This document shows positions 1-54,299 of a DNA stretch of 54,299 nt, one piece after another (the stretch's first letter is position 1; the number at the start of each line of letters is the position of its first letter). Under the pieces are notes generated by a model that worked only from the letters and a program-made list of their open reading frames with translations, did not search any database and was not told the DNA's origin. This stretch comes from a virus. The stretch is from IMG/VR virus record IMGVR_UViG_3300045933_000271, positions 1 to 54,299 of that record, one strand, 5' to 3'. A program made the position numbers and the translations under genes.

Positions 1-21
1 CCCAGCCGCCTCTCTCGCCAT
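1..21 (-). other. Start codon and first codons of the sigma-factor gene, reached across the contig junction
   Basis: Bases 1-13 repeat the last 13 bases of the window. When the ends are joined, the open frame upstream of the sigma gene at 54202 continues here and meets an in-frame ATG (bases 21-19 read on the minus strand), giving an N-terminus MAREAAGRRILCPQC. A purine-rich GGGGAGCGAGAG stretch lies just upstream as a possible ribosome binding site. Seen: the identity and the frame. Inferred: that the molecule is circular. Confidence 0.65.
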
Positions 22-185
22 GCCCACTCTCTCGCTCCCCGTTTACTGCGCCTACTGTTCCGCCCGACCCATCCCAATTTTTCAGGGGAGGACCCCCCGG
101 ATCCTCCCCACCCCGGTCGCGGCCTCTCACCCTCTCTGCCTGGCCGCTGCTCCTGTCCCTGGGCTACATCCCCCGGGTTGACGAA
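22..185. other. Intergenic region between the ParB-like gene and the sigma gene, with a hairpin
   Basis: There is no convincing gene here. A perfect 8-bp stem, GGGGAGGA (85-92) with TCCTCCCC (102-109), has a 9-nt loop. Neither side carries a U-tract after the stem, so it is not a typical intrinsic terminator. It lies between the stop of the ParB-like gene and the start of the sigma gene in the joined molecule, and could be an attenuator or an mRNA end. Confidence 0.4.
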
Positions 186-1763
186 CTACTTCTTCTTGGC
201 CGCCTTGGCCTCGGCTTCGAACTTCCCGCGGAGGCCCTTCTCGAGGGCCTTCATGTCGATCTTGAGCGCCTTGACGAAGTCAGCCAGTTCCATCCCGTTG
301 TTCCAGTCCTCGCAGCCGATGTCCTGGATGCAGAGCGAGAAGATCGCCACCTTGGCGAGCTCCGGATCGCCCATGTTGATCAGGGCATCGCGGAGCTTCT
401 TGTTCCTGAGGCCCGCGAGCTTGGGGAACTCCGTCTTCTGAAACTCTCGGTTTTCGTAGCCGACGTTCTCGAATTCGTTGGCGACCAGGAAGGCGACGGC
501 GCTGCGAGGGATCTCCCGGACCTTGTTCGAGATCTGGTGCCAGGCCTCGAGCTTGATCTTCTTCTCCAGCTCGGCCTTCGCCTCGGCGCGCGCCCTCTCG
601 TTCTGCTCCTTGAGCTCCTGGGCGGGGCTCTTGGGCTTCTGCGGGCTGGAGTAGCTGTGGTACTTCGGCTTCGGGTTGTGGACGCTGCAGCTGGCGGCCG
701 TGCAGACCTGGACCGACTGGCCGCGGTTCTTGCCGTCCCAGTAGTAGCCGATCCCAAGGTTCTTGCACCGCTTCTTGCCCGGCTCGTGGTACTCGCCCTT
801 GCGCTTCACGCCGGCGCGGCCCTCGATCGCGGCCAGGCGCCAGTTGTACTGCTCCTCGGAGATGACGATGCACTTGGTCTTCTGCGACTTCAGTCCCTTG
901 ATCTGCCGGTCGAGCCAGGTGTTGAACTTCTCCTTGAAGCAGTCCCGATCCGTGCAGGTCGAATCCTTCTGGACGTCGGGGAAGAGCGCGGGCGTGTTGC
1001 CGGTCCGCTTCGGGCACGCCGCACAGGAGCCCGCCTTGGGGACGAGCTTCTCATCCTTCATGTCCCACGGCATCCGGCCGAGATCTCGGTGGATGTCGTC
1101 GTCGATCCAGCGGGCCAGGGCTCGGACGGGGATCAGGGACTGTTCCATCTTGGGCTTGTGACCCCAGTCGTCGCGATCGCCTTCGGCGACGTCGACCTTC
1201 TGGATGCAGTGCTGGAGGGCTTCCTTCTGATCGTCCGGCGTGAGCCGCGCGATCAGGATGGCGTGACCGGCGGTGATCTGGTCGCTCAGGAAGGCCTGCT
1301 GCGCGGTCCCGGTGAGCTCGGTGAGCTTCAGCCGCTGCCAGATGTAGGACACGCTCTTGCCCACCTGGGCCGCGAGAGACTCGACGTTGTGGCGTTTGCG
1401 CTTCAGGAGCGCCTGGTATCCCTCGGCTTCCTCGAGGGGATGAACGTCCGCACGCTGGAGGTTCTCGATCACCTGGGCCTCGAGGGCCTGGTCATCCGAG
1501 AGCTCGCGGATTATGGCCGGGATCTCGTTCAGGCCCGCCTTCTTCGCGGCCCGGTACCGCCGGGCGCCGGCGACCACTTCGAACTTCGCCCCGATGGGCC
1601 GGACGAGGATCGGGACGATGACGCCCTGCTCCTTGACCGAGGCCGCGAGGTCCTCCATCGCCTTCGGATCGAATGTCCGCCGCGGGTTGGTCTTCGACTC
1701 CACCGCCAGGTCGAGAGCAAGGAGCTTGAACTCCTGCTCGACCGCCGCCGTTTCTGTCGCCAC
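186..1763 (-). CDS. ParB/KorB-family DNA-binding protein
   Basis: A protein of about 525 residues with the N-terminal ParB core (TNPRRTFD, then EVVAGARRYRAAKKAG and IENLQRADVHPLEEAEGYQ) and a following HTH region (LAAQVGKSVSYIWQRL). Together these mark the ParB/Spo0J/KorB fold, which binds palindromic DNA. The middle has a Cys cluster (CAACPKR, then CTDRDC), and the C-terminus is a long charged, possibly coiled region ending in Lys/Ala. I chose the GTG at 1763 because an AAGGAGG motif precedes it at good spacing; a GTG at 1778 overlaps the upstream stop (GTGA) and remains possible. No ParA partner is visible, so it may regulate transcription like KorB instead of segregating DNA. The 16-bp palindromes at 10119, 15096, 44891 and 47793 are candidate targets. 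Confidence 0.85.
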   Translation of the reverse strand: MATETAAVEQEFKLLALDLAVESKTNPRRTFDPKAMEDLAASVKEQGVIVPILVRPIGAKFEVVAGARRYRAAKKAGLNEIPAIIRELSDDQALEAQVIENLQRADVHPLEEAEGYQALLKRKRHNVESLAAQVGKSVSYIWQRLKLTELTGTAQQAFLSDQITAGHAILIARLTPDDQKEALQHCIQKVDVAEGDRDDWGHKPKMEQSLIPVRALARWIDDDIHRDLGRMPWDMKDEKLVPKAGSCAACPKRTGNTPALFPDVQKDSTCTDRDCFKEKFNTWLDRQIKGLKSQKTKCIVISEEQYNWRLAAIEGRAGVKRKGEYHEPGKKRCKNLGIGYYWDGKNRGQSVQVCTAASCSVHNPKPKYHSYSSPQKPKSPAQELKEQNERARAEAKAELEKKIKLEAWHQISNKVREIPRSAVAFLVANEFENVGYENREFQKTEFPKLAGLRNKKLRDALINMGDPELAKVAIFSLCIQDIGCEDWNNGMELADFVKALKIDMKALEKGLRGKFEAEAKAAKKK

Positions 1764-1774
1764 CTTCTCCTCCT

Positions 1775-1891
1775 TCACAGGCCGATCACGGCCCGCAATA
1801 TCAGCAGCACGATCGGGAGGCTCACGATGAGCCTCAACGCGATCGCGCCGCCGCTTTCCCGGTCACTCGCATCCCTCTGGGTCACGTCCAC
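1775..1891 (-). CDS. Tiny single-pass membrane protein, 38 aa
   Basis: A very short frame starting at GTG 1891, 5 nt downstream of a strong GGAGG. The N-terminal half is charged (VDVTQRDASDRESGG) and is followed by one hydrophobic segment (LRLIVSLPIVLLILRAVIGL) that could span a membrane. The stop overlaps the upstream GTG of the ParB-like gene (GTGA), suggesting translational coupling. The family is not recognised. The ribosome binding site, the amphipathic layout and the snug fit between its neighbours support it as a real gene. Confidence 0.5.
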   Translation of the reverse strand: MDVTQRDASDRESGGAIALRLIVSLPIVLLILRAVIGL

Positions 1892-1915
1892 GAGTTCCTC
1901 CTCTCTCTCTGGCCG

Positions 1916-2083
1916 CTACTTCTTCGCCGGCTCGCGCGCGGCCTTCGCCGCCGGGCATTTCGCCTCGTGCCTGGATCCGCAGTTCTTGTTGTTGAAGCCG
2001 TAGGCCTGGTGGACCGGCGCGCTGCAGTAGGGGCATGTCGCGATGCAGCAGTCCCCGCACTCGATGCAGATCTTGATGGGCAT
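1916..2083 (-). CDS. Small Cys-rich zinc-binding-type protein, 55 aa
   Basis: A short protein with CIECGDCC, CPYC and later Cys/His residues (CGSRHEAKC), compatible with one or two zinc sites, and a basic C-terminus. Its ATG at 2083 overlaps the TGA of the preceding DUF3268-type gene (TGATG), so the two are translated together. No specific function is assigned. It belongs to a notable set of small zinc-ribbon-like proteins in this genome's early region. Confidence 0.65.
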   Translation of the reverse strand: MPIKICIECGDCCIATCPYCSAPVHQAYGFNNKNCGSRHEAKCPAAKAAREPAKK

Positions 2084-2451
2084 CAAACCCTCCCTCCTTC
2101 CTGGTGCTGTTGGACCAGCGTCACCAGCTGGTCGCATTGTTCGATGGTGAACTTCCCGATGTGGGCCCCGTCGACGTCGAGGCCCATCGCCTGCTGCATC
2201 CAGCGGTAGGCGTCCGGTCGGCGCATGCGGCCGTCCTTCCAGAGTTCGTCGAAGGCCGCATGCGCGCGGATCCGCGCCTGTTTGGTCCGGCTGTCCGCGG
2301 GGATGCCCAGCGGCTTCCCGTCGGGGTGAGCGCCGTGCGTTCCCTTGCACTCCGGGAACCTAGTGCAGCCGTAGAACTGACCGAACCGGCTTTTCCGGAG
2401 CACCATCGGTGATTTGCACTCGCCGCACAGGACGGGAGCCGCGGCTTCCAT
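2083..2451 (-). CDS. Topoisomerase-type zinc ribbon with DUF3268-like domain
   Basis: 122 residues. The N-terminus (LCGECKSPMVLRKSRFGQFYG, then CTRFPECKGT) matches the C4 zinc ribbon of bacterial topoisomerase I C-termini. The remainder (ARIRAHAAFDELWKDG, YRWMQQAMGL, HIGKFTIEQC) resembles the DUF3268 phage family. A DNA-binding accessory role in replication or recombination is plausible. The start overlaps the upstream stop (TGATG). The family assignment comes from motif recognition alone. Confidence 0.75.
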   Translation of the reverse strand: MEAAAPVLCGECKSPMVLRKSRFGQFYGCTRFPECKGTHGAHPDGKPLGIPADSRTKQARIRAHAAFDELWKDGRMRRPDAYRWMQQAMGLDVDGAHIGKFTIEQCDQLVTLVQQHQEGGRV

Positions 2452-3176
2452 CAAAGCGTCCTCCCGCTCAGCGAAGTCTTCTCCTTCGCCGTCACGCCGT
2501 CGATCCGCATCAGCTTCTTCTGGGCCTGAGCGATCTTGTTGAGGGCGACCTGGCCGGGCTGCAGGTAGGCGAGGACCGCGGGCTCTGAGTCCATCCGGGC
2601 CGCGACCCACTTCACCAGGGCCTTGAGGTCGTAGACCTCGGCGGACCAGGTCGACCTGGTCCCGACGCCGGAGACCTTCGCCACGTCGGACTCGACCGTC
2701 AGGGAGACGGGCGCGACCGGCTCGTTCAGGATCGCCTCGGCGCCTTCCTTGTCGCCGGCGGCCTCCGCCGCGGCCGCTTCATGGAGCTTGCGGTCCTCCT
2801 CGAGCCTCCGAGCTTCCGCGGCCAGGCGCTCAGCTTCCTCGCGCGCTTTGCGGTCTTGCTCGGCCTTGAAGGCGAGGACCTTCCCGTTGATGGTCTCGAG
2901 CGCCTTCTGGATCGGCTCGAGGTACTCCTTCTCGGCCGCGACCATCTCCTTGTGGGCCTTGAAGGCGATCTCCTTGGACCGTTCGAAGGTCGACTTCACG
3001 AGCTTCTCGATCTCCTTCCCGGAGAGGAACTCGTGCTTGGCGACCTCATCCTCCTCGCGCGTGGTGACCTGGAGGGCCATCACGTTCCGGAGGAACGGCC
3101 CGGACCGCTCCTCGATCTCCGCCACGTCGATCGCTGGAATCTCCCTGGGTTTTGTGAATGCCTGCATGGCGCTCAT
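2451..3176 (-). CDS. Coiled-coil phage protein of the recombination cluster
   Basis: About 241 residues. The centre is a long Lys/Glu/Ala-rich coiled coil (roughly residues 45-140), and the C-terminal 90 residues are globular, with LKALVKWVAARMDSEPAVLAYLQPGQ and a basic tail. Such proteins commonly sit beside RecT- or exonuclease-type genes in phages, and this one directly follows the nuclease-like gene. The ATG at 3176 overlaps the upstream stop (ATGA); an ATG at 3167 also has a usable AAGGA upstream. A role in recombination or DNA maintenance is inferred from position only. Confidence 0.7.
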   Translation of the reverse strand: MSAMQAFTKPREIPAIDVAEIEERSGPFLRNVMALQVTTREEDEVAKHEFLSGKEIEKLVKSTFERSKEIAFKAHKEMVAAEKEYLEPIQKALETINGKVLAFKAEQDRKAREEAERLAAEARRLEEDRKLHEAAAAEAAGDKEGAEAILNEPVAPVSLTVESDVAKVSGVGTRSTWSAEVYDLKALVKWVAARMDSEPAVLAYLQPGQVALNKIAQAQKKLMRIDGVTAKEKTSLSGRTL

Positions 3177-3745
3177 CCTTTCTTCCAAGCCGCGACCGCA
3201 ACGGCGGCCTTGGCGACCACAAAATCATTCCGGTCCGTGTAGTGCTGGACCCGGTACTTGCCGTCGGCCTGCAGGTGTATGCCCAGGCGCTCGACGGGAT
3301 CCGGGGAGAAGCAGAGCGCCTCGAGGGCCGACTGGATCGCGTAGAACCGGTAGACCTTGATCGAGGTCTTCCAGTTGATGCAGGCGAGCTTGCCCCGCCA
3401 CTTGGCCAGGGCGTCGACCTTCGTCGCGTAGCCCATCGCCTCGTTGCCCACGGGCATCTCCGTTCCCTGGATGTCGAGGCCGAGCTCGCTCGTGGCCTTC
3501 ATCACCGCCAGGAGGAAGCCCCGCTCCTCGATCGGCAGCAGGTTCTCGGGCGTGTCGACGTTCCGCAGGAACATGTCGATCGCTTCGTGGATCCGGTTTC
3601 CCTTCGAGGGGTCGAGGAGCGGCATCTCCTCGATTTCGTAGAGGCAGCCGACGTTCTTGAGGAGGCCGGTGATCCCGCCCAGGACCCGGCCCGCCGGCGT
3701 GATGTAGGTATGGTCGACGGCGCGGAACGTGACGGCGGTCACCAT
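3173..3745 (-). CDS. PD-(D/E)XK (Cas4/RecB-like) nuclease-like protein
   Basis: 190 residues with the layout of PD-(D/E)XK exonucleases: GNRIHEAIDMFL (His motif, about residue 53), YATKVDALAKW (Asp 111) and then INWKTSIKVYRFYAIQSALEAL (Lys 126 and the Q-x6-Y-like helix). Most relatives have D-x-K or E-x-K at the last motif; here the acidic position is Asn, which could reduce or abolish catalysis. The start has GGAGG upstream and overlaps the SF2 helicase stop by 7 nt, so the helicase and nuclease are probably co-translated and may act together in end processing. Confidence 0.75.
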   Translation of the reverse strand: MVTAVTFRAVDHTYITPAGRVLGGITGLLKNVGCLYEIEEMPLLDPSKGNRIHEAIDMFLRNVDTPENLLPIEERGFLLAVMKATSELGLDIQGTEMPVGNEAMGYATKVDALAKWRGKLACINWKTSIKVYRFYAIQSALEALCFSPDPVERLGIHLQADGKYRVQHYTDRNDFVVAKAAVAVAAWKKG

Positions 3746-5388
3746 TGGCCCTCCTTGACCGGCAAGGCCGGGCCCCTGAAGGTGAGCTCCATGATCCGAG
3801 CGACTCGCGGGAACTTGCCTTCGTACTCGAGGACGATCTTCTTCGGTTCGTTGATGCCCTTCGTCTGGATCAGGTCGATGGCCTCGTCGATCGTCGCCGG
3901 TGGGGGCAGGGGAGACCGGACCTTCCACCAAGCCTCGGCCTTGTTGCGGGCGAAGCCCTGATGCTGGAGGCAGATGAACTCGGACACCGGCCACATCGCG
4001 CCGATGTGATAGTCGACCCGGAGCGTGGGCGGCTTGCCTTCCGGGTTGTCTTTCTTCTCGTGCTTGGAGTACTCGATGGTGAAAACCTGCTCGGGCCCGG
4101 AGAGGACGTCCTTGTCGGCCGCCTTGCCGTCGTGCTTGACCTCGCGCGGCGCCCGCTCCTTCTTCTCGAACTTCATGCCGCAGTCCGGGCAGATCTCGCA
4201 GCTGTTGGAGACGACCTCCCGGCATGCGGGACATTCCTTGTAGTCGGGCTCGTCGACCTTGGCCGCGGCGCCGCGGCGCGGTGCGCGGATCCGGTCGATC
4301 GGGCCATGGCGCATCAGGTTCCCGCCGAAATCCAGGATCAGGCAGTCCTTCTTGCCCTCGGCCAGGCGGAAGCCGCGGCCCACCATCTGGTAGAAGAGGC
4401 CGGGGGACATGGTGGGCCGGAGGATGGCCACGCAGTCGACGCCCGGGGCGTCGAAGCCCGTGGTCAGCACGTCGACGTTGACCAGGTACTTGAGGCGCCG
4501 TTCGCGGAAGTCGCGGATCGTCCGGGCCCGCTCCTCGTTGGAAGTCAGGCTCTTATCCCCGAAGATGGTCCGGACCTCGACGCCCTCGACGTCGTTGATG
4601 AACTGGGCGATCTGCTGGGCATGCTCGATGCCGGAGGCGAAGACGAGGACGCTCTTGCGGTCCTCGGTCTTTCCGACGATTTCGGAGCAGGCCAGAATGA
4701 CCTGGTCGACGTCGGCGGTCATCGCCGCCTGCAGCTCGCCGGCCACGAACTCCCCGCCGCGGATGGAGACCTTCGACACGTCGGTCTGCTCGATCGCGGT
4801 CTTGGACTTGAGCGGCGAGAGGTAGCCCGCGACGATCAGCTGCTTGACGCCGATCTCGTAGCAGACCGCGTTCAGGAGGTTCTCGGGCAGGCAGATCACG
4901 CCCGACTGCAGTCGGTAGGGGGTCGCGGTCAGCCCGACCAGGCGGACGTTCGGATTGATCTTCTTCACCGCCTCGAGGAAGGTCCGGTACATCCCTTCGC
5001 CGTCGGGCGGGATCCGGTGGGCCTCGTCGATCGCGATGATGTCCACGTGGCCCAGGGCGTCGGCCTTGTTGTAGATGGACTGGATCCCGGCGACCGTGAT
5101 GGGGTAGCCCAGCTCCCTGGCGCCCAGGCCCGCCGAGTAGATCCCCACGCCGATCTCCGGAGCCATCTTCATGATGTTGCCGGCGGTCTGCTCGAGGAGC
5201 TCCTTCACGTGGGCGACGATGGCCATGCGGCCTTCCCAGCCCACGACGTCCTTCGCCATCTGCGCCAGCACGACGCCCTTGCCTGCGCCGGTCGGGAGGA
5301 CGATGCAGGGGTTGTCCTCGCGCGTGCGCACGTGCTTCCACAGCGCCTCGACGGCGTGCCGCTGGTACTCCCTGAGGATCAGTTCCAT
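3739..5388 (-). CDS. SF2 DEAD/DEAH-box helicase
   Basis: 549 residues with the full SF2 motif series: Q-like RE-YQRHAVEAL, Walker A LPTGAGKG (31-38), DEAH (121-124), TATPYR (154-159) and VI QMVGRGFR (334-341). After the helicase core a zinc ribbon (CPAC and CEICPDCG, about 386-403) and a C-terminal region follow. ATP-driven DNA unwinding or translocation is expected. It sits between the SSB-like gene and the nuclease-like gene, which is typical of phage recombination-dependent replication modules. Confidence 0.9.
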   Translation of the reverse strand: MELILREYQRHAVEALWKHVRTREDNPCIVLPTGAGKGVVLAQMAKDVVGWEGRMAIVAHVKELLEQTAGNIMKMAPEIGVGIYSAGLGARELGYPITVAGIQSIYNKADALGHVDIIAIDEAHRIPPDGEGMYRTFLEAVKKINPNVRLVGLTATPYRLQSGVICLPENLLNAVCYEIGVKQLIVAGYLSPLKSKTAIEQTDVSKVSIRGGEFVAGELQAAMTADVDQVILACSEIVGKTEDRKSVLVFASGIEHAQQIAQFINDVEGVEVRTIFGDKSLTSNEERARTIRDFRERRLKYLVNVDVLTTGFDAPGVDCVAILRPTMSPGLFYQMVGRGFRLAEGKKDCLILDFGGNLMRHGPIDRIRAPRRGAAAKVDEPDYKECPACREVVSNSCEICPDCGMKFEKKERAPREVKHDGKAADKDVLSGPEQVFTIEYSKHEKKDNPEGKPPTLRVDYHIGAMWPVSEFICLQHQGFARNKAEAWWKVRSPLPPPATIDEAIDLIQTKGINEPKKIVLEYEGKFPRVARIMELTFRGPALPVKEGQW

Positions 5389-5432
5389 CTAGGGGCGCCC
5401 GCCCCGAAGGGAGGGCGCCCGAGGGCGGAACT

Positions 5433-5933
5433 TTACTGAGCCTTCTTCATGCCCCACGGCGAGGCTCCCTTGGCGGGCGCCGCCGTGGTCTTCGGGTCGG
5501 CCTGAGGGCCGGTCTTGGGGCCGGCGTCGGCCGCCGCCGCGCCGTCGCGCGGATAGAAGCCCTTGATGTCGTTGTAGGTCTTGTCGCCGTCTTTCCGCTG
5601 CTCGACGCGGACCACGAGCGGCAGGTTGTGGAGCTCCGTCGTGTCCTTGGGCGTGTGGATCTTCACCGCGCGGCAGATCGAGGAGAGCTGGCCCTTCGCG
5701 ATCTGGACGGCCTTGTCGCTCTTGTTCATCAGGTTGAGGTTCGCCCAGAGGTTGCGGTCCTTGTACGGGCCGGTGATGACCTGGAAGGTCAGCTTGAGGT
5801 ACTTCCCGTCGTTCGCCTTCGTGTCGACCCACTCGCTCTCGGTCATCACGACCTCGTAGCGGGCGGGCGGCAGGGCTTCGAAGTCCTTCGCGGGATCCAC
5901 CTGGGTCGCGTCGAATCCGTCGATGTCGGCCAT
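5433..5933 (-). CDS. DUF669-family single-stranded DNA-binding-type protein
   Basis: 166 residues beginning with PPARYEVVMTESEWVDTK, then GKYLKLTFQVITGPYKDR and LWANLNLMNKS, characteristic of DUF669 phage proteins that lie next to recombination and helicase genes and are regarded as SSB-like. The C-terminus is Pro/Ala-rich and disordered, ending in KKAQ. Its neighbours (Sak4-like ATPase upstream, SF2 helicase downstream) support coating of single-stranded DNA during replication or recombination. Confidence 0.8.
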   Translation of the reverse strand: MADIDGFDATQVDPAKDFEALPPARYEVVMTESEWVDTKANDGKYLKLTFQVITGPYKDRNLWANLNLMNKSDKAVQIAKGQLSSICRAVKIHTPKDTTELHNLPLVVRVEQRKDGDKTYNDIKGFYPRDGAAAADAGPKTGPQADPKTTAAPAKGASPWGMKKAQ

Positions 5934-5975
5934 GGCTTCAGTCCTTTCGTTTGAAAAAGAAGTAGAGATCGGTCA

Positions 5976-7097
5976 CTAGGCGGGGGTGATCACGGTCGCA
6001 GATTCCCAGCCTTTCATCATCGCGGTCAGGAACACCTCCCAGGCCTTGTCCTTGGGGAAGGGGAGCTCGGAGGGCAGGTTGTAGCGGTTCTTTGCCACCC
6101 AGGCGGGCGAGGCGCCCGTCTTCATGATCCGCTCGCCGCCGTCCGCGCCGATGGGCGCCGCGATTGCGCGCTCCTGGAAGCCCGTGCCCTCCTTCTTCAC
6201 CACCAGGCGCTTCGTGATGAAGAGCGTGGCCGACACCCACTCGCGGACGAGCTCGTCGGCGGCTTCGTGGAGGCGCGGGGAGTAGCGGTCGTAGGCGGGA
6301 TTCTCCGGATCCTCGAACCGCTTGATCTTCGTGTGCGCGAGGAGGATGATCACCATCCCGCGCGCGTGGCAGCGCTCGAGGAGGGCGATCACCTGGCGCC
6401 ACTCGTCGAGGGCGAACTTGTAGCCCTTCTGGAAGCCGCCGCCCACGTCCTCGATGTTGTTCTTCCCGGTCCGCCGGCAGACGTGGTCCCAGATCAGGCG
6501 CTCGAGCCAGTCGAGGGTGTCGATCGCCACCGTTTCGAACTCGTGCTTGTCACTCGCGATCGCCGTCAGGTTGCCGATGAAGGCCTCGTAGCTCTGCGCC
6601 ACCGGGAATCGCGCGCAGCCGATCTCCTCCAGGCCCTTCTCGGTCTGGATCACGATGGGCTTGGGCGCCTGGGCGGCGAAGCTCGACTTGCCCATGCCGT
6701 CCTGGCCGTACATCAGGATCCGGGGCGGCTCGAGCTGCCGGCCGCGCTCGATCGTCCCCAGGACCCCGGCGGGCTTGGGCGCGGCCGCCGGCGCCGGCGC
6801 CGGGTCCGTCTTCTGTGCCGCGTTCCCGACCGTCTTCTCCATGGCCGCGAGGAAGTCGCTCTTGGGCGGAGCGGTCGCCTCCTCCTTCGGCTTCTCCTGG
6901 ACGGGCCCCGAGATCGCGGTGTGGTCCACCGCGGGCTTCGAGGCCTTGGTGCTGGTCGCCATGGTCGCCTCCTTCACAATGCGCTGCGCGAACTCCGCGC
7001 CGCTCTCTTCACTCATCCCGGCGGCCTGATCCTCTTGCCAACCAGGCCGCCGATCTGAACGCCCTCCCCCAGCAGGAGAGAGGGAATCGTCCGTCAT
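5976..7097 (-). CDS. Sak4-like RecA-fold ATPase (phage recombinase)
   Basis: 373 residues from this start. About 120 disordered Ala/Pro/Lys-rich residues lead into a RecA-like core with Walker A GQDGMGKSS (131-139), Walker B FETVAIDTLDW and LDEWRQVIALLER followed by VIILLAHTKIK. This pattern marks the AAA_24/Sak4 group of phage annealing recombinases. The ATG at 7097 overlaps the upstream stop (ATGA), but an ATG at 6962 has a much stronger AAGGAGG and may be the main start, yielding a shorter N-terminus. It probably works with the DUF669 SSB-like protein encoded next. Confidence 0.85.
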   Translation of the reverse strand: MTDDSLSPAGGGRSDRRPGWQEDQAAGMSEESGAEFAQRIVKEATMATSTKASKPAVDHTAISGPVQEKPKEEATAPPKSDFLAAMEKTVGNAAQKTDPAPAPAAAPKPAGVLGTIERGRQLEPPRILMYGQDGMGKSSFAAQAPKPIVIQTEKGLEEIGCARFPVAQSYEAFIGNLTAIASDKHEFETVAIDTLDWLERLIWDHVCRRTGKNNIEDVGGGFQKGYKFALDEWRQVIALLERCHARGMVIILLAHTKIKRFEDPENPAYDRYSPRLHEAADELVREWVSATLFITKRLVVKKEGTGFQERAIAAPIGADGGERIMKTGASPAWVAKNRYNLPSELPFPKDKAWEVFLTAMMKGWESATVITPA

Positions 7098-7375
7098 GTC
7101 TTCTTCAGCCGCTCCTCGAAGTCGTCGCCGGCGTCGCGCAGCCGGCGATGGAGCTTCGCAGTGCTTTCACCGATCCGTTTTTCCCCGGGAGTGGGCTTCT
7201 GATCCGCCGCTCTCTCCGAAGAATTGGCCCGAGGTTGCGACCGGGCCTCCCGCGAGGGGACGCCACGTCCTCGGGCAGAGGGGGAATTTTTCTTGAGGCT
7301 GTCGCAGACGTCGCACGGCTTCTGCTCGGCCGCGTAGCCGCAGATGGCGAAGTGCGCGTCGTACTTGGAGTTCAT
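7094..7375 (-). CDS. Hypothetical basic protein, 93 aa
   Basis: A small charged protein with one CGYAAEQKPCDVC cluster near the N-terminus and a long Arg/Ser/Pro-rich, probably disordered middle, then a charged helix (LHRRLRDAGDDFEERLKK). It overlaps both neighbours by 4 nt (ATGA), so it is part of the same operon. I do not recognise the family. Confidence 0.6.
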   Translation of the reverse strand: MNSKYDAHFAICGYAAEQKPCDVCDSLKKNSPSARGRGVPSREARSQPRANSSERAADQKPTPGEKRIGESTAKLHRRLRDAGDDFEERLKKT

Positions 7376-7677
7376 CTCGCGGCTTCCTCATCACATCCGG
7401 CGGAGTCGAGATGCTGGAAGTCCTTCTCCCATCCCAGCTGCTGGAGCTGCCAGCGGAAGTAGTCGTTCTCGTCGTAGCCCGGAGGGAGCGGGAAGACTTC
7501 GGTCGAGGTTTCCCCCCGCGGCCGAGTTTCGACTTTGCCGACTTCGGCGGTCCGAAAAGATTTCCCGGGATAGTCGTCCTCAGGGTAGGTCCGATCCGGA
7601 TCCTTGAAGACCTCCGGATCCCGGTGGAGGACCACGGCTCCGACCGCGAGGACGAAGAGGAAGCGGAGGAGAATCAT
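7372..7677 (-). CDS. Hypothetical membrane-anchored protein, 101 aa
   Basis: Starts MILLRFLFVLAVGAVVL, a signal-anchor or signal peptide, followed by an acidic soluble part (PEDDYPGKSFRT, PLPPGYDENDYFRWQLQQLG). The start overlaps the preceding stop (TGATG). An envelope location is inferred from the hydrophobic N-terminus. No family is recognised. Confidence 0.6.
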   Translation of the reverse strand: MILLRFLFVLAVGAVVLHRDPEVFKDPDRTYPEDDYPGKSFRTAEVGKVETRPRGETSTEVFPLPPGYDENDYFRWQLQQLGWEKDFQHLDSAGCDEEAAR

Positions 7678-7973
7678 GACCTGACCTCCCGCCCCTCGGC
7701 CTTGGCGATCGCGGCCTCGAGTGCTTCCATCGCTGCGCGCGCCTCGTCGTGAGGCGGCTCGAAATAGGCGAGGATGGTCTGAGCGCACACGAGGAGATCC
7801 GGCGCGGCCGAGATGAGCCGGGCGTTCGCCTCGCCGTCGACGTCGGCGACGTGGAGCCTCGGGGAGCCAAAGATTGCGTCGATTGCTTCGGTCTCGACGT
7901 GATGCGTCCAGCAGCAAGCGTCCTTCGGGCGATCGGTGGCTTTCCAGGGACCGGGCGTGAAGCTTCTATCCAC
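7674..7973 (-). CDS. Conserved small phage protein (FTPGPWKA ... ARLISAAPDLL type)
   Basis: 99 residues from GTG 7973. The pattern FTPGPWKA at the N-terminus and DGEANARLISAAPDLLVCAQ in the middle is widespread among small early proteins of many phages whose function is unknown. The C-terminus is an Ala/Glu-rich helix. It overlaps its upstream neighbour by 8 nt. The start was chosen because the upstream frame loses all resemblance to the family. Confidence 0.65.
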   Translation of the reverse strand: MDRSFTPGPWKATDRPKDACCWTHHVETEAIDAIFGSPRLHVADVDGEANARLISAAPDLLVCAQTILAYFEPPHDEARAAMEALEAAIAKAEGREVRS

Positions 7974-8370
7974 GGTCCACCTCGCTCTCGTCGAAGCGGA
8001 CCTCGTCGCGGTCGTCGTCGCCGTCGGCCTCGTTGGGCTCGCAATCGCAGGGAACCGGCTCAAGGGTCCGCTCCATCCGACAGTGGATGCACTTCTCGTG
8101 GTCGATGTGGTAGGAAGTCGTCGCGTAGGTGATGTGGTCCGTGAGGGGGTTGTGGGCGACAGGCCGCTCGTCTACCTCATGCTCCCGCTCGTCGAGCTCG
8201 AACTCACACTCGACGCTGGACCCGTGCTCGAGAGTGGGGAAGTACTTCGCCTTGCAGGGGCAGCACATCCCATGGGAGATCTGGTCGGGCCCGGCCGGAT
8301 GGCCCTGGTGGATGACTTCCTTGCACCAGGCGCAGAGGATCTGAAGGTCTACCGCCGCTACTTTCGCCAC
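7966..8370 (-). CDS. Zinc-finger-type protein, first gene of the leftward operon
   Basis: 134 residues from GTG 8370, with GGGAGG 5-6 nt upstream. Cys pairs CAWC, CCPC, CIHC and CDC suggest two zinc modules; the centre is His/Glu-rich and the C-terminus very acidic (ADGDDDRDEVRFDESEVD). It is the first gene behind the leftward promoter proposed at 8540-8568, and its leader contains the 14-bp hairpin at 8385-8418. It may be a regulator or a host-takeover protein; no family is recognised. Confidence 0.6.
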   Translation of the reverse strand: MAKVAAVDLQILCAWCKEVIHQGHPAGPDQISHGMCCPCKAKYFPTLEHGSSVECEFELDEREHEVDERPVAHNPLTDHITYATTSYHIDHEKCIHCRMERTLEPVPCDCEPNEADGDDDRDEVRFDESEVDRG

Positions 8371-8384
8371 CGTCGCCTCCCATG

Positions 8385-8418
8385 GCGACTGGGTGGATTT
8401 CGAGATCCACCCAGTCGC
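8385..8418 (-). promoter_or_regulatory. Perfect 14-bp hairpin in the leader of the leftward operon
   Basis: GCGACTGGGTGGAT pairs perfectly with ATCCACCCAGTCGC around a 6-nt loop. On the minus strand it ends a few bases upstream of the GGGAGG ribosome binding site of the gene starting at 8370. No U-tract follows, so it is not a standard terminator. It could be an RNase III-type processing site, an mRNA stabiliser or a translational control element. Confidence 0.6.
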
Positions 8419-8463
8419 GCGATCAGAACCCGAGGAGCCCCACCCGCCCGGCTACAGGCTTGT

Positions 8464-8534
8464 CGTGACACGAGCGTTCGCCGGGCGTGGGGGCAGGGAT
8501 CGTCGGGTTCGGATTGTTCATCGCTCGTGTCACG
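8464..8534. promoter_or_regulatory. Pair of inverted 13-bp repeats, probable operators
   Basis: CGTGACACGAGCG (8464-8476) and its exact reverse complement (8522-8534) are 45 bp apart. Each arm contains the 9-bp palindrome CGTGACACG. The right arm overlaps the expected start of transcription of the leftward promoter at 8540-8568, the usual place for a repressor to bind. The arrangement fits two operators with possible looping; the regulator is unknown (candidate: the Xre-type protein at 52477-52818). Confidence 0.6.
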
Positions 8535-8539
8535 TTGGG

Positions 8540-8568
8540 ATTATGACGGCGAGGTGTTCAAAAAGCAA
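8540..8568 (-). promoter_or_regulatory. Candidate leftward early promoter
   Basis: On the minus strand TTGCTT (8568-8563), a 17-nt spacer and CATAAT (8545-8540) resemble a sigma-70 promoter. The surroundings are clearly more AT-rich than the rest of the genome. Transcription would start near 8533, run over the inverted repeats and the leader hairpin, and enter the long leftward operon. Confidence 0.5.
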
Positions 8569-8619
8569 CAGCAATTCGAAAGTATAGGCGATTATTTTTT
8601 AACTCATTTAGAGGGCCAT

Positions 8620-8808
8620 TTAGAGCCCTTTATTCCGCTTTCGCCGCCTCAGGATACGAACGGCCTTCAATCGCTCGGCGTTCATGGCGGCGATCCGGCA
8701 CTTGTCCGTATCGAACCGCTGCCAGTCTCGGCTGGCCTGATACTTCTTTCCGCACCATTCACACCTCGCCGGTCGAAGGAAGGGCCGCCACTTCCGCCGT
8801 CGTGGCAA
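8620..8808 (-). CDS. Small basic zinc-ribbon protein, 62 aa
   Basis: Arg/Lys-rich protein with CEWCGKKY and a later Cys (DTDKCR) forming a partial zinc ribbon, and a very basic C-terminus (LRRRKRNKG) suited to nucleic-acid binding. The start would be TTG at 8808, preceded by GGGGG; a weak start lowers confidence. It is separated from the long leftward operon by the operator region, so it is probably transcribed on its own from the AT-rich region at 8.82-8.93 kb. Confidence 0.5.
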   Translation of the reverse strand: MPRRRKWRPFLRPARCEWCGKKYQASRDWQRFDTDKCRIAAMNAERLKAVRILRRRKRNKGL

Positions 8809-9048
8809 AGCACCCCCTGTCGCACGTGAAGTTTACAGTGCCCCCCAGCAGGGTCAAAAGTATTCGGTATCGGTTACAATAAATATGAAACGTGAGTATA
8901 GGCATTTTTGTATAAGGGAGACGCAGTAGGGTCTGCGCTGGGTGGGAACGCGACCGGGCCTCCCGCGGGGCTTCAAGTGTGATACTCCGCGGAGGGAGTC
9001 AGAGGCGGCACGGGGAAAAGGATTGTTCGCCGCCGATGGTAGGGACGG
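8809..9048. promoter_or_regulatory. AT-rich divergent control region between zinc-ribbon gene and integrase
   Basis: There is no gene in these 240 bases. A rightward promoter candidate is TTACAA (8874-8879), a 17-nt spacer and TATAGG (8897-8902); a second possible -10, TATAAG, lies at 8911-8916. The region separates leftward from rightward transcription and so is a candidate lysis-lysogeny switch together with the operators at 8464-8534. Confidence 0.4.
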
Positions 9049-10116
9049 TTGCGTGCCCGGGTTGTACCGCCAGCGGTCTCGCCCGAGATGGAGCGCTGGC
9101 TCTCCCAGCTCGCCAATCGAGGTCTATCCTCGAACACCATCTACGCCTACCGGAAGCGCCTGGACTGGTTTTTTGACTGGCTCCGCGGCACGGGCATGTC
9201 CTTGCTCGAGTTCACCTCCGACGCGATGGAGCAGTGGAAGTCCGACATGCGTGTCGCCCAGAAGCTCTCGATGCAGACGATCAAGGATCGATCCCTCACC
9301 GTAGCCGGCTTGTACGAATGGCTATGGCAGAAGAAGATCGTCTCCGAGCCCATCCACGTTGAGCCCATCAAGGTCCCCAAAAAGATCCCGAGGTATTTGA
9401 CCGAGGACCAGGTCCTGAAGGTGGTCGAGGTCGCGCGTTCGGTGAAGGCGGAGAAGCCCTTCTACCAGACGCGCGACCTCGCCCTCGTTGAGACCTTCTA
9501 TGCAAGCGGCGGCCGACTCTCCGAGGTTCTCAGCATGGACCTCGCCCGGACGAACCTGGACGCGGCCGAGGCGATCATCTCCGCGAAGGGGCAGAAGGAG
9601 CGGCTCCTGCGCCTGACCCCCGCGGCGGTCCGGGCAATCCGCGCCTGGCTTCAGGAACGGGCGGGGAAGCTCGAGGGCATGAAGAAGTCGGGCGAGGACG
9701 CGCTCTGGATCAGCTACTTCGGAAAGCGGCTTTCGGACTCGGGCGTGTGGCTCATCTTCGAGGGCCTCTGGCGCGTGGCGGGCCTGTCGGCGAAGCTCCA
9801 CCCTCACATGCTGAGACACTCGTTCGCCACCCATCTGCTCGAGCGCGGCGCCGACCTCCGTGAGGTTCAGGAACTGCTCGGGCATGGCGACGTCGGGTCG
9901 ACCCAAATCTATACCCATGTGTCCCAGCCCAGGCTGAGGAAGGTCTACCGGCGATCGCACCCGCGGGCGGTGGACAAACCGGTGGAAGAACCGGGGAAAC
10001 CACGCGCGATCGCCGTCACCGTCCACTTCACGGCCGACGAGATCCAGCGTTGCTGCGAGCTCGCTGAGGCTGCGGGGATCCCGCTCGAGGAATGGCTCCG
10101 GGGAAGGGTGCTTTAA
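9049..10116 (+). CDS. int: Tyrosine recombinase / integrase (XerC/D-like)
   Basis: 355 residues with an N-terminal SAM-like core-binding domain ([15 protein letters not shown]) and a catalytic domain carrying all expected residues: Arg 156 ([10 protein letters not shown]), Lys 180, His 253-x-x-Arg 256 ([12 protein letters not shown]), His 279 (LLGHGDV) and nucleophile Tyr 288 (QIYTHV). The C-terminus adds about 35 residues ([22 protein letters not shown]) resembling a small DNA-binding helix pair. It probably integrates the phage or resolves multimers. The start is uncertain: TTG 9049 or ATG 9088. It heads the rightward accessory arm. Confidence 0.9.
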
Positions 10117-10513
10117 GGGTGCAGACGTCTGCACGGAATCGTTCGTCGACAATGCCTGCGGTCGAGCGTCCCTTAATAAAGTGCGGTGCAGACACCGGTG
10201 TCCGCGCCGGTGTGGACGCCGGCGCCGGTCGATTCCCCCTATTCCCGTTTCAGACGTCGCGTTATACCGGTTACATGAGCCGGTACAAATCCGCCTGGTC
10301 GGGCAAAAAGATCTTGGACAAGCAGTTCACAGGCTTGACTTCCCCAAATGCTCGAGCGACAGTAAGTTTCGGATGGGTAATCGAGGGGAGAGGGGCGAAC
10401 GGAATCACCCCTGGGATCGCCCACCCGGTTAATAGTCCGGCATTCTTTTTGGACTGCGTCGTCTGCATTTCGAGGCGCGGTCTCGGTGAGCGGATGAAAC
10501 TGGGGGATCGGTA
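10117..10513. other. Palindrome-rich region downstream of the integrase, candidate attP or regulatory site
   Basis: About 400 bases without a confident gene. It holds the perfect 16-bp palindrome at 10119-10134; the 12-bp palindrome GACACCGGTGTC at 10191-10202; a 7-bp stem GCGCCGG/CCGGCGC at 10204-10225; and an inverted repeat TACCGG/CCGGTA at 10265-10285. Such density next to an integrase is typical of recombination or regulatory sites. The attachment core itself cannot be defined without a host sequence. Confidence 0.4.
10119..10134. repeat. Perfect 16-bp palindrome GTGCAGACGTCTGCAC (site 1)
   Basis: Located 3 nt after the integrase stop. It is the only perfect copy; near copies lie at 15096-15111 (14/16), 44891-44906 (15/16) and 47793-47808 (15/16). 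Length and symmetry fit a dimeric regulator or ParB/KorB-type binding site. Confidence 0.7.
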
Positions 10514-10514
10514 G
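10275..10514 (+). CDS. Possible small protein upstream of the toxin-like gene (doubtful)
   Basis: A 79-codon frame whose TAG shares a base with the GTG start of the next gene (TAGTG), as in coupled pairs. There is no ribosome binding site, the start overlaps an inverted repeat, and codon choice is less GC-rich than in real genes nearby. It may simply be noncoding. Confidence 0.22.
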   Translation: MSRYKSAWSGKKILDKQFTGLTSPNARATVSFGWVIEGRGANGITPGIAHPVNSPAFFLDCVVCISRRGLGERMKLGDR

Positions 10515-10924
10515 TGCTCAGGATAGGTCAAAGTTATTGGTTCGGCAGGAACATCAGGCACCTCTACTTCATCGTCTCCGATCCGGATCTTAATCCCGAT
10601 GAAGTGGTCGCCGTCAACATGACGACGATCAATCACGGGGAGAAATACGATTCCTCGTGCGTCCTCCATCCCGGCGATCACGTAGCAGTGACGCGCCCGT
10701 CGTACATCAGCTACTGGAGAATGCAGATTTCCAGCAGATTCAAGATCGAAGACGCAATCGCGATCCGTGTCTTCAGTCAAGACAGGGACCTCCGCCATGA
10801 TGTGCTTAGGATGATTCAAGCAGGGCTGATCAAATCCAAGGACTCAAAGCGCCGGGCGAAGGAGATCCTTATCGACCAGGGCGTGACCGCTGTCGAACTC
10901 GACGCGGCGGAAGAGGAGCTCTAG
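10514..10924 (+). CDS. Candidate toxin-like partner of the Panacea protein
   Basis: 136 residues from GTG 10514, preceded by GGGGG at 7 nt. The N-terminal 75 residues (SYWFGRNIRHLYFIVSDP, VVAVNMTTIN, SCVLHPGDHVAVTRPSYISY) have the beta-rich look of small PemK/MazF-like folds. I recall similar proteins beside DUF4065 genes, but this is memory, not a search. Base composition is less GC-rich than the phage core, suggesting transfer. It converges on the Panacea gene, and both stop codons lie within the same CTAG. Confidence 0.55.
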   Translation: MLRIGQSYWFGRNIRHLYFIVSDPDLNPDEVVAVNMTTINHGEKYDSSCVLHPGDHVAVTRPSYISYWRMQISSRFKIEDAIAIRVFSQDRDLRHDVLRMIQAGLIKSKDSKRRAKEILIDQGVTAVELDAAEEEL

Positions 10925-11490
10925 GAGTTGAGGACCGAGCCCAGGAAATAGTCCTCGGCAGCTTCTGCTCGGATCCGATCGATTTGCTCCTCGGACTTGC
11001 CGACTTGCCGGAGAATCTCTTCGACCGGGATCTGAAGTCTTGAGCCGTTGGGATTCTTCCACTCGGGCAGGCCATGGGTTAGCTCGACCAGGTCCCACTT
11101 GCTCATCCCTTCGCACGCGTCGCTGACCTCGTCGAGGAGCGCCGTCTCGGACTCGGAGAGGTTTCCGGCGCCAGGATCGTCTTGGAGGGCAACGTCTACC
11201 TCACTGGTCTTCTTGATGAACCTATCCCAGATCCCGGCCCTGGGCGTGAATGCCCCGCCTTCGCCGGTGATGAGGTTGAGCAGATTACTCAGCACGGGGC
11301 CCTTATTCATGGAGACGTAGAGATCCCCGACGATGGGCCGGCCGTTCGCGCGGAAGCTCTCGCGCTCGGCCAGATAGAGGAGCTTCATCAGGGCCAAATA
11401 GGGCAGCGTACCCTGGCGGCGCTTCAACAGCCAAGCAGCCACCTGGGTGGCCTTGGCCTCGTTGAACCGGTACTTGATCTGATCTTTCAT
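10921..11490 (-). CDS. Panacea (DUF4065) domain protein, candidate antitoxin
   Basis: 189 residues. QVAAWLLKRRQGTLPYLALMKLLYLAERESF, VGDLYVSMNKGPVLS and the later YFLG segment match the Panacea/SocA-like domain, known from antitoxins paired with varied toxins. It lies opposite and tail-to-tail with the 10514-10924 gene, overlapping by 4 nt. Typical toxin-antitoxin pairs are tandem, so convergence is unusual and the pairing is an inference. It has its own promoter region in the AT-rich stretch upstream (11.5-11.7 kb). Confidence 0.8.
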   Translation of the reverse strand: MKDQIKYRFNEAKATQVAAWLLKRRQGTLPYLALMKLLYLAERESFRANGRPIVGDLYVSMNKGPVLSNLLNLITGEGGAFTPRAGIWDRFIKKTSEVDVALQDDPGAGNLSESETALLDEVSDACEGMSKWDLVELTHGLPEWKNPNGSRLQIPVEEILRQVGKSEEQIDRIRAEAAEDYFLGSVLNS

Positions 11491-11755
11491 ACGCTCACCT
11501 GCTCAACTCCGCTGGTGATGCCTGAAAGAGCCCCCCTCGGCTTGGACGTCACGCGGGCTTGAAGCAACCTTCCGAAGCGTATCGCTCGAGCCCCGCGAAT
11601 TCAAGGGCATTTATATGGGGTACACACGATTCCAGCTTTCATCACAATTTAGTCAATAAATCATAATCGTATGGCCGTGTTTGATTTATGGTTATGTTTA
11701 ATCAACTGGGTCGTCTTATCTGTGTAGTAAATGATCTTTAAGAAACAGATGACCC
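11491..11755. other. AT-rich intergenic region upstream of the Panacea gene and the tRNA
   Basis: There is no gene in about 265 bases. The part from 11605 to 11750 is far more AT-rich than the genome (stretches such as TTTATATGG, AATAAATCATAATCG, TTTAATCAA), so divergent promoters for the leftward Panacea gene and the rightward tRNA/small genes are likely. No single hexamer pair is convincing. Confidence 0.4.
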
Positions 11756-11844
11756 GGAGGGTTGACCGAACGGTAAGGAGCCCGGCTTTAGAACCGTGGC
11801 GACCGCCTAGCGGCGGTTTGGGGGTTCGAATCCCCCACCCTCCT
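11756..11844 (+). tRNA. Type II tRNA-like gene with an abnormal 8-nt anticodon loop
   Basis: Acceptor GGAGGGT/ACCCTCC (7 perfect pairs), Ser/Tyr-like D-arm with GGTAAGG, a long variable arm ACCGCC/GGCGGT with TAGC loop, and a perfect T-arm GGGGG-TTCGAAT-CCCCC. The anticodon arm is odd: CCCGG pairs with CCGTG with one mismatch (or with one bulged T) and leaves the 8-nt loop CTTTAGAA. Depending on register the anticodon would be TTA (reads UAA) or TAG (reads CUA, Leu). CCA is not encoded and position 73 is T. It is either a degenerate tRNA, a tRNA mimic or a decoding variant. Confidence 0.6.
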
Positions 11845-11863
11845 CAATCCGAATGGAGGATCG

Positions 11864-12073
11864 ATGGGCGACCTGACGTTGGACCAGCTGGCGGCCTTGG
11901 TGGGCGAGGCGATTGGCCTCGAGGACGACTCCCTCCTGAGCGAGATCCGGACGGCGGAGGACCTCGACGAGGCGATCCGGCGGGTGGAGGCGATGGCCGA
12001 GGACGCGGCCGCAGCCCTGGTGGTGTTGAGGAGCGAGAAGAAGCGGGCTCAAGCCCAGAAAGGGAAGAGGTAG
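11864..12073 (+). CDS. Small acidic helical protein, 69 aa
   Basis: Starts ATG 11864 behind GGAGGATCG. The sequence is helical and acidic (LTLDQLAALVGEAIGLEDD, AEDLDEAIRRVEAMAEDAAAALVVL) with a basic tail (RSEKKRAQAQKGKR). The family is not recognised. It lies 20 nt after the tRNA-like gene and 4 nt before the next gene, forming a small rightward operon. Confidence 0.6.
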   Translation: MGDLTLDQLAALVGEAIGLEDDSLLSEIRTAEDLDEAIRRVEAMAEDAAAALVVLRSEKKRAQAQKGKR

Positions 12074-12077
12074 ACGA

Positions 12078-12368
12078 ATGGCTAAAAGCGAAGCGGCCAC
12101 GTTCACGCAGCCCGGCCCCTACGAGGTGGAGGAGCACGATGCCGTCCGAGATCTCTGGAGGATCCGGACGGCCCAGGGCCTGATCATCGGCCCCATTTAT
12201 GGCAGGGGGACCGCGGAGCTCATGGCCGCGGCGCCGACGATGCTGGCGGCCTGCAAGCGGTCCCTCGAGCTGATCAAGGACTGCGGTTTCGGCGGCTCCA
12301 ACACCAGGGCCGAGAAGCGCATGGAGAAGTACCTGGCGGACGTGGTCAAGCTGGCTGAAGGTCGGTAG
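12078..12368 (+). CDS. Conserved hypothetical small phage protein, 96 aa
   Basis: GPYEVEEHDAVRDLWRIRTAQGLIIGP, then AELMAAAPTMLAACKRSLELI, the APxLL/MLxA type of motif found in small phage proteins (compare the 7674-7973 gene). The C-terminus is a Lys/Arg-rich helix. Start spacing is tight behind the preceding gene. Function unknown. Confidence 0.6.
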   Translation: MAKSEAATFTQPGPYEVEEHDAVRDLWRIRTAQGLIIGPIYGRGTAELMAAAPTMLAACKRSLELIKDCGFGGSNTRAEKRMEKYLADVVKLAEGR

Positions 12369-12377
12369 AAACGAAAA

Positions 12378-12407
12378 GGGCCGCGCTGCTAGCGGTCAGC
12401 GCGGCCC
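12378..12407 (-). terminator. Leftward intrinsic terminator
   Basis: GGGCCGCGCTG pairs with CAGCGCGGCCC over 11 perfect bp around an 8-nt loop. On the minus strand the stem is followed by TTTTCGTTT; on the plus strand no T-tract follows. It therefore stops leftward transcripts. The only leftward genes upstream are the late/lysis/glycosylation genes ending at 13588, so it probably ends the late transcript after passing antisense through the 12693-13613 gene. Confidence 0.7.
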
Positions 12408-12441
12408 GGGTTGCCGAACGGCATTCAGAGGGTAGCTCAAC

Positions 12442-12654
12442 ATGACGAAGATGTCAACCATGGGACGTGGTGGAAAGCGGCCGGGCGCCGGCCGGCCTAA
12501 AAAGGATCCGGAGGATCGGCTCAAGCTCTTCGGCCTCTACCTCACCGACGAGCAGCGCACGCGGTATCAGGACGCCGCCGGCGCCGAAGGCCAGGACCTC
12601 CAGGACTGGATCCGCCGGCATCTCGACGCCGCGGCCGCGCGAATCCTGAAATGA
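12442..12654 (+). CDS. Small GRP-motif, ribbon-helix-helix-like DNA-binding protein
   Basis: 70 residues. The N-terminus GRGGKRPGAGRPKKD is the GRP (AT-hook-like) motif common in small phage and plasmid DNA-binding proteins. It is followed by FGLYLTDEQRTRYQDAAGAEGQDLQDWIRRHL, which resembles a ribbon-helix-helix unit. It may act as a local regulator of the rightward arm. The ATG start at 12442 is supported by a weak purine stretch. Confidence 0.6.
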   Translation: MTKMSTMGRGGKRPGAGRPKKDPEDRLKLFGLYLTDEQRTRYQDAAGAEGQDLQDWIRRHLDAAAARILK

Positions 12655-12692
12655 CATTCATGTTGTATAGTCAATGAACTGAGGATGCGAGT

Positions 12693-13613
12693 ATGACCAT
12701 TTTCGTAAGCGCCCTGGTCCTGATGCTGATGGGTCCCCAGGAGCTCTCCCCCGCCGAGAAGAAGAAGCTATTCGAGCTCCGTCTCGCAGTCGAGAAGAGC
12801 CCCGAGGACGCGGCCGCGAACCTCGCCCTGGGGAAGTTCCTCTGCTTCGTCATTGGAAACTGGAACGAGGGGCTACCCATCTTGGCCAAGGGCGGCGACG
12901 ACCAATTCGCCCACACGGCCAGGCGGGATCTCGAACCGAAGGAGAACGCCCTCTTTTCCATCGAGGTCGCCGACATGTGGCTCCTTCTCGAGGGGAAGAA
13001 CCGGCCGATCGCGGCGCGGATCCGGGAGCGGGTGCTGTTCCACTTCGCCGAGGCCTGGCCGAAGATCTCGGATCCCGTCTGGAAGGACAAGACCCGTGAG
13101 CGTCTTCGGACGCTGCAGCAGAAGGGGCCGGAGTCCAAGACTACGGGGCCCGCGCCGGCAAACTGGTCGGCGGTGAATGCCAGTCTCGGCGGGGATCGTC
13201 AGTATGCGCGGACTGGAGCGACGTCGTTAAAGATCGCACCTCCAGACCCGAGTAAGAAGAACTTCCAGGGTGGACTATGCTCAGAGCTCATGCCGTGCGC
13301 GGCCGGGGCGAAGATCAAGTTCTCCGGTTGGGTGATGACCGGCGGTGCGGACGGGATCGACGAGCTCCGGATCAAACTGCGAAACGCGAAGCAGAGTGGC
13401 GGGGAGCAGCTGGCGATCGTTGCGGTAAAGACGTCGCCCGACCTACCCTACTGGGTGAAAGTCGAGGGCGAGACGACGGCTCCAGAAGGGACCAACAACG
13501 TCGAGATCTCCTTCAAGCGCACACCGAACGCCACGGGCTTCGTCTTCCTAGACGACTTCTCCGTGACCGCGGATGGAAAGGAGCTCCTCAAGAACGGGAG
13601 CTTCGAGAAGTAA
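12693..13613 (+). CDS. Secreted protein with TPR-like N-terminal half and carbohydrate-binding-like C-terminal half
   Basis: 306 residues. It begins with a short hydrophobic signal-like segment (MTIFVSALVLMLMG). Residues 25-140 (VEKSPEDAAANLALGKFLCF, NEGLPILAKGGDDQF) resemble helical repeats I associate with Planctomycetota secreted proteins. The C-terminal half (QYARTGATSLKI, KIKFSGWVMTGGADG, FVFLDDFSVTADGKELLKNGSFEK) looks like a CBM4/9-type jelly roll. No role in the phage cycle is evident; probably a host-derived lysogenic conversion gene. Its 3' end overlaps the leftward GT9 gene by 26 bp, tail to tail. Confidence 0.7.
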   Translation: MTIFVSALVLMLMGPQELSPAEKKKLFELRLAVEKSPEDAAANLALGKFLCFVIGNWNEGLPILAKGGDDQFAHTARRDLEPKENALFSIEVADMWLLLEGKNRPIAARIRERVLFHFAEAWPKISDPVWKDKTRERLRTLQQKGPESKTTGPAPANWSAVNASLGGDRQYARTGATSLKIAPPDPSKKNFQGGLCSELMPCAAGAKIKFSGWVMTGGADGIDELRIKLRNAKQSGGEQLAIVAVKTSPDLPYWVKVEGETTAPEGTNNVEISFKRTPNATGFVFLDDFSVTADGKELLKNGSFEK

Positions 13614-14412
13614 ACCGCGCGGCCGCGAGCTCGGCCGCCGCGACGACCGCCTCTGGGGAGACCTCCATCAGGCACGAGGGGCCGAACTTCCCGGGCTTCG
13701 CGCAATGCTCGCCGCATCCAAGGCACCGTTCCACAGTCCCGAGGGCGGTCGTATTCCAGTAGGCGCGGTTCCTGCCCGGGACGGGCCCGAAGATGACGAC
13801 TTGAGGCGTCCCGACGGCGGCCGCGAGATGGAAGAGCCCGGAATCGTTCCCGAGGTAGAGGGTACAGCGCGCGAGGAGCGCGGCCGTCTCCCGAATCGAG
13901 AGCTTCCCAAGGAAAGATCGGTCGCTGGCGATCGTCCCGCCATCAATTCCCGGGCTCGCCGGATGCTTGCCGACCTCGAGGACCCGCCAGCTGGCTGCTC
14001 GAAGGAGCTCGGAGAGCCGGCGGAAACGGCCGAGAGGCCAACGCCTGGCCTCCTTGCCGGCGTAGGAGTCGATCGCGATCGTCCGGGCCCAATTCTTGAT
14101 TCCGAAGTCGAGCCGGCGCTCGCCTTCGGTGAGGAAGATCTCCGGCGTGTCGTCGACGAGCTCGAGATTCAGTTGCTTGGCGAACTTCCTGGGGAGCGAG
14201 GTCTGGTTGTAGTGCAGGCCGTGACAGACCGAGACGACGCGGCCGGAGTCCATCGCCCCGGAGAGGACGTTGGGGTTCCCCTCAAGGATCTCGGGACGTT
14301 GGAATCCGTCGACGAAAATTCGGTCGTTCGGGCTGAGGCGATGAAGCTCGCGAAGGACCGGGGTCATCGCGACCTCGTCGCCGAGACCGCCCCATTCCAT
14401 CCTGACTTTCAC
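13588..14412 (-). CDS. Glycosyltransferase family 9 (heptosyltransferase-like)
   Basis: 274 residues from GTG 14412, overlapping the methyltransferase stop (GTGA). Hallmarks of GT9: MEWGGLGDEVAMTPVLREL at the start, RRWPLGRFRRLSELL in the middle and LYLGNDSGLFHLAAAVGTPQVVIFGP near the C-terminus, followed by a Cys cluster (CLGCGEHCAKPG). Family members move heptose or related sugars, mainly in LPS core synthesis. In a phage it could alter host surface glycans or decorate a virion protein. It is the last gene of the leftward late region. Confidence 0.8.
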   Translation of the reverse strand: MKVRMEWGGLGDEVAMTPVLRELHRLSPNDRIFVDGFQRPEILEGNPNVLSGAMDSGRVVSVCHGLHYNQTSLPRKFAKQLNLELVDDTPEIFLTEGERRLDFGIKNWARTIAIDSYAGKEARRWPLGRFRRLSELLRAASWRVLEVGKHPASPGIDGGTIASDRSFLGKLSIRETAALLARCTLYLGNDSGLFHLAAAVGTPQVVIFGPVPGRNRAYWNTTALGTVERCLGCGEHCAKPGKFGPSCLMEVSPEAVVAAAELAAARFTSRSSRS

Positions 14413-15005
14413 GCGCCCACCCACGGCTTGATGTACACGGCCTGGTTCGCGAAGGCGTGAACGATTTCGAGGCGTCGCTCGTCGATCGCCTGTCGTACTC
14501 CCTTGCAAGTGCTCATCTCGTAGTCGTCGAAGACGATCGCCCCTCCCGGAGAGAGACGCGGGAGAACGTGGTCTAGAAAGGCCCGGCAGCTTTCAAGAAG
14601 ATCGCCGTCGAAGTGGGCGAGCGCGAAAGGACCCTCGAGAGGGTGCTGGGCCATGCCCTCGGGGAACGTCATCGGAACGGGGGTCGCGTTGGGGAAGGGA
14701 CCCACGAGAGTCCGGACCCGATCGATCGACGTCCCACCGAAGTCCCCCGCCTTGTGATGATCGACGTCCGGCTTGGCCTTCGCGGGCATCCCGGCGAATG
14801 TGTCCACACCGTAGACGCGGCGCATGGGGCAAGCGGCCGCCAAAAGGTATAGCGACCCGCCTCGGAAGGTACCGAGCTCGAGAACGTCGCCGGGAACGCC
14901 TGCCGTCACCCCGGCCATGAGCCACAAAGCCCGGCAGCGCTTCTCCGTCAGAAGCGTATGGTGTTGGGCGACGGCGTAGGCTTCGCTGAACGTCGGGGAT
15001 TTCAT
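14409..15005 (-). CDS. TylF/MycF-like SAM-dependent methyltransferase
   Basis: 198 residues with VLELGTFRGGSLYLLAA (SAM loop, 41-57), YGVDTFAGMP (65-74, the TylF signature), HFDGDLLESCRAFLDHVLPRLSPGG and IVFDDYEMSTCKGVRQAI. Relatives methylate sugar hydroxyls or related small molecules with Mg2+. Coupled to the GT9 gene, it suggests addition of a methylated sugar, or capping of a glycan. A near copy of the 16-bp palindrome lies about 90 bp upstream. Confidence 0.8.
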   Translation of the reverse strand: MKSPTFSEAYAVAQHHTLLTEKRCRALWLMAGVTAGVPGDVLELGTFRGGSLYLLAAACPMRRVYGVDTFAGMPAKAKPDVDHHKAGDFGGTSIDRVRTLVGPFPNATPVPMTFPEGMAQHPLEGPFALAHFDGDLLESCRAFLDHVLPRLSPGGAIVFDDYEMSTCKGVRQAIDERRLEIVHAFANQAVYIKPWVGA

Positions 15006-15061
15006 TCGCGCTCCGAGAAAATAAGGGGGGCCAGAGGCGGCGATCCTCTTACCCCCAGGAG

Positions 15062-15084
15062 TGACCGCGGCGGATACGCGGTCA
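15062..15084 (-). promoter_or_regulatory. Hairpin in the leader of the methyltransferase-glycosyltransferase pair
   Basis: TGACCGCG pairs perfectly with CGCGGTCA around a 7-nt loop. There is no U-tract on either strand. It lies in the 105-bp gap between the lipoprotein gene and the methyltransferase gene, downstream (in the leftward sense) of the palindrome at 15096-15111, so it may attenuate or protect the modification transcript. Confidence 0.45.
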
Positions 15085-15095
15085 GTGGCGAATCT

Positions 15096-15111
15096 CTGTA
15101 GACGTCTGCAC
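15096..15111. repeat. Copy of the 16-bp palindrome, 14/16 (site 2)
   Basis: CTGTAGACGTCTGCAC matches GTGCAGACGTCTGCAC except at positions 1 and 4. It lies in the gap upstream of the methyltransferase gene, at the very end of the lipoprotein gene, a position suited to an operator. Confidence 0.55.
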
Positions 15112-15809
15112 TAAGTCGGCGATGCCGAAGGCGCTGCGGGCGCGGCCGCGGGCGGCGCGGCTGGTAGAATTGCTCCCACCGGCACCCCAAGCTTCTCTTG
15201 AGCCTTGCCGAGAACCTTGTCGATGTACGGTCGTAGGTTGGCGTCCTCGTGGGCTGTCTGAAGGGTGTCCCGGAGCTCGGCGACGACGTCGACGTCGCCG
15301 GAGGCCTTCTTCTTCTGCATGAAGGTCTCGACGGCCGAGATCGTCGTATCGAGCGCGGCGAAGACGGGCCCGAAGCCAGGGACAAACCGGCCGAACTTGC
15401 GCGCGATCCCGAGCGCGACCGCTCCTCCTGTCAGGAGAGCCCCACCGAGCATAGACCAAAAACCGACGTCATGGGAGCCGCCCGACTTCTCCCGGGCCTG
15501 TTTCGCGGCCTCGGCGGAGTAGGGCGTCGGCTCCTTTGGAGGACCCCAATTGCGTTGGAGCTGCTCGCCGTTGGCGAGCGCGTCCTCCGTGAGGGCCTCG
15601 ATCTCCTTCAGTGCCATCAAGGCCCGTGCGGGATCGTTCGTCAAGATCCCGGCCAGGACCTCGAGCTTCGCTTTCTGGAGCCTGGCGATCTGGACCGAAT
15701 GGTCGACGACGACCCGGTCCTCCTCTGTGACCGCGCTCATTCCCGAGCACCCGGCGATCGACATCAACAGCAGCGCCCCCACGAGCGCCCATCCCACTTT
15801 CTTCCCCAT
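15111..15809 (-). CDS. Lipoprotein with an internal membrane segment, lysis region
   Basis: 232 residues. The start at 15809 has AAAGGAG at 8-9 nt. The N-terminus MGKKVGWALVGALLLMSIAGC is a signal peptide with a lipobox ending at Cys 21. A second hydrophobic stretch (FWSMLGGALLTGGAVALGIA) follows mid-protein, and the C-terminus is Ala/Pro-rich. Position after a holin-like gene suggests a role in lysis (spanin or holin accessory), but no known spanin motif is visible. Confidence 0.6.
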   Translation of the reverse strand: MGKKVGWALVGALLLMSIAGCSGMSAVTEEDRVVVDHSVQIARLQKAKLEVLAGILTNDPARALMALKEIEALTEDALANGEQLQRNWGPPKEPTPYSAEAAKQAREKSGGSHDVGFWSMLGGALLTGGAVALGIARKFGRFVPGFGPVFAALDTTISAVETFMQKKKASGDVDVVAELRDTLQTAHEDANLRPYIDKVLGKAQEKLGVPVGAILPAAPPAAAPAAPSASPT

Positions 15810-15823
15810 CCTGCACTCTCCTT

Positions 15824-16234
15824 TCAATTCCTTGGAAGTCTCTCTCCGAGCTTTCTGGTCGTAGACCGCAGGGATTTGATCGAGTTGGCGAGCTCGTCGG
15901 CCTTCCTCAAGGCCGCCCGCAGCTGGTCTGGCTTGAACGGCTTCTGGAGGATCTCAACGACCAGGGCATCCTCCGGAGCCTCGTGTGCGAAGGCCGATAG
16001 GATGATGACCGGAACGTCGTTCCGCTTGCCGACGAGCGACTCGATCACCCGAGTGCCGTGCCCGTTCGGAAGCCGCAGGTCCAGCACGATCGCCGACAAG
16101 TCGATGATGTCCAGATGCATCAGGGCCTCGCGGACCGTTCCGCAGTCCACGATCCCGTAACCGGCATTCGAGAGGATCAGGCAGATCGCATTCCGGGCCC
16201 GGGGATCGTCTTCTACGACGAGCACGCGCTTCAT
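15824..16234 (-). CDS. Stand-alone CheY-like response regulator receiver
   Basis: 136 residues with a complete receiver domain: acidic pair Asp 9/Asp 10 (VVEDD), phospho-acceptor Asp 52 (VLDLRLPNGHG), Ser 80 (VIILSAF) and Lys 98 (LQKPFKPDQL). A short basic C-terminal helix (KSLRSTTRKLGERLPRN) follows and there is no DNA-binding domain. The start overlaps the stop of the holin-like gene by 4 nt, so both are made together. All phosphorylation residues are intact, so it may accept phosphate from host kinases. Such a gene in a lysis cassette is unusual. Confidence 0.85.
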   Translation of the reverse strand: MKRVLVVEDDPRARNAICLILSNAGYGIVDCGTVREALMHLDIIDLSAIVLDLRLPNGHGTRVIESLVGKRNDVPVIILSAFAHEAPEDALVVEILQKPFKPDQLRAALRKADELANSIKSLRSTTRKLGERLPRN

Positions 16235-16683
16235 GGTTGCCCTCCTGTCTTCTTCATGGCCTCAGCGATCTTCGGGCCAACCAGGAGCAGGTGATAGAGG
16301 CTCCACCAGATCAACCCCATCACCAGCGTTACGATCGACGGGATCGCGGCCTCGAGCGCCTTCTCGGTCCACTTCTTCCGGCGAGATGTCGTCTCTTTCC
16401 TCTGGAGCTGATCCAAGGCGGCTTTCGCCGTCTGCTGTGCGGTGGCTATCTTGGCCTCCAGGAGCTTGAAGGTCTGATCCCCGGTTTGGAGGCGGCCGTC
16501 CACCTGGCGGCGGGCCTCGGCGATCCACTCGAGATCCTTTTCCAGGGCGGCAATCCTCTCCCGGCTCTGGTCGCCATCTTGACCCTGATCCCTCAGAGTC
16601 CGCTGGATCTCTGCCAGGATTCGCTCCACTCCCTGCAACTGGCCGGAGACCTTGATGATTAGATCCTGAAACTGTCCACCCAT
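16231..16683 (-). CDS. Coiled-coil protein with C-terminal membrane anchor, holin-like candidate
   Basis: 150 residues. A long coiled coil (about residues 10-95, ERILAEIQRTLRDQ, ERIAALEKDLEWIAEA) is followed by a basic stretch (RRKKW) and one membrane segment (IPSIVTLVMGLIWWSLYHLLLVG). This resembles XhlA-like or tail-anchored lysis proteins. Its position just after the last tail fibre genes also fits. The direct function is inferred. Confidence 0.6.
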   Translation of the reverse strand: MGGQFQDLIIKVSGQLQGVERILAEIQRTLRDQGQDGDQSRERIAALEKDLEWIAEARRQVDGRLQTGDQTFKLLEAKIATAQQTAKAALDQLQRKETTSRRKKWTEKALEAAIPSIVTLVMGLIWWSLYHLLLVGPKIAEAMKKTGGQP

Positions 16684-16711
16684 CTTCTCTCCAATCCCCC
16701 GGTCGACTTTG

Positions 16712-16999
16712 TTAGTCCTTCTTCGGCTTCTCGCAATTACCCTTGCGCCTGCGCTGGCATTGGTGGCGGTTGGTCGTCACGCCTAGGGAGCCTTCGCAAG
16801 TACTGCAGAAGAGTTCGGGGTGCGCGCTCTGAAGTGCGAGCGTGACCTCCACGCGGAGGGCGACTTCCTTGACGCCGACTACCAGCAGAGGTTCCTCATT
16901 GATCACGAGGCCTTGGCCAACGATGTACGTCACGGGCACGCTCTCGTCCGAAGTCTCGAAAAGCGTCTTCCCTTCCAGAAGCAAAACAAATGGCTTCAT
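16712..16999 (-). CDS. Hypothetical protein, 95 aa
   Basis: A beta-rich N-terminal part (MKPFVLLLEGKTLFETSDE, VTYIVGQGLVINEEPLLVVGV) and a C-terminal Cys/Arg-rich tail (CSTCEGSLGV, HQCQRRRKGNCEKPKKD) that could bind zinc. It lies between the distal tail fibre gene and the holin-like gene. No family is recognised; a virion or lysis role is possible. Confidence 0.55.
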   Translation of the reverse strand: MKPFVLLLEGKTLFETSDESVPVTYIVGQGLVINEEPLLVVGVKEVALRVEVTLALQSAHPELFCSTCEGSLGVTTNRHQCQRRRKGNCEKPKKD

Positions 17000-17008
17000 G
17001 TTCCCTCG

Positions 17009-18355
17009 TTAGGTCGTGTAGTAAATCGCCACGGTATTAACCCAGTGAATCGGCGTGCCGCCGCCGACCCGGTAACCCACGTACCGCATAGTCGTGAAGG
17101 ACGAATCCGTGATATCCACAATGGGCATCCACTGACCGCTCTTGCGCAGAAAGGCTATAAGCGTCCCGGTAGAGTCGTCGTAGTACAGCGCCACCCCCAC
17201 TTCCATAGAGGATGAAGAATTTGCCTGAATCCCTGAATGCGTGTCCGATCCCAAGGAAGTGAAGGACCCGGACGCGCGCTTGAAGATCGCCGTCGTTGTA
17301 CCGCTGATGTTCAGCATGTAGGTGCCGTTCGCCACCTCCGAGGCGGTGGGAGTCGTGTCGGCGACGAAGATGCTGAGGTCGCTGGCGCCGTTCGCGACGT
17401 TCATGTAGGTGATGAACAGGATCTTCGTCTTCGCCGAGCCGATGTCCCAGCCCCAGTTGGCGATGGCCGCGGACGCGTACTTCGCTCGGCTGCGGTTGAC
17501 CGTCAGTGAGCCGCCGTTCAGGTTGGAGAAGTCGCGCGCGGGGTACAGGTACAGGTCCTCGTGGAACGTGGTCGCGGGCATCAGGCTGCGGTCCACGAAA
17601 AACTGCTTCTGCAGCAGGACGTCGGCCGCGCTCATGCCGCTGGGGGTGCCACCAACCAGCGTGCCGCCCACACGCTTGGCGTATTCGCCATCCGCGATGG
17701 CGCCGACCACCAGCTGGGTTGGGCCACTCGTCTCGGTGATGGCCACCACCTTGGGCAGCGCGGCCGTGCCGCCCAGGTCGTTGGCCAGCTTCACCTTCCC
17801 CTTGGTAGAGGCGTCCGCGTCGGACACCCAGCCGTCCACCAGGCCGCTGCCGTCCGCGATCACGATCTTGGATGCTGTAGGCGTGGCCGTGGCGTTGGCC
17901 GGGTCCTCGACGACCTTTGTCCCGCCGTTGAGGGAGGCGTAACCGCTGGCCGCGCCCTTTTCGCTGGTCGCCTGCTTCGCAGCCAGGGCGGCCACCAGGC
18001 CGGTGACGTCCGCCTGGGCGATGGGGAGCGTGGCGACGCCGTCCAGCTCCGTGTTGATGGCGTCCAGCTCGGCCTGGAGGCCGCTGACGTCCGAGATGTC
18101 GATCGGCAGGCCGATCGCCTCTCCGCCTCCGGAGTCCATCTGCCACCGACCCCAGCGGCCACGGACCACAGGATCCTGCCAGGTGGGGAGGAGCCAGTTG
18201 ATTCCGTCATCGGGATCCAAGGAGTGGGGCACGAAGAGCCAGCGGTGCCTGGCCGGCAGCTCGATGACCTCGAAATTACGAACGCTCCCTTGCGGGAACG
18301 ATCGAATCTCATCCAGGTTGTAGGCCAAGGAGATTCGGAGCGGTACCGTTAGCAT
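17009..18355 (-). CDS. Tail fibre-like protein with repetitive linker
   Basis: 448 residues. After an N-terminal domain (PLRISLAYNLDEIRSFPQG) comes a fibre-type linker: SGLQAELDAINTELDGV, GLVAALAAKQATSEKGAAS and YASLNGGTKVVEDPANATAT, patterns common in side tail fibres. The C-terminus (KILFITYMNVANGASDLSIF, MRYVGYRVGGGTPIHW) is probably the receptor-binding or capping part. It is the most distal of several fibre or tail-tip genes. Confidence 0.75.
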   Translation of the reverse strand: MLTVPLRISLAYNLDEIRSFPQGSVRNFEVIELPARHRWLFVPHSLDPDDGINWLLPTWQDPVVRGRWGRWQMDSGGGEAIGLPIDISDVSGLQAELDAINTELDGVATLPIAQADVTGLVAALAAKQATSEKGAASGYASLNGGTKVVEDPANATATPTASKIVIADGSGLVDGWVSDADASTKGKVKLANDLGGTAALPKVVAITETSGPTQLVVGAIADGEYAKRVGGTLVGGTPSGMSAADVLLQKQFFVDRSLMPATTFHEDLYLYPARDFSNLNGGSLTVNRSRAKYASAAIANWGWDIGSAKTKILFITYMNVANGASDLSIFVADTTPTASEVANGTYMLNISGTTTAIFKRASGSFTSLGSDTHSGIQANSSSSMEVGVALYYDDSTGTLIAFLRKSGQWMPIVDITDSSFTTMRYVGYRVGGGTPIHWVNTVAIYYTT

Positions 18356-18364
18356 CGGGCGTTC

Positions 18365-19387
18365 CTAGATCTGCTCCACCGAGTCGTTGTCCTTCGGAAT
18401 CGCCATGCCCAGGAGCGGCCGCACGAAGAGCCCCAACGTGTAGCCCCTGGCGCTGACGACGTGCTCTCCGATGGACACGCGCTCGAGGCGGAAGTCCTCT
18501 ACGTCCGTGACGAACCGGTCGTCGCCGACCGCCCCCTCGTCGATCGTGAAGTAGATGCGGTCCGGGCAGCTGGCCACGTTGATCTCGAGCGTCCCGGTGT
18601 TCCACTTCACCCCGGCGGCCATCAGCTTGAGGACCAGCTTGTTCTTGATCGCGCTCGGAGAATGGAAGCGGCCGGCGCCGGCGCGCGGCACGTCTACGAA
18701 TCCGCCGATCACCTCGACGGCATGGTTGACGCCGATCTCGTTGGCCAGCGGTCCGCCGTGGAGCGGCAGGGACATCTCCGCGACGAGATCCCCCGTCCAC
18801 TGGGTCTCCCAGTCGGAGATCTGCACGACCTGAGCATGCTTCACCATGCTCTGGAAGAGCGAATAGGCCGGGAGGTGGTGCCCCATGCGCTTGAAGTTGG
18901 TCAGGTTGAACCCGTTCCAGGTCATCGAGTAGATGTAGAGGACCTCGGGGGTCGTGTCGTCCTCGAAGAGCTGCGCGGTGCCGCTCGAGGGGATGCCGAC
19001 GTAGATGGTCTTCGGGAGGGCGTTCAGGATCGGCGCAGCGTCCAGCGTGACGTCTCCGGGCTGCTGGACCCTCTGACGTTCCCCGCCCCAAGTTCCCCAC
19101 GCGGCCGAGATGTCGAATTCCACGGAGGGAATGCTGGGCGCCGGCCGGCGGCCGATGACGATCTCGGCGCCGCCCGAGTATGCATCGGTGTCGAGCACGT
19201 AGGAGTGCGTTCCGATGAGGCCGGGCCGGTCGTAGGTATCGAGGATCAGGTCCGCCCCGTCGCCGCTCACCGCCAGCACCTGCTGAGCGAGCGCGTTCAC
19301 GAAGCTCTCGATCGCGGCGAAGTTCGCCTCCACTTTCTCGGGGTAATCGAATCCCCCGTCGGTCATTTCTTCCAGGCTGAGCGGCAT
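18365..19387 (-). CDS. Tail-tip or fibre-associated structural protein
   Basis: 340 residues. The N-terminal helix (PEKVEANFAAIESFVNALAQQ) resembles fibre attachment regions; the rest is beta-rich with no recognised catalytic motif. It sits between a Trp-Gly-rich protein and the terminal fibre gene, consistent with an adsorption apparatus component. Confidence 0.6.
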   Translation of the reverse strand: MPLSLEEMTDGGFDYPEKVEANFAAIESFVNALAQQVLAVSGDGADLILDTYDRPGLIGTHSYVLDTDAYSGGAEIVIGRRPAPSIPSVEFDISAAWGTWGGERQRVQQPGDVTLDAAPILNALPKTIYVGIPSSGTAQLFEDDTTPEVLYIYSMTWNGFNLTNFKRMGHHLPAYSLFQSMVKHAQVVQISDWETQWTGDLVAEMSLPLHGGPLANEIGVNHAVEVIGGFVDVPRAGAGRFHSPSAIKNKLVLKLMAAGVKWNTGTLEINVASCPDRIYFTIDEGAVGDDRFVTDVEDFRLERVSIGEHVVSARGYTLGLFVRPLLGMAIPKDNDSVEQI

Positions 19388-19396
19388 GGCGTTCTC

Positions 19397-20047
19397 CTAT
19401 TCCTCGAGTTCAATGGTCGTCTGCTCGTGCCCGCCCCAGGGGAACGACCCCCACGCGCGCGAGCCCCAAGGGATGCGGGCAATCTTGACGTGCCTGGTCG
19501 TGGTTCTCCGAAACGGGGTCGGGGAGAGCATCTCGGGCACGTCTTCCGGATCCACATCAGGCCCGGCGACGATGGCTCCGAAAGCGTCACGAATGGTCAC
19601 CTCTCCCCACGCGAACTGTCCCCACGCCTTCGCTCCCCAGGCCGTTCGCTGGTAGTCCAGGTCCTCGATCCACAGGAGCCCGAGCTCCGCCAGATTGGGC
19701 CGAACTTCCTGGTAGGTGGGATTGAGGATCGAATCCTCGGGCATCTGCGCGCCCGCGGGGACCACCTTCGCCCGGCCGATGACCGTCAGTTTCCCCTGAT
19801 GGTTGCGCTCCAACTCCACAGGCATCCGGACGTCGGTGATGAGTTCGTGGGCGATCGGAGCGATCGGACATGACCGGACGATCTTGGGCTCTCCGGATCT
19901 GGACGGCCCAAGGTAGACATCGACCACCCACTCCTTGCTTCCAGCCTGATCGACGACGGCATAGCGCGGCCCTTCGGCCGTGATGCCGTTCATGGTTTTG
20001 CGATGCTCGTCGAACTCCCGACGGCTGATTTGCGCGGTGTTGCTCAT
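19397..20047 (-). CDS. Tail protein with AWG/PWG repeats
   Basis: 216 residues from ATG 20047. The C-terminal half has repeated aromatic-Gly units (TAWGAKAWGQFAWGEV and IPWGSRAWGSFPWGG), likely stacking beta-turns. The N-terminus starts SNTAQISRREFDEHRKTMNG. No family is recognised; the tail-tip context suggests a structural role or glycan contact. Confidence 0.6.
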   Translation of the reverse strand: MSNTAQISRREFDEHRKTMNGITAEGPRYAVVDQAGSKEWVVDVYLGPSRSGEPKIVRSCPIAPIAHELITDVRMPVELERNHQGKLTVIGRAKVVPAGAQMPEDSILNPTYQEVRPNLAELGLLWIEDLDYQRTAWGAKAWGQFAWGEVTIRDAFGAIVAGPDVDPEDVPEMLSPTPFRRTTTRHVKIARIPWGSRAWGSFPWGGHEQTTIELEE

Positions 20048-20067
20048 TCGGCGTTTTCCGTCCTCGG

Positions 20068-20769
20068 TCAGACGTTGATGGCGTTCCACTGGTGCTTGAT
20101 CTTCATGGTCTTCGCGGCGTCCGCCAGGGTGCGGAGCCCGCACACGTGGCAGAGGTTTACGGTGGCCCCGGGGATGTTTCCGGACGTCGCCACCAGGACC
20201 CGGACGCCGTTGATCCACCACTCGATCGTCGTGGCGGTCACGAACCGGATCATCAGCTCGTACTCCGTGTCGATGGCGAACGGGATGCCGGAGTCCACCA
20301 CCGTGCAGGCGCCGGACCCGTCGTTCCGGAGGCACATGATGTTCGTGTCGCCGGCCGACGTGCTGAACCGGAACAGCGCGACGTCGTCCCCGGGGTCGTC
20401 GCTCCCCATGAACGTCCCGCTCCCGAACTCGGCCATCCCCGCCCAGAACCGGACGTTGGCCGCGGAGCTGAACTTGACCCGGCAGCCGTAGCTCGGCCGC
20501 ACGTCGGGCCGGCCCAGGTAGCCGTTGGACAGGAAGGTCGTCTCGGTACCTCCCTGGGCGTTGGTCGTTGCCGCCGTGGTGAAGTCCACCCAGTCGCTGC
20601 CGTCGGCCTCGTGCGCGACACCCGCCGCCGCCCCCAGCAGCACGCTGAAGATGTCCGTGCCGATCACGCAGCGGCTTCCGTTCCGGTACGAGGTGTGGTT
20701 GAAGACGCGCCCCAGCTTCGGCCGCAGGAGGCTGGCGGCGATGATCCCGTCAAAACGTCCTGTGTCCAT
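20068..20769 (-). CDS. Lectin-like (concanavalin/LamG-type) tail protein
   Basis: 233 residues predicted mostly beta, with YEVELMI-like strands (TEYELMIRFVTATTIEWWINGVRVL) typical of concanavalin/LamG-fold proteins found in phage tails. It probably binds or decorates host glycans. It lies next to a fibre gene on one side and the AWG-repeat gene on the other. Confidence 0.55.
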   Translation of the reverse strand: MDTGRFDGIIAASLLRPKLGRVFNHTSYRNGSRCVIGTDIFSVLLGAAAGVAHEADGSDWVDFTTAATTNAQGGTETTFLSNGYLGRPDVRPSYGCRVKFSSAANVRFWAGMAEFGSGTFMGSDDPGDDVALFRFSTSAGDTNIMCLRNDGSGACTVVDSGIPFAIDTEYELMIRFVTATTIEWWINGVRVLVATSGNIPGATVNLCHVCGLRTLADAAKTMKIKHQWNAINV

Positions 20770-20779
20770 TTCCTCTCCT

Positions 20780-22180
20780 CTAGCCCATGTAGGTGGCGCC
20801 GATGCGCGCCGGGACGTCCGCCGTGGCGAAGATGAAGCTGCTGTTCGCCGCGCCGCCGGGCTTCCGGCAGATGATGGAGACGCGCCAGTCCCCGGCCGCC
20901 AGCGTCACGCGCTTGGAGCACCTGATCCCGGCGATCATGCCGAACCCGAACGGTCCCAGGCTGACGAACGTCCCGTAGTAGTCCACGGGCGACCCGCTCG
21001 GGTTGCCGCCGACCATCTGCTGGACCCGGATGCCGATCTGGGCATCGCACTGGGCGATGAAGTTCGGGCCCGCGGTCGCGTCCGCCTCCAGGACCACTTT
21101 CCTGCTGCCGGACAGGGGGAAGTCCAGGCGGGAAGCGGTGAATTCCGACCAGGAGGGGCCGAAGACGAAGTTCCCGCTGGTCACCTCGACCTCAGGCGCC
21201 TCCAGGGTGATCAGACCAGCCTCGATGTCGTCGATCTGGTCTTGAAGGTCTTGGTCCGCTGCGTTCATCTGGCCGACCGTGGCGCCGTGGTCGGCCGCGA
21301 CGCCGTTGGCAAGATTGGTTTGTTTGTTCCCGCCATTGTCGAAGTCGGCGACCATGGGGACCGTGCCGTCGCTCTTGAGGTCGCCGCCGCCCGGAGCATT
21401 CGGGGCCAGCAGGAACATCTCCACGGAGCTCGACTGCGCGATGTACGCGCTGTCGGGCTCGACCGTGCCGTAGACCTTGAGGGAGACGTAGTCGCCCTCG
21501 TCCAGCGGGATGAGGAGCACGTCCGTAATGAACGTGGTATTCTGGCCCTGGGCCTCGAAGAACTGGGGATGGACTCCCTCGCTGGCCTCCGCGCCGTTCT
21601 TCTGCCACTGGATCCCGCAGCCATCGAACCCGACGACCTTGAGCCTGGAGACGAGCAGGTAGTAGCCGTCGGCCGGCGCGACAAACCGGTCCTTGTTGCT
21701 CGCAGTGTCGTGCATGTCGTCCGCGTCGGAGTCGTCGACGTCGGCCTCGAACGTCCTGGGGGATGTGCCGGTCGCAAGATTAGCGCTGTTGTGGGCTCGG
21801 CAGTATTTGTAGGTCCCAAGCGCCCCAAGGCCGGCGGCCACGGCCGCCTCCAGCTGCTGGAGGGTTACCGCGTCGGTCGGGTCAGAGGCGTTACCCAGGC
21901 CCACAACTTTGCTCCCGTCCAGGTTCAGGTCGCCGGTCATGGCCACGGACCCGTCGCGCTTGACGTTCTCGTCTTCCACCGACTCCAGATCGTCGACTCT
22001 CGTACCGATGGAATCGACACTGGCCTGGGAGGCCTTTCCCGACAAACCGGCTTCCAGTCCGCCGATGGCGGTGTCGGTCTTCTCCCAGTTCTCGTTCAGC
22101 GCCTCGGCACCCGGATTGGCGCGCTCCGCCCACTGGCCGAGCCCGATGTTGGGTGTGGTCGAAATCGGATCGTCGGGCAT
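20780..22180 (-). CDS. Tail fibre protein with trimerising repeats and C1q/TNF-like knob
   Basis: 466 residues. An early segment (LNENWEKTDTAIGGLEAGLSG) resembles fibre coiled coils. Next comes a fibre repeat KRDGSVAMTGDLNLDGSKVV with GLGNASDPTDAVTLQQLEAAV, and a jelly-roll-like region (FVAPADGYYLLVSRLKVVG) as in C1q/TNF-like knobs. A second GTVPMVADFDNGGNKQTNLA repeat and a C-terminal beta domain complete it. A likely receptor-binding fibre. Confidence 0.8.
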   Translation of the reverse strand: MPDDPISTTPNIGLGQWAERANPGAEALNENWEKTDTAIGGLEAGLSGKASQASVDSIGTRVDDLESVEDENVKRDGSVAMTGDLNLDGSKVVGLGNASDPTDAVTLQQLEAAVAAGLGALGTYKYCRAHNSANLATGTSPRTFEADVDDSDADDMHDTASNKDRFVAPADGYYLLVSRLKVVGFDGCGIQWQKNGAEASEGVHPQFFEAQGQNTTFITDVLLIPLDEGDYVSLKVYGTVEPDSAYIAQSSSVEMFLLAPNAPGGGDLKSDGTVPMVADFDNGGNKQTNLANGVAADHGATVGQMNAADQDLQDQIDDIEAGLITLEAPEVEVTSGNFVFGPSWSEFTASRLDFPLSGSRKVVLEADATAGPNFIAQCDAQIGIRVQQMVGGNPSGSPVDYYGTFVSLGPFGFGMIAGIRCSKRVTLAAGDWRVSIICRKPGGAANSSFIFATADVPARIGATYMG

Positions 22181-23881
22181 CTAGAGCTCCTCTCCGTAGA
22201 ATGTGCCGTACCCGTGACCGTAGCCAAGGACGGCCTCCACGGCGGCCGCGGTCTTGGGAACGTTCTTGTGGACCATCCAGGTCGTGAGCTTCATGAGCGA
22301 AGGGCTGCCGCGCTGGATGTCCCTGGTGATCCCCGTGATGTAGTGGCGGTGCCCTTCGGCGGTCTCGATCACGTCGTCGACCTCGAGTAGTGGGTCGTCC
22401 AGGATCTCGATCTCGTAGACCTGGTTCTTCACCAGCTCCCGGCGGAGCCGCTCGACGGCCGCCGCTTGCAGCGCGGGCATGGTGCTGATGAAGGCGTTTC
22501 TGAACTCAACCTTGCGGATCCGCTCGGGGAGCAGGCCGGGGAGCTCCGCCAGGACCTGGAGCTCCTGGTAGGCGTTCTCGTAAGGCTTCCCCCAGATCTG
22601 GTACCGCCCGCGGCCGATGAACTGCATGGCCCAGAGGAGGAAAGCCATCGCCACCTGGGAGAGGATGCTCAGGATGCTCCGGAGGATGGCGAGCGTCGTG
22701 GGCGCCCCCTCGTTCACGACGGGAGTGTTTCCGTCCACGCCTGAGTCCATAAGTAGGTCGATCAGGATGATGGCCAGCTGCGTCGCGAGCCAGGTGACGA
22801 AGATGATGACGCGGGCGTTGGCAAGCCAGCGGGTGTCGATCTCCAGGCGCCCGTGGAACTCGTCGATCTGGCCCCACTTGCCGCTCGACCACTTGATCTT
22901 GGTCTTCGTCACCAGGAAGGTCTCGTCGGCGCGCTGCGTCTTGTCTTCGCTGAACCAGTGGCGCTCGTTGTACTCGCGCTCGAAGAAGCCGACCGTGGGC
23001 ATGACCTCGTTCAGCTGCTGGGCCTCCTGAAGCAGCTTCGTCATGTTGTGGCTTTGCCCGATCATGAGGACCGAGTTGCTGACCTCGATCTCGTTGGGGG
23101 TCTTCCGGATGCTTCGGATCGGAAAGTTTCCCTCCGAATAGACCCGCACGGCGGGCTTGTCCAGGTTCAGGTCGACCGCGACCAGGCGCCCGCGGCCGTC
23201 GAACATGGGTTTCTTCCCGGCCGGGAACAGGCAGTGCCACAGCGCCGGCAAGGCATACTCGTCCACGATCTGGTTGGTCTCGTGGAGTGTGAGTACGCCC
23301 AGGGCACCGATCAGGATCTCGCCCTGCGTGAGGCCCATGGGCCCGGTGGCAATCTGGAACACGATCTCGCCCAGGTCCGTGCCGGCGGGCATCTCTTGAG
23401 TCGCCTCCACCGTCAGGCCGAGGAAAGACTCCTCGCGCCCATAGGCGGTGGCGGTCATGTCCTCGGAGCGATCGGCGCGCGATCCAGCGTCGTTTCCGGG
23501 GGATCCCCGGAAGTGACCCGTGAAGACCGGCTCCCATTCGGACTGCCTCACGCGGTCGTCGCCCACGCGGATCTGGACAATCACGCCGTCCTGGATGAAC
23601 CCTTCCCGGAGGTTGACGCCCGGGTTCGGCGCACGGTGGAAGACGATCGACGCGGAAGGCACGCTCGGGTCGTTGCGGTTCTCGTAGCCGACGTTCCAGC
23701 TGAGCGACACTCTTTCGACGAAGGCGGAGAGGTCCACCCACGGTTCGGCGTTCGTACCGTTTGCCACGGCGCTCATCGACGTGCGATGAGGGTTCACGAC
23801 CAGGACCTGGGCCCGCGGCTTCCGGGTCTGAGACCCGGCGATCTCGTTAAGGCGCGTTCCCAGGACGGCGGCGCGGGACAT
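22181..23881 (-). CDS. Tail hub / baseplate-like protein with two hydrophobic segments
   Basis: 566 residues. The N-terminal beta-rich part (ARVSLSWNVGYENRN-type strands, VFTGHFRG) fits a phage hub fold. Unusually, residues about 353-378 (ANARVIIFVTWLATQLAIIL...) and 396-422 (TTLAILRSILSILSQVAMAF...) are strongly hydrophobic and separated by a polar loop, like a helical hairpin. This may insert into the host membrane during DNA injection. Exact homologs are not recognised. Confidence 0.65.
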   Translation of the reverse strand: MSRAAVLGTRLNEIAGSQTRKPRAQVLVVNPHRTSMSAVANGTNAEPWVDLSAFVERVSLSWNVGYENRNDPSVPSASIVFHRAPNPGVNLREGFIQDGVIVQIRVGDDRVRQSEWEPVFTGHFRGSPGNDAGSRADRSEDMTATAYGREESFLGLTVEATQEMPAGTDLGEIVFQIATGPMGLTQGEILIGALGVLTLHETNQIVDEYALPALWHCLFPAGKKPMFDGRGRLVAVDLNLDKPAVRVYSEGNFPIRSIRKTPNEIEVSNSVLMIGQSHNMTKLLQEAQQLNEVMPTVGFFEREYNERHWFSEDKTQRADETFLVTKTKIKWSSGKWGQIDEFHGRLEIDTRWLANARVIIFVTWLATQLAIILIDLLMDSGVDGNTPVVNEGAPTTLAILRSILSILSQVAMAFLLWAMQFIGRGRYQIWGKPYENAYQELQVLAELPGLLPERIRKVEFRNAFISTMPALQAAAVERLRRELVKNQVYEIEILDDPLLEVDDVIETAEGHRHYITGITRDIQRGSPSLMKLTTWMVHKNVPKTAAAVEAVLGYGHGYGTFYGEEL

Positions 23882-24619
23882 CTACGCGACCCCCTTCCGC
23901 CAGAAAGCCATGGCATCCAGCGGAGCCCACCTGGGCGGTTCCACCGTCTCAACCGCATTGCGGTCCACGTACCGCCACGTGTTCATTCCATGGCGCACGT
24001 AGATGAAGAGGTTGTGATTCCGGACCGCGACGGCCTTCTCGCCGGCCTCGATCAGGGCGTTGAGGAAGACCACCTTCTGCCCGACCGGGAGGGGCGGATG
24101 CTTGGCGCCGTGACGGAGAACGGAGCGGGCGAAGAGGGAAGTGCCGTCGTGGAACGGTCCCTTCCAGCCGCCGATGGCATTCCCGATCCATGCCGAGATC
24201 GGGCCGCGCTTCTGGAACGGCTTAAACTTGGCGAACCGCGCGCCCGGGACGTAGACCACGTAGTCGCGCGGGATCCCGGTGATGGTCGCCCGATCCTCGG
24301 CGAGGGGCTCCAGCTGGCGCACCAGGCGGCTGGGATGGAACCAGTCGTCATCGTCCACGTAACAGAGCGCGCCGCCCTGTGCCTCGGCCAGTGCCCGATT
24401 GTGCTTCGCGCCCATGTCCTGATCGGGTTCGAGGACGATATGCCTGATGTCCCTGGCCTTGGAGAAGTCCAACCTCAACTCCCGCCGGCTTCCGTCGACC
24501 ACGACGAGCTCCTTGCGCTGCCACGTCTGGGCCCGCCACCACCGAACCGCGTTCTCAAGGAACGCCGGCCGGTTGGCAGTCACGCAGAGCCCCGAGACGA
24601 GGAGGTTGCTCATTCTCAT
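23882..24619 (-). CDS. Family 2 (GT-A) glycosyltransferase within the tail module
   Basis: About 245 residues. SGLCVTANRPAFLENAVRWW at the start, KELVVVDGSRR, GAKHNRALAEAQGG and the DXD-containing YVDDDDWFHPSRL mark a GT-A nucleotide-sugar transferase. The middle WIGNAIGGWKGPFHDGTSLF is the acceptor-side motif. It is located between hub and upstream tail genes, so it probably glycosylates a virion protein or a host target at assembly time. ATG 24619 (or 24613) follows the upstream stop closely. Confidence 0.8.
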   Translation of the reverse strand: MRMSNLLVSGLCVTANRPAFLENAVRWWRAQTWQRKELVVVDGSRRELRLDFSKARDIRHIVLEPDQDMGAKHNRALAEAQGGALCYVDDDDWFHPSRLVRQLEPLAEDRATITGIPRDYVVYVPGARFAKFKPFQKRGPISAWIGNAIGGWKGPFHDGTSLFARSVLRHGAKHPPLPVGQKVVFLNALIEAGEKAVAVRNHNLFIYVRHGMNTWRYVDRNAVETVEPPRWAPLDAMAFWRKGVA

Positions 24620-24620
24620 A

Positions 24621-26024
24621 TCAGTAGGGCGAGCAGACGGGCCCGCCGCCCGTTCCCACGCCGCCAGGTCCGATCGGCATGTGGCTGATCTCCCGGGCTC
24701 CCGGGCCGTACACGCTGACCGGCATGCTCGGCTTGGTGCCGTCGACAAGAACCACGTCGAAGCTCTCGACGTTGTCCGCCTTCAGCTGCGCCACCGAGAG
24801 CGCGATCGTATAGCGGTGCGGATCCCCGTAGGGCTCCTCCACCTCTGGGCTCGACGAGCTCTGGATGAGCGGCAGATAATCCACATCATCCATCTGGACC
24901 TTTCGCGCGCCCGTAAGAGCGGCCGAGGAAGGCGTGGAGGACCAGCGACGGATGCGCATCTTCGGAGATCCGCCCACCGTCGCGCCCCGGATCGTGACGA
25001 AGAGCAGGCTCTGATCGACCGTGTCTTCTGGGCCCGGGACCACCTGGACCATCGGTTCCGACGCGCTCGAGGGAAGACCTTCCGGAGTGGCCTGGCCCGC
25101 TTTTACGAAGAGGTCGACGCACGGCATGATCTCGGGTGCCATACAGACTTCATCCTGATCCACGACGCGGATCAGGATGGGGACGTCCACGAAGTAGAGC
25201 GAGTCCTGCTTCGAGCGGAACCGGGCGGTGAGAGACTTCAGGCCCACCGTGTTCTCGATCTGGATCACGCGGCGGTTCTCGATCGCCACCTGGTTGAGCG
25301 GGTTCACCTGGACGCCCACGCCCTCGGTCCCCGGGGTGGCATCGAAGAACGACACGAAGGCGGCGCCGCCGTAGGCCTTCTTGAAGCCGGCTTCCTCGTC
25401 GTCGCTGCTACGCCGGTGGAGTACTCCGAACTCGTCGCTCCAGCCGACCATGAAGTCCGTGCGGACCTCGAGCCAGTCGCGGGAGTCGTCCACTATCTCC
25501 GCAACGACCTCCACGGGCTCCAAGGTCACCGGGTCGAGCGCCGCCTCGCCGTTCAGGGTGACGACGTCGGCCTCGTGCTCTTGGGCCCAGAATTCGCGCT
25601 CGTATGAGCCGCGGGCTGTCTGAATCCGCACGTAGTTGCGGACCGGGCCGGACTCTGCCGTTCCCGCCACGGTCTGCCCGCTGCCGACCATGAGCTCGAA
25701 TCCATGGATACCGGGTGCCTGGAGGGTCGCCTGGGCCTTGAGGTTCGATCCGGGCTTGCCCGGTCGCTGGAAGAGGAAGATCCCCTTCAGATCGTCTCCC
25801 AGGCCAAGCGGGATGGAGAGCTCCAGACCCAGGCCGGCCAGGATGGGATTGCGCCGGTGCGACCCCGCCCGATTGAGCGTGAGTGCCACCGCGTTGACGA
25901 CCGAGTTTCCGTTCTCGACGGGATCCCGGAGGGCGGGGACCAGGCCTCGAAGGCGAGGATCCTCGGCCCGGTGGACTCGCCGGTGATCGGGGAAGGGGAC
26001 GGAGCCGCGGCCCTGGAACGGCAT
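24621..26024 (-). CDS. Tail structural protein, unknown family
   Basis: 467 residues, mostly beta and loop, with a basic N-terminus (VPFPDHRRVHRAEDPRLRG) and long polar linkers. No catalytic motif seen. Position between the smaller tail genes and the glycosyltransferase suggests a distal tail or baseplate component. It abuts its neighbour (stop 24621, next start 24619). Confidence 0.6.
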   Translation of the reverse strand: MPFQGRGSVPFPDHRRVHRAEDPRLRGLVPALRDPVENGNSVVNAVALTLNRAGSHRRNPILAGLGLELSIPLGLGDDLKGIFLFQRPGKPGSNLKAQATLQAPGIHGFELMVGSGQTVAGTAESGPVRNYVRIQTARGSYEREFWAQEHEADVVTLNGEAALDPVTLEPVEVVAEIVDDSRDWLEVRTDFMVGWSDEFGVLHRRSSDDEEAGFKKAYGGAAFVSFFDATPGTEGVGVQVNPLNQVAIENRRVIQIENTVGLKSLTARFRSKQDSLYFVDVPILIRVVDQDEVCMAPEIMPCVDLFVKAGQATPEGLPSSASEPMVQVVPGPEDTVDQSLLFVTIRGATVGGSPKMRIRRWSSTPSSAALTGARKVQMDDVDYLPLIQSSSSPEVEEPYGDPHRYTIALSVAQLKADNVESFDVVLVDGTKPSMPVSVYGPGAREISHMPIGPGGVGTGGGPVCSPY

Positions 26025-26633
26025 CTATGCACCCCCCGCCAGAAGGATCCCCGAGGGCGACTGCACCTCGCGGATCGTCTTGAAGGTCACCGAGAGGGAC
26101 ATGCGCATCATGCCGGGGCGCTTGCCCAGTTCCTCGATCAGGTACTCCCCGTCGGCCTCGCCGCAGTCCACCCGGAGGATCTCGATGTAGTACCGCTTCC
26201 AGGTCCTGTGCCGCGGCTGCCAGCCGATGTAGCGGTCTGGCGGGAGTGGATCCATCCAGAAGCGGTGAAAGTGCCGCTGCATGTCCGTCAGCGTCGACAG
26301 GGTCTCAGCGAGCCAGATCTCCCGGTAGACCACGTCGTCCGAGAACTCGTCGAAGCGGGCCACCGCCGAGCCGTCCAGCGTCTTGGTGACGACGGTGTCC
26401 GCGCGGCGCAGGCCGTCGCTCCCGAGGTTGATGATGCGGTCGGGCGTGCGCGCGTAGACCAGGTCCTCGTGGTAGGGGTGGGTCATGCGAGGACCTCCCC
26501 CGGTGATGGGGTCCCCGTCGACCGCGGCATGGAGGCGACGGTCGTAGCGCGTGGCGGGACGCCACCAGGGAGAGAGCGGATCGAAGACCGCCTCTCCGTA
26601 GTTGGACGCAAGACCGCGCGTCAGCTCGTCCAC
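26025..26633 (-). CDS. Tail structural protein, 202 aa, unknown family
   Basis: A mixed alpha/beta protein (GEAVFDPLSPWWRPATRYDRRL, DVVYREIWLAETLSTLTDMQ, RYIGWQPRHRTWKRYYIEIL) rich in aromatic residues, a character typical of small tail-tip adaptors downstream of the tape measure. It is contiguous with both neighbours. No specific family is recognised. Confidence 0.6.
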   Translation of the reverse strand: MDELTRGLASNYGEAVFDPLSPWWRPATRYDRRLHAAVDGDPITGGGPRMTHPYHEDLVYARTPDRIINLGSDGLRRADTVVTKTLDGSAVARFDEFSDDVVYREIWLAETLSTLTDMQRHFHRFWMDPLPPDRYIGWQPRHRTWKRYYIEILRVDCGEADGEYLIEELGKRPGMMRMSLSVTFKTIREVQSPSGILLAGGA

Positions 26634-26636
26634 AGG

Positions 26637-27467
26637 TTACGCCTCCTCGTCGACCGTCAGGCCGGGGGTATCCATCACGCCGTCGAGGACGCTGATCAGG
26701 AATTTGCGGTCGTTCTTGCGGATGTCGATGTCGATCGTCACCTTGCGGCGGGACATCTCCCCCTCTTCCAGTTCCTCGCCGTCAGGGATGTCTGGCGTGG
26801 CCGCCTCCGCCAGGGTCTTCGTGGTGAAGGTCCTGGAGCGGTACTCCACCACGTTCCCGACGTCGTCCCGGACGATCTGGTCCTGGATCTGGTTGCCGCC
26901 CAGCTCGCCCAGGGTGCGCTGCAGGCGGAAGTTGGCCTCGAGGAGCATGTCCGCGATCTCGTCCAGGTCCACGAGCTCCCAGGAGATGGTGATCGATTCG
27001 CCGGCGACCAGCTGCAGGTCCCACTCGATCCGCAGAGTGTTGGCGTCCAGGAGGCGAATGGTCACCCCACGGCGCGGCTTGTGCTCGAGGATCTGGACGT
27101 CCAGGTTGATCGTGTCGCCGGCGGCGGGCGGGTTGAACGTCGCGCGGACGACGGTTGCGCTCAGGAAGTCCACGGTCGCGCCACGGTGATCGTCGGTCCG
27201 CTTCTCGCGGATCTGGGTGACGATCTGCGACGCTTCCATGTCCACGGCGTTGAAGGCCGCGGAGTCCTTCGTGCCGCCCACGTCGGCGTCGGTGATCGCG
27301 ATCGCGACGCGCTGGCGGAGGAGGTTCCGCCGGCGATCGCGTAGGGTCACCTTGAGCCACGACGATCCCGGCTTGACCGGCGCGACCAGAGCGAGATCCT
27401 TCGAGGTGCCCACGTCAGCGTCGGTGATGGTCTCGACGCCGCGCTTCGCGATGCTGAGGTCGCTCAT
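26637..27467 (-). CDS. Tail protein with internal ITDADVG repeat
   Basis: 276 residues. The N-terminal region has a duplicated motif, ITDADVGTSKD (about 14-24) and ITDADVGGTKD (about 57-67), suggesting an internal duplication. The rest is beta-rich, ending with a basic-acidic tail (MSRRKVTIDIDIRKNDRKF). Directly downstream of the tape measure, so probably a distal tail (Dit-like) component by position, without sequence proof. Confidence 0.6.
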   Translation of the reverse strand: MSDLSIAKRGVETITDADVGTSKDLALVAPVKPGSSWLKVTLRDRRRNLLRQRVAIAITDADVGGTKDSAAFNAVDMEASQIVTQIREKRTDDHRGATVDFLSATVVRATFNPPAAGDTINLDVQILEHKPRRGVTIRLLDANTLRIEWDLQLVAGESITISWELVDLDEIADMLLEANFRLQRTLGELGGNQIQDQIVRDDVGNVVEYRSRTFTTKTLAEAATPDIPDGEELEEGEMSRRKVTIDIDIRKNDRKFLISVLDGVMDTPGLTVDEEA

Positions 27468-27479
27468 GGTTTCCCCTCT

Positions 27480-28958
27480 CTATGCAGTAGGAACTGCCAC
27501 AATCTCGGAGCCGCCGGCGCCCTGGGTCCCGCGGCCGTTGCGCGTGTTCCGCTCGATCCTGGACAGGAACTGGACCGCGATGCGGTTGAGGTCGATGAGC
27601 GGCATGACGCTGCGGGAAATGTCCTCTCCCACGGTCGCGATCGCTACGCTCCCAGGTCCCGCCACGATGCCGCGCATCGCTTGTGAGGACTCGACGATCG
27701 ACTGGACTCCCGTGAAGGACTCCGTGGATATGTTTCCCCGTCGCGACAACAGCGCGCCGCCGATGCCGAGCGCCGCGGTCAGCGCGCCACCGATCAGATC
27801 GCTCCCGCCGGAGATCGCCTTGAAGGCCGCGGCAAGGCCGGTCTGAACCTGCTTCATCGCCTCCGAGATCGCGTTCTCGAACAGCGACTGCCCGGCGTTC
27901 GCCAGGATCTCCATCGGCTTTTCACCGCTAAGGATCCCGCGCTCGATCGCAGAGCCGAACGACGTCGAGAAGGAGTCGGCCAGTCCTTCGAGCCTCTTCT
28001 GGGCGTCCACCTTGCCCTGCGCCGACTTCGTCTTGTCGATTGCCAGCCCGAGCGCCGTCGGGTCGGTATTGGGATCCTTCAGAAGCGCGTCCAACTCCCG
28101 GCGAGCGGCTTGCGCTTCGATCTGAATGGCCTCGAGGGGCGAGATCAGCCCCGCCTGGAGCTGGATCGCCGTTCCCTGGAGAAGCTTGGCATTTTCCTCC
28201 GCGAGCACCGCGCGATCCTTGACCCCTTCGGCGCGAAGAAGGTCCCGCAGCTTCGCGCGGGCGAGTGTGATTGCCTGTTCATCATCCCGAATATTCACGC
28301 CCGCAAGTTCGTCCGATATTTCACCGCGCCCGAGCTTCGTCCGTGTGTCTGCCTGAGCTGACAGCCTCCTACGAATCTCGTCTTCCAGCTCTTGCCGCTG
28401 GCGAGCGATGATGGAAAGATCCCGCTGATTTCCAGTCTGGGTACGACCAATGAATGCGAGGTCCACCCCAAGATCTCGGTGAGCCTGAGCCACCTGGGCC
28501 ATCGCTTGGCCGAACTCTTTCGCAGCCTCAACCCCCTTGGGGGCCGTCTCGATGAATTTGAGGATTCCCGCCGTCAGTCCCGCCACGGCTCCAATCGCGA
28601 TTCCGATCGGGTGCGGGATCGCCAGCGCGATGGCAGCGAATGCCGAAAGCCCCGTCGACGCCGCGGTAACACCCTTACTCTGGCCGTCGCCGGCGAAGGA
28701 CTGGAAGGCCCCCTGCGCGGCAAACATGACTCCGGTGAGGCGAGCGATACGGGCGGTGAGTTGAATTGACTTCTTATCGATCGCAGTGAAGGTGTTGGAA
28801 ATCCGCTGGCCGCTTGTCTGAACGCTTTTGGCCGTGGCGTCCACGCGGGTACCGAAGCTGGTCATCTCCCCCTTGGCCGCCTGGACGTTCTTCTTCAGGT
28901 CCTGATATTGGGCCTTGAGTTCGACCAGGACGGAGCCGGCATTGAATTCACCGGCCAT
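27480..28958 (-). CDS. Tape measure protein
   Basis: 492 residues, mainly helical. The N-terminus (LVELKAQYQDLKKNVQAAKGEM) is coiled; a hydrophobic stretch (FAAIALAIPHPIGIAIGAVAGLTAGIL) and long amphipathic helices follow, with a Gly/Ala-rich hydrophobic C-terminal part (DLIGGALTAALGIGGALLSRR). This fits siphovirus tape measures although it is short, implying a short tail. It would normally follow the tail chaperones directly, but a rightward gene intervenes here. Confidence 0.75.
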   Translation of the reverse strand: MAGEFNAGSVLVELKAQYQDLKKNVQAAKGEMTSFGTRVDATAKSVQTSGQRISNTFTAIDKKSIQLTARIARLTGVMFAAQGAFQSFAGDGQSKGVTAASTGLSAFAAIALAIPHPIGIAIGAVAGLTAGILKFIETAPKGVEAAKEFGQAMAQVAQAHRDLGVDLAFIGRTQTGNQRDLSIIARQRQELEDEIRRRLSAQADTRTKLGRGEISDELAGVNIRDDEQAITLARAKLRDLLRAEGVKDRAVLAEENAKLLQGTAIQLQAGLISPLEAIQIEAQAARRELDALLKDPNTDPTALGLAIDKTKSAQGKVDAQKRLEGLADSFSTSFGSAIERGILSGEKPMEILANAGQSLFENAISEAMKQVQTGLAAAFKAISGGSDLIGGALTAALGIGGALLSRRGNISTESFTGVQSIVESSQAMRGIVAGPGSVAIATVGEDISRSVMPLIDLNRIAVQFLSRIERNTRNGRGTQGAGGSEIVAVPTA

Positions 28959-28981
28959 GGCGCACCGTGTTCAAAACGGGG

Positions 28982-28987
28982 TATACT
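28982..28987 (+). promoter_or_regulatory. Candidate -10 box TATACT for the inserted rightward gene
   Basis: TATACT lies 32 nt upstream of the ATG at 29014, within a short gap after the tape-measure start. No good -35 is present at 17 nt; the assignment rests on the -10 and on the need for a separate promoter, since all neighbours run the other way. Confidence 0.35.
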
Positions 28988-29013
28988 TTCCCTGCGTTCG
29001 AAGGAGAATCCAG

Positions 29014-29397
29014 ATGGCGAAGCTGGGATGGATCGTTGCGGCGCTCGCCGCGCTTCTCGTCACAGGAGCCGCCTACACGTCGGCTCCGGTCGACGACTCC
29101 AAGAAGCTCGACGAGATCAAGGCGCTGCTCGAGGAAAGCAACCGCCTGCAGCGCATAGACGTTCACCCAAGGCGCTACAAGGCTCACGCACTTTACACGC
29201 AGTGCGATTTCGGAAAGACCTGCGATGCCCTGGAGTCCCGAGCCAACAGACACGACTTGGACTTCGACGTTTTGAAGCCGCATCATTCGTTTGTCCCGGA
29301 ATGCATGGACAAGGCTGCCTGCAAAGAGCAGGAGGTCCAATACCAGCGTCGAAACGCGGAATTGGAAGAGTTTCTTAAGAAGTCCAAGGGCAAGTAG
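29014..29397 (+). CDS. Exported small protein inserted against the tail operon (moron-like)
   Basis: 127 residues. ATG 29014 has AAGGAG upstream. An N-terminal signal segment (MAKLGWIVAALAALLVTGAAY) is followed by a charged helix (SKKLDEIKALLEESNRLQRI), four Cys (QCDFGKTC, CMDKAAC) that could form two disulfides, and a charged C-terminal helix. It is alone on this strand between the tail chaperones and the tape measure, as expected of a moron expressed by the prophage. Function unknown; superinfection exclusion would fit. Confidence 0.7.
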   Translation: MAKLGWIVAALAALLVTGAAYTSAPVDDSKKLDEIKALLEESNRLQRIDVHPRRYKAHALYTQCDFGKTCDALESRANRHDLDFDVLKPHHSFVPECMDKAACKEQEVQYQRRNAELEEFLKKSKGK

Positions 29398-29402
29398 AGC
29401 TT

Positions 29403-29747
29403 TCACTTCTTCCTCCCGCGGAGGTCCTTCCGCAGTTGGTCGACCGACTGGGCGCTGAGTCCCGGAGCCACCACTTTTCCACCCCTGCGACCGGAGGACA
29501 CGAAGTCGATCTCCTTCTGAAGCGCCCGAGAGTACGATGCCGCGGCTTCGCCCTTGCTGAAGGCTGCGCCGATGGCCGCCAGGGTGACCTGGTGTGCATC
29601 CTGCTTCCGCTTGGCCTCGATCACCGTCGCCTCTCGCAGCATAATTTCCACCATGGACCGGTCCCACACTCCATCGGGATCCGCTAGTTCACTCAGGGTT
29701 GCCAGCCCGGCCGAACACAGCCGCGCCCATGCAACCTCGATCAGGAT
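29403..29747 (-). CDS. Tail assembly chaperone extension (gpT-like), made by -1 frameshift
   Basis: Read in the -1 frame from the end of the gpG-like gene, the protein continues without a stop: ILIEVAWARLCSAGLATLSE, then ADPDGVWDRSMVEIMLREAT and on to a basic end (RKDLRGRKK). Its length (114 residues) and composition fit a lambda gpT-like domain. Starting it alone would require GTG 29669 with no good ribosome binding site. It therefore most likely exists only as part of a gpG-T fusion of about 265 residues. Confidence 0.75.
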   Translation of the reverse strand: MLIEVAWARLCSAGLATLSELADPDGVWDRSMVEIMLREATVIEAKRKQDAHQVTLAAIGAAFSKGEAAASYSRALQKEIDFVSSGRRGGKVVAPGLSAQSVDQLRKDLRGRKK

Positions 29748-30199
29748 TTCTTCGCCTGGTCCGGGGTCGTCTGCGGCTCCTCCGTCTTCGGAAGCACCTT
29801 CGACAGCACGAACCTTCCGGCCAGGCTGAACGAGTTTTTTATTGGGTCTCCGTGGCGGTTGAGGTCGAAGACCTCGCGGATCAGGGTGTGAGCGTCCTGG
29901 TGATCGATGTCTGGCCCGGCCACATCCTGATCCTTCTCGATCAGCGACATGCGTGCCACGTCGAGCACCCGGTCGCCGCCCTTCTCGAAGAAGTACTGCA
30001 GGGCCGCGTCCATGTCGCCGGCCACGTCGTCGGGAAGTCCCGCCGAGATCTTGTAGAGATGATTGGAGGCCGCCAGCCCCTTCGTATAGCTCCAGCGCCG
30101 GATCTCCACGGTCCTCCCGCAGACCGGGAGCACCACCAGCCGGGATCGTTCGATCCCGGCAGGGAGCTCGCCTGCTCCCTTCGCCACCTCGTCCGCCAT
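29741..30199 (-). CDS. Tail assembly chaperone (gpG-like)
   Basis: 152 residues. The C-terminal half (DIDHQDAHTLIREVFDLNRH, PIKNSFSLAGRFVLSKVLPK) and the location between the tail tube and the tape measure fit a lambda gpG-type chaperone. It ends with KTEEPQTTPDQAKKS and the stop at 29743-29741, just after a GCGAAGAAATCC stretch where the ribosome may slip back one base into the gpT-like frame. Confidence 0.75.
   Translation of the reverse strand: MADEVAKGAGELPAGIERSRLVVLPVCGRTVEIRRWSYTKGLAASNHLYKISAGLPDDVAGDMDAALQYFFEKGGDRVLDVARMSLIEKDQDVAGPDIDHQDAHTLIREVFDLNRHGDPIKNSFSLAGRFVLSKVLPKTEEPQTTPDQAKKS
29744..29753 (-). promoter_or_regulatory. Candidate -1 ribosomal slip stretch
   Basis: On the minus strand GAAGAAATCC precedes the gpG stop, with Lys codons AAG AAA in frame 0. 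It is not a classical X-XXY-YYZ heptamer, so the exact slip position is uncertain; the evidence is the uninterrupted -1 frame beyond it. Confidence 0.4.
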
Positions 30200-30231
30200 C
30201 TTCGCCTCCTCCTATCGAATCGCCCTCGCCG

Positions 30232-31257
30232 TTACGCCGTCTCCTTCGCGTAGTCCCCGAACGTCCCGTCCGCGTCGACCGCGATCTCGAGCGTGAGCGA
30301 CACCTTCCGGGTGTCCGACCCGTCGCCCAGGTCGATCGGGCCGTTGTTCTTCAGGAAGCAGCCCTGGAAGGGTCCCTCGATCTCGTCGTCGAACTGGACC
30401 TGGGCTTCGCATTCGATGGTGTCGCCCGGGTACATCTCGAACTTCGAGACGTTGACCTGCTGCTCGAAGAAGATGTGGATCGACGCCACCGTGCCCGGGT
30501 TCTCCAGATCTCCGTCCAGGACCGGGACGACGACGCCGTTTGTGAGATCCTCGACGTAATCGCCGCTTCCGCTGACGAAGATGTCCTCCCCATCGGCGTG
30601 CACGGCCGCCATGGTGCCCAGCTGAGCCCGGGCGAAGGTGACATCGTTCCCGTCGACGGCCGTCACCTTCAGGATCTCGTTCTGAATCTTGAGGAAGAGG
30701 CCGACTTCGAAGGTGATGCCGGGATAGTCCACGACGGCGTCCGTGATCGTGAGCGGGCTCGTGACATTGTTCCAGTCGCCGCCCGCCGTGTTCTCGGTGG
30801 AGTCGGTTTCGAGCGTGTCCTCCACGTAGGTGACATCGGTGCCCAGGGAGACCGAGCGGACGATGACGTTCTTGATCCCCGTCTTCCCCAGGGAGATCGA
30901 CACGCCGCCGCCGGGGTTCTTCACCGTGCGGTCGAACTTCTTATCCTTCGTCGAGGAGGTTGCCGCGCCGAACCCAAAGCCGTGGATCAGCTTGAGGTTG
31001 GCCATGTTGAGCTCGTCGATCACGAACTCGAGGCTGAGCTTTCGCTCCGTGATGATCTCGCGGTCCTTCGCTCGCTGCCCCAGGTAGTTCGAGAAGTGCT
31101 CGAGGGACTGGTTCTCGACGTTGTGTGAGAAGGAGACGATGTTTCCGAGCGTGAGCCAGTCTGCGGCGGCGCTCGATTCCTTGGGCCGGAGCCAGATCTG
31201 CATCTTGGTGGTGGCCCGGTAGTTGTCGCTGTTGTGTGCGCGGGAATTGTCGCTCAT
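30232..31257 (-). CDS. Major tail tube protein
   Basis: 341 residues, beta-rich, with KMQIWLRPKESSAAADWLTLGNI and later GGVSISLGKTGIKNVIVRSVS, GTVASIHIFFEQQVNVSKFE and KVSLTLEIAVDADGTFGDYA. It lies directly upstream of the tail chaperones and downstream of the tail completion gene, the standard position of the tube protein. The size, larger than minimal tubes, allows for an added Ig-like insertion. Confidence 0.75.
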   Translation of the reverse strand: MSDNSRAHNSDNYRATTKMQIWLRPKESSAAADWLTLGNIVSFSHNVENQSLEHFSNYLGQRAKDREIITERKLSLEFVIDELNMANLKLIHGFGFGAATSSTKDKKFDRTVKNPGGGVSISLGKTGIKNVIVRSVSLGTDVTYVEDTLETDSTENTAGGDWNNVTSPLTITDAVVDYPGITFEVGLFLKIQNEILKVTAVDGNDVTFARAQLGTMAAVHADGEDIFVSGSGDYVEDLTNGVVVPVLDGDLENPGTVASIHIFFEQQVNVSKFEMYPGDTIECEAQVQFDDEIEGPFQGCFLKNNGPIDLGDGSDTRKVSLTLEIAVDADGTFGDYAKETA

Positions 31258-31274
31258 GGGATCTCCTCCTCAGT

Positions 31275-31778
31275 TCACGAGAGCGTGGGGGAAGCCAAGA
31301 AATTGAGCTTGCCCGACGCGAACACCGAGGCGTCGGCCAAACGGACGTAGCTGCCGGGGAGCTTGGGAGCGCGGACTGAGATCACGCGGAAGGCCCCGAT
31401 GGACGTGTTGGGCAGGGCCTCGCTGATCCACTCCAGGAGCTCGCCCATGAGGGCGCTTACGGCGTTGTTTTCCTTGGGAAGGCGCATCACGATCTCCCCC
31501 TGGAGGATGTGCTTCCCGCCGTAGCTCGCGGACTGGATCGGGCCGGAGATCGGGTCCCCGTAGATCGCCATCACCGGCTCCCGGCTGGGGTCGAAGGACG
31601 TTCCCGGAATCAGGTCCCGAAGGATGGTGTCGATCTCCGGCATCCAGCCGGCGAAGAGGTGGCGCTTCGTCTTGAGGGGGACATCCTTCAGGTAGGCATC
31701 CGACAGGAATCGGAAGTCCTGCGCGATCCTCTCGCAGAGGCCATCTTCGAACCCGACCAGGCGGATGGCGTCGTTCAC
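31275..31778 (-). CDS. Tail terminator / completion protein
   Basis: 167 residues (LVGFEDGLCERIAQDFRFLS, VPLKTKRHLFAGWMPEIDTI, AIGAFRVISVRAP-like strands) placed between the gp10-like connector and the tail tube gene, as tail terminators usually are. It overlaps the upstream gene by 4 nt. Assigned mainly by gene order. Confidence 0.6.
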   Translation of the reverse strand: MNDAIRLVGFEDGLCERIAQDFRFLSDAYLKDVPLKTKRHLFAGWMPEIDTILRDLIPGTSFDPSREPVMAIYGDPISGPIQSASYGGKHILQGEIVMRLPKENNAVSALMGELLEWISEALPNTSIGAFRVISVRAPKLPGSYVRLADASVFASGKLNFLASPTLS

Positions 31779-32356
31779 TTGGCGCCTCCCGCGCCCAGGA
31801 TCTCGCCCACGCGGCGGGCGATGGTCGGGGCCACGTTCTGCGCCTCATCCTGGACGGTGCCACTGACGAACTGGTTGCCCTCCTGGTGGACGTGCGGGGT
31901 GAGCAGCCAATGGAACTCGCCCGTGTCCTTGTCCGCCAGGAACAGGTAGTGCAGGATCGGGACGAGCTCGAGGTTCGGCTCCTCGCGCGGGCTTGAGAAC
32001 CGCGGGCCCGTCGCCGTCATGATGGGGTCGAGCGGGATGGCGAGCATCTGCGCCTTGACGGGCACGATGTCTCCGCCCTGGTCCCGGATCCTGGCGTACT
32101 CCTTGTTGAAGCCCCACCGGACGTTGATCTCGTCGCCTTTGATCTCCGAAGGCAGCACGATTCCCGAGGCCTGCAGCTCGCCGCTCCGAACGCTGATCTT
32201 CGCCTGAGCCTTCGCAAGCATGTCCTCGGCGATCTCGACCATGGCCCGCTCCGTCGCGGCGATCGCGACCTCGGCTGCTCTGTCGAGCTGATTGTTCACG
32301 CGGTCGATCTGAGCCTTCAGATTCCCCGTGTCGACGGTGATGAACGCCTTAGCCAC
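31775..32356 (-). CDS. HK97 gp10-like head-tail joining protein
   Basis: 193 residues starting FITVDTGNLKAQIDRVNNQL, then AIAATERAMVEIAEDMLAKA and VRSGELQASGIV, matching the pattern of gp10-like neck/tail completion proteins (helical N-terminus, then a beta region with RWGFNKEYARIRDQGG). It overlaps both neighbours by a few bases. Confidence 0.7.
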   Translation of the reverse strand: MAKAFITVDTGNLKAQIDRVNNQLDRAAEVAIAATERAMVEIAEDMLAKAQAKISVRSGELQASGIVLPSEIKGDEINVRWGFNKEYARIRDQGGDIVPVKAQMLAIPLDPIMTATGPRFSSPREEPNLELVPILHYLFLADKDTGEFHWLLTPHVHQEGNQFVSGTVQDEAQNVAPTIARRVGEILGAGGAK

Positions 32357-32729
32357 GGCGGTCCTCCTGGACCGCGATGGCGGTCTTCACCAGGTCCACG
32401 CGGCTTTCGAAGGCGACGCCCCACTGGTCCTTCACGGTCTCGATGCCCACGACTTCGTAGGTGCGATGTCCGGACCTCACGATGATGTCGTCTTTCTCGA
32501 TGGCGGCGAGACCGTCGGGGCTGTAGATGAGCGTTGCGTCCGTCTTGATATCGCGCTGCCGGGCGTCGATCGTGATGCGGCCGCGCTCCTCGATGCGGCA
32601 CATGACGCGCACGGCCGACTCGTCGTCGGAGTGGAGCAGCTGGGCCATCTCCGGGCGGCCGCCGAGATTGAGCGTCCCCTTCTTGGGGCGCCGCACCGTC
32701 ACGGCCTCGTCGTAGTCGAATCCGAACAT
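32349..32729 (-). CDS. Head-tail adaptor / stopper-like protein
   Basis: 126 residues (FGFDYDEAVTVRRPKKGTLN, GRITIDARQRDIKTDATLIY, DIIVRSGHRTYEVVGIETVK), a small beta-barrel-like head-tail stopper pattern. Position between the connector and the gp10-like gene supports this. Confidence 0.65.
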   Translation of the reverse strand: MFGFDYDEAVTVRRPKKGTLNLGGRPEMAQLLHSDDESAVRVMCRIEERGRITIDARQRDIKTDATLIYSPDGLAAIEKDDIIVRSGHRTYEVVGIETVKDQWGVAFESRVDLVKTAIAVQEDRRG

Positions 32730-32731
32730 GG

Positions 32732-33253
32732 CTATTCGAAGATCGGGGGGTGGCAGGTTCCGGGACCGTCCACGATGATCGTGTCGTAGGAGTCGATCAC
32801 CCTGTCGAGCTCGCGCCTCGAGCCTCCGGGCAGCATCGACCCTTCCGAGTCGAAGCTGCTCGATTGCCCGAGTTGGGACATGGACGTCACGCCTTCGGCC
32901 TGCATTCGCTTGAGCGCCTGGAAGCGCTGGCCGCCCTGGAGGTAGGCGTCGATCCACTCGCAGACGGCCAGCTTGACGCCGCGGGGGATCTCGCCGGCGG
33001 GGTCCTTTGCCGTGGGCCACGCGAGCGCCTGGGCTGCGACGGCCTTGGGCGGGAGAGGGCGGTAGCGGTCCACCAGGCGCGCCGCCTGGCGCAGGAGCCG
33101 GATCCGGATGGTCTCCCCGGTGGTCTCGCTCGATTCGGGACGGAGCGCGTCCCACTGCTCCGCCGAAAGGAAGCCGTCCATCAACTCGTCGGCTTCCTCG
33201 AGCGTGAGGTAGGAGTTCGCCTCGGGATCGCTGACCACCGCGTTCAAGTCCAT
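32732..33253 (-). CDS. Head-tail connector (gp6-like / DnaT-like family)
   Basis: 173 residues. ANSYLTLEEADELMDGFLSA followed by a helical stretch (IRIRLLRQAARLVDRYRPLP) is the familiar start of phage proteins labelled head-tail connector or 'DnaT-like'. It directly follows the capsid gene, with a hairpin between them, as adaptors do. Confidence 0.7.
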   Translation of the reverse strand: MDLNAVVSDPEANSYLTLEEADELMDGFLSAEQWDALRPESSETTGETIRIRLLRQAARLVDRYRPLPPKAVAAQALAWPTAKDPAGEIPRGVKLAVCEWIDAYLQGGQRFQALKRMQAEGVTSMSQLGQSSSFDSEGSMLPGGSRRELDRVIDSYDTIIVDGPGTCHPPIFE

Positions 33254-33273
33254 CTGTTTCCTCGCCAGGGAAA

Positions 33274-33304
33274 GGGCGGGGAAGGCATCGAACCTTCCCC
33301 GCCC
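33274..33304 (-). terminator. Hairpin downstream of the major capsid gene
   Basis: GGGCGGGGAAGG pairs perfectly over 12 bp with CCTTCCCCGCCC around a 7-nt loop; on the minus strand it is followed by TTTCCC. It is a partial terminator or an mRNA 3'-end stabiliser, which would raise capsid expression over the connector genes downstream. Confidence 0.5.
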
Positions 33305-33328
33305 GGAATTACCTCTCTCTCAGGGCCG

Positions 33329-34357
33329 CTACGCGGGGATCACCTGGGCCGTGACGATCGCGCGCGTGACCTTCATCACCGGCAGGCGCCGGTAGCGGCG
33401 GTAGAGCACGATCTTGGGCGGGTTGTCCTCGTGCTTCGACCACGCCCCGGCGCCCTGGACCAGCTGCATCTTGCCGGAGCTGTTCAGCACCGCGACGGTG
33501 CCTCGGGCGAACTCGCCCCAGCTGCGGTCGGCGGCCGGCAGGAACACGACCTTCCCGGCGGGGATGTGGTAGGTCCGGTTGCCCGTCACCGGGTGCTTGT
33601 AGTAGTGCAGGACCTCGACCCACGTCATCCCGTAGAGATTCGGGATCTCTCCGGAGCCCGCCATGCGCTCCGCGGTGGGGGTGCCGTTGATCAGGTCGCG
33701 CGTGGGCTCGTTGCCGAAGAGGGCGGACTTGACGCCGGGGCCCATGAGGGCGATACCCAGCTCTCGGCCCGCTTCCTCCCGGGGAACCTTGCGGATCGCC
33801 TCCACGTCCACGTCGATCTTCGCGGCCCCGTTCGCCCACGAGAGCGGGATGGTGCCGTTGCCGCCGCCGCCGCCGATCTTGAAGTGGTTGGCGGCGTTGA
33901 ACTTGTAGTCGATCGTGTGGAGGAGGTTCTTGATCTTGACGCTGATGCTGCCCTGGATCGCCTGGGAGAGCAGCATCTCGTCCTGGCGCGCGTGGCGCTG
34001 GGACAGGCGGTTCATCTTCTCCGCCACCTTGTTCTCGATCGTCTCCGCGCCGTCGGAGCCCGCGCGGCGGATCTGGATGACCTCTTCGCCGTCGAAGCTG
34101 TCCTCGTCGAAGCTGGTGATCAGCTTCGCCGAGCGGTTGCCGAGGACCTCCTCGTCCATGACGTTGGCCGGGTCGTTGTCGCCCGTGAAGGCGCCCACGT
34201 CCTCGAGCTCCGTCTTCTCATCCCACTGGTAGCTCTTGCCGTCGATGGGCTTCGACGCCAGGATGCCCCGGTTCAGGAGGGGCGTGCCGACGCTCTTGTA
34301 CTTCTGCACGAGTTCCGTCAGGGTCTCCTGCCGGAAGATTTCCATGTCCTTGCTCAT
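33329..34357 (-). CDS. Major capsid protein (lambda gpE superfamily)
   Basis: 342 residues: N-terminal ELVQKYKSVGTPLLNRGI, E-loop region, KIDGKSYQWDEKTELEDVGA-type strands, GIALMGPGVKSALFGNEPT, PAGKVVFLPAADRSWGEFAR and a basic C-terminus (YRRYRRLPVMKVTRAIVTAQ). This layout is that of gpE-like HK97-fold capsid proteins. It is preceded by the decoration gene and the scaffold-protease gene, as expected. Confidence 0.85.
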   Translation of the reverse strand: MSKDMEIFRQETLTELVQKYKSVGTPLLNRGILASKPIDGKSYQWDEKTELEDVGAFTGDNDPANVMDEEVLGNRSAKLITSFDEDSFDGEEVIQIRRAGSDGAETIENKVAEKMNRLSQRHARQDEMLLSQAIQGSISVKIKNLLHTIDYKFNAANHFKIGGGGGNGTIPLSWANGAAKIDVDVEAIRKVPREEAGRELGIALMGPGVKSALFGNEPTRDLINGTPTAERMAGSGEIPNLYGMTWVEVLHYYKHPVTGNRTYHIPAGKVVFLPAADRSWGEFARGTVAVLNSSGKMQLVQGAGAWSKHEDNPPKIVLYRRYRRLPVMKVTRAIVTAQVIPA

Positions 34358-34428
34358 TGCTCTGTTCTCCTCTTTCTTCCACCTCTACCAGGGCGAGCCC
34401 GACAGGGGCGGCCCCATCCGCTCCGCTT

Positions 34429-34881
34429 CTACACGAAGCGGATGAGCTTGGCCTTTCCCTGCGCCACGCCCTGCCGGGTCGCGTCGGCGCTGTTGTACTC
34501 CAGCTCGCTGTTCTTGACCTGGCCGTGGACGAGGCAGTTGCCCTGGCAGTTCTGCCGGTCGCCGTTCTTGTCCTTCAGGTCGACCCACTCGTCGAGGATC
34601 ACCACGTCGGTGACGTCGTTGTTGACGGGGGCGTCGGCGTGGTCCAGGTCGACGTACATCCCGTCGTTCGCCCCGCCGTTGATGACCTTGACCAGGACGA
34701 GGCCGGGCCGGAGCTTGTGCTCGAAGCCGACGTTGCCCTCGTCGTCCGTGTCCTTGTGGATCCGGACGCCGTCGAAGGACGAGTGCGCCCGATCGCTGTA
34801 CAGGTAGTTGCTCTGGGTCTGCTCGACCGGGTCGCTCACGCCCGGGAGCTGGCTGTGTCCGAGGTGATCGTTGTAGCCCAT
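34429..34881 (-). CDS. Head decoration protein (gpD-like)
   Basis: 150 residues with LRPGLVLVKVINGGANDGMY and TDVVILDEWVDLKDKNGDRQ followed by VHGQVKNSELEYNSADATRQ, the typical series of lambda D-like head decoration proteins. Located between scaffold and capsid genes, the usual order. Confidence 0.75.
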   Translation of the reverse strand: MGYNDHLGHSQLPGVSDPVEQTQSNYLYSDRAHSSFDGVRIHKDTDDEGNVGFEHKLRPGLVLVKVINGGANDGMYVDLDHADAPVNNDVTDVVILDEWVDLKDKNGDRQNCQGNCLVHGQVKNSELEYNSADATRQGVAQGKAKLIRFV

Positions 34882-34951
34882 TGCTATGTCCTCCGTGTTC
34901 TATCCAAACCTTCAGGCGCCCGCGGCGACATGCCGCGCGCGCGGGAGCCGT

Positions 34952-35578
34952 CTACCCCTGGTCGTCCTCGCCGCCGGCGACGCGCGCCAGCACCGTCTTG
35001 GCCTTCTCCTGGGCGGCCTTCTTGATCTTCTCCTGCTCGTCGAGCTGCGCCGCCGAGAGCTGCTGCAGCGTCTGGGCGTTCAGCTTGGGAAGGCCTCCGA
35101 TGATCTCCATCACCCGGCCCAGGGCGTTGATGCCCTTCTTCTGGGTCGACTGCCCGTCGGCCGAGAGGCAGAGGGCGGTGACCTCGGATTCGATGGAGGC
35201 CAGCTCCGTGAACGCCGGAACCAGCGCGGGTGGGACGACCATGTCCTTGGCCGCCGCCTCGATCTTGCCCTTCACTTCCTGAAGGCGGGAGAGGACGGCG
35301 GTGCGCTCGGACTTCTCGAGCTTCTCGCGCATCTCCTTCACGTAGGCCGGCTCGTCCGCGGGCGGGGGCGCCGCGAGCTTCACCGCCTTGCCCTCCTTGA
35401 CCTCGAGGCCGTGCTCCTTCAGGCTCGCGGAGAGCTGCTCCGCCTTCGCCTGCTCGGCCTTCACCTGGTCGAGAGCCGTCTTCTGGGCGGCGGTCGCCTT
35501 CTTGGCGGCCTCCTCGATCTGCTCGGGCGTCGCGGTTTCCGGAAGCCCGAGGAGGACGGCGAGTTTCTTGGGATCCAT
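34952..35578 (-). CDS. Scaffold protein from an internal in-frame start
   Basis: An ATG at codon 186 of the protease gene (35578) has a very strong AAGGAGG at ideal spacing upstream. Translation from it gives a 208-residue, Lys/Glu/Ala-rich helical protein (MDPKKLAVLLGLPETATPEQ) identical to the C-terminal part of the protease-scaffold fusion. This matches the Mu gpI/gpZ and lambda C/Nu3 arrangement in which the scaffold is made in excess from within the protease gene. Confidence 0.75.
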   Translation of the reverse strand: MDPKKLAVLLGLPETATPEQIEEAAKKATAAQKTALDQVKAEQAKAEQLSASLKEHGLEVKEGKAVKLAAPPPADEPAYVKEMREKLEKSERTAVLSRLQEVKGKIEAAAKDMVVPPALVPAFTELASIESEVTALCLSADGQSTQKKGINALGRVMEIIGGLPKLNAQTLQQLSAAQLDEQEKIKKAAQEKAKTVLARVAGGEDDQG

Positions 35579-36133
35579 GGATTCCTCCTTCGATTTATTT
35601 CCTCCGGGCACCGTGCCCGCGAGTTCCGTGGGAATCAGGAGGTCGAAACTGTCGACCTCCCGGCTGAGCTTGATGAAGTCCTGCTGCCCGTCGAGCACGG
35701 CGAGCGGCGTCGCGCACACGTGGGTGAACGCCTCGTCGTACTCGCCGCCCTTGGTGTCGCTCACCTTGGGGTCGATGCGCGCCGAGACGGAGCGGATGGA
35801 CCGCTCCTCGATCTTCTTGGCGGCCTCGAGATCGGTCACCTCGACCTCTCCGACCAGGCGGTCGCCGTCGACCCAGAAGCGGTTCCACCAGCCGAGCGTC
35901 TTCTTCGCGTCGAAGTTGTGGCCGTCCTGGAAGGGCACGGCTTTTCGGTCGAGCGTCTGACGATATGCCTCCGTGTTCCGCACGAGGTTGCGGATCCGCT
36001 CGGGCGTGATGTCCACGAGTTGCTTCGTGATGGGGTGGACCCACTTGCCCACCCGGAGCACGTCCTTGACGAATCGCTTCGGGCCCTGCCCGGTGAAGGC
36101 GTCGCCCTGATAGAGCAGCAGTGAATTCTTCAC
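34952..36133 (-). CDS. Capsid maturation protease with C-terminal scaffold domain (Mu gpI-like)
   Basis: 393 residues. The N-terminal 180 residues (VHPITKQLVDITPERIRNLV, PFQDGHNFDAKKTLGWWNRF, SIRSVSARIDPKVSDTKGGE, EAFTHVCATPLAVLDGQ) match Mu-I/S78-type phage serine-protease domains, with His 72 and a downstream Ser as catalytic candidates. A coiled-coil scaffold region follows (residues about 190-390). It overlaps the MuF-like gene by 4 nt. Confidence 0.8.
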   Translation of the reverse strand: MKNSLLLYQGDAFTGQGPKRFVKDVLRVGKWVHPITKQLVDITPERIRNLVRNTEAYRQTLDRKAVPFQDGHNFDAKKTLGWWNRFWVDGDRLVGEVEVTDLEAAKKIEERSIRSVSARIDPKVSDTKGGEYDEAFTHVCATPLAVLDGQQDFIKLSREVDSFDLLIPTELAGTVPGGNKSKEESMDPKKLAVLLGLPETATPEQIEEAAKKATAAQKTALDQVKAEQAKAEQLSASLKEHGLEVKEGKAVKLAAPPPADEPAYVKEMREKLEKSERTAVLSRLQEVKGKIEAAAKDMVVPPALVPAFTELASIESEVTALCLSADGQSTQKKGINALGRVMEIIGGLPKLNAQTLQQLSAAQLDEQEKIKKAAQEKAKTVLARVAGGEDDQG

Positions 36134-37284
36134 GCGGCGACTCCTTTCGACCGCGCCGGCGGGACCATGCCGAAGAGGCGCGGGTTGTACTTGTGGATGG
36201 CGGCGATCCCGCCGGCCTTGACGAGCTCGTGGATGCGCTTCGAGGCCTCCGCGGAGCTCGACCCGAAGAAGCTCTCCGCGGCGAACACGTTGTCGCGTAG
36301 CTCGTCGGTGAAGGGCTGGGACTTGAGCGCCGCCACGTAGGGCAGGGCGACGTGCCGGCAGTGGGGATGCAGGCTCAGCTTCCCGCCGGGCATGGAAGCG
36401 TAGGCCGGGAATCCGAGGTCATCCTCGCCGGCGCCGATGTAGTAGACGTTCCCCGCCACGAGCGAGCAGACGTCGGGCTCGGTCGGCATGGTGGGGCTGA
36501 CCTGGATGTGGTTGACGCCGGACTGCTGCAGGCGCGCGATCGTGGCCACGGTCGCGGCGTCTCGCGTCATGGTCTTCGCCACCAGGTTGGCGTAAGCCCG
36601 CACGTCCATGCGCTTCTTACCGACGGTGATGAACTGGCCCTGGGCGAGCTGCTTGTAGAGCTCGAGGTCCGCCGCGTGGCCGGCGGCGCGGAGTCGCTCA
36701 GCGGCCGCCGGGGGGATCTTCCCGGTGAGGATCGCCTTGGCGATGTCGTTGGACACCTCGCGGCCCGCCTTGCCGCGGATGATGCCGTCCACGATGTGCT
36801 CCCGGATCTCGGCGTCGGTCTGGGCTCGAAGTTGGGTGGTCCGGATGACGAATCCCGACGTCTGGAGGACCTGGCGGTGGACGTCCTCCATCCTGGAGAT
36901 CATGGTCGCGATCAGGATGTTGAGCTGGGAGTTGCTGACCGCCGAGAACGTGCCGCTCACCTGGACGTCCGCGATCCTGGCGGCGGCGGCGTCGGCCAGC
37001 TGGCGTCGGACCTCCTGCGCGGTATCTCTGTCGCCCAGGATGAACGCCTTGGGAAGCTCCCGGCGGATCCAGTCGCGGAGCTGGCTGTCGCGGCGGGGAT
37101 TGATCTGGGCCGCCAGCTCGCGGATCCGGATCAGAGTCTCCCGGGCACGTCCCGCGCCCGCGCGCGAGACGCCGGCGGCCAGCTCCTTGAGAATGCTGTC
37201 GATGATGCGGGCGTAGAGACGCTCCAGCGCCGCGACGTTGCGGTCGCTCGCCAGCAAGACCAGGAGGTCTCTCGAAAGGCCCAT
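36130..37284 (-). CDS. MuF-like minor capsid / head morphogenesis protein
   Basis: 384 residues, helical N-terminal two thirds (with IREHIVDGIIRGKAGREVSN and DRDTAQEVRRQLADAAAARI), then TEPDVCSLVAGNVYYIG and HPHCRHVALPYVAAL, the Cys/His signature of phage minor capsid protein 2/MuF-like heads. A minor head protein that lies between portal-side genes and the protease. Short C-terminal extension of unknown role. Confidence 0.75.
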   Translation of the reverse strand: MGLSRDLLVLLASDRNVAALERLYARIIDSILKELAAGVSRAGAGRARETLIRIRELAAQINPRRDSQLRDWIRRELPKAFILGDRDTAQEVRRQLADAAAARIADVQVSGTFSAVSNSQLNILIATMISRMEDVHRQVLQTSGFVIRTTQLRAQTDAEIREHIVDGIIRGKAGREVSNDIAKAILTGKIPPAAAERLRAAGHAADLELYKQLAQGQFITVGKKRMDVRAYANLVAKTMTRDAATVATIARLQQSGVNHIQVSPTMPTEPDVCSLVAGNVYYIGAGEDDLGFPAYASMPGGKLSLHPHCRHVALPYVAALKSQPFTDELRDNVFAAESFFGSSSAEASKRIHELVKAGGIAAIHKYNPRLFGMVPPARSKGVAA

Positions 37285-37286
37285 TT

Positions 37287-37994
37287 CTATTTGCTCGCCG
37301 ACACCGACAGCGCCCGGATGATCCCGTCCACAGTGAGCTGCAGGTTGTAGAGGTAACCCGACTGCAGCTTGAAGCTCTTCGAGTAGAGGGAGTCGATGGC
37401 GAGGTTCACCGCGCCGTTGATGTCGAGCAGCGCCGTGACGTCGCCGCCGTATCCGCCGCTCATGCCCGCGACGACGAAGTCCGTGTCGGCGACGGTCTCG
37501 GTGATCGCGACGTTCCCGACGCTTCCGAAAGCATCGTTCTCAAGCGAGATCGTCCCGTCTTCGTTGTCCGTGGCCGTGATGGCGAGCTCGGGCGCGCCGT
37601 TGATGGCCGCGGTGATGAGCGCCGCGATCTCGGCGGCCGTCTCCGTGCCAGCGATCACGACCTGGCGCAGCGTGTCGGTCTCGGTGACCGAATCGTCGTC
37701 GTCGATCTCGAGGGTGACCGGATCGTTGACACCGTCGTCGAGGACGATCTCCTCGCCATCGAGCAGGTCGGCGCCGCCGATGCAGGTGATCGTTCCCGTG
37801 GCCTTCACGCCGGTGAGCGTGGACCCGGGCTTCATCACGAGGTTGACCTTGCCCGCCACCGCCAGGGCGATGTTGATCGTGACCTCCTGGATGCCCTCGT
37901 GGGGGAGCTCGAAGTCCTCCTCCAGGATGTCGGTGTTCGCTCCCGGAGCCGCCTTGTCCACGATCTGCGGCACGACCGTATACGGAGGGGTCAT
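37287..37994 (-). CDS. Structural protein, paralog of the 39107-39754 product
   Basis: 235 residues. Shares with the product of 39107-39754 a segment of acidic strands (DGEEIVLDDGVNDPVTLEID), then a helix (AAEIAALITAAINGAPEL) and EDGTISLENDAFGSVGN. Possibly a head or neck component. The start ATG 37994 overlaps the small coiled-coil gene (ATGA). Confidence 0.65.
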   Translation of the reverse strand: MTPPYTVVPQIVDKAAPGANTDILEEDFELPHEGIQEVTINIALAVAGKVNLVMKPGSTLTGVKATGTITCIGGADLLDGEEIVLDDGVNDPVTLEIDDDDSVTETDTLRQVVIAGTETAAEIAALITAAINGAPELAITATDNEDGTISLENDAFGSVGNVAITETVADTDFVVAGMSGGYGGDVTALLDINGAVNLAIDSLYSKSFKLQSGYLYNLQLTVDGIIRALSVSASK

Positions 37995-38194
37995 GTGTTC
38001 TCCTTCTCGGAAGGGGCCGGAGCTGCCTTCAGCTTGCCCAGCCAATACCGGCAGTCTTCGATTGCGCCTTCACAGGCCCGGACGTTTCCCTGGGCTTCAC
38101 GGAGCGCCACCTCGGACGCCCCGAGAGCGATCAGCTTCTTGGCCCTCTCCTGTTCCAGGGCCTTGAGACGCAGGGCGATCGCTTCAGCATCCAC
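37991..38194 (-). CDS. Small coiled-coil protein, 67 aa
   Basis: A helical protein (LRLKALEQERAKKLIALGAS, LREAQGNVRACEGAIEDCRY) from GTG 38194, preceded by GGAG. It overlaps the following structural gene by 4 nt and sits 2 nt after its upstream neighbour. It resembles small helical proteins found beside head genes in many phages; exact role unknown. Confidence 0.6.
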   Translation of the reverse strand: MDAEAIALRLKALEQERAKKLIALGASEVALREAQGNVRACEGAIEDCRYWLGKLKAAPAPSEKENT

Positions 38195-38196
38195 GT

Positions 38197-39030
38197 TTAG
38201 GCGTCTCCGTTCTCGGTCCACTGGGTGTCGCCGGCGCCGGTCTTCCGCCAGTGTTCGCCGTTGGTGCGCAGATAGAGCGAACCCACGGGAGCCTCGATGC
38301 CGTCGCCTGCGGAGGGATCGACCGTACCGCTCATGATGTAGAGGCCGTTGGAGAGGCGGATCTCCGCGATCTCGACGTTCAGCCCCTGCGGGGTTTCGGT
38401 CTCGGTGTCGCTGTAGTGCTCGCTCGGTTCGGCGTACAGGTCGAGGCCGAAGTCGACGCCGCTGCCTTCGTTGTTGTTGAGCACGCGACACGCGAACATG
38501 GCACGCGCGCGCGTGACGGCCGAAGGGTCCGATCCGTCCAGGACCGCGACGACCGCGCCGTCTGCGTCGGTCACGCCGTCCATGATGACGCCCAGGATGC
38601 CACCCGAGGGATAGTCGGTGACCAGGCCCGTGACCGACAGCGCGCCGATGACGCCGCCCAGGTAGTTGCCCTCGCCATCCACGTCGGCGCCGAGCAGGTT
38701 GCCCATGACGCCGGCCAGGAACTTCGGGTCGGTGCCGTCGTCGCTGCCCGCGGCGGCCGCCAGTTCGAGATCTCCCGCGAAGACCTGGAAGGAACCTCCC
38801 CCGGCGTAAGCCGCGACGACGTCCTCTTCGCTCTGGCGGATCCATCGGCCGGGCTGAGTCGTCCGACGGTTGTCCGGCTTCAGCGTACGAAAGTCATCGT
38901 CCGCGTCTTCGCTGGCGGCGTCGTACTCGTACCAGTCCTTGGTATCGCGCACGCGTGCCAGGTCGCCGTCGTTGTGGCCTACGAGGGCCTTGAGCCCAGC
39001 CACGCTGGGGACCGCCTTGATTTCCCCCAT
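38197..39030 (-). CDS. Structural protein with C-terminal TGAGDTQW-type motif
   Basis: 277 residues from ATG 39030. The C-terminal GSLYLRTNGEHWRKTGAGDT is a motif seen in many phage minor structural proteins; the middle carries Gly-Val-rich, hydrophobic repeats (AGVMGNLLGADVDGEGNYLG, GVIGALSVTGLVTDYPSGG). Its position next to head genes suggests a head or fibre-like surface component. Confidence 0.6.
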   Translation of the reverse strand: MGEIKAVPSVAGLKALVGHNDGDLARVRDTKDWYEYDAASEDADDDFRTLKPDNRRTTQPGRWIRQSEEDVVAAYAGGGSFQVFAGDLELAAAAGSDDGTDPKFLAGVMGNLLGADVDGEGNYLGGVIGALSVTGLVTDYPSGGILGVIMDGVTDADGAVVAVLDGSDPSAVTRARAMFACRVLNNNEGSGVDFGLDLYAEPSEHYSDTETETPQGLNVEIAEIRLSNGLYIMSGTVDPSAGDGIEAPVGSLYLRTNGEHWRKTGAGDTQWTENGDA

Positions 39031-39051
39031 GGTCTTTCCTCTCGCATTTAT

Positions 39052-39083
39052 GGGCGGGGCCCGCATGGAAGCGAGCCCCGCCC
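39052..39083 (-). promoter_or_regulatory. Intergenic hairpin between structural genes
   Basis: GGGCGGGGC pairs with GCCCCGCCC over 9 perfect bp around a 14-nt loop. No U-tract follows on the minus strand (ATAAATG). Probably an mRNA processing or stability element in the late transcript; related in sequence to the hairpin at 33274-33304 (shared GGGCGGGG). Confidence 0.45.
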
Positions 39084-39106
39084 TTGTCGAAAAAGGGGTA
39101 TCGGGT

Positions 39107-39754
39107 TTACTCGGCGCTCCAGACCTCGAAGTGGATCACGTCGCCCTCGGCCACGTTGGTGGCCCCGGCCTTGGTGACCACGATGCGCGTGTCGGAGATC
39201 GTCACCTTGTCCGTGATGTACTGGTGGATTCCGTCGGCGTCCACCACCCGGAAGGACCCCAGGACCGGAGCCGCGAAGGGCGTGGGGATCGTGAGGACCT
39301 CCGCCAGAACGTCGAGGGCCGTGACGATGTAGGCGTCCGCCGCGCGCGCGCGGTTGCCGTCGTTGGAGCCCCCGGCGAGCTTGTCGTCGACCGCGGCGAT
39401 GATGTTGCCCGCGTCGAGCATCGTGTGCTCGAACGCCAGGTTGCCCAGGTCGCCGGCGTCCACGGCTTCGATGCGCAGGGTCTCGGTCTCGACGGGATCG
39501 TCGTAGGCCAGCACTTTCGACGGCATCTGCGCGTTGATGGCGGCCTTCAGGTTGTCGATCGCTTCCTCGGCGTCCGCCCCGATGTCGACCAGGATGTTGC
39601 CGGCCGTCACCGCGGCGTCGTCGTCCCACTCGAAGACCTTGCCGCCGTTCAGGGGATCGCCGATGGTGATGGTCTCTTCGTCGAGCAGGTTGGCGTGATC
39701 GCCGATCCGGACCGCGCCGTAGCTCTTGTTGCCCGCGTCTCTCACTCGGCCCAT
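39107..39754 (-). CDS. Structural protein, acidic beta-rich
   Basis: 215 residues. ATG 39754 is favoured by GGAG at 8-9 nt; an upstream ATG (39802) would add 16 residues. LLDEETITIGDPLNGGKVFE, DDAAVTAGNILVDIGADAEE, AIDNLKAAINAQ form the same strand-helix plan as the 37287-37994 product. It follows the portal gene directly and may be a head surface or fibre-like protein. Confidence 0.65.
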   Translation of the reverse strand: MGRVRDAGNKSYGAVRIGDHANLLDEETITIGDPLNGGKVFEWDDDAAVTAGNILVDIGADAEEAIDNLKAAINAQMPSKVLAYDDPVETETLRIEAVDAGDLGNLAFEHTMLDAGNIIAAVDDKLAGGSNDGNRARAADAYIVTALDVLAEVLTIPTPFAAPVLGSFRVVDADGIHQYITDKVTISDTRIVVTKAGATNVAEGDVIHFEVWSAE

Positions 39755-39820
39755 CTGAAGTTCTCCTTTCGGTTGCGTTTCCTCGTGCGCCGCGGGCGAC
39801 AAGCCGCCCGGCCTGCGCGG

Positions 39821-41329
39821 CTATTCCTCGCTCGTGGCTCCGATGCGCGCGAGGTCCTCCTGGACCTGCTTTTCCATCTCGGGGGTGACCTTGACGCCGC
39901 CCTCTCCGCCGGCGATCGCCGCGGCCTTGGCGTCCCGCTCCTCGCGCTCCTGATCCCACTCCTCCTGCGCCTCGTCGAGGGGGCGCAGCTGCATCTCCAG
40001 GTCGTCGGCCATGCCGATCGCGTCGAGGCGCTTCCGGAGGGGAACGGACTCGCCTTCCGCCAGGGTGGCCTCGGCGTCCATGATCTTGAGGAGGACCTCT
40101 TTGTAGAGCTGCTGCTTGCCGGGCGAGAGGCCCCAGGCCTTGATGAAGGTCTTTGACTCCTCGAGGGCACGGCGGCCTTTGTTGAACAGGATCACGCGGT
40201 CGACGACGGGCTGCAGGATCCTGGACACGAACTCGCCGACCCGGGACTGCTGGATCTCGCCCAGGCGGTTCTCGTGGACCTCCGCTCGCGCGCGGGATCC
40301 CTGCGGCTCCGACGTGGCCGACTCGCCCGGGATGAGCCCGCACTTCAGGATCCGGACGCCCTCGGCGTCGATCGCCTGCTGGAACATGTCCCCGCGCTTG
40401 TCGTCGGTGAGGTACTGGATCTCGTTGTGGCGGTTGCCCTTCTCGTCGCGCTTCCCGGAGAGGACCACGTAGGAACGGCTCTTCAGCGCCGCGAGGGCCT
40501 TCCGCATGAGCTCTGTCGCGTCGATGGGCTTGTTGTCCTTGTCCATCGCGGTGCCGTTGGTGGCGTAGCCGATAGGCGTCGGGTGAGCCCGCCCCTCGAA
40601 GTAGGTGTTGCGCAGGAAGATCAGCCCCGACTGGTCGTACCACGGGGTGTAGGCGGAATCGTAGATGCCCAGGCCGGTCAGGCGGCCCCACTCATCCTCG
40701 ACCCGGTGGGTCCACAGGAGGAGCTCGGAGGCGTCCACCGTGACCGACTTCCCATCGGTGCGGTCCTGCGTGACGGACGAGAACTCGTCGGTCTTCTCGT
40801 CCGAGTGGAGCGTGATCGTGCGCGGATCGATGCCCTTCACGCGCTTGATGGACCAGGCCGCCGGCAGCGTGATCGAATCGGTCTGCCCCTTGGCCTTGTC
40901 CTCTAGGTCGAACGAGAAAGGACCGGATTGCCAGATGGGCTGCTGGACCTGGAAGCCGTAGAGCGGAGAGAGCGAAGCCGACCTGGAAAGCTCCGGAAAG
41001 ATCGGTCGGACCATCGCGTCCACGAGAGCGGCGAGCTGCGGATCCCTGCTCTCGATCGTCCACCGCATGTTGACGATTGGCGAGCGGACGAGCGCCGACA
41101 TGAAGTCGACGTCGGGCGAGTAGCGCATCATGATCTTGCGCGTGATGCCGACCGAGTGCGGCTTGAACTCGCCGATGATCTTCGTGACGTAGGGCGGGAA
41201 CTCGTGGCTCCCGTAGTGGGCCTGAAGTTCCATGTCGGATTCAGGCGTTGGACGGTCCCCGTCGGCCGCCAGCTGGATCCGATTGAACATGCTGCCGACC
41301 ATGGACAGGGCGCGGTTGAGGAGCATCAT
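39821..41329 (-). CDS. Portal protein (Mu gp29-like, DUF935)
   Basis: 502 residues beginning MMLLNRALSMVGSMFNR. SPDVDFMSALVRSPIVNMRW, LSPLYGFQVQQPIWQS, IRKVKGIDPRTITL-like region, WTHRVEDEWGRLTGLGIYDS, and GDMFQQAIDAEGVRILKCGL are the DUF935/gp29-like portal plan. An ATG pair overlaps the TerL stop (ATGATG), so terminase and portal are coupled. Forms the dodecameric DNA channel at the head vertex. Confidence 0.85.
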   Translation of the reverse strand: MMLLNRALSMVGSMFNRIQLAADGDRPTPESDMELQAHYGSHEFPPYVTKIIGEFKPHSVGITRKIMMRYSPDVDFMSALVRSPIVNMRWTIESRDPQLAALVDAMVRPIFPELSRSASLSPLYGFQVQQPIWQSGPFSFDLEDKAKGQTDSITLPAAWSIKRVKGIDPRTITLHSDEKTDEFSSVTQDRTDGKSVTVDASELLLWTHRVEDEWGRLTGLGIYDSAYTPWYDQSGLIFLRNTYFEGRAHPTPIGYATNGTAMDKDNKPIDATELMRKALAALKSRSYVVLSGKRDEKGNRHNEIQYLTDDKRGDMFQQAIDAEGVRILKCGLIPGESATSEPQGSRARAEVHENRLGEIQQSRVGEFVSRILQPVVDRVILFNKGRRALEESKTFIKAWGLSPGKQQLYKEVLLKIMDAEATLAEGESVPLRKRLDAIGMADDLEMQLRPLDEAQEEWDQEREERDAKAAAIAGGEGGVKVTPEMEKQVQEDLARIGATSEE

Positions 41330-42894
41330 CCGAACACGCTCCCCTGGGGCGTGCCGAAGACCTCGTTGTCCTCGGGGCCGAGCATCTGGTCGGGGTCCAG
41401 GACCTCGGGATCGGGCTGGTCGGCCAGCCAGTTGTAACCCTGGGCGGCTCCGTCGATCATGTCGATGGGCTTCCCGCCGGGGAAGCGGCGGACCTGCTCG
41501 AGGAACTTCTCGTTCCAGTCGGCCTCGAGGAGGAAGACCTTGCCCGCGTGCGCGGCGGAGGCGAGGGGGTCGGCGCGGAGTTGCTTCGAACCTTCGTTGC
41601 CGGCAACGACGATGTGGGTGGAGTGACCGTCGAGCTTCTTCTCGATGGCCTCGGCCTGCGTCTTTCCTCCGGATCCGGGCTCCTGCTCGATGATGACGTC
41701 GATGCTCTTGCCGTCCGTCTTTGCGACCTGCTTGATTTCGGCGTCGCGCTCGCCGCTCGACCACCAATCGGCAACGATGTTCGTGATGTAGTACTCGCGG
41801 TCCTCGCCGATGCCGGTGAAGCCGATCTTGACGCCCGCCGTCTGGGCGGCCGACTTGTTCTTCGTGCCGGCCAGGTCCCAGGAGCGGCAGTAGCGGAGGT
41901 TCGCGGGGACCTGCTTCACGATCTTGAACCACGCGCTCTGGAACTCGCCTCCCTCGCGCGGGTAGGGCTGCTGGAGGTACATCGTGGCGAACCAAAAGGG
42001 GAGGGTGTTCTTCTGGCGCTTCTCCATCGTCGCCAGGCTGAACAGCTGCGGGCAGACGACGTCACCCTTCCTACGAGACCAGCCCAGGTCTTCTTTGCGG
42101 CCGTCGGGATGCTCGATGTGGAAGGCCTCGTCCTTGTCGGCGATCGCGGGCAGGATGAGCTCGGTCCACTTCTCGCCGCTCTCCTTCGCCGTCTGCTGAA
42201 TCCGCGCGACCAGGTCCTTATGGGACCAGCGCGTCATGACGACGATCTTGACGCCGCCTTCCTTGAAGCGGCTGGAGAAGACCGACTGGTACCAGTCGTG
42301 GATCTTCTCCAGGTGAGCTTCGGACGAGGCCTCCTCGGCGTTCTTGATCGGGTCGTCGATAATGCCGATGTCGACTGGCCGGCCGGTAAGCGGTCCGCCT
42401 ACGCCGGTCGTCACCATGCCGCCGCGGCGGAACTCTCCGCTCCTGAGGTCGTGGAGCTCCCAGTCGTCGGCTGCGCGCTTGTCCTGGCGGACTGTGATGC
42501 CGAATACCTCAGGTCCTACGGTTTCCATCAGATCGCGCACCGCGCGGCCCTTGTCGGAGGCGAACGTGGCCTCGTAGGACGATAGGGCGATGCACTTGTC
42601 GGGGAAGTTGCCGCAGATCCAGGCGGGGAAGTACTTCGACCAGAAGTCGCTCTTGCCGATCTGTGGCTGGATGCAGACGAGGAGGTTGAAGCCGACGCCG
42701 GCGAGCAGCGCGCCGGCGATCACCAGCGCGACGCGGTTGAACAGCGCCGTGTGCCTATACAGGACCCATTCCCCCTTACTGGCGAACATGCCGAGGTGTC
42801 CCGGCGTCCACGCTGCCTGACGCGAGTCGTTCAGCGCATCGAGCAAGAAGTTCTCGGCCTGCCTCGTCTGCGAGGAGTTTGCGAGCATTGCCAT
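41326..42894 (-). CDS. terL: Terminase large subunit
   Basis: 522 residues with ATPase and nuclease parts: Walker A QPQIGKS (76-82), Walker B IGIIDD (176-181), coupling motif VVMTRW (218-223), then an RNase H-like nuclease starting RSWDLAGT with Asp 340 and IIEQEPGSGGK with Glu 403. It packages DNA through the portal. The start at 42894 overlaps the TerS gene by 119 nt; no clear ribosome binding site is seen and a downstream ATG (42789) is an alternative. Confidence 0.9.
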   Translation of the reverse strand: MAMLANSSQTRQAENFLLDALNDSRQAAWTPGHLGMFASKGEWVLYRHTALFNRVALVIAGALLAGVGFNLLVCIQPQIGKSDFWSKYFPAWICGNFPDKCIALSSYEATFASDKGRAVRDLMETVGPEVFGITVRQDKRAADDWELHDLRSGEFRRGGMVTTGVGGPLTGRPVDIGIIDDPIKNAEEASSEAHLEKIHDWYQSVFSSRFKEGGVKIVVMTRWSHKDLVARIQQTAKESGEKWTELILPAIADKDEAFHIEHPDGRKEDLGWSRRKGDVVCPQLFSLATMEKRQKNTLPFWFATMYLQQPYPREGGEFQSAWFKIVKQVPANLRYCRSWDLAGTKNKSAAQTAGVKIGFTGIGEDREYYITNIVADWWSSGERDAEIKQVAKTDGKSIDVIIEQEPGSGGKTQAEAIEKKLDGHSTHIVVAGNEGSKQLRADPLASAAHAGKVFLLEADWNEKFLEQVRRFPGGKPIDMIDGAAQGYNWLADQPDPEVLDPDQMLGPEDNEVFGTPQGSVFG

Positions 42895-43417
42895 AGGATT
42901 CGTTGTGAGCGGCGGCGGTCGCGGCCGCGGTCGCCTGAGGGGTGTTGTTGATCACGATCCCCGCGGCCGCCGGCGTCATGCCGAGATAGGCGTGCTCGCC
43001 GCACCATTTGAGAAGCGAATCGTCCTTGTCGATGATCGACTTCGCGAAGGCGAGCGTGATGAGCAGCTGCTCGGCTTTCAGGTTGCGGATCCGGATCTTG
43101 TACTTCTTGAGCGCTTCCTTGCAGAGCTCGGGGTTGGCGCGGAAGGCCTCGAAGCCGCGGTTGAGCTGGGTGTTTCGGTTGACGATGCCGGGCGGACGGC
43201 CCTTCGGATTGAGCGTCCTGCCGGGCTTCATGCGCCCTTTCTCATCGCGGACGTCGGTGTCGACGACGATCAGGGGCTCGGGAGCTCCGGCCTCGGGCGC
43301 CGGCGAGGCGCTCGCGACCGGGGCCCCCGAGGGGGCCGCTACGGCGGACGGCAGCGACTCGGGTGCGGGATCGGCGTGGCCGTTCCCGTGATGGGTGGAT
43401 CCGTCGCTCGCGTCCAT
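42776..43417 (-). CDS. terS: Putative terminase small subunit
   Basis: 213 residues. The Ala/Pro-rich N-terminus is disordered; PGRTLNPKGRPPGIVNRNT is typical of TerS/DUF5681-like proteins and is followed by helices (LCKEALKKYKIRIRNLKAEQ). Its role would be recognition of the packaging site. It directly precedes TerL. ATG 43417 lacks a good ribosome binding site; a leaderless or later start is possible. Confidence 0.7.
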   Translation of the reverse strand: MDASDGSTHHGNGHADPAPESLPSAVAAPSGAPVASASPAPEAGAPEPLIVVDTDVRDEKGRMKPGRTLNPKGRPPGIVNRNTQLNRGFEAFRANPELCKEALKKYKIRIRNLKAEQLLITLAFAKSIIDKDDSLLKWCGEHAYLGMTPAAAGIVINNTPQATAAATAAAHNESYGNARKLLADEAGRELLARCAERLASGSVDAGTPRHVRQ

Positions 43418-43445
43418 GTGCCCGGGTTGTACATGGAAATGTGCC

Positions 43446-43451
43446 TGTCAA
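43446..43451 (-). promoter_or_regulatory. TTGACA box upstream of the late operon
   Basis: TTGACA (minus strand) lies 28 nt upstream of the TerS start. No matching -10 is evident at 16-18 nt, so promoter activity may depend on the phage sigma factor or an activator at the tandem repeats just upstream. Confidence 0.35.
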
Positions 43452-43470
43452 GGGGGTGGACGTGCCGGCG

Positions 43471-43500
43471 TGATGCTAGATGATGCGAGATGACGCTAGA
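43471..43500. repeat. Three tandem 10-bp repeats upstream of the terminase genes
   Basis: Units TGATGCTAGA, TGATGCGAGA and TGACGCTAGA follow each other without gap. The period is one DNA helical turn, so the same face is presented each time. Location in the gap between the early and late genes and next to terS suits a packaging (pac/cos) site for TerS or binding sites of a late activator. Confidence 0.65.
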
Positions 43501-43512
43501 ATAGTCGTCGTT

Positions 43513-43926
43513 TTAGCTTTTTTTCGACCCTGTATCCACCGCCTTCAGGGCCGCGCGGCAGATCGCGAGGGGAGCGGTCTCGGATCTTTCAGACCAATAT
43601 GCCGCGCCATCGCTCGGGTTGAGACTCAAGAAACCCGCCGCCCATTGCGCCGGTCGAGGCTTGCCGTCCTTCGTGTTCTTGTGAACCTGATCCAGCGAGA
43701 ACATGAATCTATCAGAGAGCTTCTCGACGACCTCCCAAGCCGCGGCGATGTCGGAGCTTGGGGCCCACATCTTTTCGAACATGAGGGACCGGCGGCGAGC
43801 GCGGACTTTCCCCTCCTGGTCGACCCAATAGATCCCGTTAACCGCGCTTTGCTTCCACCCCATCACCTTCTCGGCGACGAGCGCGTCGAGCTCCGGGCCG
43901 GGCGCCAGCTGGTCGACGTCGATCAT
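43513..43926 (-). CDS. Phage ABA-sandwich-domain protein
   Basis: 137 residues with PELDALVAEKVMGWKQ near the start, then FSLDQVHKNTKDGKPRPAQW and a C-terminal LNPSDGAAYWSERSETAPLAICRAAL. This series matches phage ABA sandwich domain (DUF2591-like) proteins, of unknown function and common in early/middle regions. Confidence 0.75.
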   Translation of the reverse strand: MIDVDQLAPGPELDALVAEKVMGWKQSAVNGIYWVDQEGKVRARRRSLMFEKMWAPSSDIAAAWEVVEKLSDRFMFSLDQVHKNTKDGKPRPAQWAAGFLSLNPSDGAAYWSERSETAPLAICRAALKAVDTGSKKS

Positions 43927-44156
43927 TAGCGAGCCTCAAAGTCTTCGCAGTTCTCGGCCGTCTTCATCTTACGCTCAAAGTCGGCCTGAGAATCGCCGCT
44001 GAAATCAAGATCCCAAATACCTTGCTGACATCCCATCGTCGCGTTATCTCCGGGAGTGACGTCGGAGTAGGACGGGGTCGAGCCAGTAAAGTTGAAGAAG
44101 CGACACGACCAGCAGACCATCCCGGGGCGGAGTTGCGCCTTACTATCCGCTGCCAT
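43926..44156 (-). CDS. Small Cys-containing protein, 76 aa
   Basis: GMVCWSCRFFNFTGSTPSYS, then TMGCQQGIWDLDFSGDSQAD and a late Cys. Four Cys suggest one zinc site. It abuts the ABA-sandwich gene (shared base at 43926). The family is not recognised. Confidence 0.55.
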   Translation of the reverse strand: MAADSKAQLRPGMVCWSCRFFNFTGSTPSYSDVTPGDNATMGCQQGIWDLDFSGDSQADFERKMKTAENCEDFEAR

Positions 44157-44162
44157 AAGCCC

Positions 44163-44387
44163 TCACGCGAAATAGAGCGTCTTGAGGATAACGATCTTCC
44201 CTCGAGGAAGAAAGACCGGCGAGCGGTCTGCAGAACCCCAGTGGGGCAGGACGATACGACGCTCCCTACACCAACGCTGCAGCGTCGCCTTGCTGACACC
44301 GACCTCGAAGGCCAGCGTCTTCCACGAGATTACGGCCTCCTCGCGTCTCACCTTGACGACGTCGAAGTCCAGCAGCTGATCCATCAT
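44163..44387 (-). CDS. Helix-turn-helix protein, excisionase-like size
   Basis: 74 residues from ATG 44387, with GGGAG 8 nt upstream. ISWKTLAFEVGVSKATLQRW fits a helix-turn-helix of the MerR/excisionase or HTH-17 type, followed by a beta-like wing (ILPHWGSADRSPVFLPRGKI). It could be an excisionase or a regulator of the nearby late region. Confidence 0.6.
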   Translation of the reverse strand: MMDQLLDFDVVKVRREEAVISWKTLAFEVGVSKATLQRWCRERRIVLPHWGSADRSPVFLPRGKIVILKTLYFA

Positions 44388-44430
44388 CCCTCTTTCTCCC
44401 ATCTCAACTGTCCCCCTACGTCCTCGCTTC

Positions 44431-44841
44431 TTACTCCCCCGCGTTCGCCCACACTGTGGCCATCGCTTCCAGCTCGTTGAGAATGACATCGGGCATCGTC
44501 AGCGTCTCTCGCTTCGCATCCACGAACTCCTTGAGCTGCAGCGCCAGGTCGGCCCTTGTGAAGTCGATCGTCACAGCAGTCCACCTGGCGCTGCAGTCCA
44601 GGCAAGCTCCGCGCTCAGGCCTGCCGGCGCATCGGCAACTGTCGGCTGCGCGCGCCAGATTGCGGTACGCTTCATGAAGATCCCGGCCACGGACCGACTT
44701 CACCTGATCCAGAGATAGATGCGTGGGCAGGGATACGGTCCGAAGCTTGCAGTCGCAGTCGAATTGGCTCCCCGGTGGAGCGATGAAAGTATCGTGAAAG
44801 CCGCACTGCGGACAGTAGACCTGGCTCCGATCGCTTCTCAT
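44431..44841 (-). CDS. Zinc-binding-type protein, 136 aa
   Basis: The start at 44841 has GGAGG at ideal distance. YCPQCGFHDTF and CDCKLRTVSL form an N-terminal zinc ribbon; a second Cys cluster (CRCAGRPERGACLDC) follows and a helix ends the protein. A DNA- or RNA-binding role is plausible. The palindrome copy at 44891-44906 is about 50 bp upstream, where a regulator could act. Confidence 0.6.
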   Translation of the reverse strand: MRSDRSQVYCPQCGFHDTFIAPPGSQFDCDCKLRTVSLPTHLSLDQVKSVRGRDLHEAYRNLARAADSCRCAGRPERGACLDCSARWTAVTIDFTRADLALQLKEFVDAKRETLTMPDVILNELEAMATVWANAGE

Positions 44842-44890
44842 GAATCCTCCGCGGTGTTCTACCGCTTGAGGAATCGTAGCTCGAGTCATG

Positions 44891-44906
44891 TGCATACGTC
44901 TGCACT
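44891..44906. repeat. Copy of the 16-bp palindrome, 15/16 (site 3)
   Basis: GTGCATACGTCTGCAC differs from the perfect copy at position 6 only. It lies in the gap upstream of the zinc-binding gene that starts at 44841, touching the stop of the preceding membrane-protein gene. Confidence 0.65.
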
Positions 44907-45091
44907 CACCTCAAATGCGATCCATGCTTCGTCAGGTACCAGGAGAGCACCGCCATGCCGGCGATCACGAGCGCGATCAGGAGCGACAGGCCCAGGATCG
45001 TCCGCCACCGCTCCTGCCGGCGGATCGCCTCGGGGATGTCTTCCAGGAAGGCCTCGTCGTCGCCGTCGTCGGGTTTCCATTCGGGGCTCAT
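44906..45091 (-). CDS. Small membrane protein, 61 aa
   Basis: Acidic N-terminus (DDGDDEAFLEDIPEAIRRQE) followed by one membrane span (ILGLSLLIALVIAGMAVLSW) and a short basic tail. It overlaps the next gene by 4 nt. The role is unknown. Confidence 0.6.
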   Translation of the reverse strand: MSPEWKPDDGDDEAFLEDIPEAIRRQERWRTILGLSLLIALVIAGMAVLSWYLTKHGSHLR

Positions 45092-45315
45092 GGGATCCTC
45101 GTCAGCTTTCCGGTTTCCAGATCTCTCCGAAAGAGCGGCTTCGTGCCGCCGTGCTCCATTGCCAGATGCGCGACGATCTTGGCCTCAACTTCCTCGATGG
45201 TCGTGATTGGGGATTGCCAGAAGCAGAGGTAGCAGCCGACCGAGTCGTGGTCGTTCCAGCCATAGGCGTCCGGATCCGTAGCGCGGCCCTCTTCCCATTC
45301 CTGTCGTGTCTTCAT
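45088..45315 (-). CDS. Small protein with C2H2-like Cys/His spacing, 75 aa
   Basis: GCYLCFWQSPITTIEEVEAK and then HLAMEH, giving Cys-x2-Cys-x19-His-x4-His, close to a zinc-finger spacing but with a longer linker. It overlaps both neighbours by 4 nt. Compare the sigma factor's C2H2 elements in the same genome. Confidence 0.6.
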   Translation of the reverse strand: MKTRQEWEEGRATDPDAYGWNDHDSVGCYLCFWQSPITTIEEVEAKIVAHLAMEHGGTKPLFRRDLETGKLTRIP

Positions 45316-45689
45316 CGAAAGCCCTCTCCGCGCGCTGGCGGGAAGAGGTCGTCGAGGGCGTCAGGCTTACACATGGGGATGGGCTTAGCCTGGCCGGTCG
45401 CCTCGAGCCAGGCTTGATGACGTAGTTCCTTCTGGTGGCGCTCGTGATTCCGCTCGGCGGTCAGATCCTCCACGCGCTTCCGCAGGTTGTCGATCTCGAC
45501 GTTGGCCGAGAAGAGAGCATCGCCCAGACCCTGGACGCCCATGCCCTCAAGCTCAGCAACTTCGGCGGCCGCGCGCAGCCGACGCACCTCGGCGACCAGG
45601 CGCATCCCCCAGTCGCGATCGCTCTGCCACGACGAAAGGCCGTTCTGGATCTCGTCGAGCTCCAAGTCGGTGATCGGCTTCGTCTCCAT
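45312..45689 (-). CDS. Coiled-coil protein, 125 aa
   Basis: LELDEIQNGLSSWQSDRDWG, VRRLRAAAEVAELEGMG, DNLRKRVEDLTAERNHERHQ indicate long helices with heptad features. It overlaps its neighbours by 1-4 nt. It resembles Ead/Ea22-like helical phage early proteins; no function assigned. Confidence 0.55.
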   Translation of the reverse strand: METKPITDLELDEIQNGLSSWQSDRDWGMRLVAEVRRLRAAAEVAELEGMGVQGLGDALFSANVEIDNLRKRVEDLTAERNHERHQKELRHQAWLEATGQAKPIPMCKPDALDDLFPPARGEGFR

Positions 45690-46195
45690 CAGGCCGTCAC
45701 CTTCCGGTCCGGATCCAGCTTGCCGAGCTCGGCGTCGAGTTGCTTGCGGAGCTGCTCGAGGCTGGTGTCGAGCTTGGAGATCTCCAGGTCCCGGACGTTG
45801 AGCTCGCCGGCGCGCTCCTGGCCGAGATCTTCGAAGGCTCCTGCGATCGCCGCCAGGTCCTCGCGCGCCTTGGCCTCGACGGCCTCGAGGCGGGCATCCC
45901 GATCCTTGGCCGCCTGGCGAAGCTCGTTCTCGATCTCCACGCTGCGGCGCAGCTTCACGGCGACGAGGGTCGCACGCAGCTCGCGCCGCTGATGGATAGC
46001 CTCGATGAGCTTTTGCGACCGCAGGACCTGCTCGGGGAGCATCGGCTTCTCGGGCTCCTTCTTCGGCTTCTCGAGCTTCTTGGTCTCGACGTCGGCCTGC
46101 GCGACGGTCTTGAGCACTTCCCCGGGGGCCGCCGCCATGGGATGCTCAATCGTGTTCATCAGCAAGTCCGCCACCTGTTCCACGCGATCGCTCAT
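45689..46195 (-). CDS. Coiled-coil protein, 168 aa
   Basis: A Lys/Glu-rich helical protein (LEKPKKEPEKPMLPEQVLRS, LRRSVEIENELRQAAKDRD, LDTSLEQLRKQLDAELGKLD). The second ATG (46195) is chosen as it is 8 nt from AGGAG; the first ATG (46201) is only 2 nt away. The family is not recognised. Confidence 0.6.
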   Translation of the reverse strand: MSDRVEQVADLLMNTIEHPMAAAPGEVLKTVAQADVETKKLEKPKKEPEKPMLPEQVLRSQKLIEAIHQRRELRATLVAVKLRRSVEIENELRQAAKDRDARLEAVEAKAREDLAAIAGAFEDLGQERAGELNVRDLEISKLDTSLEQLRKQLDAELGKLDPDRKVTA

Positions 46196-46219
46196 GCCCA
46201 TCTCTCCTAAAACAATGTC

Positions 46220-46342
46220 CTACTTGAACTCGTCGCACCCGCACTTCTGGCAGCCCACGAGCGGCAGGTGGTACATCACCGAATGCCCGCAGTTGTCGCA
46301 GTCGCCGATCAGCCACTTCCACAACTTGCCAAGCGTCTTCAT
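46220..46342 (-). CDS. Tiny zinc-ribbon protein, 40 aa
   Basis: DCDNCGHSVMYHLPLVGCQK with CGC at the end forms Cys-x2-Cys ... Cys-x2-Cys, a rubredoxin-knuckle-like mini ribbon. The ATG overlaps the previous stop (ATGA). A short but well-structured gene. Confidence 0.6.
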   Translation of the reverse strand: MKTLGKLWKWLIGDCDNCGHSVMYHLPLVGCQKCGCDEFK

Positions 46343-46665
46343 GGCCGTCTCCTCACTCGATTCACCCGATGCACCACGACCGTCACGCGCATGTCGTCGT
46401 ACGGCTCCACCCAACCCTTGCCCCTGCAGCGCCAGCAGCTGGACGGGCAGTGGTCCCACTCGACGCCGCTCCACTCCGGGCAGACCTGGAAGAGCTCCGG
46501 CTCGCACCAGCAGTCCAGGTTGTCGACCTGGTGCTCGGCGGGCGGCCGGTAGTAGCGCTGCTCCTGGGGCTCGGGCTGTGAACGGCGGCGTGCGAGGGAC
46601 CGGATCATGAGAGCCACGATGGCCGCGAGCAGGAGGAGCTGGACTGCCGCGAGGTAGTGATTCAT
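46339..46665 (-). CDS. Membrane-anchored Cys-rich protein, 108 aa
   Basis: An N-terminal membrane segment (YLAAVQLLLLAAIVALMIR) is followed by a basic linker and a Cys/Trp-rich domain (LDCWCEPELFQVCPEWSGVE, CPSSCWRCRGKGW) with six or seven Cys. The topology suggests a membrane-tethered zinc or disulfide domain. It overlaps the mini zinc-ribbon gene. Confidence 0.6.
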   Translation of the reverse strand: MNHYLAAVQLLLLAAIVALMIRSLARRRSQPEPQEQRYYRPPAEHQVDNLDCWCEPELFQVCPEWSGVEWDHCPSSCWRCRGKGWVEPYDDMRVTVVVHRVNRVRRRP

Positions 46666-46668
46666 GGG

Positions 46669-46869
46669 TCAGAAGGGGAGCACCACTCCCGTCTTGCCGC
46701 TCGCCGTCGCGATCTTCTCGATGCACTCGCGCGAGCACGCATCCTGCGGACCGTCTTCGTCCTGGCGCTGGAACCAGGAGCTCGGCTTGAACCAGCCGGC
46801 TCCGCCGTTCCGGACGTACTCCGCGGACGCGCGCTTTCCGCAACCGTCGCAGATGAATTCGCAGGCCAT
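46669..46869 (-). CDS. Small zinc-ribbon protein, 66 aa
   Basis: ACEFICDGCGKRASAEYVRN and ACSRECIEKIA, giving Cys-x2-Cys ... Cys-x3-Cys. ATG 46869 follows AAAGGAG. It abuts the membrane-anchored gene. No family is recognised. Confidence 0.6.
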   Translation of the reverse strand: MACEFICDGCGKRASAEYVRNGGAGWFKPSSWFQRQDEDGPQDACSRECIEKIATASGKTGVVLPF

Positions 46870-46892
46870 GTCATGTGCTCCTTTCGGTTGAA

Positions 46893-47129
46893 TTACGAAA
46901 CCTTCGCCCGCTTCTCCCACTCCTCCAAGATGCGGGCGAACAGGCCACAGGACACCTGCTCGAACTCCGCGATAGTCATGCCCGGAGGCACCCACCTGAA
47001 GAGGAACTCGTTGCAGGCCACCTTGCAGTTCTCCTTGTTAGCCCGCTCGACGGCATCGAGAGTCGCCTCCTCCGTGCCGGTCGATGTGAAGAGCGGAATC
47101 GCCTCCGCTCGCTCCTTGGTGCTGTTCAT
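46893..47129 (-). CDS. Hypothetical protein, 78 aa
   Basis: MNSTKERAEAIPLFTSTGTE, then CKVACNEFLFRWVPPGMTIA and FARILEEWEKRAKV. Mixed helical, two or three Cys. It is the first gene after the HerA-like gene. The family is not recognised; the gap upstream (47130-47265) shows nothing notable. Confidence 0.5.
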   Translation of the reverse strand: MNSTKERAEAIPLFTSTGTEEATLDAVERANKENCKVACNEFLFRWVPPGMTIAEFEQVSCGLFARILEEWEKRAKVS

Positions 47130-47265
47130 TCGCTTTCTCCTTTGCGTTCAATCCTCGTTACCAAATCCCATCCCAGTTCGGGCCGGGCTCCGGTCTCTGT
47201 TGCGGGAGAGAATGGAACAGCGTGCCCGGCCCGACAGCTGGGGTGGGGTATTAGGGCGTTGGGAA

Positions 47266-49044
47266 TCAAGCGTCTCTCCCTTCCGCGAACAGCCACGCGG
47301 CCGCGCGGGCCCGCCCCTTGCCGGTGATTTCGAGCATCCCCGCGGTCTTGAGGGTGCTCATGTTCTTCTCGAAGCCGCTCGAGGTGACCGTCGTGCCGGA
47401 CCTGGCTGCAATCTCCTCGCGCGAGAGGTCGTGAGGGTAAACCTGGATCAGGTTGTTCAGGATGCAGCTCTGCGGCGTCGAGATCGCCGCGGTGCACTTC
47501 TGGATGAGCAGCTCGTGGGTCGGCGCCGGCTGATCACCGACTTCGCCACGCCCGGGCGAGAGGATCCGGAGCATGCCGGGCCCGCCCGTCTCGAGGTAGC
47601 CGCCGGTCTTGAGCGTCGAGACGTTCTTCTCGAAGCCGCTGGACTTGTGGGTCGTATCGGCAAGTGGCGCGATCCACGTGCGCGGCACCTCGCTGAAGCC
47701 CAGGGCCTCGAACATGGCCAGGGCCTGGAGGATCCGGAGCTGGGGACGGGAGACGGTGGTGTCGCGGGTCTCCTGGTCCTTCGGCGCCAGGAGTGCAGAC
47801 GTCTGCAGTTGGTGGATCGCCTCGACCGGCTGGGGCTGAGGCTTTGCCCGGATGCCTGCCGACGGCATCGGCGTCAAGACCGGCTCGGGCCGGCGGGCCC
47901 GCTGCTCGATCTTCTTCACCTGATCCTGGAGCAGATCGGAGAAGCCGCGCAGCGTGATCGCGACGTTGTTGCACTTGCCGGCGGCCATCACGGCGTTCGC
48001 CATGGCCTTCTCCAGGCGGACCAGCTGCGCGGGCGGGATCACCGGGACCTCGACCCGAACGGGTTTCGAGGGGGCCGGGAGGGGAGTGGGGACCTCCTTC
48101 GGCCTGGAGGCGAGTTGGGCCTTGAGGGAGCGGATCTCGGTGCGCATCGCGATCTCCGTCATCAGCTTCTCCTCGGCCTCCTTGGGCAGGTCCGCCAGCT
48201 TGGGCAGCAGGGCCCGGATCTTCTCCGGCGCCGGCGGCGGAGTGTCCGAGATCTCGGAGCCGACTTCCGGGTGCGTGGTTTGGACGGGCCCGACCGAGAG
48301 CAGGATCCGGTCGTTCGCGATCGCCGGGCCCATGGCGTAGAACTCGCCGGGCTCGCGCTTCTTGATCTCGACCCGGAACTCGTCCCGCTCGTCGCGCGAG
48401 ACGCTGAGGACCTCGACGGCCCGGTCGATGTCCACGCCCTCGCGCGTCATGCCGACCAGGCGGTTGAGCAATTCGGCCGTCACCGTCTTCGAGATCTTGG
48501 CCAGGCGCTGGGTGAAGGGGACGAGGCAGATCCCGCGCTTCCGGCCGCGCGTCGCGGCATCCTGCACGGCGCCGAAGGCCTCGCTCTCGCCCATCCCCTT
48601 CTCGGGACAGAAGACGTGCGCCTCGTCCAGCATGACGACGAGCGGGCGCCACAGGCTCTTGGGCAGGTTCATCAGGGCCTCGAGGAACGCCCGGACCCAC
48701 GCGTGGCGCGTGGGCGGCTTCAGGTCGTAGAGGTCGAAGACCGCGGAGGCCTGGAGCTCCCGGAGCTTGTGGGCCACGAGCGGCGCCGTCCGCGGATCCG
48801 CCGGCGTCTCGCCGCCCTTGCCGACCAGTACGAAGCCATACTTTTCGCGCAGCGTGGCGAACTCACCCTCGGGGTCGATGATCCAGACGGGTACCTTCCC
48901 GAAGAGCTGCTCGGCCAGGCGCCGCAGGAGCCAGGACTTGCCGCCGCCGGAGTTCGCCGTCACCAGCGCGCGCGAGCGCAACAGCACCGCCAGGTCGAGG
49001 TGGACCGGGTGCCGGCCGGTCCGCCCGATCTCGATTTTCGCCAC
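47266..49044 (-). CDS. HerA/FtsK-like ATPase with tandem C-terminal winged-helix repeats
   Basis: 592 residues from GTG 49044, with AAGGAGG 8 nt upstream. Walker A ANSGGGKS (30-37), Walker B VVMLDEAH (136-143) and CLVPFTQRLAKISKTVT are the HerA/DUF87 translocase pattern. After a Pro-rich, partly coiled linker come two copies of a winged-helix-like unit, SSGFEKNVSTLKTGGYLE (468-485) and SSGFEKNMSTLKTAGMLE (555-572). It probably acts as a DNA translocase with a duplicated DNA-binding tail. A palindrome copy lies inside the linker region. Confidence 0.8.
   Translation of the reverse strand: MAKIEIGRTGRHPVHLDLAVLLRSRALVTANSGGGKSWLLRRLAEQLFGKVPVWIIDPEGEFATLREKYGFVLVGKGGETPADPRTAPLVAHKLRELQASAVFDLYDLKPPTRHAWVRAFLEALMNLPKSLWRPLVVMLDEAHVFCPEKGMGESEAFGAVQDAATRGRKRGICLVPFTQRLAKISKTVTAELLNRLVGMTREGVDIDRAVEVLSVSRDERDEFRVEIKKREPGEFYAMGPAIANDRILLSVGPVQTTHPEVGSEISDTPPPAPEKIRALLPKLADLPKEAEEKLMTEIAMRTEIRSLKAQLASRPKEVPTPLPAPSKPVRVEVPVIPPAQLVRLEKAMANAVMAAGKCNNVAITLRGFSDLLQDQVKKIEQRARRPEPVLTPMPSAGIRAKPQPQPVEAIHQLQTSALLAPKDQETRDTTVSRPQLRILQALAMFEALGFSEVPRTWIAPLADTTHKSSGFEKNVSTLKTGGYLETGGPGMLRILSPGRGEVGDQPAPTHELLIQKCTAAISTPQSCILNNLIQVYPHDLSREEIAARSGTTVTSSGFEKNMSTLKTAGMLEITGKGRARAAAWLFAEGRDA
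47793..47808. repeat. Copy of the 16-bp palindrome, 15/16 (site 4), inside a gene
   Basis: GTGCAGACGTCTGCAG; the inner 14 bp are perfectly symmetric. It lies within the linker-coding part of the HerA-like gene, where it would block elongation if bound by a repressor, as stoperators do. Confidence 0.65.
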
Positions 49045-49141
49045 CGCCGAACCTCCTTCCGGGCCTGATTTGGCCCTGTTCATGCAAGCCGCCGTAGTCA
49101 TCACAAAAAATGTCAAACTCAGAATTCCCGTCACATCAGGT

Positions 49142-49259
49142 CGTCTCATTTTTCGCCTCGTATCTCGTCCCATCCCTTCCCTATTCCTAAAGGGATGGGA
49201 CGTGAGACGGTCTCTTGTTCCAAGGTCCAAGTCACAAGAGACGAGTTCTTGAGACGAGT
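49142..49259. repeat. Cluster of inverted and direct GAGACG repeats, candidate origin or control region
   Basis: A perfect 13-bp inverted repeat, CGTCCCATCCCTT (49166-49178) with AAGGGATGGGACG (49190-49202), is framed by CGTCTCA (49142-49148) and TGAGACG (49203-49209). A 9-bp inverted repeat, GTCTCTTGT with ACAAGAGAC, and two direct copies of GAGACGAGT (49238-49246 and 49251-49259) follow. It lies between the helicase and HerA-like genes. Iteron-like; role in replication or regulation inferred. Confidence 0.6.
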
Positions 49260-50749
49260 CATTTCTCACCAGAAACCGCCATATTCAGCCGGTAGAACGT
49301 GGCGTTCCCACGGACTACGGCTGAGATGGCCAGGGATTCCTGAAGGGCCTTGAGATGCCTGTAAACTTGGGCTCTGGAAAGCCCCTGATCGTCCATGACG
49401 GCGACAATCTGCTTGCCTGGGACTTCGCCGCCACCGATCGCCGCGGAGGCCTCTTGGAGGGCCTTGAGGACCCCTTCCGACCCGCCGCCGCGCTTCTTCT
49501 TGTTCGACTCCTGCTCGCGGATCTCCCAGCGGACCGACTCGTCAGGCTGGCGGATGTACTCGATCTCCCACTTCGCCCGGTAGTCGAACTTCGAGGTGAT
49601 GGACACGGGCGTAACGTCGCTGTCGCCGCGGTCGCCCCAGTCGATGATGGAGACCGGAGCGGCGCCGATCGCAGTCGACCCGCGGCCACGCTCCGACATC
49701 GAAACGCCTTCGCCGTTCTTCCTCCGATGGTGCACGTACAGGATCGCGCAGCGGCAGTTGCGGGCGATGCGCTGGAGGACCTGCATCACCAGCTTGATCT
49801 CGGAGGCCTTATCCTCGTCGACGCCGTGGGCGTGGCTGATGGTGTCCAGGACGACCAGGTCGTACCGCTCGGCACTGATCTTGTCCTCAAGCGCCCGGGC
49901 GTGCTCGGCCACGTTCATGAGGAGGAGCGGCATCTCGGTGACGTGCATGTTGGGCGGGATGCCGTTCGAGCCGAGGCCTCGCGCGTAGGAGAGGATCCGC
50001 TTCGAGATCAGGGGAAGCATGTCCTCCCAGGTGATGTAGAAAACCTTCTGCGGCTTGCTCTGGAGGAGTGCGCCCGTGGGCCAGGTCCCGATGCTGGTGG
50101 CGACGCCGAGGAAGAGCGTGAAGCTCGATTTGCCCCCCTTGGGCGGACCGTGGATCTGGGTGAGGTAGCCGCGGGGGACGATCGGGTCGACCACGTACTC
50201 GAGGGGCGTCTCCGCCGCCCTGAGGAGCTGCTCGCCGTGAACCACCTGGGAACCCGTGATCTCCTCCCAGGTCTTCTTCTTCGCGGTCTGGACGATGTCC
50301 GTGGCTTCGACGGAGGCGAGGGCCAGCTCCTCGAGCTCGCCGTTCAGGTCCTCACCCTTGACGACCAGGTCGTTGATCTGCCGGATGAGCCGGAGCGCCT
50401 TCCGCCGGCTGGCCAGGCGCACCACGCCTTTCGCGTAGCTCTCCACATGGTCGGGATTGGGGAGCTCCTGGAGCAGATCCATGAGCGCCTGGGCGCCGCC
50501 GACCTCGGCCAGCTTGCCCGTGGCGGCGAGCTCGCCGTGGAGCATGGGCAGATCGCACTGGGCCGTGCGGCCCAGAACCGTCTCGAGCGCGGCCAGGATC
50601 GTCCGGTGCTGGGGAATGACGAACGGCTCCCAGCCGCGGGTGATCTCCTTCGAGATCTTGAACCGCTCCGCCTGGCGCTCGTCGGCCCAGATCAGGGAAC
50701 CGACGAGCCCCTTCTCCTGGACTACGGCAGGGTCCTGTTGGTCTGCCAC
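49259..50749 (-). CDS. DnaB/RepA-like replicative helicase
   Basis: 496 residues. DnaB N-terminal-like helices (residues about 5-130, EKGLVGSLIWADERQAERF, LAEVGGAQALMDLLQELPNP) are followed by a RecA-like core with Walker A GPPKGGKSSF (201-210), Walker B YDLVVLDTISHAHG and CAILYVHHRRKNGEG. A C-terminal winged-helix-like region (VAVMDDQGLSRAQVYRHLKA) is added. It probably unwinds DNA at the phage origin; the array just downstream could be its loading site. Confidence 0.85.
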   Translation of the reverse strand: MADQQDPAVVQEKGLVGSLIWADERQAERFKISKEITRGWEPFVIPQHRTILAALETVLGRTAQCDLPMLHGELAATGKLAEVGGAQALMDLLQELPNPDHVESYAKGVVRLASRRKALRLIRQINDLVVKGEDLNGELEELALASVEATDIVQTAKKKTWEEITGSQVVHGEQLLRAAETPLEYVVDPIVPRGYLTQIHGPPKGGKSSFTLFLGVATSIGTWPTGALLQSKPQKVFYITWEDMLPLISKRILSYARGLGSNGIPPNMHVTEMPLLLMNVAEHARALEDKISAERYDLVVLDTISHAHGVDEDKASEIKLVMQVLQRIARNCRCAILYVHHRRKNGEGVSMSERGRGSTAIGAAPVSIIDWGDRGDSDVTPVSITSKFDYRAKWEIEYIRQPDESVRWEIREQESNKKKRGGGSEGVLKALQEASAAIGGGEVPGKQIVAVMDDQGLSRAQVYRHLKALQESLAISAVVRGNATFYRLNMAVSGEK

Positions 50750-50792
50750 GTTGCCTCTCTCTCCATCCGATCTCTCTCTTCCGTCTTCTCTC

Positions 50793-51266
50793 TCAACTCG
50801 TGTGCGCGTGATAGATCGCCATGCCGGCCGCGTCTGCCGCGTCGAGCGGCGGATCGAAGTCGAGGTCGAGGATCCGCTTCACGGCGTTGGCGACCTCGAT
50901 CTTGTGGGCGTTGCCCTTGCCCGTGATGCGCTTCCAGGTCTGCGGGGAGTACTCGTGGAACTGGAGCTCGGCGCCGCCGACCAGCGCCAGGCAGATCGCC
51001 CGGACGCCGGCGATCGCGAGCGTCGCCATGTGGTTCTTGTTCACGAACGGCCGCTCGACGACGCATTCCGCGTTCTTCTCGCGGGCCTGCTCGAGGATGG
51101 GGATCAGCTCGCCCATCACCTGGGCCAGGCGCCGGTGGAGCGGGCCCTCCCGCATCACGATCGTGCCCATCGCCTGGGCTCGGTAGAGCCCAGGACGACG
51201 GACGTCGATCAGCGCGTAGCCGGCGAACTGGGTGCCGGGGTCGAGACCGAGGACGAAGCGGGACAT
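50793..51266 (-). CDS. RuvC-like Holliday junction resolvase
   Basis: 157 residues with FVLGLDPGTQFAGYALID (Asp 9), AECVVERPFVNKN (Glu 71), and DPPLDAADAAGMAIYHA (Asp 142, Asp 145), the four acidic residues of RuvC nucleases, and TGKGNAHK between. It would resolve recombination or replication junctions before packaging. The start overlaps the preceding stop (TAATG). Confidence 0.85.
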   Translation of the reverse strand: MSRFVLGLDPGTQFAGYALIDVRRPGLYRAQAMGTIVMREGPLHRRLAQVMGELIPILEQAREKNAECVVERPFVNKNHMATLAIAGVRAICLALVGGAELQFHEYSPQTWKRITGKGNAHKIEVANAVKRILDLDFDPPLDAADAAGMAIYHAHTS

Positions 51267-51613
51267 TACTCGGCCGCCTCGCCGGCGTCGCCTTCCTCGG
51301 CCTGGACCTGGTCCTCGTCGGTGACGCGGACCCGCTTCACCTTCCGCTTCCCCTCGGTGCGGCGGAAGATCGTGTTGCCCAGGCGGTACTCGGGGATCTT
51401 GTGCTTCTCCATGAGGGTCAGGAGGCCGTCGTGGAGCTTGACCTCTTCCTTCGTCATCTCCATCCGCTCCTTGACCTTCGCGTCCCACTTGTTGGCCGCG
51501 TCCTCGACCTCCTGGACCTTCTTGATCGGGCCGCCCGCCTTGCCCTTGGTCAGGCCGGGAAGTCTCGACTGCTTGAGCTTCCGCAGGCCTTCGCCTTTTT
51601 TCTCTTCCGCCAC
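51266..51613 (-). CDS. Basic helical protein, 115 aa
   Basis: From GTG 51613, preceded by GGAGG at good spacing. SRLPGLTKGKAGGPIKKVQ, EEVKLHDGLLTLMEKHKIPE and YRLGNTIFRRTEGKRKVKRV, with an acidic end. It may bind nucleic acid, as it is coupled to the resolvase gene (TAATG). The family is not recognised. Confidence 0.6.
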   Translation of the reverse strand: MAEEKKGEGLRKLKQSRLPGLTKGKAGGPIKKVQEVEDAANKWDAKVKERMEMTKEEVKLHDGLLTLMEKHKIPEYRLGNTIFRRTEGKRKVKRVRVTDEDQVQAEEGDAGEAAE

Positions 51614-51626
51614 TGAAATCCTCCTT

Positions 51627-51863
51627 TCAATCGAACTTGGTTCTGCAGGCGGGACAATACGCACGCCTGCTCGTTTCCCTGGATGCACCGACCTTCACCT
51701 TCTGGTCGCCCTGGCCCACGACGCGCGCGGGCAGCAGCTCCGTCTTGTCGATGGAGATCCACCGCTCCGGAGGCGAGGGAAGGAGCTCGGCCGCGCGCGG
51801 GCCGGTCTGCATCTCGACCAGGCCGCAGCCGTCGCACTTCCATTCCCTCGCCGGCGTCATCAT
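51627..51863 (-). CDS. Zinc-ribbon protein, 78 aa
   Basis: REWKCDGCGLVEMQ at the start and YCPACRTKFD at the end give two Cys pairs enclosing a beta-rich middle. It overlaps the next gene (ATGA). No specific function. Confidence 0.6.
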   Translation of the reverse strand: MMTPAREWKCDGCGLVEMQTGPRAAELLPSPPERWISIDKTELLPARVVGQGDQKVKVGASRETSRRAYCPACRTKFD

Positions 51864-52168
51864 GCTTCCTTCTGCACGGTCCCCGGCCGCATGCTGGTCT
51901 TACCCTGGACTGCCGCCCACCAGTTACAGGCCGCGGCCGCGACCGTGATGATCCGGTGGAGCTTCTTCTCCCGGTTGCCGCCCGGGTTGTGGAGCGCCTT
52001 GCCGGCGAGGTAGCCGATCAGCCAGAACCAGTCGGCGCAGGTCTTGCCGGCGTCTCCCTTCTCGGCCCAGCGGTCGCGCTGATACGCGGCCTCCTTCTTC
52101 ACGGCCTCGAAGAAGTCCTCGATCTCGGGCGTCCCGAGCTCCTTCCTGCATGGTTCGCAGAGGTTCAT
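51860..52168 (-). CDS. Conserved phage protein with Trp-rich helix, 102 aa
   Basis: CEPCRKELGTPEIEDFFEA, then YQRDRWAEKGDAGKTCADWF, WLIGYLAGKALHNPGGNREK and HRIITVAAAACNWWAAVQG. This series (DWFWLIGYLAGKAL ... HHIITxAAAxxNW) is common among phage and metagenomic proteins of unknown function. Starts ATG 52168, 4 nt after its neighbour. Confidence 0.7.
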   Translation of the reverse strand: MNLCEPCRKELGTPEIEDFFEAVKKEAAYQRDRWAEKGDAGKTCADWFWLIGYLAGKALHNPGGNREKKLHRIITVAAAACNWWAAVQGKTSMRPGTVQKEA

Positions 52169-52171
52169 GCC

Positions 52172-52477
52172 CTAGCCCTCCGCTCCGTTGTCGGCCACAT
52201 GATGGTGCTCGTACTTCTCGAGGATCTTCCGGGCGTCGTCGAACATCGCCGGCGTGAACCCCAGCGCGTGGGCGATGTAAGCCAGCACGTTCGCCCGGTT
52301 GTGCCAGCAGGCCTCGCCGGCGGGAGACCTGGCGCAGCCCTTGTCCTCATGCTGGCCCGCCGCCTCGAAAGCCCAGCGCTTGGTCATCTGGATGGCAACG
52401 TGCTCGCGCGCCCCCGGGTCCACGTCCTCGAGGAGCTCCGGGATCCGCTTGAGCTGTGTGTTGCAGTCATCGCACAT
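52172..52477 (-). CDS. Hypothetical protein, 101 aa
   Basis: MCDDCNTQLKRIPELLEDVD, CWHNRANVLAYIAHALGFTP, FDDARKILEKYEHHHVAD. The start Cys pair and His-rich end could bind metal. ATG 52477 overlaps the Xre-type stop (TGATG). The family is not recognised. Confidence 0.6.
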   Translation of the reverse strand: MCDDCNTQLKRIPELLEDVDPGAREHVAIQMTKRWAFEAAGQHEDKGCARSPAGEACWHNRANVLAYIAHALGFTPAMFDDARKILEKYEHHHVADNGAEG

Positions 52478-52818
52478 CAGACGGCCTCCTTCGTCGGCGC
52501 CGCCGGTGCCACGACCTGGCTCTCGTCGCTCTTGGCCTTGGCCTCCTCCTCGCGGAGCTTGGAGAGCAGCTCGTGGGCCGCGATCGTGGTCACGCCCTTG
52601 GGCGCCTTCTCCCACCAGGCGAGCGCGAGCATCTCCGAGAGCGGGAGCTCGAGGTGCCGGCAGAGCAGGGGGATGATCTTCGGCGACGGCGCGTTCACCT
52701 TGCCGTTCTCGATGCCCGAGATGTATCCCTTGTGGGACTTCACCGCCTTCGCGGCTCTCTCCAGGGTCCAGCCTTTCGCTTTGCGCGCGTCCTTGACGCG
52801 CTGTCCGAACGTCAGCAT
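52477..52818 (-). CDS. Xre/Cro-CI-type HTH regulator
   Basis: 113 residues. FGQRVKDARKAKGWTLERAA, KAVKSHKGYISGIENGKVN and PLLCRHLELPLSEMLALAW are the HTH_3 pattern of lambda-CI/Cro-like proteins, with a C-terminal Lys/Glu/Pro-rich tail in place of a protease/dimerisation domain. It sits next to the sigma-factor gene. Candidate ligand of the operators near 8.5 kb; not proven. Confidence 0.8.
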   Translation of the reverse strand: MLTFGQRVKDARKAKGWTLERAAKAVKSHKGYISGIENGKVNAPSPKIIPLLCRHLELPLSEMLALAWWEKAPKGVTTIAAHELLSKLREEEAKAKSDESQVVAPAAPTKEAV

Positions 52819-52858
52819 GTTTGGGTCTCCTTAGATTCAGTTCTGGATCCGTTTGCTC

Positions 52859-54202
52859 TTAGGGAAGGTCAGGGTCTTCCTCGACGCTGCCGTCGTTATC
52901 CCGGCGCGGGCGCCTCGAAGGCTTCCCCCCCCCCTCGTCCTTCGCCTTCTCGATGGCGGCGATCGCGCGGTCGATCTCCCCCAGCTCGGGGATCTGGGCG
53001 AGCAGCTCGCTGCGCCTGGCCGTCAGCGCGTTGAGCGCGATGTCGAAGCCCCTGGCCGCGCCGTTCGAATGCTGCTTCACCGCCAGCCTGGCCCGTCGCG
53101 CGGCCGCGGGGCCCTTGGGCTTGCGGCCGCGCCTGGGCTTCGCCTGGCCCGGGTGCTCATGCCGCCGATGAGCCCCGAGCGCCTGCGGGTTCTTGAATTC
53201 CATCCCCGGGCACTTCTCGCACTTGAGATCCGCCACGATCGCCTCCTTCGCCACATCCGCCACCACATCGGCCTCCACCGCGGCGACAGGCGCCGAGCCG
53301 TCGCAGAGCGCGATGGAGCCGTTCCGTCCTTCTCGTTTGCCGTTGGGAGTGAATTGCATTCCGAACCTCCCCGCCCGGGTCGCGCCGGCGAGGAGCGTGC
53401 CGTGGACGTGGTGCCGCCTCTTGAGGATGGCCAACGCCTTGTGCTCGACCTGCCGGACCCGTTGACGGCTGACACCGATTTCCTGGCCGACCTCGTCGAG
53501 GGTGCGGGGCACCTTGCCGTCGAGACCGTAGCGACGAACGAGAATCAGCTTCTCACGATTGCTCAGCCCGATGAGGATGCCAGCGAGCTCCTCCTTCGCG
53601 AGGACCTGGTCGGGCTCCTCCGGAGCTGCCAGAAGGCTCGCGATCGTATTGTCGCCGTCGCTGCTCGCGGCCACCTGGTCCATGCTGACCGTCCGCGCGG
53701 ACGACCTGGCCAGGACCAGGTCGAGGGTTCCTCGACCGATCTTGAGCTCCTTCTCGATGTCCTCCGGTTGCCAGCCGTCGAGCAGAAGCTTCCGGGCCTT
53801 GCTGATGTTCGCGCGCACGCCCTCGGGAACCGCGACCACGTGGGCCTGGTGCGAGTACCGCATGAGGAATTGCCGGATCCACCAGATGGCGTAGGTGGAG
53901 AACCTGAAGCCTTTCGACGGGTCGAAGAGCTCGGCCGCTCGGATCAGGCCCAGGTTGCCTTCCTGGATCAGGTCCATCTCGCGCGAGCGGTTGTGGGCGC
54001 GACGCTTCCGGACGAGGGATACGACCAGCCGAAGATTACTCTCGACGAGGAGCTTCTTGGCGTCGTCTGCCCTGGGTCCGTCGGCCTGGATCAGCCTCCC
54101 GAGTGCGACCTCTGCCTCGTGCGTCAGGAGACTACGCCCGGCCGATTCCTGACAGTACGCCTCGATCTGGTCGCGGCTCTTGCCGATCGGCTCACCGCTC
54201 AC
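52859..54202 (-). CDS. Sigma-70-family factor with C-terminal C2H2 zinc finger and AT-hook-like segment
   Basis: 447 residues from GTG 54202, longer across the contig junction. Region 2 (LLVESNLRLVVSLVRKRRAH, MDLIQEGNLGLIRAAELFD, GFRFSTYAIWWIRQFL), region 3 and region 4 (LSNREKLILVRRYGLDG, DEVGQEIGVSRQRVRQVEHK) form a full RpoD-like core. After that comes a zinc finger with Cys 328, Cys 331, His 345 and His 350 (FKNPQALGAHRRHEH), an AT-hook-like RRGRKPKGP and a helical tail. A run of ten G (plus-strand C, 52925-52934) lies near the 3' end. A strong candidate for switching transcription to late genes. Confidence 0.9.
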   Translation of the reverse strand: MSGEPIGKSRDQIEAYCQESAGRSLLTHEAEVALGRLIQADGPRADDAKKLLVESNLRLVVSLVRKRRAHNRSREMDLIQEGNLGLIRAAELFDPSKGFRFSTYAIWWIRQFLMRYSHQAHVVAVPEGVRANISKARKLLLDGWQPEDIEKELKIGRGTLDLVLARSSARTVSMDQVAASSDGDNTIASLLAAPEEPDQVLAKEELAGILIGLSNREKLILVRRYGLDGKVPRTLDEVGQEIGVSRQRVRQVEHKALAILKRRHHVHGTLLAGATRAGRFGMQFTPNGKREGRNGSIALCDGSAPVAAVEADVVADVAKEAIVADLKCEKCPGMEFKNPQALGAHRRHEHPGQAKPRRGRKPKGPAAARRARLAVKQHSNGAARGFDIALNALTARRSELLAQIPELGEIDRAIAAIEKAKDEGGGKPSRRPRRDNDGSVEEDPDLP

Positions 54203-54299
54203 CCGAGCATGCCGGTCCAGAAGATGGATGCCAAGCCTCTCGATGGAGCCGGTGTCTTCCTTGCACTGAGGGCAGAGAATCCGCCGCCCAGCCGCCTCT
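54203..54299 (-). CDS. N-terminal zinc-finger extension of the sigma factor (open to the window edge)
   Basis: The frame of the sigma gene stays open upstream of GTG 54202 to the end of the window and encodes ILCPQCKEDTGSIERLGIHL, then DRHARV. Cys-x2-Cys-x12-His-x4-His is the canonical C2H2 spacing. Joined with the other end of the window, it starts at ATG bases 21-19. If real, the sigma factor carries zinc fingers at both ends. Confidence 0.6.

What the first reader, a model, noticed from the sequence alone, without database searches (positions are those of the whole stretch)
52859..54299. Sigma-70 factor bracketed by two C2H2 zinc fingers plus an AT-hook-like segment
The core is RpoD-like with regions 2 to 4 intact. 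Upstream, the frame encodes Cys-x2-Cys-x12-His-x4-His; downstream it encodes a finger with QALGAHRRHEH, close to the QALGGH type known mainly from eukaryotes, then RRGRKPKGP. Sigma factors normally read DNA through regions 2 and 4 only; added sequence-specific fingers could anchor RNA polymerase at special phage promoters or at an enhancer-like site. I know of no described sigma factor of this layout.
Basis: partly seen in the sequence, partly recalled or inferred. Interest (0 to 1): 0.9.

Follow-up and report, generated by a model that had tools for sequence, protein, structure and literature searches.

The report
Phage sigma factor inserted between zinc-fingers
In one phage genome a bacterial-style transcription initiation (sigma) factor has been spliced in frame into an older phage zinc-finger protein; related phages still carry that finger protein without the sigma part, so the fusion looks real, but it is known from one genome and its function is untested.

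Summary
The minus-strand gene (52859-54299, running over the contig join to an ATG at +21) encodes 482 aa: a C2H2 finger, a sigma-70 core (regions 2 and 4 over Pfam cut-offs), a QALGAH-type finger, a basic patch and a coiled coil. The decisive new fact lies in relatives. The gene next to ParB in two other phage contigs (L098, L099) is a ~200-aa three-finger, coiled-coil protein with NO sigma domain. An HMM of those two matches both ends of the window protein (E 2.6e-21) and skips the sigma core. Synteny and a 13-bp end overlap indicate a circular contig. So a sigma core was inserted in frame between finger 1 and a now decayed middle finger of a phage finger protein; it is not a sigma factor that gained fingers. 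None of the 80 closest sigma factors in IMG/VR has fingers. Residues for core binding and DNA melting are kept; extended -10 contacts are lost. Most likely it is a self-anchored phage sigma factor, the fingers holding host polymerase at phage promoters; that step is inferred. A 10-bp tandem array upstream of the terminase operon, here and in L098's phage, is a candidate target (rival: packaging site).

The parts
52859..54299 (-). Finger-sigma fusion gene, main part (482 aa joined protein; stop at 52859)
   Evidence: Open frame; Sigma70_r2 and r4 over Pfam cut-offs; phrog_351 sigma factor E 1.7e-58
1..21 (-). Start of the same gene over the contig join: ATG at plus 19-21, MAREAAGRR...
   Evidence: 13-bp exact end overlap and in-frame ATG; ParB-to-finger-gene synteny in L098 and L099
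54209..54274 (-). Finger 1, CPQC-x12-H-x4-H (residues 12-33)
   Evidence: Homologous to finger 1 of L098 and L099, blastp E 5e-5 and 8e-5; strand-strand-helix in the AF2 model, pLDDT about 45-62
53411..54175 (-). Inserted sigma core, part of region 1.2 to region 4.2 (residues 45-299)
   Evidence: Best PDB sequence match RpoS 7vf9_F E 1.3e-39; Foldseek hits sigma in RNAP complexes E 3e-15; residue check against E. coli RpoD
53858..54049 (-). Sigma region 2 (core binding, -10 recognition, melting)
   Evidence: Pfam PF04542, 62.5 bits; D403, Q406, N409, F427, Y430, W433, W434, Q437 equivalents kept
53420..53569 (-). Sigma region 4 (-35 recognition)
   Evidence: Pfam PF04545, 47.3 bits; R584, R588, Q589 equivalents kept, E585 is Q
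53276..53374 (-). Decayed middle finger and ALCDGSAPVAAV linker
   Evidence: 49% identity to L098 over 51 aa, E 5e-11, with Cys-Cys-His lost; 86% DNA identity over 50 bp
53153..53221 (-). Finger 3, CEKC-x13-H-x4-H, QALGAH type (residues 363-385)
   Evidence: 77% DNA identity to L099 over 96 bp; beta-beta-alpha with pLDDT 66-78
53108..53134 (-). Basic patch RRGRKPKGP (AKPRRG shared with L099)
   Evidence: Alignment A7
52934..53050 (-). C-terminal coiled coil
   Evidence: Long helices in both models; aligned with L098 and L099
186..1778 (-). ParB-like gene immediately upstream in the circle
   Evidence: Pfam ParB_N E 3.6e-29
52477..52818 (-). Xre-type HTH gene immediately downstream
   Evidence: Pfam HTH_3 E 2e-11; 84% DNA identity to the L098 phage
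43471..43500 (-). Candidate target: three tandem decamers TCTAGCGTCA, TCTCGCATCA, TCTAGCATCA upstream of the terminase operon
   Evidence: Only period-10 triple array in the window; 0 in 20 codon shuffles; link to the fusion protein is inference
43427..43451 (-). TTGACAGGCACATTTCCATGTACAA, -35-like and imperfect palindrome
   Evidence: Shared with the L098 phage at the same place, absent from the sister phage G001

Best explanation
Shown: the gene is an in-frame fusion in which a primary/group-2-like sigma-70 core sits between finger 1 and the middle finger of a ParB-linked phage protein made of three zinc fingers and a coiled coil; the middle finger is decayed, while fingers 1 and 3 and the coil are kept. 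Inferred: the product binds host core RNA polymerase through its intact region 2.2 and melts promoters as a normal sigma does, but gets part of its promoter address from the two fingers and the basic patch, which hold the polymerase at phage sites. It would act as an activator and a sigma factor in one chain, used for phage genes downstream of the replication block, such as the terminase and structural operon.
For: Finger proteins without sigma stand in the same place next to ParB in two phages, and no sigma region 2 was found in those records. An HMM of them matches the window protein at both ends, E 2.6e-21, with the sigma core unmatched between. DNA homology of 77-86% remains on the 3' side. 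Flanking genes are 80-87% identical to the L098 phage: exonuclease 83%, helicase 80%, DnaB-like 87%. None of the 80 closest sigma factors in viral contigs has a finger pattern. Core-binding and melting residues are conserved; extended -10 residues H455 and E458 and -10 contact T440 are replaced. Finger 3 is predicted as beta-beta-alpha with homologues in the alignment. A 10-bp tandem array lies upstream of a TTGACA element before the terminase operon here and in the L098 phage, both with finger proteins, and not in sister phage G001, in which no C2H2 pattern was found.
Against: One genome only; no second fused copy in IMG/VR, isolated phages, plasmids or the genome collection under the searches possible. 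Two fingers are few for strong specific binding, and a middle finger was lost. Finger 1 is modelled with low confidence, and finger 3 only when homologues are supplied. What the unfused finger protein binds is unknown. The decamer arrays of the two phages differ in sequence and may be packaging sites.
Confidence: 0.55

Rival explanations
1. The sigma core works as an ordinary phage sigma factor, and the finger scaffold is a passive remnant or only serves folding and dimerisation.
For: Region 2 and 4 DNA-contact residues are largely kept; the middle finger has already decayed; finger 1 is weak by Pfam; sister phage G001 has a plain FliA-like sigma without fingers.
Against: All eight ligands of fingers 1 and 3, the AKPRRG patch and the coil survive although the middle finger was lost, which suggests selection.
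Confidence: 0.22
2. The fingers are a regulatory or protein/RNA-binding module, for example an on-board switch that responds to metal or redox, or a contact to ParB or host proteins.
For: Metal-binding C-terminal domains switch other sigma factors on or off: CorE, CorE2, OrbS, ECF52 (PMC9023288, PMC8999054, PMC5826349). The gene sits next to ParB in all three phages.
Against: The ligand spacing is the classical C2H2 type with QALGxH, followed by a basic patch, not the Cys-rich or anti-sigma types; the finger protein exists without sigma, so it did not arise as a sigma switch.
Confidence: 0.17
3. The fusion is an assembly chimera of a sigma gene and a finger gene.
For: A single metagenomic contig; no read data available here.
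Against: Two junctions would both have to fall in frame within one gene; sequence beside the 3' junction is homologous but has already changed at Cys and His positions; third-position GC is high throughout the gene, 0.74 at the 5' end to 0.91 at the 3' end.
Confidence: 0.05

Closest known systems
Phage-encoded sigma-70 factors (PHROG 351; surveyed in PMC9429907)
   Same: Sigma regions 2 and 4, predicted use of host core RNA polymerase
   Different: None of the 80 closest in IMG/VR has a finger pattern or a long C-terminal extension
ParB-linked three-finger phage protein of L098 and L099 (described here, unnamed)
   Same: Finger 1, linker, finger 3, basic patch (L099), coiled coil, place next to ParB
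   Different: No sigma core; middle finger intact there, decayed in the window
ECF sigma factors with metal-binding extensions: CorE/CorE2, OrbS, ECF52 (PMC9023288, PMC8999054, PMC5826349)
   Same: Sigma factor and metal-binding domain in one chain
   Different: Those are ECF types with C-terminal Cys-rich or anti-sigma zinc domains that switch activity; here the core is RpoD/RpoS-like and bracketed by C2H2 fingers
QALGGH C2H2 fingers of plants (e.g. SUPERMAN, cited in PMC6483171)
   Same: QALGxH helix start in finger 3
   Different: x13 between second Cys and first His, G-to-A change, prokaryotic virus context

Membership tests
Sigma-70 family | Sigma70 region 2 over the Pfam cut-off | tested here: met
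   62.5 bits against 24
Sigma-70 family | Sigma70 region 4 over the Pfam cut-off | tested here: met
   47.3 bits against 24.1
Sigma-70 family | Core-binding (2.2) and melting residues conserved | tested here: met
   D403, Q406, N409, F427, Y430, W433, W434 equivalents present
Group 1 (RpoD) sigma | Region 1.1 and full region 3 with extended -10 residues | tested here: not met
   No region 1.1; H455 and E458 positions are G and A; region 3 shortened
Sigma-70 family | Binds core RNA polymerase and starts transcription | not testable with these tools
   Needs biochemistry
C2H2 zinc finger | C-x2-C-x12/13-H-x3-5-H ligands | tested here: met
   Two matches; none of 200,000 shuffles has two
C2H2 zinc finger | Pfam C2H2 model over cut-off | tested here: not met
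   Window finger 3 at 18.5 bits against 27; its homologue in L099 passes at 27.6
C2H2 zinc finger | Beta-beta-alpha fold | tested here: inconclusive
   Finger 3 predicted with pLDDT 66-78 when two homologues are given, not without them; finger 1 predicted at low confidence
C2H2 zinc finger | Zinc binding | not testable with these tools
   Needs metal analysis
AT-hook | R-G-R-P core | tested here: not met
   Sequence is RRGRKPKGP; L098 lacks the patch
ParB-linked three-finger phage protein | Fingers 1 and 3, coiled coil and ParB neighbour | tested here: met
   HMM E 2.6e-21; gene order
ParB-linked three-finger phage protein | Intact middle C-x3-C finger | tested here: not met
   Both Cys of the pair and the His are replaced
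ECF sigma with zinc anti-sigma or Cys-rich domain | ECF core and Cys-rich or anti-sigma zinc C-terminal domain | tested here: not met
   Core is RpoS/RpoD-like; the extensions are C2H2 fingers

The most novel reading that the evidence does not exclude
A sigma factor with its own sequence-specific C2H2 DNA-binding module: an activator and a sigma factor joined in one phage protein, in which an upstream finger-binding array replaces part of the usual -10/-35 recognition.
Probability: 0.3. Interest if true: 0.85.

Novelty: new variant of a known kind. Interest (0 to 1): 0.62.

Why it matters
Sigma factors choose promoters through regions 2 and 4, and activators normally help from a separate protein. 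A natural fusion, with the unfused ancestor-like protein still present in sister phages, gives a before-and-after pair to test whether promoter choice can be moved to an added DNA-binding module. It also shows classical QALGxH-type C2H2 fingers as a native part of a phage protein family.

Tried and rejected
Exact-peptide scans with the whole protein: no relative in viral contigs; four hits in genome contigs were ordinary RpoD proteins. A DNA pattern for finger 1 plus sigma at the same spacing gave one chance hit inside an unrelated ORF of L097. tblastn in plasmids with the N-terminal part and in phages with the C-terminal part: nothing; the finger protein of L099 has no convincing relative in phages or plasmids. 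Scans with ParB, the finger alignment, DnaB and the helicase found no second fusion. Alignments that mixed sigma rows with finger rows were misaligned and not used for folding. Promoter and terminator scans of 40000-54299 gave close to chance numbers. The AT-hook reading was rejected. The host could not be determined. A phylum-wide search was not possible with the handle given. Literature searches found no sigma factor with C2H2 fingers among open papers; subscription papers are not covered.

Full report
What is there. The window is a 54,299-base IMG/VR virus record with a tailed-phage gene set: terminase, major head protein, integrase, ParB, DnaB-like and Sak4-like genes. Its ends share 13 bp exactly. 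Joined, the minus-strand frame 52859-54298 gains an ATG at plus 19-21 and reads 482 residues: MAREAAGRRIL-CPQC...H...H, sigma core, linker, CEKC...H...H, RRGRKPKGP, coiled coil. Finger 1 lies wholly inside the linear contig, so it does not depend on circularity.

Is it more than chance. Both sigma domains pass the Pfam cut-offs. Two C2H2 patterns never occurred in 200,000 shuffles of the protein, one occurred in 0.04%, and no other called ORF of the window has the pattern. Finger 3 alone is weak in Pfam (18.5 bits), but its homologue in L099 passes (27.6 bits).

The key evidence. Direct searches for the whole protein found no relative with fingers. A search with the neighbouring ParB gene did better. 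In L098 (IMGVR_UViG_3300010400_000058) and L099 (IMGVR_UViG_3300044472_000050) the gene right after ParB is a protein of about 200-215 residues with three zinc fingers and a coiled coil, and no sigma domain. No sigma region 2 was found in either record, though the L098 record is only 20,962 bases long. A profile of these two proteins finds the window protein among 12,876 frames at E 2.6e-21; the C-terminal match alone is 8.3e-19, and finger 1 matches with a conditional E of 3e-5. The sigma core, about residues 45-299, is not matched. At DNA level the intergenic stretch before the gene (83%), the ALCDGSAP linker (86%, L098), finger 3 with AKPRRG (77%, L099) and the next gene (84%) align, and the sigma core does not. 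Flanking replication genes are 80-87% identical between the window and the L098 phage, while the structural genes match another phage, G001, at up to about 84%. The window is therefore a mosaic, and its finger gene has most likely taken in a sigma core since it parted from L098's lineage. The reverse, loss of a sigma core in L098 and L099, is less likely because the middle finger is intact in both and decayed only in the window, but three sequences cannot exclude it.

The sigma core. The best sequence match of known structure is an RpoS (7vf9_F, E 1.3e-39), and Foldseek returns sigma subunits of polymerase complexes. Against E. coli RpoD the residues of region 2.2 that bind the beta' subunit (D403, Q406, N409) and the melting residues (F427, Y430, W433, W434) are kept; these roles are from general knowledge of sigma-70. 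Q437 is kept and T440 is Met. The extended -10 residues H455 and E458 are Gly and Ala. In region 4, R584, R588 and Q589 are kept and E585 is Gln. Such a protein should bind core polymerase and may read promoters differently from RpoD. That is inference.

The fingers. AlphaFold2 on the full protein with 47 sigma homologues gives a confident sigma core, strand-strand-helix at finger 1 with pLDDT about 45-62, and no fold at finger 3. With the two finger homologues in the alignment, finger 3 forms strand-strand-helix at pLDDT 66-78. The fold is thus supported for finger 3 and suggestive for finger 1.

A possible target. Upstream of the terminase operon, on the minus strand at 43500-43471, are three tandem decamers (TCTAGCGTCA, TCTCGCATCA, TCTAGCATCA), then TTGACAGGCACATTTCCATGTACAA and the start codon. 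It is the only period-10 triple array of the window at this threshold, with none in 20 shuffles. The L098 phage has a period-10 array of different sequence at the same place before TTGACAGGCACATTTGCCTGTAA, the only such array in its 21 kb. Sister phage G001, in which no C2H2 pattern was found, has neither. This fits a binding array for the finger protein. A packaging site next to the small terminase gene fits as well, and the palindrome could be an operator for the Xre protein. The array was found after the fact, so it is a lead and not a test.

How it most likely works. Shown: the fusion architecture, its origin within a finger gene, and conservation of sigma and finger residues. Inferred: the protein recruits host polymerase through the sigma core while the fingers and basic patch hold it at phage DNA; the coil may make it a dimer. 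Sister phage G001 carries an unrelated FliA-like sigma in its early region, which suggests that this phage group gains from its own sigma factors and has acquired them more than once.

What is known. Sigma factors with metal-binding extensions exist: CorE, CorE2, OrbS and ECF52, but these are ECF types in which the metal domain switches activity. Searches of the open literature found no sigma factor with C2H2 fingers. I rate it a new variant of a known kind, the phage sigma factor, with a single example.

Limits. One genome, no reads, host unknown, no unrestricted metagenome search, and no biochemical evidence for any step.

Noticed in passing
L005:4105-4740 (G001, IMGVR_UViG_3300010401_000010): The sister phage (123-bp identical ends; structural genes up to about 84% identical) carries a FliA-like sigma factor without fingers in its early region.
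   Followed up: partly
window 43427-43500; L117:16259-16350: Period-10 tandem arrays followed by a TTGACA palindrome directly upstream of the terminase operon, in the window and in the L098 phage but not in G001; either a regulatory array or a packaging site.
   Followed up: partly
window 11756-11845: tRNA-like gene with an undetermined, four-base anticodon call (ttag) about 1.6 kb from the integrase (9049-10116).
   Followed up: no
window 186-7097 and 47266-52818 against 18365-42894: Mosaic genome: the replication half matches the L098 phage (mostly 76-87%), most of the structural half matches G001 at 75-84%.
   Followed up: partly
L098:6413-7493: Between the finger gene and the Xre gene the L098 phage holds a DUF1643 gene and other small ORFs that the window lacks, so this is a variable slot.
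   Followed up: no
window 47266-49269: HerA/DUF87-type ATPase conserved at 72-76% in both relatives, next to the DnaB-like gene; role in the phage unclear.
   Followed up: no
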